Source of the DNA: Acidobacteriota bacterium
Lineage (GTDB): Bacteria > Acidobacteriota > Terriglobia > Versatilivoradales > Versatilivoraceae
DNA: 39,034 bases
Reading direction: 5' to 3'
NCBI GenBank assembly: GCA_022821775.1
Contig: JAJECY010000186.1
Location: forward strand, 1 to 39,034
Notes under the pieces: generated by a model
Told to the model about the DNA's origin: nothing
Databases searched by the model: none
What the model saw: the letters and a program-made list of their open reading frames with translations, nothing else
Position numbers and translations under genes: made by a program
In this document: piece by piece, positions 1 through 39,034 of the stretch
Layout of the letters: the number at the start of each line of letters is the position of its first letter
Position numbering within the stretch: position 1 is the stretch's first letter

Positions 1-2
1 AC

Positions 3-824
3 CCCTCCATCGACGCGGTCCTCATCTGCTCCAGCACGCCCACCCATCCCGAGTTGATCCGCCAGGCGGCCTTTGCGGACAAGCACATCTTCTGCGAAAA
101 GCCGCTGGCCCTGGATCTGCAGGAGATCGACGATGCCCTGCAGGCCGTTCGAGACTACGAAGTGAAGCTGCAGGTGGGATTCAACCGGCGCTTCGACCCC
201 AGCTTTCACCAGGCGCGGGAGGCCGTGGCCGCCGGCAGGATCGGAACGCCCCACCTGGTCCGCGTCACCAGCCGGGATCCCGAACCTCCGCCCGCCGAGT
301 ACGTCAAGGCCTCCGGAGGCATCTTCCTGGACATGACCATCCACGACTTCGATATTGCCGGATACCTGGCCGGCGACGAGATCCAGGAGCTCTACGCCAC
401 CGGAAGCACCTTGATAGACCCGGCCATCGGCCAGGCCGGCGACCTGGACACGGCCATGGTGATGCTGCGCTTCGCCAAGGGCGCCCTGGGCGCCATCGAC
501 AACAGCCGCCGGGCCGTTTACGGCTACGACCAGCGGGTGGAGGTGTTCGGTTCGGAAGGGCAGGTGGTGGTGGGGAACCGCACCTCCCATCAAGCCGTTT
601 ACAGCAACAGCCAGGGAGTTCACGGGCCGCTCCCCCTCTATTTTTTCCTGGAACGCTACCAGGAGTCCTACCTTGCCGAGATGAAGGCGTTTGTCGGATC
701 GGTGATCGAGGACTCCCCGCCGCCGGTCACCGGCCGGGACGGGAGGCGGGCGGTGGAACTGGGGTTGGCGGCCTGGAGGTCCTATCGGGAAAACCGTCCG
801 GTAGAGGTCGGCAGCCCCGAATGA
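3..824 (+). CDS. Gfo/Idh/MocA family oxidoreductase (inositol 2-dehydrogenase-like), 5' truncated by window edge
   Basis: Frame is open upstream of the listed start (PSIDAVLICSSTPTHPELIRQAAFADKHIFCEKPLALDL). Canonical EKP motif, GGIFLDMTIHDFDIA and GFNRRFDP motifs. Confidence 0.93.
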   Translation, partial: PSIDAVLICSSTPTHPELIRQAAFADKHIFCEKPLALDLQEIDDALQAVRDYEVKLQVGFNRRFDPSFHQAREAVAAGRIGTPHLVRVTSRDPEPPPAEYVKASGGIFLDMTIHDFDIAGYLAGDEIQELYATGSTLIDPAIGQAGDLDTAMVMLRFAKGALGAIDNSRRAVYGYDQRVEVFGSEGQVVVGNRTSHQAVYSNSQGVHGPLPLYFFLERYQESYLAEMKAFVGSVIEDSPPPVTGRDGRRAVELGLAAWRSYRENRPVEVGSPE

Positions 825-890
825 ATCCCGAGGCGGCCGGCCTCATGGACCAGGCCCGGCCGGTTCGCATCAATCAATGGGGGTACTCCT

Positions 891-1652
891 TTGCAGAAGA
901 ATACAACCAAAGCCAAGCTGAAAGCCGGTGAGACCGTCTTCGGAGCCTTCGTCCGCTATCCCGACGCGGGACTGATTGAATTCCTGGGATACCAGGGATG
1001 GGACTTCCTGGTCTTCGACGCAGAGCACGGCACGGTGGAGCCGCGCGATTGCGAGAACATGACCCGGGCGGCGGAGCTGCGCGGGGTGACGCCCATTGTT
1101 CGGGTCACCACCAATCAGCAGCCCATCATCCTGCGGTTTCTGGACACCGGCGCCCAGGGACTGCTGGTGCCCTGGGTGCAGACGGCGGCCGAGGCCGAGG
1201 CTGCCGTACGCTCGGTGAAATACCAGCCCCAGGGAATCCGCGGCCTGGCGGGGGTGCGGGCCGCCGATTACGGGCAGACCCAGACCCTGGGAGAGTACAC
1301 GGAACAGGCCAACGCCGAGACCCTGGTTGTGCTGCAGATCGAGACGGCCCGGGCGGTGGAACACCTGCCCGAAATCCTGAAAGTGGGCGGCATCGACGTG
1401 GTCTTCATCGGCCCTTCCGATCTCTCCCAGTCATTGGGCCTGCCGGGTCAGGCCCAACACCCCGAGGTCCAGGCGGCCATGCAGCGCATCGCCGACGCCG
1501 TGGCTCCTACCGATGTGGCCCTGGGACTCATGGTGCGCAACCTGGAGACCGCCCGGCAGTGGCGGCAAAAGGGCGCTCGCTTCATCGCCATCTCGCTGGA
1601 GTCGGTGCTGGGCCCGGCGGTCAAGGGCTACCTCCAGCAGGCCAAGGAGTGA
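891..1652 (+). CDS. HpcH/HpaI aldolase family protein (2-keto-3-deoxy-sugar acid aldolase-like)
   Basis: TTG start. GAFVRYPDAGLIEFLGYQGWDFLVFDAEHG, QGLLVPWVQTAAEAEAAV and VVFIGPSDLSQSLGLPGQ motifs typical of the family. Confidence 0.9.
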   Translation: MQKNTTKAKLKAGETVFGAFVRYPDAGLIEFLGYQGWDFLVFDAEHGTVEPRDCENMTRAAELRGVTPIVRVTTNQQPIILRFLDTGAQGLLVPWVQTAAEAEAAVRSVKYQPQGIRGLAGVRAADYGQTQTLGEYTEQANAETLVVLQIETARAVEHLPEILKVGGIDVVFIGPSDLSQSLGLPGQAQHPEVQAAMQRIADAVAPTDVALGLMVRNLETARQWRQKGARFIAISLESVLGPAVKGYLQQAKE

Positions 1653-1724
1653 GGGCGGGCTAGGCTCGGTGTCCCGCATGGAGTATGATTCAGGAAACTC
1701 AACCGACAACACCAGGAGGGTGGC

Positions 1725-2822
1725 ATGACCAAGCCCACGACTTTCCGACTCTGCGCCCTGGCCGTTTGCGCCCTGGCCCTCGTGGCGGCCCAGCACAGGA
1801 CCCGGACCGAGACGGTTCTCTATGAAACCGCCACTCGGTTCGTGAACTCGCTCTCGGACGAGCAGCGGGCCAAGGTGGTCTACGACTTCAGCCACCAGAC
1901 CCGGACGGTGTGGCACTTCTTCCCGGACAGCGCTTTCGCCAGGGAGTACGGCTACGCCCGAAAAGGCGTGAACTACAAGGGCATGGCGCCCGAACAGCGC
2001 CGCCTGGCCGATGCTCTGCTGGCCGCCGGGCTGAGCCAGGCCGGTTTCGCCAAGGTGATGGCGGTCCAGACTTTGGAGGAGATCCTTCGGGTGCTGGAGA
2101 AGGACACCACCGGAAACCGGGACATCGACAAGTACTACTTCAGTGTTTTCGGCAAGCCGTCGCTGGAGGGAACCTGGGGCTTCCGGGTGGAGGGGCACCA
2201 CATCTCCCTGAATTTCACCTTCAAGGAGGGCCGCCTGGTGTCGGCCAGTCCCACCTTCCTGGGAGCCAATCCCCACCGGGTGCTGGCCGGGCGCTACCAG
2301 GGAATGAGGGCCCTGGCCAAGGAGGAAGACGTGGCGCGCGCCCTGCTCCGGTCCCTGGACGCCAGGCAGCTCGGCAAGGCGGTGGTGGCCGAGACGGCCT
2401 ACCCCGATGTTCTCACCAAGGCGGACTCGCGAGCGAAGCTGGAGGGCCAGCCGTCAGGATTGGCTGCCTCCGACATGACCGCCGCTCAGCGGGACCAATT
2501 GATGGCCCTGATCGGCGAATACGCCAACATCCTTCCGGCGGAGGTGGCCGAGAGGAGGATGCAAAAGGCCCGCAAGACTCCTGCCGACCAGCTCTTCTTC
2601 GCCTGGGCCGGTTCGGTCAAACCGGGAGCCGGGGACTACTACCGGGTGCAGGCCCCCTCCTTCCTGATCGAATACGACAATACCCAGAACAACAACAACC
2701 ACAGCCATTCCGTCTGGCGAGACTTCGACGGCGACTTCGGCCGGGACGTGCTGGCCTGGCACTACCGGCTCCACCACCCGCTGCAGATAGCCAGCGGCCA
2801 GCAACCGGGTCCGGAGCGGTGA
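1725..2822 (+). CDS. DUF3500 domain-containing secreted protein
   Basis: N-terminal signal-like segment. FVNSLSDEQRAKVVYDF, WHFFPDS, GVNYKGMAPEQRRLADALLAAGLSQAG and NNHSHSVWRDFDGDFGRDVLAWHY resemble the DUF3500 family. Confidence 0.75.
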   Translation: MTKPTTFRLCALAVCALALVAAQHRTRTETVLYETATRFVNSLSDEQRAKVVYDFSHQTRTVWHFFPDSAFAREYGYARKGVNYKGMAPEQRRLADALLAAGLSQAGFAKVMAVQTLEEILRVLEKDTTGNRDIDKYYFSVFGKPSLEGTWGFRVEGHHISLNFTFKEGRLVSASPTFLGANPHRVLAGRYQGMRALAKEEDVARALLRSLDARQLGKAVVAETAYPDVLTKADSRAKLEGQPSGLAASDMTAAQRDQLMALIGEYANILPAEVAERRMQKARKTPADQLFFAWAGSVKPGAGDYYRVQAPSFLIEYDNTQNNNNHSHSVWRDFDGDFGRDVLAWHYRLHHPLQIASGQQPGPER

Positions 2823-3026
2823 CCGGGCTTCCTCCGTCCCCATCCCCAAACCTTCCGCGTCCTGGTGGTCACCGACGTGATCTCCCAGGACGTGCCTTCG
2901 GGGGGACGTGCAGTTCCCAGCCGGCCACGGTATCTCCGGGACCATCCGGATCTACGACCTGCGCCGTCGTGAGGTCTAGTCTGAACAGGGATGCTGGCGG
3001 CACCATTTCCATTTGTTGAGGAGACG

Positions 3027-6000
3027 ATGAACTTCAAGAAGAGGATTCCCTGCTGGCTCACGATCCTGATTCTGGGTGGGCTGGGAATCTCGGTCAGTCC
3101 CCGGCAGGTCCTGACCCGGACGTCCGAAGTCTCGAGAGCTATGAACCCGGTCCTGTCCAACTACGAAGTCCTTCGCTTTGAACCCGGTGACATCGAACGG
3201 CAGGTACGTGCAGACGGAGAACTGAGATTTCGGTTCGACGGGACCGAATTCCATTTCAATCTTAAGCCTCACAACATGCGGGCGCCCGGCTACAGGGCGC
3301 TGGCAACGGGCCCGGGAGGGGTGAGGCGGACGCTACCTCCCCAGCCGGTGCACACCTTCAAGGGGAGGTTGGCGGGACGAGAAGACACGGAAGGTCGATT
3401 CAACCTCACGGATGATGGGGTGGAGGGAATCGTCTACGCTCCCGAGGGCTGGTACTACTTGGAGCCTTTACGGAACTACCTCCCCAACGCCCCTGCCGGA
3501 GAACTTGTTGTCTACCGGCAGTTGGACATCAAGCCCGGCAAGGACTTCGGGTGCGACGTGTCTCTGCCGCGGCGTTTACAGCAGGGGATAGCCCGAGTGG
3601 AGGCGCAGGCGGAAGCCGCCGCCTCCGCCAATCTCACCAACTACGTGGCGGACGTGGCGACAGAAGCCGATTACGAGTACGTACAGAAAATGGGAGGAGT
3701 GGTCGCCGCCAACCGCAACATTGAAGGAATCCTGAACCATGTAGACGGGGCTTTTCAGTACGAGCTGCTGGTTCAGCTGAGGATCAGTTTCCAGCATGCC
3801 TGGGACACGGAAGAGGACCCCTACACCGGTACGACCCTCGGCCGTTTGCTGACAGAACTTTATTCGTATTGGACAGGAAATTTCGCGGCGGCTAAAGACT
3901 CGGACATCCTCCATCTCTGGACTGGAAAATTCATCCTGGAGCTGGACGGAAAAGCCGGCGGTAGAGTCTGTGCCGGATCAGATGGTTACGCCACTATTTC
4001 TGTTTCCGAACATCAAAATCACAACATGCTCGCAAATTACTCCATACCCGCCCATGAGATTGGACACAATCTCGGAGCCAGCCATCCCGACGAGCAAAAC
4101 CCGCCAATCGACACCTGCTATGGAACCATCATGATCAGCACCACCGGTAAGGTGACATTCTGCGAATTCTCCAGAGACGAAATTGCGGAACATCTCGCCC
4201 TTCACAACAGTTGCCTGGACACTCGACCCATCACACTGCAGCCGCCGTCCGGTCTTACGGCCACAGCAGCTTCCGCGACCGGAATCAATCTCGCCTGGCA
4301 GGACAACAGCCCGAATGAAACGGGCTTCATTGTGCAACGAAGGCGGTTAGGTTCGGGCAAATGGGTCCGGATCGGAACGACCGCAGCCGGAACACACGCT
4401 CTTGCCAGCGACGGGTTGTTCCCCAATGCCACCTACATCTACCGCGTGCAGGCCTTCAACAATAGCGAAACTTCCGCCTACTCGAACGAAGCGGCAGCGA
4501 CAACACTGGCCGGAACCTCCACCGCTAACAACTGGACGATCAACACATTCGCAGGGAGAACAGATAACGATGGGGACAACGGCCCGGCAGTGCGAGCGCG
4601 ACTGGCTATGCCAGAAGGTGTAGCGGTGGACAACTCCGGCAACGTCTACGTTTCCGAACACTGGAACAACCGGATCCGGCGGGTGGATAGGGGAGGCACC
4701 ATCACCACGTTTGCAGGGACTGGAAAACGGGGCTACAGCGGGGACGGTGGCCCGGCCGTGGCCGCCCAATTCGATGGACCTATCGACTTGGCGCTGGACG
4801 ACTCCGGGAATCTTTACATCACCGACAGTGGGAACAACCGGATCCGGCGGGTAGACACCTCGGGGATCATCACCACCGTCGCGGGAAGCGGAGAGAGGGG
4901 ATACTGCGGAGACGGCGGCCCGGCCGTGGCCGCGCAACTCGACCGCCCCTTTGGCGTAGCGGTGGACGGGTCGGGGACCATATATATCTCCGACACCTCG
5001 AACCAACGGGTCCGGCGGGTGAATAATCTTGGGACCATCACGACCATCGCTGGGAACGGCGGGAGAGGCTACGGCGGGAACGACGGTGAACCAGCGGTTC
5101 GGGCTTCGGTGAGTTGGCCGCGCGGCCTGGCGGTGGACGGCGCAGGCAACGTCTATATAGCCGCTTCGGGCGATAGCAGGATCTTACGGGTGGACAGCTC
5201 GGGGATCATCACCACCGTGGCGGGAACCGGCGAGGAGGCCTACAGCGGGGACGGCGGCCCTGCGGTCGATGCCGGGTTGTACAACCCCCAGGACGTGGCC
5301 GTCGACGGCGCTGGCAACCTCTACATTCCCGATGGGTCGAACCACCGTGTGCGGCGAGTGGATGCCTCGGGGACCATCACCACCATCGCCGGGGACGGAG
5401 AGGGCGGTTACAGCGGGGACGGAGGGCCGGCGGTCAGGGCTCGGCTGGATCTTCCCATTGACTTGACGGTGGACGGATCGGGGAACCTGTTTATCGTCGA
5501 TGCACGGAACCAGCGAATCCGGCGGGTGAACACTTCGGGGATCATCACCACCGTTGCCGGCATCGGGGAGAGCGGCTTCAGCGGAGACGGGGGACCGGCC
5601 GTCAGTGCATGGCTTTACTATCCCCTGGGTATGGCATTCGACAAGTTGGGCAACCTCTACATCGCCGACAGCGAGAACCACCGAATCCGGCGAGTGGACA
5701 CTGCGGGGACCATTACCACCGTCGCGGGAACCGGGGAGGCCGGCTACAGCGGAGACGGAGGGCCGGCGGTCGCCGCGCGACTGGCCAGGCCCGTAGGCGT
5801 GGCCGTAGACGGTGAAGGAAACCTCTACATCGGTGATAACTGGAATGACCACATCCGGAGGGTGGATGCGTCTGGAACTATCACCACCGTCGTGGCGAGA
5901 CTAAACGATCCCCGACGGTTGGAGGTAGACGGCTCGGGGAACCTCTACATTGCACAGTCTGGCAACAACAAAATCCTTCGGTTGGATAGGTCTGGGACCA

Positions 6001-8342
6001 TCACCACCGTTGCCGGAACCGGCGAGCCCGGCTTCAGCGGGGATGGAGGTCCGGCAGTAGAGGCAAGGCTGGATAGGCCCGGAGACGTGGCGGTAGACGG
6101 GTCGGGAAATCTCTACATCGCGGATACTTTCAATTCCAGGATTCGCCAGGTGGACACCGCGGGGACCATCACCACCATCGCGGGAATCGGGCGTGGCATC
6201 GACAACGGAGGTGCCGGCCCGGCAACCGAGGCCGTGCTGAATTCTCCCGGAGGCGTAGCGGTGGACGATTCGGGAAACGTCTACATCGCCGACACCATCC
6301 TCGACCGGATCAAACGGGTGGACACCTCAGGCATCATTACCACTATCGCAGGGACCGGGAGGGATGGCTACAGTGGAGACGGAGGACCGGGAGTTGAGGC
6401 GGATCTGTTTCATCCTCAGGGCATAGCAGTAGATATCTCAGGGAATGTCTACTTTTCCGATAGCGGGAATCACCGCGTACGAGTTCTGACGCCGGAAACG
6501 GCGCCACCGGGGGGCATTGACGGACCCGGGGAGGGAGAGGAAGAAGAGGAGACGGACCCGGATCCTTCGGACTTCACCGGGGCAGATCTGGAGGGCAGAC
6601 GGCTTACGCTTGAGGAAACCGGCGGTGAGGACATGGCTCAGAGTCTCCGGGTACGGTTTCTTGAAGGCAACCGATTCGAGGCGGAAGACGGAAAAACAGC
6701 AACCCGAATGGGACGCTATGCCTATCAACAGACAGGCTCCGGTGCGGGGAGGCTGAGTCTGTACTACGATGACGGGGTTTCCTGCGAGATCAACCTCAGC
6801 TTCGGCGCGAGTGGCGCGGGCGCCTTCAGCTATGGGTGCAGCGACGGGATCCGTGAGGAGGGGCGTTTCCGCCTGACGACGGGGTCCCTGTTCGTTCCCG
6901 TGATCCTGAGCTCGGCCGGACGCAACAATTCCTTATTCACCTCGGAACTGGCGTTGACCAACCGGGGGGGTGAGTCCGCCAGGCTCAAGTACACCTATAC
7001 AGCCCACTCTGGAGGGGGTAGCGGGACGGCCTCCGGGGTAGTTGAAGCAGGCAGGCAGAAGATCGATCCCGATGCCCTGGGATATCTGAGAAGGCTCGGC
7101 ATCCCCATTCCTCACTCGGGAAATCGGATCGGGACGCTTCGGGTAGAGGTGCCGATCACAGCCGATGTAGGAGCAACAGTGCGGACCACGACAGCGGTGC
7201 CCGAGGGGAGAGTTGGATTGGCCTATCCGGGGATTCCCGAGGAGGAAGGTTTTGAGGAAGCAGTATTTCTGTGCGGACTGCGCCAGAACAGTCAGGATCG
7301 CTCCAACGTAGCGATTCAGAACGCGGGGAGTTCCACTGAAGGGGATATTACCTTGAGGGTGACGGTTTTCTCCGGAGACCCGGCGTCAGTGGTGAGGAGC
7401 GTGGCCTTGCCGGAAAGAACCCTGCCTCCGGGAGGATTCCATCAGTACAACCGCATCCTGGACATGGCCGGCTTTGTCAACGGCTACGTGAAGGTTGATC
7501 GGGTCGATGGGAAGGCGCCATTCTACGCTTACGGGGTTATCAACGACAATTTCAACTCAGACGGCTCGTTTGTCTTTCCGGTCCGCGAGACCTTGCTGGC
7601 GGGAGCCGCGGGACAAACCCTGCCGGTGGTTATAGAGCGGGCACCCTTCGCCAGCGAACTGACGGTGACCAACTTCTCCGACGAACCCAAGGCCGTGACT
7701 TTCAGCGTGGTGGCCGATGCCATCGAGGCGGCAGATGACACGGCCACCTTTTCCCTGCCGGTTTCCCCCGGTCAGCAGTACATCATTCCCAATGCGATAG
7801 ACGCGGCGCGCCAACAGTTCGGAATCGATCTGCCGCGCGGTCTGGCCGTGCCCTTGTTTGCCAAGGCGGTCGGAGGAGACATGAGCGGGATCGTAATCGG
7901 GGCCAGGACGGGGTCACAGGTCGATCCGGGTGACAAAGGCAAGGGGCAATATAGTGTCTTTTATACCGCAGTCCCCGATGGTGTAGCCTTCCCCAGAACA
8001 GCCTGGGTATACGGGCTGCAGCAGAATGCCGAAAACCGTAGCAACCTGGCCCTGGTCAATACCGGAGAATTCGATGACAGCCCCGGCATTTTCAACCTGG
8101 AAATCTACAACGGGGAGACGGGACAATTGCACAGAACGATCACCGGGTTCAGGGTCGAGGCCAAACGTTGGCGTCAGATCGACAGCATATTGCTCAACTA
8201 TGCTCCGGACGCCACACAGGGATATGTGCGGATCCACAAAACCTCCGGGAATAACCCCTTCCTGGCCTACGGAGTAATCAACGACGGCGGGGCTCGTTTG
8301 GAACGAAGTGACGACGGAGCCTACGTGCCGGCGAGGGAGTAG
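3027..8342 (+). CDS. Large secreted multidomain protein: M12B/reprolysin-like zinc metalloprotease, fibronectin type III, 12 NHL repeats, C-terminal domain of unknown function
   Basis: ATG at 3027 with GGAG-like RBS and hydrophobic signal (MNFKKRIPCWLTILILGGLG). HEIGHNLGASH zinc motif at 4053-4085. FnIII-like PPSGLTATAASATGINLAWQDNSPNETGFIVQRR. Tandem ~56-aa G(T/I)ITTxAGxGxxGYSGDGGPAVxA...VDxSGNLYIAD..NxRIRRVD repeats at ~4536-6497. Confidence 0.88.
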   Translation: MNFKKRIPCWLTILILGGLGISVSPRQVLTRTSEVSRAMNPVLSNYEVLRFEPGDIERQVRADGELRFRFDGTEFHFNLKPHNMRAPGYRALATGPGGVRRTLPPQPVHTFKGRLAGREDTEGRFNLTDDGVEGIVYAPEGWYYLEPLRNYLPNAPAGELVVYRQLDIKPGKDFGCDVSLPRRLQQGIARVEAQAEAAASANLTNYVADVATEADYEYVQKMGGVVAANRNIEGILNHVDGAFQYELLVQLRISFQHAWDTEEDPYTGTTLGRLLTELYSYWTGNFAAAKDSDILHLWTGKFILELDGKAGGRVCAGSDGYATISVSEHQNHNMLANYSIPAHEIGHNLGASHPDEQNPPIDTCYGTIMISTTGKVTFCEFSRDEIAEHLALHNSCLDTRPITLQPPSGLTATAASATGINLAWQDNSPNETGFIVQRRRLGSGKWVRIGTTAAGTHALASDGLFPNATYIYRVQAFNNSETSAYSNEAAATTLAGTSTANNWTINTFAGRTDNDGDNGPAVRARLAMPEGVAVDNSGNVYVSEHWNNRIRRVDRGGTITTFAGTGKRGYSGDGGPAVAAQFDGPIDLALDDSGNLYITDSGNNRIRRVDTSGIITTVAGSGERGYCGDGGPAVAAQLDRPFGVAVDGSGTIYISDTSNQRVRRVNNLGTITTIAGNGGRGYGGNDGEPAVRASVSWPRGLAVDGAGNVYIAASGDSRILRVDSSGIITTVAGTGEEAYSGDGGPAVDAGLYNPQDVAVDGAGNLYIPDGSNHRVRRVDASGTITTIAGDGEGGYSGDGGPAVRARLDLPIDLTVDGSGNLFIVDARNQRIRRVNTSGIITTVAGIGESGFSGDGGPAVSAWLYYPLGMAFDKLGNLYIADSENHRIRRVDTAGTITTVAGTGEAGYSGDGGPAVAARLARPVGVAVDGEGNLYIGDNWNDHIRRVDASGTITTVVARLNDPRRLEVDGSGNLYIAQSGNNKILRLDRSGTITTVAGTGEPGFSGDGGPAVEARLDRPGDVAVDGSGNLYIADTFNSRIRQVDTAGTITTIAGIGRGIDNGGAGPATEAVLNSPGGVAVDDSGNVYIADTILDRIKRVDTSGIITTIAGTGRDGYSGDGGPGVEADLFHPQGIAVDISGNVYFSDSGNHRVRVLTPETAPPGGIDGPGEGEEEEETDPDPSDFTGADLEGRRLTLEETGGEDMAQSLRVRFLEGNRFEAEDGKTATRMGRYAYQQTGSGAGRLSLYYDDGVSCEINLSFGASGAGAFSYGCSDGIREEGRFRLTTGSLFVPVILSSAGRNNSLFTSELALTNRGGESARLKYTYTAHSGGGSGTASGVVEAGRQKIDPDALGYLRRLGIPIPHSGNRIGTLRVEVPITADVGATVRTTTAVPEGRVGLAYPGIPEEEGFEEAVFLCGLRQNSQDRSNVAIQNAGSSTEGDITLRVTVFSGDPASVVRSVALPERTLPPGGFHQYNRILDMAGFVNGYVKVDRVDGKAPFYAYGVINDNFNSDGSFVFPVRETLLAGAAGQTLPVVIERAPFASELTVTNFSDEPKAVTFSVVADAIEAADDTATFSLPVSPGQQYIIPNAIDAARQQFGIDLPRGLAVPLFAKAVGGDMSGIVIGARTGSQVDPGDKGKGQYSVFYTAVPDGVAFPRTAWVYGLQQNAENRSNLALVNTGEFDDSPGIFNLEIYNGETGQLHRTITGFRVEAKRWRQIDSILLNYAPDATQGYVRIHKTSGNNPFLAYGVINDGGARLERSDDGAYVPARE
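4536..6497 (+). repeat. 12 tandem NHL repeats (~168 bp period), coding
   Basis: Hand-phased repeat starts at 4536, 4695, 4863, 5031, 5202, 5370, 5538, 5706, 5874, 5994, 6162 and 6330. Most are 56 codons; one is 57 codons (5031) and one 40 codons (5874-5993). Confidence 0.9.
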
Positions 8343-8429
8343 AGCAAGGCTACTTGAAATCCCGGTTGAATGAAGTCTTCAGCGGCGTCGTGCGCGCTCA
8401 AAGAATAGCGGGAAACAGAGGCGTGGCCG

Positions 8430-8879
8430 ATGTCCGGCGATTTCCATGTGCTGCCCACCCCGAAGCTCAAGCGAGCCGCCAAAGACTGTCCTCTGCTGGA
8501 ATCTAACAGCGAAGCCTGGATTGCCTGTTGCTCCCACCGCTTTTTGCCGCTCGCCAAGAGGATCGCCGGCGACGACAGTCCGGTAGAGGATGTCCGTCAG
8601 AGCAGTTGGATCAAGATTCTCCAATCCATCAATCACGCCTGCTTTGACGGTCCCAAGGCTTGTCCTTGGGTCCATGCGATCGTCACCAACACGGCCGGGG
8701 ATGGCCCCTTTTTAGTGGTTTGTTCGTGGGAGTGCCCGCAGGCATTGCGTTTCTGGTGGCGCCGAAGAAGAAAAATATCTACAACGTGCCACGCAAACTC
8801 CGGGATGATCCTGCGCCCGAGCCCCCGCCAACAACAACCAGGCAAAGCAAAACCACTTCAGGGAGCGGCTTGCTTTTGA
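8430..8879 (+). pseudogene. Remnant of ECF-type sigma factor (region 2-like N-terminus), truncated or fused
   Basis: FLPLAKRIAGDDSPVEDVRQSSWIKILQSI...CPWVHAIVTNTAGD resembles sigma-70 region 2 but breaks off before region 4. A different frame then carries FSGLFVGVPAGIAFLVAPKKKN, a membrane-like segment. Confidence 0.4.
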
Positions 8880-9050
8880 TCGAGGATGAGGCATTTGGGC
8901 CAGAGTTGCGCAGGTCGAATTCCGGGCGACCTCTGCTTCGGGAAGTGCTCCTGCTTGATTTGTCGAGCCGGTCGGTACGTGCGCCCAATTGAGACGAACG
9001 GCGCTCTCCGGTATACTTTCGCCAGAATTGTGTTCCATCGAGGCGAGGGC

Positions 9051-11051
9051 ATGGCTTTCCGGCGAAGGGGTGCGGGGTATTGCGGTTGCGTGGTTCTGAC
9101 CCTTCTGCTGCCGGGTGTCCTGCACGCCGGCTCCGGCGCCGCCGACCTTCAGCCCACCGATCCCGAAGTCATCCACATCTTTCCTCTGGGAGGCCAGCCG
9201 GGGAGTAGTGTGGAGATCGAGATCCAGGGTCGGAACCTGGAGGGGGCCCGCGCCCTCTGGGCGGACAGCGACGCTGTCCAGGGTCGGGTGGTGCGGGTGG
9301 AACCGGGCTCCGCCCGGATGAAAGAGGGGAGGAAGGTCAAGGAGATCCCAGGGCAAAAGGTGGTGGCGGCCGTTGAGATCGACTCGGGAGCCCAACTTGG
9401 CCCCCACGCCTTGAGGCTGGTTTCGGCCAAGGGCGTCTCGAACGAGATGATCTTCTGGGTAGTTCCCATGCCTACGCTGCATGAGACGGACGGCGAGCAT
9501 GGGACTGCGAAGGAAGCTCAGGCCATAGCCGTTCCCTCGGCCCTTAGCGGCCGGATCGCCGAAGAGGGGCAGGCCGACTTCTACCGCTTCCAGACCCATC
9601 CGGGCCAGGAGCTGGCCTTCGAGGTGGTGGAAGGCGTGCAGCGCCTGTGGGGGGACCTCAGGAGGGCTCCGGGATTCTCCCTGGAACTCTCGGGCTCCGG
9701 AGAGAGCTGGTTCGATGGCGAGCGCCGGGTCAAGCTGGGCACCGCCAATACGGCCGTCTTCCACAAGAATATCTCGGCCTACAAGCCCAGGCTGATCCAC
9801 CGTTTCGCAAAGGGCGGCTGGCACACCCTGGAAGTCAAGGGGGAACCGGGAGCCTCCTACCAGCTCCAGATCGGCGCTCCCGCCGACTTTCCTCCGCTGG
9901 TCCGGTCCCACGGCCTCGACAAGCTGGCCCCGGCCCGGTGGCGGGAGCGGGGTTTCGGCCGCAGGCTGGAGCCGGACCGCCTGGTCCGGTTGCAGGCCCG
10001 ATCGGGAGGATCGGCACGCCAGGCTACACTGGCCGTATTGGAAAAGCAGTTGAGGGACCTGATGGGCCTGAGCGGCGAGGAGAGGTCGTCAGGAACCGCT
10101 GCTGCCAGCCCAGCCGCCATTGTCCGGGAACGGGAACCCAACGACGCTACCGAGCAGGCCCTCCCGGTTGCCATTCCCTCCATCATCGAAGGCACCATCG
10201 ACTCTCCCGCGGACGTGGACCACTTCCGTTTCGAACTGGAGGACGGACAGGACCTGGCTTTCGAGATCGAAACCCCCGAGAGTCACTACCCCTACTTCAA
10301 TCCCCGCATCGGGGTCTTCGACCCGGCGGGCAGGGAACTGGTCGACAACATTTACAAGAGGCAGGCCTCTCAGAACATGTGGTTCTGGAAGACGGCCGAA
10401 TCCAAGGCCGTCTTCAGCTTTCCCGAGAGCGGCTCCTACCTGATCCGGGTCCAGGACGTGACCCGCCGCAAGGGCGGGGCCGGGTTCCGCTACCGTCTCA
10501 TGGTTCGTCCCCAGGTGCCGCACGTGGGCGAGGCCGAGGTGGCGGAGGTTCTGAACATTCTGGGCCGGGAGATGCTCGATTGGATGATCGGGCTGGATCG
10601 GGTGAATCTCTATCCGGGCGAGGTCAAGAAGGTGAACGTCATCATCAGCCGGGAGGAGGGGTTTGCCGGAGACCTGGCGGTTTCGGTGGACAATCTCCCC
10701 CAAGGGGTGGAAGTACTGCCGGGTGCCGATATGGGGCCTGAGCTGGGACTGCCGCAGGATCAGGGCCTCAAGGAGGTTTTCGCCGGAGAGGACCAGGTGG
10801 TCACCCTGCTGCTGGCGGTGCGTCCGGACGCGCCCCCTACCCCCACGCCCCGCTGGCTCCGGTTCAATCTGAGGCCGGTCAACCCCGGCCGGCTGAACCG
10901 CTATCGCAAGATGACCGGCGAGGATCCCTTCCGGCCCATCTGGCTGGGGCGGATGGGGCCATCGATACCCGTGGCCCGGATTCCGATGATGGTGCTCCAC
11001 CCCTCGGGAGGCGCACCGGCCGTCAGCCAGGTGATTCCCGCGGGGAACTGA
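9051..11051 (+). CDS. Secreted protein with PPC (bacterial pre-peptidase C-terminal)-like domains
   Basis: ATG at 9051 gives a signal peptide (MAFRRRGAGYCGCVVLTLLLPGVLHA). Two PPC-like stretches: ALSGRIAEEGQADFYRFQTHPGQELAFEV and IIEGTIDSPADVDHFRFELEDGQDLAFEI. Located just upstream of a DUF1549 gene. Confidence 0.78.
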   Translation: MAFRRRGAGYCGCVVLTLLLPGVLHAGSGAADLQPTDPEVIHIFPLGGQPGSSVEIEIQGRNLEGARALWADSDAVQGRVVRVEPGSARMKEGRKVKEIPGQKVVAAVEIDSGAQLGPHALRLVSAKGVSNEMIFWVVPMPTLHETDGEHGTAKEAQAIAVPSALSGRIAEEGQADFYRFQTHPGQELAFEVVEGVQRLWGDLRRAPGFSLELSGSGESWFDGERRVKLGTANTAVFHKNISAYKPRLIHRFAKGGWHTLEVKGEPGASYQLQIGAPADFPPLVRSHGLDKLAPARWRERGFGRRLEPDRLVRLQARSGGSARQATLAVLEKQLRDLMGLSGEERSSGTAAASPAAIVREREPNDATEQALPVAIPSIIEGTIDSPADVDHFRFELEDGQDLAFEIETPESHYPYFNPRIGVFDPAGRELVDNIYKRQASQNMWFWKTAESKAVFSFPESGSYLIRVQDVTRRKGGAGFRYRLMVRPQVPHVGEAEVAEVLNILGREMLDWMIGLDRVNLYPGEVKKVNVIISREEGFAGDLAVSVDNLPQGVEVLPGADMGPELGLPQDQGLKEVFAGEDQVVTLLLAVRPDAPPTPTPRWLRFNLRPVNPGRLNRYRKMTGEDPFRPIWLGRMGPSIPVARIPMMVLHPSGGAPAVSQVIPAGN

Positions 11052-11059
11052 AGGACCGA

Positions 11060-13567
11060 GTGGACAGGATGAGGACAGGGAACAGCAGTCCGGGAGGGAT
11101 CGCGGGAGCTTTTCTCGCCCCCCGTCTCTGCATCATGGGCTTGTTGATCGGGCTGTTGGGTTGGCCGGCACCGCTCTGGTCCGCCGGCCCGAAGACAATC
11201 GGGGAGTCACCCAACGGCGTCCGCCTGCTTTCCGTCAGGCTCCTGCCCGAAGAGGTGCGGCTCCGGGGCAAGGACGCGGTTCAGCAGCTCCTGGTCATCG
11301 GAACCTATGACGACGGGCTGGAGCGGGACCTGACCGAGACTAGCCGGTTCTCCATCGCCGACCCCGAATTGGCCGAGATCGATGCCCGGGGCAGGGTGAA
11401 GGCCCGATCCGACGGCCGGACGCTGCTGACCGTCCAGGCCTCGGGTGGGGATCTCCAGGCGGCCGTGCAGGTGCGGGATTCGGCCGTGAGCCGCCCCCTC
11501 CGTTTCGATCGCGACATCGCCGCGATTCTCACAAAGCGGGGCTGCAACAGCACCGAATGTCACGGCAGCGTCACCGGGCAGGGCGGTTTCAAGCTCTCCA
11601 AGAACGCCACCGCTCCTCGGGAAGATTACCGCTGGATCGTGGAAGGCGGCGCCTTCCACGTCCTCACGGCCGAGACCGGCGAGAAGGCGCCCCGCGTCGA
11701 CCTGGAGGATCCCGCCCTAAGCCTGTTGCTGCTGAAGGCCAGCCTGGCCGTGCCCCACGGCGGCGGCGAGCGGCTCGAGAAGGACTCCCGGGACTATCGG
11801 CGCATCCGGGACTGGATTGACGGGGGCGCGGTCTACGGCCCCGAGAATGGCGCCCGAACCACGCGCCTGGAACGGGTGGCGGTCGCGCCCGGGCAGGTGG
11901 TGCTTTTGAAGGGAGGGGAGCGGCAACTGCTGGTGACCGCCCATTGGGCCGACGGCACCCGGGAGGATTTCACCCGCCGGGTGCGCTACCTTTCCAACAA
12001 CCCCGAAGTGGTTTCGGTGGGACCCGATGGCCGGTTGACGGGGCGGCAAGTGGGCGAGACCGCCATCCAGGTGCTGGCCGGCGGGCGGAGCGCCAGCGCT
12101 ACGGTGGGCGTGATCGAGGAGCCGGTGGGGGCCTATCCCGAGGTCCCACGCCACAACTTCATTGACGAACATGTCTTCGCCAAGGCCCGCAAGTTTCACC
12201 TGGTTCCTTCCCCGCTGTCCTCCGACGCCGAGTTTCTGCGCCGCCTCTGCCTGGACCTGACCGGCAGGCTGCCGCCGGTTCATCGGGTGCGCCAGTTCCT
12301 GGCAGACCCGGACCCGCAGAAGCGCGACCGGCTCATCGACCTGCTGCTCCGTTCGCCCGAGTTCGTGGATCACTGGTCCTGGCGCTTCTACGACTTCCTG
12401 CGGGTGATCAGCCCCGTCTACAAGCAGTGGGTACGCCGGGCCATTGCCGAGAACAAGCCTTACGATCAGTTCGCCCGGGAACGGGTGGCCGCCCAGGGTT
12501 TCGACGGCCCCTCCCGCCACTACGAGGATATGGGGGGCACGGCCGTGCCTCTGCCGCAGAATGCCATGGGGGAGCAGGTGCGGGTCTTTCTGGGCCGGCG
12601 GATGGACTGCGCCCAGTGCCACGACCATCCCTACGAGACCTGGAGCCAGGACCAGTTCTGGGGTCTGACCGCCTTCTTCGGGCGGCTGAGCAACCTCCAT
12701 CCGGGATTCCCCCAGGTGGACTTCGTGATCATGGACGATCCCGAGGGCTACGGCACCTTCGGCAAGGGAGCCAAGGTCATTCACCCCCGCACCAAGCAGG
12801 AGGTTCAACCCAGGTTCCTGGACGGGAGTCCGGTGTCCCGGGACCGGCGGGACGACTGGCGGCTGGCGCTGGCCGAGTGGATGACCTCGCCCGATAACCC
12901 CTACTTCGCCGCGGCCATGGCCAACCGCATGTGGGGCTATTTCTTCGGCAGGGGGATCGTGGATCCGGTGGACGACTTTCGCTCCAACAACCTGGCCACC
13001 CACCCTCGGCTGCTGGAGGCCCTGTCCCGGCACTTTGTCAGAAGCGGGTACGACCTGCGTTCGCTTATTCGCCTCATGGTGGAGTCCAGGACCTACCAGC
13101 TTTCGGGGGATCCCAACTCCTCCAACCGCTATGATCGGGTCAACTATTCCAGGGCGCTTCCGCGCCCCCTGGATAGCGAGGTGCTCTTGAGGGCCATCTC
13201 CCAGGTGAGCGGCGTGAAGGGAGAGGACGGAAACTTCTTCAACGTCTACGGCAAGCCCGACCTGGGCTCCATTCCCGAACGCGACATGAAGCCCAGCCTG
13301 CTGCAGGCCCTGCACCAGTTGGCGGGTCCGACCTTTACCGCCAAGCTCTCCCGCGAGGGAGGCCGGGTGGACCACCTGCTGCAGCGCCGGGCCTCCGATG
13401 AGGCCATCATTGAAGAACTGTATCTGGCAACCCTGTGCCGTTTCCCGACTGAAGGCGAGCAGACTGCGTTGAAAGAAATGATCCGGCGGCAGGATTCACG
13501 GCGAGAGGCGGTGGAGGATCTGCTGTGGGCCCTGGTAAACTCGGAGCAGTTCCTGAACAACCACTGA
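11060..13567 (+). CDS. DUF1549/DUF1553 (planctomycete-type cytochrome c-like) protein with bacterial Ig-like region
   Basis: GTG start (ATG alternative at 11069). CNSTECHGSVTGQGGFKLS (CX4CH), DEHVFAKARKFHL...RLCLDLTGRLPP (DUF1549), CAQCHDHPYETWSQDQFWGLTAFF, NPYFAAAMANRMWGYFFGRGIVDPVDDFR (DUF1553). Confidence 0.92.
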   Translation: MDRMRTGNSSPGGIAGAFLAPRLCIMGLLIGLLGWPAPLWSAGPKTIGESPNGVRLLSVRLLPEEVRLRGKDAVQQLLVIGTYDDGLERDLTETSRFSIADPELAEIDARGRVKARSDGRTLLTVQASGGDLQAAVQVRDSAVSRPLRFDRDIAAILTKRGCNSTECHGSVTGQGGFKLSKNATAPREDYRWIVEGGAFHVLTAETGEKAPRVDLEDPALSLLLLKASLAVPHGGGERLEKDSRDYRRIRDWIDGGAVYGPENGARTTRLERVAVAPGQVVLLKGGERQLLVTAHWADGTREDFTRRVRYLSNNPEVVSVGPDGRLTGRQVGETAIQVLAGGRSASATVGVIEEPVGAYPEVPRHNFIDEHVFAKARKFHLVPSPLSSDAEFLRRLCLDLTGRLPPVHRVRQFLADPDPQKRDRLIDLLLRSPEFVDHWSWRFYDFLRVISPVYKQWVRRAIAENKPYDQFARERVAAQGFDGPSRHYEDMGGTAVPLPQNAMGEQVRVFLGRRMDCAQCHDHPYETWSQDQFWGLTAFFGRLSNLHPGFPQVDFVIMDDPEGYGTFGKGAKVIHPRTKQEVQPRFLDGSPVSRDRRDDWRLALAEWMTSPDNPYFAAAMANRMWGYFFGRGIVDPVDDFRSNNLATHPRLLEALSRHFVRSGYDLRSLIRLMVESRTYQLSGDPNSSNRYDRVNYSRALPRPLDSEVLLRAISQVSGVKGEDGNFFNVYGKPDLGSIPERDMKPSLLQALHQLAGPTFTAKLSREGGRVDHLLQRRASDEAIIEELYLATLCRFPTEGEQTALKEMIRRQDSRREAVEDLLWALVNSEQFLNNH

Positions 13568-13589
13568 TCCGACAAGGAGAGTCCCGGTC

Positions 13590-14933
13590 ATGAATGGAAG
13601 GGGATGCGACAGTTTCTGCGAGAGCCTGGCACGCCGGCACTTTCTGCGGGTGGGGTCCCTGAGCCTGGTGGGAATCCACCTGGGCCAGTATCTCCACATG
13701 AAAGGCCTGATGGCCGCTTCCGGCGCCACGGCTCCCCCGGCCAAGGCCCGGGCCTGCATTCTGCTCCTGCTGGAAGGCGGACCCAGCCAGGTGGATACCT
13801 GGGATCCGAAACCCAGCAGCGGCTTCCGGCCCATCTCCACCAACGTGCCCGGGATCCGGATTTCCGAGATTCTGCCTCGGATGGCCCGCCACATGGACAA
13901 GTTGTCCATCATTCGCTCCATGACTCACGAGGAAGTGGACCATCCCCTGGGGCGAGAGTACATCACCAGCGGACACCGCCCGGCCCCGGCCATGGAGTTT
14001 GCCAGTGTGGGGTCCATCATTGCCCGGGAGCTGGGGCCTCGCAACGACATTCCTCCCTACGTGCTGGGCGCGCCTCATCTCACCCAGCGCTACTATGGAG
14101 CCTCCTCCCTGGGAGCCGCCTACAATCCGCTGGTCGTCCCCGATCCCAGCAAGAAGGACTTCAAGCTCAAGGACCTCACCCTTCCCAAGGCGATCAGCGA
14201 GAAACGGATCGAGGATCGTCGCGGTTTTCTGCAAGTGGTGGACGACCTCTACCGCCGCAAGGAAGCCCTGACGGAAGCAGCCGCGCGCGAGACTTTTCGG
14301 GACAAGGCCATGGAGATGATCCTGTCTCCCGCCATGAAGAAGGCCTTCGATCTCTCCCGGGAATCGGAAACGATCAAGGACGCCTACGGCCGTTACGGGT
14401 TCGGACAGAGCGCCCTGCTGGCCCGGCGGCTGGTGGAAGCCGGCTCCCGCTTCGTCACCGCGGCCGGCTACAACCTGGACAGCGGCTGGGACACTCATGG
14501 CCGGGGTTCGGGGGGAGAGAACGACAAGAAGCTGCGGGCCCTGCTGTGCCCCACCCTGGATCAGACCCTCACGGCTCTGCTGGTCGACCTGGAGCAGCGC
14601 GGACTGCTGGAATCCACCATCGTAATGGCCATGGGCGAGTTCGGCCGCACCCCGGAGATCAACCCCATCAACGGCCGCGACCACTGGCCCTTCTGCTTTT
14701 CCATGGTCCTGGGCGGAGGGGGGCTGCAGGGAGGGCAGGTCATTGGAGCCAGCGACGAGAGGGGCGGGTACGTGGCCGAGCGTCCCATCTCGGTGGGAGA
14801 CGTCTTCGCCACCATCTACAAGGCCATGGGCATCGACTGGACCAGGGAATACATGACCCCGGTAGGCCGGCCCATCAAGATCGCCAACTCCTTCGACGAC
14901 ACCACCGGCCAACCGATCGAGGAGTTGATATAA
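13590..14933 (+). CDS. DUF1501 domain-containing protein with Tat-like signal
   Basis: LARRHFLRVGSLSLVG signal; ACILLLLEGGPSQVDTWDPKP, STIVMAMGEFGRTPEINPINGRDHWP. Confidence 0.93.
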   Translation: MNGRGCDSFCESLARRHFLRVGSLSLVGIHLGQYLHMKGLMAASGATAPPAKARACILLLLEGGPSQVDTWDPKPSSGFRPISTNVPGIRISEILPRMARHMDKLSIIRSMTHEEVDHPLGREYITSGHRPAPAMEFASVGSIIARELGPRNDIPPYVLGAPHLTQRYYGASSLGAAYNPLVVPDPSKKDFKLKDLTLPKAISEKRIEDRRGFLQVVDDLYRRKEALTEAAARETFRDKAMEMILSPAMKKAFDLSRESETIKDAYGRYGFGQSALLARRLVEAGSRFVTAAGYNLDSGWDTHGRGSGGENDKKLRALLCPTLDQTLTALLVDLEQRGLLESTIVMAMGEFGRTPEINPINGRDHWPFCFSMVLGGGGLQGGQVIGASDERGGYVAERPISVGDVFATIYKAMGIDWTREYMTPVGRPIKIANSFDDTTGQPIEELI

Positions 14934-15073
14934 CGCGACCGCGCCTCAGCCAAAGATCGACAGGCTGGGAGGCTTTTTGCAGAATTCGCAGTGGCGCAGG
15001 TCATCTTGCCGGCAAACCTTGGATTCTGCCTTTTTCAATATCCGTTGGGACTTGGTGAAAGATGCTGTCTAAC

Positions 15074-15108
15074 CACAAAAAGCACAAAAAGCACAAAAGG
15101 CACAGAAG
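15074..15108 (+). repeat. Short tandem repeat, ~9 bp unit CACAAAAAG, ~4 units
   Basis: cacaaaaag cacaaaaag cacaaaagg cacagaag read directly. Confidence 0.85.
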
Positions 15109-15228
15109 CCGCAATTTGTGTTTGTGTGCCTGTTGTGGCCATAACCGGTAACTGTCCCGCTGCTGAATTTTGCAAGTGGCTCTGGGGAGAAAAGATACCC
15201 ACGAAAGGACCGATTCAGGAGGCATATC

Positions 15229-15639
15229 ATGGCTCGAATACGTCATCTGGCTCTCCGCTGCCGTGACATGGAAGAGTCCCGCCGCTTCTATGAGAGCGTC
15301 TTCGGGTGGGAATTCATCGGCTATCGGCCCAGCCGGCTGGGCATGGACCTGACCGACGGCGTGACTAACATCACTCTGATCCAACAGCCCGCCGACTGCG
15401 ATCGACCCCGCATCGAGGAGGGCAACGAGTATGTGCACTTCGGTGTCATGGTGGAGGACCTGGAGGCCGCCTGGCAGCGCTGCCGCCAATGGGGCGCCGA
15501 GGCCTCCAAGACCGTCAAGGAGCGCATCGACCTGGACCGCCGCCGGCTGCCCGATCGGGCCTTCAAGATCGAAGACCCCGACGGCAACGTGGTGGACGTG
15601 ACCGCCGACAAGGACGAATGGCGGGGAGTCAAGTTGTAG
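15229..15639 (+). CDS. VOC family (glyoxalase/bleomycin-resistance fold) protein
   Basis: MARIRHLALRCRDMEESRRFYESVFGWEFIG ... EYVHFGVMVEDLEAAW ... AFKIEDPDGNVVDVT. Confidence 0.9.
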   Translation: MARIRHLALRCRDMEESRRFYESVFGWEFIGYRPSRLGMDLTDGVTNITLIQQPADCDRPRIEEGNEYVHFGVMVEDLEAAWQRCRQWGAEASKTVKERIDLDRRRLPDRAFKIEDPDGNVVDVTADKDEWRGVKL

Positions 15640-15672
15640 CCAATATCCGCAATCGACATTCGAGGGAATAAG

Positions 15673-16980
15673 GTGACAACCACACCGGATGTTTCAGCAG
15701 CGGGACTACCGGGTTCTGCTCCGCAGCCACTATCCGCGGGAGGCCGCTACCTGATCGTGGTGACGGCCTTTCTGGGGTGGATGTTCGCCGGGGTGCAGAT
15801 GTCCATCACCGCCCTGGCCATGCGTTCGGCGGCCATCGACCTGCTTCAGTCGACCAACGAGGCTCTGGTCGGAAAGTGGTTTGCCTGGTACGTGTGCGCC
15901 TTTCTCTTCGGCGCGGCTGCCGGGGGTTGGCTTTTCGGGCGGCTGGGAGACCGCTTTGGCCGTGTCAGGGCCATGGGGTGGAGCATTCTGTGCCTCTCCA
16001 TTTTCTCCGGCCTGGCCTGGTGGGCTCAAAGTCCCTTCGAGTTGCTGGTCATCCGCTTCCTGACCTGCCTTGGCATCGGGGGCATGTGGCCCAACGGCGT
16101 GGCCATTGTCTCGGAGGCCTGGTCGGATCTCTCGCGACCGATCCTGGCAGGCATCATGGGGACGGCGGCCAACGTGGGCCTGCTCCTGATGGCCTGGACC
16201 GCCACGGGAGTCGAAATCACCCCGGACACCTGGCGCTGGGTGATGCTGGTGGGGGCGGCGCCTGTCGTTTTGGGCCTGTTCGTTCTGGCCGCGGTTCCGG
16301 AATCGCCCCGCTGGTTGGCGCAACGAAACGCTCCCCGAGCCGCCGCGGGAGAGCCTTCCAAACCCACCCCCGAGGTCTTCAGGCCGCCTCTGCGAAGTCT
16401 GACCCTGATCGGGATCGCTTTGGGGACCGTTCCCTTGCTGGGGGGATGGGGCGCCTCCAACTGGATGATCCCCTGGGCCGGCGAGGCCGGCGCGGCGGCG
16501 GATCCGCCGGACCCTTTTCTGAAGTCCTGGGTTCAGTTCTACCGATCTCTGACAGGGACAATCGGCAGCCTCCTGGGGGGCGTCATTGCCAGCCTGGTGG
16601 GCCGCCGCCGCACCTATTTCCTGATGAGTCTGGGAGCACTGTTTTCCAGTCAGTACATGTTCTGGCTGCTCACTCCCACCGATGACACCTTCCTGATTTG
16701 GGCCGCGGCCCTGGGATTTTTCTCCGGTGTCTATTTCGGGTGGCTACCGCTGTTCCTGCCGGAGCTGTTTCCCACCGCCGCCCGTTCCACCGGCGCCGGG
16801 GTCAGCTTCAATTTCGGTCGCATCCTCACGGCGGTGGCCGTTTTGTTGGCCGGATGGCTGATCGCTCACTTCGACGGGGACTATGCCCGCATCGGAAGGG
16901 TAACCAGTTTCATCTACGGGGTCGGAATCGTCGTGATCTTCTTCGCGCCCAAAAGCTCCGACCACAGGCTGAGGGACTGA
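15673..16980 (+). CDS. MFS transporter
   Basis: GTG start. GWLFGRLGDRFGRVRAM, many TM segments, AVPESPRWLAQRN, GRRRTYFLMSLGALF. Confidence 0.9.
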   Translation: MTTTPDVSAAGLPGSAPQPLSAGGRYLIVVTAFLGWMFAGVQMSITALAMRSAAIDLLQSTNEALVGKWFAWYVCAFLFGAAAGGWLFGRLGDRFGRVRAMGWSILCLSIFSGLAWWAQSPFELLVIRFLTCLGIGGMWPNGVAIVSEAWSDLSRPILAGIMGTAANVGLLLMAWTATGVEITPDTWRWVMLVGAAPVVLGLFVLAAVPESPRWLAQRNAPRAAAGEPSKPTPEVFRPPLRSLTLIGIALGTVPLLGGWGASNWMIPWAGEAGAAADPPDPFLKSWVQFYRSLTGTIGSLLGGVIASLVGRRRTYFLMSLGALFSSQYMFWLLTPTDDTFLIWAAALGFFSGVYFGWLPLFLPELFPTAARSTGAGVSFNFGRILTAVAVLLAGWLIAHFDGDYARIGRVTSFIYGVGIVVIFFAPKSSDHRLRD

Positions 16981-17050
16981 GCGGCGGGTTGTGGGGAAAG
17001 GTAGAGGCCAAGAGGGCGCGGCTGACCAGCGCCAACGGAGATACAGGCAA

Positions 17051-18361
17051 ATGAAAACGATCACTCGTCGCCAGGTCCTGTCCTACTCCCTGAGCGGATC
17101 GGCCGCTCTGGGGGTGATGGGCACCCTGGCAATCCGGTCCGGCTCCGCCTCGCCCAACCAGAAGGTGAACGTGGCCGTCATCGGCATGAACGGCATGGGC
17201 CACTTTCACGTCAGGACCCTGGCCAACCGGACCGATGCCCACATTGTGACCCTCTGCGACGTGGACCCGGCGGTCCTGCAGAAGGCAAGTGAGACGGTCA
17301 AGAATGCGGCCGGCCATAGGCCCAAGCTGGAAGGCGACTTCCGCCAGGTCCTGGCCGACCCCTCGATTGAGGCGGTCGTCATCGCCACTCCCCACCACTG
17401 GCACGCCCCCATGGCGCTGCGGGCCATGAAGGCCGGCAAGGACGTCTACGTCGAAAAAGCCGCCAGCCATGTCTTTCGAGAGGGCCGGCTGCTGGTTGAG
17501 GCTGAGCGCAAGTACGGCCGGATCTTTCAGCACGGGACCCAGATGCGCGCCAGCCCGCTGCTGGCCCGCGCCGGCGAGATCCTGGCCGCGGGGACCCTGG
17601 GCGAGGTCAAGACGACCAAGGCCTGGAACGTGCAGCGGCAGAAAGAGCGCCCCGTGTTGCCGGATGGTCCGGTTCCCGAGGGAGTCGATTACGACAGGTG
17701 GCTGGGCCCGGCCCCCCAACGCCCCTTCAACCCCAATCGGTTTCATCGCAACTGGAGACTGTTCCGCGACTACAGCAATGGGGACATCGGTGACGACGGG
17801 GCCCACGATCTGGACCTGGCCCGCTGGGCGCTGGGCGTCGACACCCACCCCGAGCGCATCACCGCCCACGGAAGCCGCATAGACCTGGCAGGAGCGCGGG
17901 AATATCCGGACAACATGATGGTGGCCTACCAATATGGGGAAGGCAAGGTGCTCCTCTATGAAGAGCGCCTCTGGACGCCTTACGGGCTCCATGGGTACGA
18001 CAGCGGCAACACCTTCTACGGGACCGAGGGGTACATGGTGCTCTCGCGGCGAGGGTATTTTCAGGTCTACATGGGCAAGAAAGAGCACAAGGGAGAGGGG
18101 ATGAAGGAAGGGAGCCTGGCCGAGACCGGTCGTCAGAACATGGCCCAGTTTCTCCAGTGCGTGCGCGACCGCAAGCGGCCCACCGCTCCCGCCGAAGAAG
18201 CCCACCTTTCCTGCGCCCTGATCCATCTGGGGGAGATCGCCTTCCGGCTCTCCCAGGTGCTGCAATTCGATCCGAAGAGCGAGCGCTTCACCGACAATGC
18301 CCGGGCCGACGCCATGTTGACCAAGGCCTACCGGGAACCCTGGACCGTGGAAGGCCTGTAG
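17051..18361 (+). CDS. Gfo/Idh/MocA family oxidoreductase, Tat-type signal
   Basis: MKTITRRQVLSYSLSGSAALGVMG signal; VNVAVIGMNGMGHFHV Rossmann motif; GNGDIG-like SNGDIGDDGAHDLDLARWAL; EKA in place of EKP. ORF extends upstream to 16991, but 17051 is the better start. Confidence 0.93.
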   Translation: MKTITRRQVLSYSLSGSAALGVMGTLAIRSGSASPNQKVNVAVIGMNGMGHFHVRTLANRTDAHIVTLCDVDPAVLQKASETVKNAAGHRPKLEGDFRQVLADPSIEAVVIATPHHWHAPMALRAMKAGKDVYVEKAASHVFREGRLLVEAERKYGRIFQHGTQMRASPLLARAGEILAAGTLGEVKTTKAWNVQRQKERPVLPDGPVPEGVDYDRWLGPAPQRPFNPNRFHRNWRLFRDYSNGDIGDDGAHDLDLARWALGVDTHPERITAHGSRIDLAGAREYPDNMMVAYQYGEGKVLLYEERLWTPYGLHGYDSGNTFYGTEGYMVLSRRGYFQVYMGKKEHKGEGMKEGSLAETGRQNMAQFLQCVRDRKRPTAPAEEAHLSCALIHLGEIAFRLSQVLQFDPKSERFTDNARADAMLTKAYREPWTVEGL

Positions 18362-18394
18362 TCGCCGGGAACCCCCACTGCAAGGAGGGACGAG

Positions 18395-19465
18395 ATGAGA
18401 CGACGAGAATTCCTGACCACCATCGAGCGCGCCGGCCTGGGAGTGGCCGCCGGCGCCTTAATGACCGCGGGAACCGGCCAGGCACGGGCCGCCGCGGCAC
18501 CCGGCAGGGCCGCCGGACCGCCTGAAAAGACCGGCACCGGACACCGTTTCCGGCTGGCCATGTACACCCCGGAGCTGAGGCTGCCCTTCGACGAGGAGAT
18601 GGCCCAGGCCAAGGAGGTCGGCGTGGACTACGTCTGGTTCAATCGCCTGCTCAACGAGACCCCCGTGGCTGAAATGAGCGACGCGGCCGCCGACCGCATG
18701 GCCCAGCGGGTGGAGCGGCACGGCCTCGAGATCTTTCTGTTCAATGCGGGCAATCCCTTCAAGCACGTTCACCTGACCGACCTGGACCTCAAGACCATGT
18801 CGGATCACCAGGGGTTCAAAAAGGACTTCAAGCACCTGGTTCGCTCCATGCAGATCGCCTCCCGCATCGGGGTGGGGGCGGTGGGCGCCTTCACCTTCGC
18901 CTGGCCGGGCGAGTACTCCAGCGGCAAGCCCACCTGGCCCATGCGCTGGCTCACCCGGGGCGGGGTCATCGCCGAGGTGGACATGGAGAAGCTGGTGAAG
19001 GCCTTCACCCTGGTGGCGGAGGAGGCCGAGCGCTACCAGGTGGACGTGGCCCTCTCCATGATGCCCTGGAACTACACCAACACCACCGGCAACTTCCGCA
19101 GCCTGGTGGAACGGGTGGGCTCCCGCCGCCTCACGGTGATGTGGGGGCCGGCCGACTGCTGGAACTGCGGCGAGTGGGACGTGGCCACCGCCGGCTTCGC
19201 CAACATCCGGCCCTATCTCCACGGGCTTCACCTCAAGGACCTGCACGTGCTGGACGGCCGCAAGCTCAAGTTCGAATACCGTCCGCTCGGCGACGGCGAC
19301 GTGGACTACCTCGCCATTCTGCGCGGCATGCGCGACCACGGCTGCGACGTCTTCCTCTCCCTGGCCACCCACTTCCGCCCCCCCAGCGGCTCCCGCATCG
19401 AGGCCATGAAGATCAACTACCGCAACCTGAACGAGATGATCCGCAAGGTGGAAGCGGAGGCGTAA
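18395..19465 (+). CDS. Sugar phosphate isomerase/epimerase-like TIM-barrel protein, Tat-type signal
   Basis: MRRREFLTTIERAGLGVAAGALM signal; AQAKEVGVDYVWFNRLL, LTVMWGPADCWNCGE, LHGLHLKDLHVLDG, GDGDVDYLAILRGMRDHGCDVFLSL. Confidence 0.85.
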   Translation: MRRREFLTTIERAGLGVAAGALMTAGTGQARAAAAPGRAAGPPEKTGTGHRFRLAMYTPELRLPFDEEMAQAKEVGVDYVWFNRLLNETPVAEMSDAAADRMAQRVERHGLEIFLFNAGNPFKHVHLTDLDLKTMSDHQGFKKDFKHLVRSMQIASRIGVGAVGAFTFAWPGEYSSGKPTWPMRWLTRGGVIAEVDMEKLVKAFTLVAEEAERYQVDVALSMMPWNYTNTTGNFRSLVERVGSRRLTVMWGPADCWNCGEWDVATAGFANIRPYLHGLHLKDLHVLDGRKLKFEYRPLGDGDVDYLAILRGMRDHGCDVFLSLATHFRPPSGSRIEAMKINYRNLNEMIRKVEAEA

Positions 19466-19547
19466 CGACGTTGCTGCAGCTCAAGCTGGAGGTGCCAACC
19501 ACCGCCGGATAAGGGTATAGTGAATCAAGGAATCTTCACCGGGAGAC

Positions 19548-19751
19548 ATGAGAATGCACGTCAAGCAGAGTGTCCAAGCACTTCTCGACCGTTTGCCCGA
19601 CGACTGTAGTCTGGACGATGTGCAGTACCACCTGTATGTCCTGCAGTCCATAGAGCGCGGCCACGCCGACGCCAAGGCCGGCCGGACGATATCCCACCAA
19701 GAGGTGGACCGAGAGCTTCGCAAGAAATGGTTGGTCGACAGCGCCGGGTAA
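19548..19751 (+). CDS. Small antitoxin-like protein of a type II TA module
   Basis: 67 aa, SLDDVQYHLYVLQSIERGHADAKAGRTISHQEVDRELRKKWL. Directly upstream of and overlapping a ParE/RelE-like gene. Confidence 0.75.
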   Translation: MRMHVKQSVQALLDRLPDDCSLDDVQYHLYVLQSIERGHADAKAGRTISHQEVDRELRKKWLVDSAG

Positions 19752-20038
19752 CATGGACCGAAGCGGCCCGGTCGGCGTTGGACGAAATCCTTTCATACAT
19801 CGCTCAAGAGTCGCCCCAGGGTGCGCGGTCGTTGCTGCACCAGGCACTGGAAGCCGCTGCCAGCTTGGCAGTTCTTTCCGAGCGAGGTAGAGTCGTTCCC
19901 GAGCAGGCTGATCCAAGGGTTCGTGAGGTTTTTGTAGGCCGTTATCGGTTGTTGTATGAGGTAAGGCCATCGGAAGTTCTGGTCCTCGCGTTCCTTCACG
20001 GTGCCCGAGACTTTTCAAAATGGCGTAGTGAAAGCTGA
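19727..20038 (+). CDS. ParE/RelE superfamily toxin
   Basis: RRVTWTEAARSALDEILSYIAQESPQGA...REVFVGRYRLLYEVRPSEVLVLAFLHGARDF. Overlaps the antitoxin gene by 25 nt. Confidence 0.82.
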   Translation: MVGRQRRVTWTEAARSALDEILSYIAQESPQGARSLLHQALEAAASLAVLSERGRVVPEQADPRVREVFVGRYRLLYEVRPSEVLVLAFLHGARDFSKWRSES

Positions 20039-20048
20039 TCCGGCTCAG

Positions 20049-21383
20049 ATGGTTACGTTACTGTCAGGAACAAATGACTACGTTCATTCCAAGGTGAAAC
20101 CTCTCACCCGAAGGAACTTTCTGTCCCGGTCGGCCCATGGTGCCGCAGTGGGAGTTCTGGCCCCGGTGTTGGCGACTCATCGGGCCTGGTCCGCCAACGA
20201 CCGGCTGGGGATGGCCGTCATCGGACTGCGGGGGATCGGTAACAGTCATCTGAAGCGTATCCTGGCGCGGCCCGATACGGACTGCCTGGCGGTCTGTGAC
20301 GTGGACGTGGAGTTTCAGGAGCGCGCCGCCGCCGCCGTCATGCAGGCCACCGGACGCAAGCCCAAGGTGGTGAGCGATTTTCGCCTTCTGTTGGATGACG
20401 ACGCCATCGATGCCATGGTGATCGCCACACCCCACCACTGGCACGCTCCCATAGCCGTGCGGGCGCTGCGGGCCGGCAAGGACCTCTACCTGGAGAAGCC
20501 GGCCAGCCACGTGTTCCGGGAGGGGCGTGTGCTGGCCGATACCGCCAAGAAATACGGCCGCATCGTGCAGCACGGCACCCAGATGCGCTCAAGCCCGGTG
20601 ACGGCCAGGGCGGGCGAGTTGTTGCAGGCGGGGGTGATCGGCAAGGTCAAGATGTCGAAGGCCTGGAACCTGCAGCGCCACAACCATCGCGCTCCGGTTC
20701 CGGACGGTCCGGTCCCTCCGGGGGTGGACTACGACATGTGGCTGGGCCCGGCTCCCAAGCGTCCCTTCAACCCCAATCGTTTCCACAGCTACTGGCAGTG
20801 GTACCGCGACTACGGCAACGGCGACATCGGAAACGACGGCAGCCACGACCTGGACCTGGCTCACTTCGGGCTGAACCCCAAGGGCCTTCCCGTCAGGATT
20901 ACCGCTCACGGCAGCCGCATCGATCTGAAAGGGGTGCGGGAGTACCCCGACAACATGATGGTGGCCTATCAGTATCCGGACGACAAGGTGCTGCTCTACG
21001 AGGACCGCGGCTGGACGCCTTACGGAGGCTACGGCTTTGACAGCGGCAACGCCTTCTACGGCACCGAGGGCTTCATGATCTTCTCGCGGCGCGGCTACTT
21101 TCAGGTCTACCTGGGCAAGAAGGAGGAAAAGGGGCCGGGCATGCGGGGCGGTATCGGCAAGGAAGAGCATTTTGCCAATTTCCTGGACTGCGTGCGTTCG
21201 CGCAAGCAGCCCAACGCTCCCATCGAAGTGGCCCACCTCTCCTGCGCCCTCAGCCACCTGGGCGAGGTCGCCTACCGGACCCAGCGGGTGCTTCACTTCG
21301 ATCCGGAAACCGAAACCGTTCGCAACGACCCCGAGGCCAACGCGCTGCTTACCAAGGAGTACCGGGAGCCCTGGTCGGTCTGA
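20049..21383 (+). CDS. Gfo/Idh/MocA family oxidoreductase, Tat-type signal; paralog of 17051-18361
   Basis: LTRRNFLSRSAHGAAVG signal; LEKPASHVFREGR; PFNPNRFHSYWQWYRDYGNGDIGNDGSHDLDLAHFGL nearly matches the paralog. Confidence 0.93.
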   Translation: MVTLLSGTNDYVHSKVKPLTRRNFLSRSAHGAAVGVLAPVLATHRAWSANDRLGMAVIGLRGIGNSHLKRILARPDTDCLAVCDVDVEFQERAAAAVMQATGRKPKVVSDFRLLLDDDAIDAMVIATPHHWHAPIAVRALRAGKDLYLEKPASHVFREGRVLADTAKKYGRIVQHGTQMRSSPVTARAGELLQAGVIGKVKMSKAWNLQRHNHRAPVPDGPVPPGVDYDMWLGPAPKRPFNPNRFHSYWQWYRDYGNGDIGNDGSHDLDLAHFGLNPKGLPVRITAHGSRIDLKGVREYPDNMMVAYQYPDDKVLLYEDRGWTPYGGYGFDSGNAFYGTEGFMIFSRRGYFQVYLGKKEEKGPGMRGGIGKEEHFANFLDCVRSRKQPNAPIEVAHLSCALSHLGEVAYRTQRVLHFDPETETVRNDPEANALLTKEYREPWSV

Positions 21384-21447
21384 GGACGGAGCTAGCCCAT
21401 CGGCCTGTGTCGTCCGCGGCCCCGGTGCGGCCTGGAGAGATTTGCTC

Positions 21448-22449
21448 ATGAAGCTGCTGATCTATCCCGCGGTTGAATCGGAGCGGCTCGGCAAGATCGT
21501 GGAGGCGGCTCGGCCCATGTCGGTGGTGAACACTGCCGATGAGGAAGCGGCCCTGCGGGAGATCGCCGAGGCCGATGCCTTTTTCGGGAAGCTCACGCCC
21601 CGGCTGCTGGAGACTGCGGGGCGGCTGCGCTGGGTGCAGTCTCCCACCGCCAGCCTGGAGCACTACATGTTCCCGGCGCTGGTGGACCACCCCTGCCGGC
21701 TCACCAATATGCGGGGGATCTATGCCGACGTCATTGCCGACCACGTCTTCGGCTACATCATCTGCTTCGCCCGCAATTTCCCCCTTTACCTCCGGCAGCA
21801 GCTCCGCTCTCACTGGGAAGCGGCGGGTGGGGAGGCCGAACGCTCGGGTTTTGTCCTGGGCCCCTCGAGGGTCAGCGGCATGGACCGCGCCCACCGACAT
21901 CTTCCGGATTCAACCCTGGGGATCGTCGGACTGGGTAGCATCGGCTCCGAAATCGCCCGGCGCGGCCTGGCCTTTGGCATGAGGGTGCTGGCCGTGGATC
22001 CCCAGCAACAGCAGGCTCCGGATGGGGTGGAGGCCCTGTGGAGACCGGACCGACTGCCCGACCTGCTCTCGGCCAGCGATTTCGTGGTGGTCGCGGCCCC
22101 GCACACACCCGAGACCGAGAAGCTGTTCCGCCGGCCGCTCTTTCAGCAGATGAAGCCGGAAGCCTACTTCGTCAACATCGGCCGTGGGATGATCGTGGAC
22201 TTGGCCGACCTGACCGAGGCACTGCAGGCGGGCGAAATCGCGGGCGCCGGACTGGACGTCTACGAGATTGAGCCCCTTCCCCCGGACCATCCGCTCTGGA
22301 AGATGGACAACGTGATCCTCACTCCCCACGTGGCCGCCGCTACGCCCAGAATCGCCGAACGGCACCTGGCCGTGCTACTGGACAACGTGCGCCGTTTCGC
22401 CGCTGGCAGACCCCTGCGCAACCTGGTGGATAAGGCCAAGTGGTATTAG
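21448..22449 (+). CDS. D-2-hydroxyacid dehydrogenase family protein
   Basis: ATG at 21448 (MKLLIYPAVES...). STLGIVGLGSIGSEIARRGLAFGMRVLAVDP; FVNIGRGMIVDLADLTEALQAGEIAGAGLDVYEIEPLPPDHPLWKMDNVILTPHVA. Confidence 0.93.
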   Translation: MKLLIYPAVESERLGKIVEAARPMSVVNTADEEAALREIAEADAFFGKLTPRLLETAGRLRWVQSPTASLEHYMFPALVDHPCRLTNMRGIYADVIADHVFGYIICFARNFPLYLRQQLRSHWEAAGGEAERSGFVLGPSRVSGMDRAHRHLPDSTLGIVGLGSIGSEIARRGLAFGMRVLAVDPQQQQAPDGVEALWRPDRLPDLLSASDFVVVAAPHTPETEKLFRRPLFQQMKPEAYFVNIGRGMIVDLADLTEALQAGEIAGAGLDVYEIEPLPPDHPLWKMDNVILTPHVAAATPRIAERHLAVLLDNVRRFAAGRPLRNLVDKAKWY

Positions 22450-22550
22450 GCCGCCGAGAGCAGGAATCCCTTGAGAAGCCGTGACGGGTTGGTGTTGTTT
22501 TGGAGAGGCACTATGGTCCGGGACCTGGCTCTTGGTTCGTCGCGTACGCG

Positions 22551-22612
22551 GCTGCGGCAGTGCGGGATCAGACGACCCTAGGCTCCCGCCCGGGACTACC
22601 CTGAGCCGCAGC
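22551..22612. other. Nested inverted repeat / potential stem-loop in an intergenic region
   Basis: GCTGCGGC (22551-22558) pairs with GCCGCAGC (22605-22612). Nested inside, GCGGGA (22562-22567) pairs with TCCCGC (22584-22589). Confidence 0.55.
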
Positions 22613-22787
22613 TACGCTGCTCTATAGGGATGGCCTGTAGGTGGCGTTTCCTCGGGTAACCACGTCAACCGCCTCCGGTTTCAACCCGTTTGTAGTGCCA
22701 CTTGCGGTTTTTTGTCTTTGTAACGTGTTGATAATAAACGTGCGATCAGAAACGTTGTTAAAGATGGGCTAGTATTTGAATCATCTT

Positions 22788-23051
22788 ATGCCGAACGAAA
22801 AACCGAACAGCCGAAGTCCGGCTCGCCGTGCACGGTTGTTTCGCATTGGCCGCAATCAGGCTGTTTGAATTCCGCGAGAGTTTGAATTGAACGCAGACGA
22901 AGTGTTGATTAGCAGGGAAGGCGGCAGTCTGGTGATCGAGCCTGTCCAAAAACGTCCATCACTTGCCGAGGTCTTGTCCCGTTTGAAGCCCTTGGACGAG
23001 GACTTCCCGAATATCCCGGACCCGGCTACCAAGCCCCAGGATCTCCTCTGA
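22788..23051 (+). pseudogene. vapB: VapB-type (AbrB/MazE-fold) antitoxin relic with in-frame TGA
   Basis: MPNEKPNSRSPARRARLFRIGRNQAV[TGA 22866-22868]IPREFELNADEVLISREGGSLVIEPVQKRPSLAEVLSRLKPLDEDFPNIPDPATKPQDLL*. Colinear with VapB layout, with the stop where R/K is normally expected. Confidence 0.75.
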
Positions 23052-23077
23052 CGTGCCCCACCTTCAATCAGTCCCTC

Positions 23078-24043
23078 TCACTCCATCCAGGGTTGCAGGA
23101 AGCTGGCGCTACGGCGGGCGGCTTCGGACACTGACATGATGCCCGCGAAGGCCTGGTGCACGGTGACGTAGCCCCGGTATTCGACCTCCTGCAGGCCCTG
23201 GAAGACCTCGTCGAAATCGATCCCTCCCGGTTCCCAAAGGCCGATGTGGTCCAGCCGAACCGGGCCCCGGTTCCAGGTGCGGACCGCGCCCTCTCCCTCG
23301 GGATTGAGGCGGTGGTTCTGGACGTAGACGTTGAACAGGTACGGACCCAGCTTCTTGATGGTCTCCCGGCCGTAGTCTTCTCCCGCGATCATCCAGTTGG
23401 CGGGTTCGTAGATGATCCCGAAGTTGGGCCGGTCCACCTTCTGCAGCACCTGGAGGGAGCCCTCCACCGTCTCGAACAGGCTGGCGCAGTGGGACTGGTG
23501 GGCCAGGCGGATGCCCCGCTCGGCGGCGGTGTCGGAGGCCCTTTGCGCCCAGGGGATGTCCTCTTCCTTCTTCATGCAGATCCGGATCAGGTCGGCCCCG
23601 AAGGTTTCCGCCAGGTCCAGGTAGGGCGCGATGTTGCGCAGGCCGGAGGGCCCCAGCTCGTCGTTGCGGGGCACGGCGAAGTCTCCGGTGACCATGGAGA
23701 CGGTGAGGTCGGCCTCCCCGATCTGCCGGCTCATGCGGTTCACCTGTTCACGCGGGGAATGGATGCCTGCCTGGGATGCCCGCATGCAAAGGGCCCGATA
23801 CCCATGGTCCCGGGCCAGGTCGATGAGTTGCGCCAGGTTCAGAGAGGCTTCCTCCTTGTTGGAAAAGCTCTCCGCAACCCGGGCCGACAGCGATAGTTTC
23901 ATGCGAGTCTCCTTGCCATCCGCCTGTCCGGATGGCTTCTTGCCGCCGCTCCCCCTGGAGGCGCAGCTCCAGCCTGCGCCCAGCAGCATGAGTTGGAATG
24001 AAGTCCGAAGAAAATCCCGGCGGTCGGGGGGCCTGCCATGCAT
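23078..24043 (-). CDS. Sugar phosphate isomerase/epimerase-like TIM-barrel protein, Tat/lipoprotein-like signal
   Basis: PDRRDFLRTSFQLMLLGAGWSCAS signal; HGYRALCMRASQAGIHSPREQV, GIRLAHQSHCASLFETVEGSLQVLQKVDRPNFGIIYEPANWM, GGIDFDEVFQGLQEVEYRGYVTVHQAF. Confidence 0.88.
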   Translation of the reverse strand: MHGRPPDRRDFLRTSFQLMLLGAGWSCASRGSGGKKPSGQADGKETRMKLSLSARVAESFSNKEEASLNLAQLIDLARDHGYRALCMRASQAGIHSPREQVNRMSRQIGEADLTVSMVTGDFAVPRNDELGPSGLRNIAPYLDLAETFGADLIRICMKKEEDIPWAQRASDTAAERGIRLAHQSHCASLFETVEGSLQVLQKVDRPNFGIIYEPANWMIAGEDYGRETIKKLGPYLFNVYVQNHRLNPEGEGAVRTWNRGPVRLDHIGLWEPGGIDFDEVFQGLQEVEYRGYVTVHQAFAGIMSVSEAARRSASFLQPWME

Positions 24044-24168
24044 GGTTGCCTCCTGAGTCCCTGCCTGTCTGCTGTCTCAATCACCGGAACGGGGTTGTGT
24101 CGAGAGGCAGTGCAGAGTAATATTCGCGCCAGCGTTGCCAGCCGTCAAGCCCGACCTGAAGGACACCC

Positions 24169-25833
24169 ATGCCGCCCATGACGGGATCCCGCTACTTCGC
24201 CGAGGCCATGCAGGCCTATGAGATCACCCACGTCTTTCTGGTCCCCACCATCCTGACGCCCGCCCTGGCGGAAATGGAAGACCTGAATATCGTGCGGGTC
24301 ACGGCCCACAGCGAGAAGGCGGCCGTCTACATGGCCGACGGCTACGCTCGAATCTCGGGCAGGCCCGGGGTGGCCATGGCCCAGACCATCGGCGCGGCCA
24401 ACCTGGCGGCGGGGCTGCGGGATCCCTATCTGGCCTGTGCCCCCGTCATTGCCATCAATGGTGGCAAGCTTCCCGAGAGCAAACACCGCGGCGTCTACCA
24501 GGAAGTGGATGACTTTCCCCTGTTCGAGCCCTTGAGCAAGTTCAACGCCCAGGTGGATCTGCCCCAGCGGCTGCCCGACCTGCTCCGCCAGGCCTTCCGC
24601 GAAGCCACCACCGGATGTCCGGCTCCGGTTCACCTGGAGATCGCCGGCAACTTCGGTCAGGCGATTGAGGGGGAGGCCGACCTGGACGCGGTCTTCGAGC
24701 CCCAATTCGCTCGATTTCCCGCCATCCGCCCTCGTCCGGATCCCGCCAGTTTGCGGCGGGCGGCCGATCTGTTGAGCCGAAGCCGCCGGCCGGTCTTCGT
24801 TGCCGGCGGAGGGGTCACCCTTTCCGGGGCGCAAGCCGAAGTGAGGCAGTTGGCGGAAAGGCTCTCCATCCCGGTGGCGACCTCTCTGAACGCCAAGGGG
24901 ACCCTCCCGGAAAACCACTCCCTGTCGATCGGGGTGGTGGGCTCCTATTCCCGAGCCTGCGCCAACCGGCTGGTGGCCGAGGCCGACCTGGTTTTTTTCA
25001 TCGGCAGCCGCACCGGGGGGCAGGTCACCAACAGTTGGCGCATCCCGCCCAAGGGGACCCCCGTCCTTCAACTGGACATCGAGCCCGGGGAACTGGGCCG
25101 CAACTACCCCAACCTCTGCAGCTTGTGGGGGGACGCCAAGGTCGGGCTGCAGGAGTTGAACGCGGCCCTGGCCTCGCGGCCGCCCGACTCCGGGTGGCTC
25201 TCGCGGGTGGAGCAGGTGGTGGCCGAGTGGCGTGCCGAGGTGGCTCCCCTGCGGTCTTCTCCGGCGGTGCCCATGCGCCCGGAGCGCCTCTGCAGGGAAA
25301 TCCAGTCGGCCTTGCCGGCGGACGCGATCCTGGTGTCGGATACCGGCCACTCGGGGATCTGGTCGGGAACCCATATCGAGTTGCACCATCCCGGCCAGAG
25401 CTACATCCGGGCTGCCGGATCGCTGGGCTGGGGGCTGCCGGCGGCCATCGGGGCCAAGTGCGCCGCGCCCCGGCGACCGGTGGTCTGCTTTACCGGCGAC
25501 GGCGGCTTCTATTACCACCTGTCGGAGTTGGAGACGGCCCTCCGATACGGCATCCATCCCGTGATCGTGGTGAACGACAACCGTTCTCTCAATCAGGAGA
25601 CCGAGATATTCGCCAGCGCCTACGGGGGGGTGCAGCGCCAGGGCTTGGAGATGTGGCAGTTCCGGGACCTGGACATCGCCGCCATGGCCGAGTCCCTGGG
25701 CTGCCGGGGCATCCGGGTGGAGCAGCCCGAGGGGGTCGTCCCCGCCCTGGAGGAGGCCCTGCGTGCCGACCGCCCGGTGGTGCTGGACGCGGTCACCGAC
25801 ATGGAGGCGCTGGCTCCCGATCCCTGGGGGTAA
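24169..25833 (+). CDS. Thiamine pyrophosphate-dependent enzyme (acetolactate synthase-like)
   Basis: TAHSEKAAVYMADGYARISGRPGVAMAQTIGAANLAAGL; VCFTGDGGFYYHLSELETALRYGIHPVIVVNDNRSLNQE (TPP-binding GDG...NDN motif). Confidence 0.93.
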   Translation: MPPMTGSRYFAEAMQAYEITHVFLVPTILTPALAEMEDLNIVRVTAHSEKAAVYMADGYARISGRPGVAMAQTIGAANLAAGLRDPYLACAPVIAINGGKLPESKHRGVYQEVDDFPLFEPLSKFNAQVDLPQRLPDLLRQAFREATTGCPAPVHLEIAGNFGQAIEGEADLDAVFEPQFARFPAIRPRPDPASLRRAADLLSRSRRPVFVAGGGVTLSGAQAEVRQLAERLSIPVATSLNAKGTLPENHSLSIGVVGSYSRACANRLVAEADLVFFIGSRTGGQVTNSWRIPPKGTPVLQLDIEPGELGRNYPNLCSLWGDAKVGLQELNAALASRPPDSGWLSRVEQVVAEWRAEVAPLRSSPAVPMRPERLCREIQSALPADAILVSDTGHSGIWSGTHIELHHPGQSYIRAAGSLGWGLPAAIGAKCAAPRRPVVCFTGDGGFYYHLSELETALRYGIHPVIVVNDNRSLNQETEIFASAYGGVQRQGLEMWQFRDLDIAAMAESLGCRGIRVEQPEGVVPALEEALRADRPVVLDAVTDMEALAPDPWG

Positions 25834-25846
25834 GGAGAACCGAACT

Positions 25847-26812
25847 TTGTCCACCATCAGAAACATCGCGGTGCTGGGGCTGGGAACCATGGGGCACGGC
25901 ATCGCCCAAACCTTTGCCGTGGGAGGCTGCCGAGTCAGCGGCTACGACCAGTCGGCCGAGGTGCGCGGTGCGGTCGCCAGCCGTATCGAGCACAACCTGC
26001 GGACGGCCGCCCGAGCGGGTTTCGGGGAAGAGACTGCTATTGAACCCGCGCTGGCCCGCTTCCGAGTCTGCGAAACCGAGGCCGAGGCGGTTCGGGGGGC
26101 CGAGTTGGTGGTGGAGGCAGTTGCCGAGGACCTGGAGGTCAAGTGCCGGCTGTTCAGACGGATCGAGTCCCGGGTTTCGGCCGAGACCCTCCTGGCCAGC
26201 AACACCTCCAGTTTCCCCATCTCCGAGCTTGCCCGCGATCTCACCCGTCCCCGGCGAGCCCTGATCACCCACTGGTTCAACCCGCCCCACATCGTGCCGC
26301 TGGTGGAGGTGGTGCCGGGGGAGAAAACCGGGACCGAGGCCGTCGAAGCGACCCTCGCCCTGTTGCGGCAGGTTGGAAAATCCCCGGTGCAACTGAAGAA
26401 GGAGGTTCCGGGCTTTCTGGTCAACCGCATACAGATTGCCATGCTGCGGGAGATCCTGGATCTGCTGGACCGGGGGGTGGCCGATCCCGAGGAGATCGAT
26501 CGGGCGGTGAAGAGCACCATCGGTTTTCGCCTGGCGGCTATCGGTCCGCTGGAGGTCATCGACTTCGCGGGTCTGGACGTCACTGCCAGCGTGTTCGAGA
26601 ACCTGGTGGTGGACGTCCGATCCGACCGGCAGCTTCCGGCGGCGCTGGAGCAAGCGGTCCGGTCGGGCCGATTCGGAGTCAAGAGCGGAGAGGGCATCTT
26701 CCGCTACACCCGGGAGACGGTGCAGGCGAAGGTGTCGGAGCGGGACCGCCGCTTCCTGGCTCTTTTGCAGTTGTTCCACCAGGGAGCAGAACCGCGGACA
26801 CAGAAGCGCTGA
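25847..26812 (+). CDS. 3-hydroxyacyl-CoA dehydrogenase family protein (L-gulonate dehydrogenase-like)
   Basis: TTG start with AAGGAG upstream. NIAVLGLGTMGHGIAQTFAVGG, LLASNTSSFPISELA, HWFNPPHIVPLVEVVPG, VPGFLVNRIQIAMLREILDLLDRGVADPEEIDRAVKSTIGFRL. Confidence 0.9.
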   Translation: MSTIRNIAVLGLGTMGHGIAQTFAVGGCRVSGYDQSAEVRGAVASRIEHNLRTAARAGFGEETAIEPALARFRVCETEAEAVRGAELVVEAVAEDLEVKCRLFRRIESRVSAETLLASNTSSFPISELARDLTRPRRALITHWFNPPHIVPLVEVVPGEKTGTEAVEATLALLRQVGKSPVQLKKEVPGFLVNRIQIAMLREILDLLDRGVADPEEIDRAVKSTIGFRLAAIGPLEVIDFAGLDVTASVFENLVVDVRSDRQLPAALEQAVRSGRFGVKSGEGIFRYTRETVQAKVSERDRRFLALLQLFHQGAEPRTQKR

Positions 26813-26923
26813 GGAGGGGGTGACGCCCGGCGTTGCGAGTGCCGTGCCGGGCGGTCCTTCGGGGATGGCGCGCCCCGGCGCAAAGCGCGGCAGGGGCTTC
26901 AGAAAGCAACCAACGAGCGAGCC

Positions 26924-27697
26924 ATGAAGATTCGAGAGGGAACACGGGTGCTGGTGACCGCCGGGGCCTCCGGGATCGGCCGCCGGATTGCGGCTGCCTT
27001 CCTGAGAGAGGGGGCCGGGGTGCATGTCTGCGATGTTGCCGGGGACCGGGCCGCGGATCTGCTCCAGGAGCTTCCCGGAGTGGGCTTCACCCGGGCCGAC
27101 GTGGCCGTCCCCGCCGACGTGGAGCGACTCTTTGCCGAGTTGGCGGCTCACTTGGGCGGGCTGGACGTGCTGATCAACAACGCCGGCATTGCCGGCCCCA
27201 CCGCGGCGGTGGAGCAGGTGAGCCCGAAGGACTGGAGCCGGACCCTGGACGTCAACATCACCGGCCAGTTCCTTTGCGCCCGGTTGGCGGTGCCCCTTCT
27301 GAAGGAGGCGGGAGGCGGCTCCATCATAAACCTCTCTTCAGTGGCCGGCCGGCTGGGGTACCCCATGCGAACTCCCTACGCCGCTTCCAAGTGGGCCGTG
27401 GTGGGATTCACCCAGAGCCTGGCCATGGAGGTGGGGCCTCACGGGATTCGGGTGAACGCCCTGCTGCCCGGAATGGTGGATGGGGACCGCATCCGCTCCG
27501 TCATCGCCGCCAAGGCTGCGGCCATGCAAAAACCCTATGAAGAACTGGAGGCGGAACACCTGCGCCAGGTCTCGCTTCGCAGAATGGTGAACCCCGACGA
27601 GATCGCCAACATGGCCCTCTTCCTCTGTTCGGAGGCGGGAGCCGCCATCACGGGTCAGGCCCTCAGCGTCTGCGGCAACGTGGAGCGAATGATCTGA
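26924..27697 (+). CDS. SDR family oxidoreductase
   Basis: VLVTAGASGIGRRIA, INNAGIAGP, IINLSSVAGRLGYPMRTPYAASKWAVVGFTQSLAMEVGPHGIRVNALLPG. Confidence 0.95.
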   Translation: MKIREGTRVLVTAGASGIGRRIAAAFLREGAGVHVCDVAGDRAADLLQELPGVGFTRADVAVPADVERLFAELAAHLGGLDVLINNAGIAGPTAAVEQVSPKDWSRTLDVNITGQFLCARLAVPLLKEAGGGSIINLSSVAGRLGYPMRTPYAASKWAVVGFTQSLAMEVGPHGIRVNALLPGMVDGDRIRSVIAAKAAAMQKPYEELEAEHLRQVSLRRMVNPDEIANMALFLCSEAGAAITGQALSVCGNVERMI

Positions 27698-27714
27698 GGG
27701 AACTCGGGTTTCCT

Positions 27715-28299
27715 ATGACCACCACTCGTCCCACTGACTCTGATTGGCTTCACTGGGTCCTTTTCGGACTGCTGCTGGCCTTGTGCCTGGTGGTGGGAGT
27801 GGCCCTCTTCTGGGAGGAGCCACCCGACAGCCAGGGTTATGGGCACGGGGAGCTGCGAACCATGCGGCAAGGGGGGACCGGGGAGCGGCATGCCCAGGTG
27901 CTGTGGCTGGGCGCGGCCTTCGGGGTTCTGCAACTGCTGCTTTTCGTGGCCTGCCTGGGCTTTGGCCTGCGGGGCGCCAGGGGTTCGTCCCGAGCAAAGA
28001 GAAGAGCCCTCCTGCTGGGCGGCCTCCTCTACCTGGCCGTCTTCATGGTGCTGGTCTTCACCTACCAGGACTACGTCAAGGATCCCAGCCGGCTGCTGGT
28101 GTCGCTGCCGCCGCCCACGGCCGTCATGCTGTGGGTTCTGTGGCCGTTCCCCCTCTATTTCGTGCTGGTCTACAGCGTGAAGTTCGAGGACTGGGTGTTC
28201 CGCAAGGAAGACAGCCGCCGCTTTCGCGAGCTGGTCGATAACGGGCCGGCGGGGAACTCTACCCAAACCGGCCGCGATTCGCCCGAGGAGAATGGCTGA
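27715..28299 (+). CDS. Small membrane protein (about four predicted TM segments), possible transporter accessory subunit
   Basis: Four hydrophobic segments (WVLFGLLLALCLVVGVALFW, VLWLGAAFGVLQLLLFVACLGFGL, ALLLGGLLYLAVFMVLVFTY, AVMLWVLWPFPLYFVLVYSV). Stop overlaps the next start (TGATG). Confidence 0.75.
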   Translation: MTTTRPTDSDWLHWVLFGLLLALCLVVGVALFWEEPPDSQGYGHGELRTMRQGGTGERHAQVLWLGAAFGVLQLLLFVACLGFGLRGARGSSRAKRRALLLGGLLYLAVFMVLVFTYQDYVKDPSRLLVSLPPPTAVMLWVLWPFPLYFVLVYSVKFEDWVFRKEDSRRFRELVDNGPAGNSTQTGRDSPEENG

Positions 28300-29780
28300 T
28301 GGACACGGACCGGGGCATCACCATCCTGTTCTCGGTGGTGTTCTACATGGGAATCTGCATCGTGGTGGGGCTGTGGGCGCTTCGGCGAACCCGCTCCAGC
28401 GCGGATTTCTTCATGGCCGGCCGGAACCTGGGGGTCATCGTCACCGGTTTCGCCGTCTTTTCCAGCATCATGAGCGGCTTCGGCTTCGTGGGCGGGCCGG
28501 GGCTGGTCTACCACATGGGAATGAGCTCCCTGTGGATGGTGATCAGCGCCCCCATGGGTACCTGCATCTCCTTCTACCTGTTGGGGAAACGCATCCGCCT
28601 GCTGGCTGAGCTGAAAGAGTCGGTGTCGCTGCCCGACGTGGTGGCCGCCCGCTACAACAGCAAGGTCACCCGCCTGCTGACCTCCCTGGCCATCCTGTTG
28701 GGCGTGATGGGCTACCTGGGGACCCAGATTCTGGCCATGGCCACCGTCCTGCAGGACATCATCGCCAACACGCCCATCGGCCGCTTGAGCCTGGAAGCCT
28801 GCGTGACCGTGTCTTTCGCGGTCCTGGTGTTCTACTGCGTCACCGGCGGCATCATCGCCTCGGTCTATACCGACGTGATTCAGGGCTTCATCATGGTGAT
28901 TGCTGCCCTGCTGGTGCTGGTGGCGGCCACCACGGCCGTACCGGAGGGCTTTGCCGGCATGTCGCTGACCATCGGTGCCGACGATCCCGAAGCCATCAGC
29001 CCCTGGGGATCGGTGGGCATGCTGGGGTGCCTCTCCTGGTATTTCCTCTTCACCCTGGGGGCCTCGGGCCAGCCGCACGTGATCACCAAGCTGATGATGA
29101 GCAAGCGGGTGGGGGATGTGCGGCGCACCCTGCCCATCTCGGTGGTGGGGTACTCGCTGACCGCGCTTCTCTGGCTGGCCATCGGCCTGGCCATGAGAAC
29201 CCTGGTGCTGTCGGGCAGCCATCCCGAACTGCCCGGGATCGATGCCGCGGCGCCCCAATTCCTGCAGGCCTATACCCATCCGCTGCTGGCCGGCCTGGTC
29301 TTCGCGGCCCTGTTCGCGGCCATCATGTCCACCGCCGACGGTTTCCTCAACATCGGCTCGGCCGCCATCGTCCACGACATTCCCCAAGCGCTGCGGGGGC
29401 GGTCTCTGAAGAACGAACTGCTGTGGGCCCGAACGGCCACGGTGGCCATTGCCCTGGTAGCCTCCGTTATTGCCGTCTACTCCGGCGACCTGGTGGCCAT
29501 CCTGGGGGCCTTCGGCTGGGGCACCTTTGCGGCGGCCCTGGTCCCGGTGGTGACCATCGGCTTCAACTGGAAGCGGGCCACCTCCCTGGCCGCCAATACG
29601 GCCATGATCTCCAGCCTGGCCATCAATCTGGGAGTCAAGCTGCTGAAGATCCGGGTCCCTTTCCGCATCGACGCCGGAGCCATCGCCCTGCTGGTCTCCC
29701 TCACCCTCTTCTTCGGGATCTCCCTCCTCTCCAAGCCGCAGAAGCTGGACCCGGACGTGGACCGGGTCATGGATTTGTGA
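28299..29780 (+). CDS. Sodium:solute symporter (SSS) family transporter
   Basis: RSSADFFMAGRNLGVIVTGFAVFSSIMSGFGFVGGPGLVY; GASGQPHVITKLMMSK; ALFAAIMSTADGFLNIGSAAIVHDI. Confidence 0.93.
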   Translation: MDTDRGITILFSVVFYMGICIVVGLWALRRTRSSADFFMAGRNLGVIVTGFAVFSSIMSGFGFVGGPGLVYHMGMSSLWMVISAPMGTCISFYLLGKRIRLLAELKESVSLPDVVAARYNSKVTRLLTSLAILLGVMGYLGTQILAMATVLQDIIANTPIGRLSLEACVTVSFAVLVFYCVTGGIIASVYTDVIQGFIMVIAALLVLVAATTAVPEGFAGMSLTIGADDPEAISPWGSVGMLGCLSWYFLFTLGASGQPHVITKLMMSKRVGDVRRTLPISVVGYSLTALLWLAIGLAMRTLVLSGSHPELPGIDAAAPQFLQAYTHPLLAGLVFAALFAAIMSTADGFLNIGSAAIVHDIPQALRGRSLKNELLWARTATVAIALVASVIAVYSGDLVAILGAFGWGTFAAALVPVVTIGFNWKRATSLAANTAMISSLAINLGVKLLKIRVPFRIDAGAIALLVSLTLFFGISLLSKPQKLDPDVDRVMDL

Positions 29781-29797
29781 CGTAAGCGACGTAAGCG

Positions 29798-31264
29798 TCA
29801 GGCAATAATCTCCTGGAGCACGCGGCCGCCGATGTCGGTGAGGCGGCGGAAACGTCCGCCATGGAGGTACGTCAGGCGCATGTCGTCCAGGCCCAGCAGG
29901 TTGAGGATGGTGGCGTGCACGTCGCGCAGGGGGATCTGCTCCTCCAGGGCCTTGACGCCGAACTCGTCGGTAGCCCCGGCGGTGGCGCCGCCCTTGACGT
30001 CTCCTCCGGCCATCCACATGACCAGGGCAAACTGGTTGTGGTCGCGGCCGGGAGTCTTGGACTCGAGGTCGTTGAGGAAGGGAGTGCGGCCCATTTCCGA
30101 GGCCCAGACCACCAGGGTCTCTTCCAGCAGTCCCCGCTGCTTGAGGTCCTGCAGCAGCCCCGCCACCGGCAGGTCGACCTCGGCGGCGTGGTTCCGCATG
30201 CGTCCCTCCACATTGGTGTGATCGTCCCAACTGTGCTTGTTGATCTCCACGCCGTGGACCAGCAGGGTGTAGCGGACCCCCCGTTCCACCATCCGCCTGG
30301 CCAGCAGGCACTGGCGGCCGAACCCCTCGGTGACGGGATTGTCCAGTCCGTAGAGACGGCGGGTGTGGGCCGACTCTTCCGACAGGTCCACCGCTTCCGG
30401 GGCCGAGGCCTGCATGCGGTAGGCCAGCTCGTAGGCGCTGATCCTGGCCTCCAGCTCGGAAGCCCCGGGGCGCTCTTCCAGGTGCCGGGAGTTGAGGAAG
30501 TGGAGCAGGTCGAACTCCCGCCGCTGCTGGGCGCGGTCCACCCCGCCGGGAAGGTCCAGGTGCAGAATGGGGGTGCCGCTGGAGCGCAGCACGGTGCCCT
30601 GGTAGGCCGCGGGCAGATAGCCGCTCCCCCAGACGGCGGCGCCGTTCACCGGGGCGCCCCTGGGGTCTTGAATCACCATGTAGCCGGGCAGGTTCCGGTT
30701 GGGGCTGCCCAGTCCATAGGTGACCCAGGAACCCACCGAAGCGCTGCCCTGAAACTGGGACCCGGTGGTGACGTGCATGGTGGCGGGGCCATGGTTGTTG
30801 TTCTCGACTTCGATCCCGTAGACGAAGGCCAGGTCGTCGGCGCATTGGCCGATGCGGGGAAAGAGGCTGGAGATGGCGCGGCCCGACTGGCCGTAGCGCT
30901 TGAATTCAAAGGCGCTGGGAATGACCCGGTGGGGCTTGTTGAGATACCCCTGGATTTCTCCGGAAAGTCCGCTCAAGGGGGGCAGCTTCTGTCCGGCCAA
31001 TTTCTGCAGGGCCGGCTTGTAGTCGAAGCTGTCCACGTGGCTGACCCCTCCAGCCATGAACATGAAGATGCAGTGCTTGGCCTTGCGTCCGGAGTGGGGC
31101 AGGGGAAGGCCGGCCGGAGCAGGGGTGCCTGCCGGCAGTTCGTCCGCCAGCATGCCGGCCAGGGCCAGGGCCCCGATTCCGTTGCAGGAGCGGCAGAGAA
31201 AGTCCCGCCGGGACAGCGGCCCCAACGGCAGTCCGGTATTGCCGATCAGATTTTCCTTTTTCAT
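29798..31264 (-). CDS. DUF1501 domain-containing protein with Tat-type signal
   Basis: LSRRDFLCRSCNGIGALALAGM; CIFMFMAGGVSHVDSFDYKP; LVVWASEMGRTPFLNDLESKTPGRDHNQFALVMWMAGG. Internal ATG at 31264 preferred over the longer ORF start at 31294. Confidence 0.93.
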   Translation of the reverse strand: MKKENLIGNTGLPLGPLSRRDFLCRSCNGIGALALAGMLADELPAGTPAPAGLPLPHSGRKAKHCIFMFMAGGVSHVDSFDYKPALQKLAGQKLPPLSGLSGEIQGYLNKPHRVIPSAFEFKRYGQSGRAISSLFPRIGQCADDLAFVYGIEVENNNHGPATMHVTTGSQFQGSASVGSWVTYGLGSPNRNLPGYMVIQDPRGAPVNGAAVWGSGYLPAAYQGTVLRSSGTPILHLDLPGGVDRAQQRREFDLLHFLNSRHLEERPGASELEARISAYELAYRMQASAPEAVDLSEESAHTRRLYGLDNPVTEGFGRQCLLARRMVERGVRYTLLVHGVEINKHSWDDHTNVEGRMRNHAAEVDLPVAGLLQDLKQRGLLEETLVVWASEMGRTPFLNDLESKTPGRDHNQFALVMWMAGGDVKGGATAGATDEFGVKALEEQIPLRDVHATILNLLGLDDMRLTYLHGGRFRRLTDIGGRVLQEIIA

Positions 31265-31277
31265 GGTCCAACTCCTT

Positions 31278-33833
31278 CTAATCAATATACACAAACTCGT
31301 TGCTGTTCAGCAGCACCCGGCAGAGGGCGGTCAACCCGTCGCCGGTCGGGCTCTCCTCCAGTAGTCGCCTTGCCTGCGCGGTCTCCTCGGGCCGGGGATC
31401 CCGGCCCAGGGCAGTCCGGAAGGCCTGGCGGATCCGGGAGGCAGGGCCGGCGCCGCCCTCGCGCCTGACCCGCTCGGCGAAGTGGCGCGCCTCTTCGTTC
31501 ACGAATTCCCCGTCGTACATGGTCAGGGCCTGCAGGACCGAGACTGAGGTCTCCCGCCGGGCGCAGGAGGCATTGGGAACCGGCGCGTCGAAGGTTTCCA
31601 TCAGCGGCATGCTCAGAGACCGCCGCTGAAAGATGTAGACGCTTCGCTTGCGGCCGCGCGGGCCGGACATGGTCTCCCAGGTGTTGGTGCCCTGGACCTT
31701 CTGGGCGTCGTCAAGCCCCCGGGGCAGGGGAGGAAAGACGGGAGGTCCTCCCCGGTCTCCGTTGAGCCTGCCGCTGGCCGTCAAGATGCTGTCCCGGACG
31801 GCTTCTCCCTCCAATCGTTTCCGCCGAAAGCGCCACAGGTATCGATTCTGCGGGTCGATCCGGGCGGCGTCGGGATCGGAGTGAAGCGAAGACTGGCGGT
31901 AGGCGCCGGAAGTCACCAGGAGTCGATGCATGGCCTTGAGACTCCAGTTCTGCTTCACCAGCTCATGCGCCAGCCAATCCAGCAGGCGGGGATGGGTCGG
32001 GGCCGCCCCGTTCTTGCCGAAGTCGCTGGGCGTATCCACGATGCCCCGGCCGAAGTGCCAGTGCCAGAGACGATTCACCATCACTCGGGCCGTCAGGGGA
32101 TTCTCGGGGCTGGCGATCCACTTTGCCAATGCCAGTCGACGCCCCCTGGTCGGGTAGCGTCCGAAGGGATCCAGGTCGATGGGGGCCGGTCGGGAGTGGC
32201 CCTCGATGGCACTGGGGAATCCCGGTTCCACCGGTTCTCCCTTGCGGTTCCAGTGTCCGCGCTCCAGGACGTAGGTGGTGGAGACGTTGGGACCGTAGGG
32301 AGGTCCGTCGGCGTTTCTCAAGGACATGGCCAGCGGCTTGCGCCGCTCGACGGCGTTCTTGAGCCGAAGAACACGGTGCCTGAAGTCGGTGAACCGCCGG
32401 TGTTCTTCCATGGAGAACTTCCGGTAGCCCTGGTCGTCCCGGATGGCCTTCTTCAGGTCCTTGAAAGTGGGCGGTTCGGGTTCCGGGGAGGCCAGGCGGT
32501 CTCGGGCGGCTTCCAACCTGAAAGCTTTCAGCCGCTCCAGCAGCGGTTCGTAAAAGAGGGCGAAAGACTTTTCGGTGGTCTGCAACCGTTGTTCCAATGC
32601 GGCCCGCTCCCGGTCCCAGCGCTCCTTGCGGGTCGGATTGACGAAGCTGGCGGGTTGCGGTCCTCCCAGTTGCTGGATGTCGCCGGGGCGCGGGGGATCG
32701 ATCTGCACCGCGGCGAAAAAGGCCTTGAGCCGGTAGAAGTCCCTGGTGGGCAGCAGGTCGTACTTGTGGTCGTGGCACTGGGCGCAGCCCACCGTCAGCC
32801 CCAGAAAGACGGAACCGACGGTCGAGGTCATTTCGCTGAGCAGGACGTGCCGGTCCTCTTCGCCGCGCGGCTCGGTGAAGGGGGCCAGGCGCAGAAAGGT
32901 CAAGGCCACCACCGATTCTGGGTCCGGAGGCGGCAGCGCGCCGGCCGACATCATCTCGAAGAACTCGTCCCCGGCCAACTGTTCCTTCACGAACAGGTCG
33001 TAGGGCTTGTCGGCATTGAAGGCATCGATGACGTAATCCCGGTAGCGCCAGGTGTGGTAGTACTCCGGATCGCCCTCGTAGCCGTTGGTGTCGGAGTAGC
33101 GGGCCAGGTCCAGCCAGTGCCGGCCCCAGCGCTCCCCGTAGCGTGGATCGGCCAGCAGACGGTCCACCAGGGCTTCATAGGCGTTGGGGGAGGGATCGTC
33201 GGCGAAAGCCTCCGCCTCGGCCGGCTCTGGCGGCACCCCCAACAGGTCGAAGAACAACCTGCGGATCAGGGTCCTGCGGGAGGCGGAGGGTGCGGGTGAG
33301 AGTCCCTCTTCCTGCAGGCGTTTCAGAATGAAAGAATCGATGCCGTTCCGGATCAAGGGCGGGTCCTTTATCTCGGGGGGCGGCCCTGCGGCAGGTTTGA
33401 CGTAGGCCCAGTAAGGCTCCGCGGGCGAGTCCGTCCGGGGAGTCGCGGCGAGCCCGCCGATCCACTGTTCGATGAGCTGAATCCGGTCTTCGGCAAAAGC
33501 CCGGCCCAGCGGCATCCGCGGCTCTATCTCACCACGCAGCACCTTGATCAGGGGGCTCTGCTCGGGGGTTCCCGGCATGACGGCGGCCCCGTGGCGGGCG
33601 CCTCCCGCCAGAATCGAGTCGAGGCTTTCCACCGAAAAGCCGCTGGTTCGGGTGTGGCGGTCGTGGCAGGGGAGGCAGTTCTCCTGCAGGACAGGCAGCA
33701 CCTGATCCTGAAAGTCCACGGTGGCTCGGGCCGGAAGGCAGGCCAACAACAGCAGGATTGCGCCCAGACAGCATCTGGGCCATCTCCTGAGGGTTGCCCC
33801 AAACAGGCTGGTATGTAGCGATGGCCTTTCCAT
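31278..33833 (-). CDS. PSD1 / DUF1549 / DUF1553 planctomycete cytochrome c-like protein
   Basis: VLQENCLPCHDRHTRTSGFSVES (CXXCH at 33663-33677), FFDLLGVPPEPAEAEAF, YGERWGRHWLDLARYSDTNGYEGD, CAQCHDHKYDLLPTRDFYRLKAFFAA, NPLTARVMVNRLWHWHFGRGIVDTPSDFGKNG. Confidence 0.95.
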   Translation of the reverse strand: MERPSLHTSLFGATLRRWPRCCLGAILLLLACLPARATVDFQDQVLPVLQENCLPCHDRHTRTSGFSVESLDSILAGGARHGAAVMPGTPEQSPLIKVLRGEIEPRMPLGRAFAEDRIQLIEQWIGGLAATPRTDSPAEPYWAYVKPAAGPPPEIKDPPLIRNGIDSFILKRLQEEGLSPAPSASRRTLIRRLFFDLLGVPPEPAEAEAFADDPSPNAYEALVDRLLADPRYGERWGRHWLDLARYSDTNGYEGDPEYYHTWRYRDYVIDAFNADKPYDLFVKEQLAGDEFFEMMSAGALPPPDPESVVALTFLRLAPFTEPRGEEDRHVLLSEMTSTVGSVFLGLTVGCAQCHDHKYDLLPTRDFYRLKAFFAAVQIDPPRPGDIQQLGGPQPASFVNPTRKERWDRERAALEQRLQTTEKSFALFYEPLLERLKAFRLEAARDRLASPEPEPPTFKDLKKAIRDDQGYRKFSMEEHRRFTDFRHRVLRLKNAVERRKPLAMSLRNADGPPYGPNVSTTYVLERGHWNRKGEPVEPGFPSAIEGHSRPAPIDLDPFGRYPTRGRRLALAKWIASPENPLTARVMVNRLWHWHFGRGIVDTPSDFGKNGAAPTHPRLLDWLAHELVKQNWSLKAMHRLLVTSGAYRQSSLHSDPDAARIDPQNRYLWRFRRKRLEGEAVRDSILTASGRLNGDRGGPPVFPPLPRGLDDAQKVQGTNTWETMSGPRGRKRSVYIFQRRSLSMPLMETFDAPVPNASCARRETSVSVLQALTMYDGEFVNEEARHFAERVRREGGAGPASRIRQAFRTALGRDPRPEETAQARRLLEESPTGDGLTALCRVLLNSNEFVYID

Positions 33834-33959
33834 CCACGCTTCCCTCGGCCGCCCCTGCCTCAGGGCATAGAGTCGAGGCTGCCTATTAAACGATGCAACA
33901 AAATATACAAGAGCCCCGGATCAATGTCACTCCCTTTGAGGCCCGTTCGCCGGGGCCTC

Positions 33960-34865
33960 TCAACCAAGGGCCACCAGCGCCAGGCCGATGAGGAAAACCA
34001 GCAGGCCCAGGCCCTTGGGGATGGGAAGCGGCTCCTTGAGCCAGAAGATGCCGAGCAAGGCGCCCAGGGGAATGCTGACCTGGCGGAATGCCACCACGTA
34101 GCTGACGTTGTGGCTCCAGGTCATGGCGGCCAGGATGAGCACGTATCCCAGGTTGATCCCCAGTCCCAGGGGAATGTAGATGCGGGATCGCCGCCGAATC
34201 AACTCCAGAAAGGCGGCCCGCTCCGACTTGCGGGCCAGCACCGCCGCCGCCTGCAAGCCGGTGGAGGAGAGGGCCCATAGGGCAGCGTAGACCAGGCTGG
34301 CCTCCAGGTTGGAAAGCGTTCCCGACCGTCCCGAGACCAGCAGCCGCAAGGCCTGCTCGTCGGCGATGGAGTAGGCGGTCGTTGCCAGGGCCGCCAGCAG
34401 GGCCGCCAGGAAGACGCGGCTGAGGTAGTGGCTGCCTTTGAGGTCGGTCAGATGCCTCATGGGCAGCAGAATGCAGCCCGCCAGCACCAGAACGATGCCG
34501 GCCAGGCAGGCGGGGCTGATCTCCGAGCCTCTACCGAGCAGGAACATGACTGCCACGATGAACAGCGGGGAGGATCGGGAGAGCGGATAGGCGAGGGAAA
34601 GATCCCCCGAGTTGTAGGCGGCGGCCAGGCTGCGGTAGTAGATGACGGTGGCGCATCCGCTGACGGTCAGCAACGGCCACAATTCCGCTAGAATCGCGGG
34701 AATATTCGGGATATGGTAGGCGAGCCCCGGCAGCAGGCAGAGACAACCCACCAGGTTGGCGGCCAGGAAGAGGGCGCCGCTGGGCCGGCTCCGCTTGCCG
34801 AGGGTGTTCCATCCCACGTGAATGACCGCGGAGATGAGGATGAGCAGCAGGGCGATGGGTTGCAT
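33960..34865 (-). CDS. EamA/DMT-superfamily transporter
   Basis: About ten hydrophobic segments; LISAVIHVGWNTLGKRS; SLAAAYNSGDLSLAYPLSRSSPLFIVAVMFLL; VSIPLGALLGIFWLKEPLPIPKGLGLLVFLIGLALVAL. Confidence 0.88.
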   Translation of the reverse strand: MQPIALLLILISAVIHVGWNTLGKRSRPSGALFLAANLVGCLCLLPGLAYHIPNIPAILAELWPLLTVSGCATVIYYRSLAAAYNSGDLSLAYPLSRSSPLFIVAVMFLLGRGSEISPACLAGIVLVLAGCILLPMRHLTDLKGSHYLSRVFLAALLAALATTAYSIADEQALRLLVSGRSGTLSNLEASLVYAALWALSSTGLQAAAVLARKSERAAFLELIRRRSRIYIPLGLGINLGYVLILAAMTWSHNVSYVVAFRQVSIPLGALLGIFWLKEPLPIPKGLGLLVFLIGLALVALG

Positions 34866-34963
34866 GGAGTGGGTCGGCGAGCCCGGTTGGGCGGAATCGC
34901 GCAGGCACGATTATACCCAAGGTTGGGGACAACCCGGCTGAGGGACGGCCTCGGGGGACAGGC

Positions 34964-36159
34964 ATGGAAGAGGAGCTTGCAGCCATCCGGCGTTGGGAGG
35001 GAACCGTCAAGGCCCTGGTGGACTGGGATCCGGTCGGTGCCCGGCAGCGCCGCGAGCAGTGCGGCGGCGGGCCGCTGAGCGGCTGGTCGCTGGGGGTAAA
35101 GGACATCATCGACGTGCAGGGAATGCCGACCCGCTGCAACGTGGACTTTCTCCCGGAGACGCCGGCCCGGGAACACGCCGGGGTGGTGGGGCGCCTGTTG
35201 TCCCTGGGCGCTTTCGTCCTCTCCAAGACCGTTACCACCACTTTTGCTTTTCTGGATCCGGGAGTTACCCGCAATCCCTGGAATCCCGGCCACACTCCCG
35301 GAGGCTCCAGCAGCGGATCGGCGGCGGCCGTGGCCTGCGGGATGGTTCGGCTGGGTCTGGGTTCCCAGACGATGGCTTCGGTCAACCGTCCGGCCAGCTA
35401 CTGCGGGGTGACGGGGTTCAAGCCCACCTACGGACGCCTGCCGGTCAGCGGTGTCTTCCCCTTTTCCCCCAGCGTGGATACGGTGGGGTTTTTCACCCGC
35501 GGCGTTGCCGACATGCAACAGGCGGCCGCGGCTCTGTTGGGAGAGCCCGCCGCGGGGGCGCCCGGACGCCTGAGGATCGGACTGGCGCCGGACCTGCACA
35601 CCGAGCCTGCCGAGGACATCATGCTGAGGGCGCTGTCGGAGGCCGGAGACCGTCTGGCCGCCGGCGGGTGCCAGGTCAGCACGATCGCTCTGCCAAAAGA
35701 GTGCGCTGCCGCCTACCGGCACCACTTCGACCTGATTGCCGCCGAAGGGGCCCGAGGCCATGCGGAGCTGATGGCCCGCTACGGCGACCGCTATCCCCCC
35801 AAGCTGCGTGCGCTGCTGCTGGAGGGGGAAGGGGTAACTCCCGAAGATCTGGATCGGATTCAGGAACACCGGCGCTCGCTGACGGTCTCCCTGTCGGGAT
35901 TGCTGGAGGGAGTGGACCTGGTGTTGTCGCCCTCGGCCAAGGGAGCGGCTCACCGGGGTCTGGCCATAACCGGCGATCCCCGCTTCAGCCTGATCTGGAC
36001 CTATATGGGTGTCCCACGGTGACGCTGCCGGCGGCGCTGTCCCCCGAGGGGTTGCCGCTGGGCCTGCAGTTGTCGGCCCGTCCCATGGCCGACGCGGCCT
36101 TGCTGGCGGCCGCCCGCGAGGTGGAGAAACTGCTGGGATTTGACACCCAACCCGGATGA
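34964..36159 (+). pseudogene. Amidase signature family protein with a C-terminal -1 frameshift
   Basis: GVKDIIDVQG, TPGGSSSGSAAAVACG, SQTMASVNRPASYCGVTGFKPTYGR. Frame 2 ends prematurely (LIWTYMGVPR*, 36022), while the adjacent frame continues ...PTVTLPAALSPEGLPLGLQLSARPMADAALLAAAREVEKLLG to 36159. Confidence 0.85.
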
Positions 36160-36297
36160 CTCCGCAATGCTCACAAGTGTCGGCTCGCAATCCACAAAGG
36201 AAAAGAGTTATCCACGAAGGAACACCAAGAACAACGATGGACCACTAAGCGAGACCGAGCTGCTTCAGCGGCACGCACAGCTACAAATGGATTATTC

Positions 36298-36451
36298 ACA
36301 TCGATGCACAGGATATACAGGATTTGGTCTCAGGAGTCTGGTGTCCTGTGGTCCTGGGCATCCGCAAACCCGGACCGGATCGTCGCCCGAGCCGTCTTCC
36401 CGTGCACATACCTCACATCCTGTTAATCCTGTGCATCCTGTGCATCGATGT
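36298..36451. repeat. Interspersed palindromic element, copy A, with 17-bp perfect terminal inverted repeats
   Basis: ACATCGATGCACAGGAT (36298-36314) and its exact reverse complement ATCCTGTGCATCGATGT (36435-36451). Confidence 0.85.
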
Positions 36452-36491
36452 TCATAAAATATGAGGTTTTTGTGTCCGCAGGAGAGAGCCC

Positions 36492-37508
36492 ATGAAATCA
36501 CTGCGCATCGGACTCGCCGGTTACGGCAACTGGGCTCGCGAGGCCTATGTGCCGGCCCTGCGGGCTGACGGCAGGGGCACGGTGGTGGCCGCCTCGGCTC
36601 CCAGCCGGGCCACCAGGGAGCGCATTCGGGAGGAACTGGGTGAAGAGGTTCGCATCTATTCCGGCTTCGAGGCGATGCTGGACGCCGGCGGTCTGGATGG
36701 CGTGCTGATGGCTCTGCCCGAAGCCGTGCACGAGCCGGCCCTGCTGGCCGCGATCGATTCGGGGATTCCCTTTTTTTATGAGCCCCCGGTTTCGCACAGT
36801 CGTGACCGGATCGTTCCGGTATTGGAGGAATTGCTGGGAGCCGGCCAGGTCCAGCAGGCCGACCTGGAGCTGAGGTTCCTCCCGGTAGTGGCCGCGGCCG
36901 CTCTGAGGCTGTCCGAGGGCGCCATCGGAGAGCCCCAGACCGCCAGGATCCGAATGAACGGCAACTGGAACGCCCGGCCGGGAGCCGGCCTCAGCCTGCC
37001 CCTTGTGCTGGCTCCCTGGTACGTGGATGTCCTGGACGCGATGCTGGACTCTCATCCCCAAAGAGTGCTGGTTCAGGACGGCCGGGGAACCGAAGGCCGC
37101 ATGCAGGCCTACGCCCTGACCCAGTTGGACTACGGCGGGGTTTGGGGAACCTTTCAAGCCAACATCTCCAGCGTTCAGGGCCCCGAGACCTGGGTCGAGG
37201 TCCAGGGCCGGGACGGAGATCTCTATGCGGATCTCTTTACCGGAGAGTTGCGACTTCGAAGCCGGTCCGACCCCGAGTGGCGGGTGGATCGAGTGGTCTC
37301 GGCCCTGCGGCCCTTTGCCGGTTGGCCCGGCTTGCGGGAGTGCCTGTCGGAATTCCTGGACCAACTGGAGGGAAAACCCGTCTCGGGGGTGCCGGCTGAA
37401 GATATGGCCAGACTGCACTGCCTGGGCCTGGCCGCCGAGGAGTCCATCGACACCTTGGCCTGGGCCGGTGTCAGAAGCATGGACGAGTTGCGGCGAAATT
37501 TGCGATGA
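36492..37508 (+). CDS. Gfo/Idh/MocA family oxidoreductase, divergent
   Basis: LRIGLAGYGNWAREAYVPALRADGRGTVVAASAPSRATRERI; GLDGVLMALPEAVHEPALLAAIDSGIPFFYEPPVSHS (EPP instead of EKP). Confidence 0.88.
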   Translation: MKSLRIGLAGYGNWAREAYVPALRADGRGTVVAASAPSRATRERIREELGEEVRIYSGFEAMLDAGGLDGVLMALPEAVHEPALLAAIDSGIPFFYEPPVSHSRDRIVPVLEELLGAGQVQQADLELRFLPVVAAAALRLSEGAIGEPQTARIRMNGNWNARPGAGLSLPLVLAPWYVDVLDAMLDSHPQRVLVQDGRGTEGRMQAYALTQLDYGGVWGTFQANISSVQGPETWVEVQGRDGDLYADLFTGELRLRSRSDPEWRVDRVVSALRPFAGWPGLRECLSEFLDQLEGKPVSGVPAEDMARLHCLGLAAEESIDTLAWAGVRSMDELRRNLR

Positions 37509-37573
37509 TTGGGGGGTAAAGCCGGTTGGAAGGGCTTGATCCCCGACGAAATTCAATGGCAGCGAGGTGACGG

Positions 37574-38722
37574 ATGATGGGTCGAACACCAAATAGAGCA
37601 TGGTTGGCCGGTGGTTTGGGAGGACTCCTGTTGTTGGGAGCTGCCGGGGTTGCGGGCGCGGAGGACAAGTTCAAGTATCAATACGAATTCGAATCCATTC
37701 GGATCCCCAGGCTGGACGCCGACGAGCCCAAGCGCCGGGAGGTTTCGGTACAGCGGGCCCTGAAATATCTCGACCAGGGCGCCACTGCCTGGAGTCGCGG
37801 ACACAAGTGCGTAACCTGCCACACCAACGGAAGTTACATGGCGCTACGTCCCGCGCTGACCAAACCCTTGGGCCAACCCGCCCCCGAGCTGCGGGACTTT
37901 TTCGGGAAGGTGCTTCTGGAAGGAACCTCACGACTGGGCAAGGAGGGCAAGCTGGGGGACTCACAAATGATCTACCTTGCCCGCGGCCTGGCCGAATGGG
38001 ACGCCCATGTGTCCGGAACTTTGTCGGGGGAGACCGAGCGGGCCCTGGAACAGTTGTTCGAGCGGCAGCTTCCCACCGGGGAGTGGAAGGCCGCTCTGTG
38101 CTGGCCGCCACTGGAATCCAGCGCCTTTCAGGAAGCCACCATAGCGGCCCTGGCGGTGGGGACGGCTCCGGGTTGGCTGGCCGGCCTGAGCGACGAGGGA
38201 CTGAAGGCCGGAGTGAAGCGGTTGCAGGACTACCTTCGCACGGTCGAGCCGCCGCACGACTATGGGAGGGTGATGCTCCTGTTGGCCTCGACCAAGTTGG
38301 ACGGCCTGCTGGAGGAGGGTGAAAAGGAACGGATCATCGAAATGATCCGGAGCAAGCAGCGGGCCGACGGAGGGTGGGCGCTGCGCGCCTTTGCCCGACC
38401 CGAGGAGTGGGGCGAGGGAAACCGGGCCGAGAAGCTCAGGGCTGAAAAGGAGTTCGCCGACCCTCCCAGCGACGGCCACCAGACGGGCCTGGCTCTGGTT
38501 GCGCTACGAGAGGCCGGAGTCGGCGCCCGGGATCCCGGGATCCAAAAGGGTGTTCGCTGGCTGCTGGCAAATCAGCGTGAGTCGGGACGCTGGTGGACCC
38601 GTTCGCTCAACACCGACAACTACCACTTCATCGCCTTCAGCGGGACCCTCTATCCCCTGGTGGCCCTCCACCTCTGCGACGCGTTGCCGCCCAACCGCAG
38701 CGCCTCGGCCAAGGTGCCATAG
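37574..38722 (+). CDS. Secreted squalene-cyclase/prenyltransferase-like (alpha/alpha toroid) protein with a c-type heme motif
   Basis: Signal-like N-terminus; CVTCH at 37808-37822; QW-like repeats (EMIRSKQRADGGWALRAFARPEEW; GVRWLLANQRESGRWWTRSLNTDNYHFIAFSGTLYPLVAL). Confidence 0.75.
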   Translation: MMGRTPNRAWLAGGLGGLLLLGAAGVAGAEDKFKYQYEFESIRIPRLDADEPKRREVSVQRALKYLDQGATAWSRGHKCVTCHTNGSYMALRPALTKPLGQPAPELRDFFGKVLLEGTSRLGKEGKLGDSQMIYLARGLAEWDAHVSGTLSGETERALEQLFERQLPTGEWKAALCWPPLESSAFQEATIAALAVGTAPGWLAGLSDEGLKAGVKRLQDYLRTVEPPHDYGRVMLLLASTKLDGLLEEGEKERIIEMIRSKQRADGGWALRAFARPEEWGEGNRAEKLRAEKEFADPPSDGHQTGLALVALREAGVGARDPGIQKGVRWLLANQRESGRWWTRSLNTDNYHFIAFSGTLYPLVALHLCDALPPNRSASAKVP

Positions 38723-38763
38723 GCGGCTATCTTCGCCGGGGGATCGATATTTTTTCATCATTA

Positions 38764-38900
38764 ACATCGATGCACAGGATAAACAGGATTTGTTTTTGGG
38801 AGTCTGGCGTCCTGTGATCCTGAACAACTGCAAATCCGCACCGGGTCATCGCGCGAGCCGGCTTCTGGCGCAGAAACTATTCGTCCGGTTAATCGGAACT
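38764..38900. repeat. Interspersed element, copy B, with degraded right end
   Basis: ACATCGATGCACAGGATAAACAGGATTTG...GGAGTCTGGCGTCCTGTGATCCTG...GCAAATCCGCACCGGGTCATCGCGCGAGCCGGCTTC aligns with copy A without gaps. The GTTAAT segment lies 120 nt from the left end in both copies. Confidence 0.75.
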
Positions 38901-39034
38901 TCACCGAACAAAAAACGATCAAGTATTAGGTAAGTACCTGTATTTATGAGACATATCTGTCTGGAGAGGCTATGTCAGGATGTATAAGTGTTGCCATGTA
39001 TATAAAAGGTGTTGTGTCCGTGTATAGTCTTATG

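Follow-up and report, generated by a model that had tools for sequence, protein, structure and literature searches.

A xylose-isomerase-like TIM barrel with an altered active site, encoded beside Gfo/Idh/MocA dehydrogenases in an uncultured Acidobacteriota bacterium

The window analysed here, a 39,034-nucleotide stretch of DNA from an uncultured Acidobacteriota bacterium that is probably associated with a marine sponge, encodes a xylose-isomerase-like TIM barrel (TIM1) between two Gfo/Idh/MocA dehydrogenases (Gfo1 and Gfo2). To judge from its sequence, TIM1 is without the active site of a known 3-keto-glycoside lyase. The folds and families found here are known ones; it is the active-site variant that is new.

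We propose, with a probability of roughly 0.4, that Gfo1, Gfo2 and TIM1 make up an oxidation unit exported by the Tat route, with TIM1 working on the keto product of the Gfo enzymes without the standard metal centre. Gfo1, Gfo2 or both would convert a hydroxyl group on a sugar, glycoside or cyclitol into a ketone. TIM1 would then carry out an isomerisation, epimerisation, elimination or hydration of the keto compound, relying on the invariant residues His279-X-Lys281-Asp282, Asp254, His326, Glu173 and Lys199 in place of the divalent-metal centre of its relatives. For the enzymes of this fold that have been characterised as keto-sugar lyases or isomerases, a divalent metal is thought necessary for polarisation of the ketone; a conserved and widespread subfamily that has exchanged this site, yet still lies beside Gfo oxidases, offers a direct test of metal-free chemistry in the fold, as against recruitment as a binding partner.

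Gene content and layout

The two Gfo/Idh/MocA proteins, two TIM barrels and D-2-hydroxyacid dehydrogenase listed in the initial annotation are present as intact ORFs at the positions given, and each has Pfam matches (Table 1). Twin-arginine N-termini can be read directly in the proteins (TRRQVLS, RRREFLT, TRRNFLS and RRDFLR), in agreement with the earlier description of the Gfo and TIM proteins as Tat-type, and point to their export. The true start of Gfo2 probably lies at ~20094. Orthologues within the genus are 86-97% identical, and dN/dS values within the genus of 0.14-0.20 for Gfo1, TIM1 and Gfo2, and 0.13-0.29 for TIM2, indicate purifying selection. The corresponding value for the ThDP enzyme, which is a possible downstream step, is ~0.1.

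Table 1. Genes around TIM1 in the window
Feature	Coordinates	Strand	Matches and remarks
MFS transporter	15673..16980	+	PF07690 85 bits; directly upstream of Gfo1, same direction; kept in loci L032-L035
Gfo1, Tat-type Gfo/Idh/MocA dehydrogenase	~17051..18361	+	PF01408 60 bits, PF19051 108 bits
TIM1, Tat-type xylose-isomerase-like TIM barrel	18395..19465	+	PF01261 87.5 bits
Gfo2, Tat-type Gfo/Idh/MocA dehydrogenase	ORF 20001..21383	+	PF01408 60 bits
D-2-hydroxyacid dehydrogenase, without signal peptide	~21448..22449	+	PF02826 182 bits; kept in loci L032-L034
TIM2, Tat-type xylose-isomerase-like TIM barrel	23078..24043	-	PF01261 56 bits
ThDP (TPP) enzyme, acetolactate-synthase type	24169..25833	+	Pfam, NCBIfam; divergent from TIM2

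The run from Gfo1 through TIM1 and Gfo2 to the D-2-hydroxyacid dehydrogenase shares one direction. The idea of a cluster holds for Gfo and TIM1, whose linkage is real and conserved, but the stretch is not one operon, because TIM2 lies beyond a gap of 0.6 kb on the opposite strand and because, in the relative G001, a CRISPR-Cas locus (Cas4-Cas1/Cas3/GSU0054) intervenes between TIM2 and the other genes. TIM2 is thus not in the same transcription unit as the Gfo pair. Across the genome there are 38 matches to PF01408 and 29 to PF01261, with further Gfo/TIM clusters, for example on contig C195; the clustering in the window is not due to chance, yet it is not unusual in this genome.

The dehydrogenases and known oxidative routes

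Gfo1 and Gfo2 are distant relatives of the Bacteroides glycoside 3-dehydrogenase BT_2158. Their best-scoring known family is BT_2158_fam (NF058561), at 144 and 146 bits respectively, well short of the curated cut-off of 750 and over only the N-terminal ~290 of 487 positions, and their closest solved relatives, PDB 8tdf and 8tdh, are of the same type (E 7e-25 for Gfo1 against 8tdf). The tie to Bacteroides-type enzymes drawn in the initial annotation is therefore borne out. Both proteins have the Gfo/Idh/MocA fold with catalytic lysine and histidine (Pfam; EKA/EKP and GAH/GSH motifs). They differ from the Bacteroides enzymes in the motif alignment, where the catalytic lysine of Gfo1 lies in EKA, not EKP, with Asp(H-4) and the histidine retained (GDIGDDGAH), and where Asp(H-4) is replaced by Asn in Gfo2 and by Gly in most relatives of Gfo2.

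The window also differs from the Bacteroides-type 3-keto route in that it encodes no DUF1080 (PF06439) enzyme. This absence had been noted before, correctly, and was taken to mean that the TIM barrels must do the cleaving. It carries no weight as evidence, however, since ten PF06439 matches are found elsewhere in the genome and since the levoglucosan pathway proceeds by oxidation, elimination, hydration and reduction and involves no DUF1080 enzyme (PMC7676230). That pathway, LgdA-LgdB1-LgdB2-LgdC of Bacillus smithii, resembles the present genes in its composition of two Gfo/Idh/MocA-type proteins and two sugar-phosphate-isomerase-like barrels. In contrast to the present case it occupies a single locus, whereas TIM2 lies apart in a relative, and it needs Mn2+ for glucose formation, the metal also enhancing the LgdB2 step (PMC7676230), whereas TIM1 is without the metal site. 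Moreover, Gfo1 and Gfo2 reach only 56.5 and 53.2 bits on the levoglucosan dehydrogenase equivalog (NF052479), for which the cut-off is 650.

The altered active site of TIM1

Structure prediction, which the initial annotation had suggested for both barrels, gives a xylose-isomerase-like fold in each case (AF2 and Foldseek; pLDDT 86.9 for TIM1 and 80.6 for TIM2, with PF01261 in agreement for both), but alignments show the canonical ligand set to be missing from both. The closest folds to TIM1 include 2zds and AtHYD (8ro4), a 2-hydroxy-3-keto-glucal hydratase. AtHYD is not singled out by this match, since many epimerases score similarly in Foldseek. A phmmer search of the PDB with the single TIM1 sequence finds nothing at E 0.001, and a profile is required; 8ro4 is then the second-best match, aligned over most of the barrel with an E value of 0.005.

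The canonical metal ligands, Glu, Asp, His and Glu, lie at the C-terminal ends of strands 5, 6, 7 and 8, and correspond in TIM1 to S221, G251, H279 and A324. The catalytic histidine, two residues past the strand-5 ligand, is replaced by M223. The ligand positions were placed by DSSP of the AF2 model together with alignments, to 8ro4 for the first three and to the distant relative L017 for the last. Thus the strand-5 Glu-X-His and strand-6 Asp of 8ro4 are missing from TIM1 in the profile alignment (YELH...YDP...HVKD in AtHYD, LSMMP...WGP...HLKD in TIM1), and the Ser-Gly-His-Ala of TIM1 departs from the Glu/His-Asp-His-Glu divalent-metal ligand set of the CGE/OGE eliminases. The alignment is sound, in that most other PF01261 proteins of the same genome retain Glu-Asp-His-Glu in it.

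How, then, does the earlier proposal fare, that TIM1 and/or TIM2 follow the Gfo oxidases as 3-keto-glycoside lyases of the Bacteroides, C-glycoside or O-glycoside eliminase kind? Loss of the metal-binding and catalytic residues of the lyases had been named beforehand as refuting it, and three of the four ligands and the catalytic histidine are replaced throughout the TIM1 subfamily. The metal site is essential in known lyases (PMC8563793, PMC10628242): the CGDs are strongly impaired when E147, D179, H269, K271 or E305 is changed to Ala (PMC8563793), and AtOGE is EDTA-sensitive and is inactive as H189A or H134A (PMC10628242). PuCGE/CGD and AtOGE share the TIM-barrel fold with TIM1 and TIM2 and act on keto-sugars supplied by an oxidoreductase, but of the Mn2+ site and catalytic histidine essential to them, TIM1 has neither in canonical form and TIM2 only the histidine. 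With most of its metal-binding residues lost, TIM1 is unlikely to cut sugars as proposed, and may perform a different chemistry. Despite the similarity of Gfo1 and Gfo2 to BT_2158-type glycoside 3-dehydrogenases and the parallel composition of the levoglucosan pathway (PMC7676230), we regard the proposal as a whole as very improbable, though TIM2 by itself may still be a lyase. Gene content alone, we would caution, is insufficient to annotate Gfo/TIM clusters as 3-keto-glycoside pathways.

Conservation and neighbourhood of the TIM1 subfamily

A decaying gene is ruled out by the dN/dS of TIM1, ~0.19 (0.18-0.20 within the genus), together with the conservation of the replacement residues. The altered motifs SMMPW, WGPADN, HLKDL and ATHF are kept in ~50 homologues that span at least four phyla. 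The ~50 whose sites can be read all show the ligand loss; they come from Acidobacteriota, Chloroflexota, Poribacteria and Latescibacterota, with single bins labelled Planctomycetota and Gemmatimonadota in addition. Actinomycetota is excluded from the phylum count, two loci titled 'Acidimicrobiia' (L036 and L038) not being taken as a separate phylum. Across the subfamily the strand-5 carboxylate gives way to Ser, Gly, Ala or Cys and that of strand 8 to Ala or Ser, and E173, K199, D254, E260, H279, K281, D282 and H326 are unchanged in all 32 sequences compared.

These invariant residues could just as well bind a sugar without catalysing a reaction, or form an alternative metal site. A metal held at a shifted position, for example by Asp254, His279, His326 and Glu173, all of them invariant, would let TIM1 work as an ordinary metal-assisted isomerase, lyase or hydratase. 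Where L017 reads WDPAN and SLETHY, TIM1 reads WGPAD and SLATHF, so that in TIM1 an acid stands three residues past the lost Asp, and the ligand set of the fold does vary, His standing in for Glu in AtOGE (PMC10628242). The strand-5 and strand-8 carboxylates, however, have no obvious substitute, and we think a shifted site distinctly unlikely.

The gene neighbourhood links TIM1 closely to Gfo dehydrogenases. Of 55 loci, 36 carry a Gfo gene no more than 3 kb away, in several at a spacing of 0-14 bp, and Gfo density near TIM1 is 0.147 per kb compared with 0.011 per kb beyond 5 kb, a 13-fold difference. The partner varies with lineage, being BT_2158-like in Acidobacteriota, where the Gfo2 type is the commonest, and IolG-like in Chloroflexota. 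An adjoining Gfo is not obligatory, since the Poribacteria loci have none in the flanks examined (up to 10 kb). Nor is export general in the subfamily, since for many of the homologues from Chloroflexota and Poribacteria the alignment starts only at about residue 24-48 of TIM1 and a Tat signal is not apparent.

Such tight spacing, with the subfamily-wide loss of three ligands and the catalytic histidine, would also suit a pseudoenzyme: a non-catalytic barrel that binds the sugar substrate or Gfo, acting as a subunit that lends the dehydrogenase specificity or a scaffold. The C-deglycosidases do have a non-metal accessory (beta) subunit, though it is a beta-sandwich (PMC8563793). Against this, the invariant His279-X-Lys281-Asp282, Asp254, His326, Glu173 and Lys199 exceed the usual demands of binding alone, and the switch of Gfo partner subfamily between phyla argues against a dedicated subunit; we consider a non-catalytic role unlikely. 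If TIM1 is instead catalytic, as we propose, it might tentatively be seen as founding a metal-independent family of the xylose-isomerase-like superfamily, distributed over at least four phyla of marine and probably sponge-associated bacteria, which would handle the keto-sugars of neighbouring Gfo enzymes through a new site (HxKD, D254 and H326) replacing the divalent metal.

A further reading takes the wider cluster as inositol-type catabolism of a cyclitol or sugar acid, not glycoside cleavage, with Gfo as IolG, the barrel as IolE/IolI and the ThDP enzyme as IolD. Among NCBIfam families IolG ranks second for Gfo1 and Gfo2 and first for the Chloroflexota partners, and ThDP enzymes are encoded close to TIM1 in the window and also in Caldilineaceae and Poribacteria. 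All the iolG scores are far below the cut-off, however, and the three ThDP enzymes match differing subfamilies (PRK06112-, PRK06154- and PRK08266-like), with IolD absent from the listed top matches of each, so that an IolD identity is unsupported. Tat export is, to our knowledge, unusual for inositol enzymes. An inositol-type pathway seems to us to have little chance of being correct.

TIM2

Finally, TIM2 represents a second conserved subfamily, whose site is altered in a different way. The alignment gives Q183, E213, Y240 and H296 at the ligand positions, so that none of the four canonical residues is present, and the lysine is likewise changed to Gln. As with TIM1, then, a role as cleaving enzyme in the known elimination route is not supported. 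What might still favour a lyase is that the catalytic histidine two residues past the first ligand position is retained as H185 (invariant, as is H182), and that Q183, E213 and H296 are possible ligands. TIM2 has a weak sequence match to 8ro4 (E 0.0027). In loci L129-L132, too, the TIM2 orthologue has a Gfo gene as its neighbour; TIM2 is a Gfo-linked barrel in its own right, and need not share a pathway with TIM1.

TIM1 active site

Known keto-glycoside eliminases with the fold of TIM1, a xylose-isomerase-like (PF01261) TIM barrel, carry their metal ligands where strands 5-8 end (PMC8563793, PMC10628242). These are His132, Asp163, His189 and Glu233 in AtOGE (PMC10628242); in AgCGD2 they are Glu147, Asp179, His269 with Lys271, and Glu305, all of them important (PMC8563793). 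The catalytic histidine follows the first ligand by two positions (PuCGE His143, AtOGE His134; PMC8563793, PMC10628242). TIM1 was aligned against its homologues and, separately, its profile against the 2-hydroxy-3-keto-glucal hydratase AtHYD (PDB 8ro4), whose canonical YELHP, YDPS and HVKD contrast with LSMMP, WGPA and HLKD. The secondary structure of the predicted model places S221, G251, H279 and A324 where strands 5, 6, 7 and 8, respectively, end. With this Ser-Gly-His-Ala set, and M223 for the catalytic histidine, the 3-keto-glycoside elimination proposed in the initial annotation cannot be assigned to TIM1.

This ligand loss is common to every readable homologue among 55 TIM1 loci, and two paralogue groups of the genus show it too. 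The closest outgroups retain canonical residues (WDPAN/HVKD/SLETHY in locus L017, LETG/WDPC/HIKD in L143), and Glu-Asp-His-Glu is present in most other PF01261 proteins of the genome. The subfamily is well separated: across 297 genomes of the phylum, true members match at E about 1e-138 and the match that follows them at 6e-14. All 32 TIM1 sequences compared are invariant at E173, K199, Y227, D254, E260, H279, K281, D282 and H326. Our favoured but tentative reading, with a probability of about 0.4, is that TIM1 would catalyse a metal-independent step on the product of a Gfo/Idh/MocA-type (Gfo) dehydrogenase. A binding or scaffold role for TIM1 is a weaker candidate, and a shifted metal site seems unlikely.

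Partner enzymes

For both Gfo1 and Gfo2 the top family match is the Bacteroides glycoside 3-dehydrogenase BT_2158 (144 and 146 bits, against a cut-off of 750, over the first ~290 positions only), and the closest solved structures are 8tdf/8tdh (E about 1e-24). This similarity and the two catalytic-triad residues that they retain, Lys and His, mark them by family as sugar dehydrogenases, with substrate and regiochemistry unproven. Four residues ahead of the triad His, Gfo1 has Asp and Gfo2 has Asn; most of the Gfo2-like proteins encoded next to TIM1 have Gly there. Inositol 2-dehydrogenase is the second-best family match for both, yet we consider an inositol-type pathway improbable.

TIM2 retains His at the catalytic position, and its four ligand positions, at strand ends of the predicted model, read Gln-Glu-Tyr-His. 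H182, Q183, H185, E213, N216, Y240, Q242, N243 and H296 are invariant in 16 orthologues, including Chloroflexota, and TIM2 may have a metal site with an unusual ligand set. A Gfo gene adjoins TIM2 in four loci (L129-L132), and in L051 TIM2, two Gfo genes and TIM1 are contiguous. That the elimination route operates here, mainly through TIM2, has little probability.

Linkage and distribution

By Gfo profile, a Gfo gene lies within 3 kb of TIM1 in 36 of 55 loci, which are not independent; Gfo density is 0.147 per kb near TIM1 (43 matches) versus 0.011 per kb (4) beyond 5 kb. The linkage recurs, with differing Gfo subfamilies, in Acidobacteriota, one Planctomycetaceae bin and several Chloroflexota lineages; in this set it is absent from Poribacteria loci. 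Poribacteria, Caldilineaceae, SAR202/Dehalococcoidia and Latescibacteria bins also carry TIM1, an assemblage that, from record titles, suggests sponges and seawater; phylum labels are the submitters' titles, and mis-binning may account for the lone Planctomycetota and Gemmatimonadota bins. The TIM1 tree matches phyla only partly, and horizontal transfer is possible. The folds and partner families are already known, but the literature searched, which excludes the key Bacteroides paper, appears to hold no description of the active-site variant or of how widely it is spread.

ThDP enzymes of differing subfamilies occur near TIM1 in three lineages, including Poribacteria (L041, L043-L046) and Caldilineaceae, which may reflect either a common downstream chemistry or chance. 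Immediately upstream of TIM1 in Caldilineaceae lies a gene for a PhyH-type dioxygenase.

Gene organisation

The 39 kb window is a single contig out of 312 in a 4.4 Mb genome whose closest named relatives are Acidobacteriota bins. The Tat-type N-termini noted initially are borne out, a twin-arginine motif opening Gfo1, TIM1, Gfo2 and TIM2.

Features of the window
Feature	Position	Strand	Remarks
1783-residue protein	2991-8342	+	reprolysin-like metallopeptidase domain, fn3, many NHL/teneurin-type beta-propeller repeats
721-residue ORF	8886-11051	+	co-directional with neighbours; no Pfam match
DUF1549/DUF1553 (PSCyt2/PSD1) proteins and one DUF1501 protein	11060-14933 and 31278-33833	+ and -, respectively	first also with a Big_2 domain
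MFS transporter	15673-16980	+	upstream of Gfo1
Gfo1	17051-18361	+	twin-arginine start
TIM1	18395-19465	+	twin-arginine start
Gfo2	20001-21383 (ORF)	+	twin-arginine start
D-2-hydroxyacid dehydrogenase (DHDH)	~21448-22449	+	
AbrB/VapB-type antitoxin-like frame	22790-23052	+	remnant with stop codon, DHDH-TIM2 gap
TIM2	23078-24043	-	twin-arginine start; divergent from ThDP enzyme
ThDP enzyme	24169-25833	+	divergent from TIM2	

A 3-hydroxyacyl-CoA-dehydrogenase-like protein, an SDR and a sodium:solute symporter follow the ThDP enzyme. The order MFS-Gfo1-TIM1-Gfo2-DHDH is conserved within the genus, whereas TIM1-TIM2 spacing varies, from 3.6 kb here to ~14 kb in a relative (G001), where Cas4-Cas1, Cas3 and a GSU0054-family cas gene intervene. 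That CRISPR-Cas locus (L138, 6218-14641), whose Cas4-Cas1 is a fusion, fills the interval from the hydroxyacid dehydrogenase to TIM2, which in the window spans just 0.6 kb. The same relative has a partial match (64%) to the 1783-residue protein, downstream of the symporter. The DUF1549/DUF1553 and DUF1501 families are best known from Planctomycetes; the host here is an acidobacterium.
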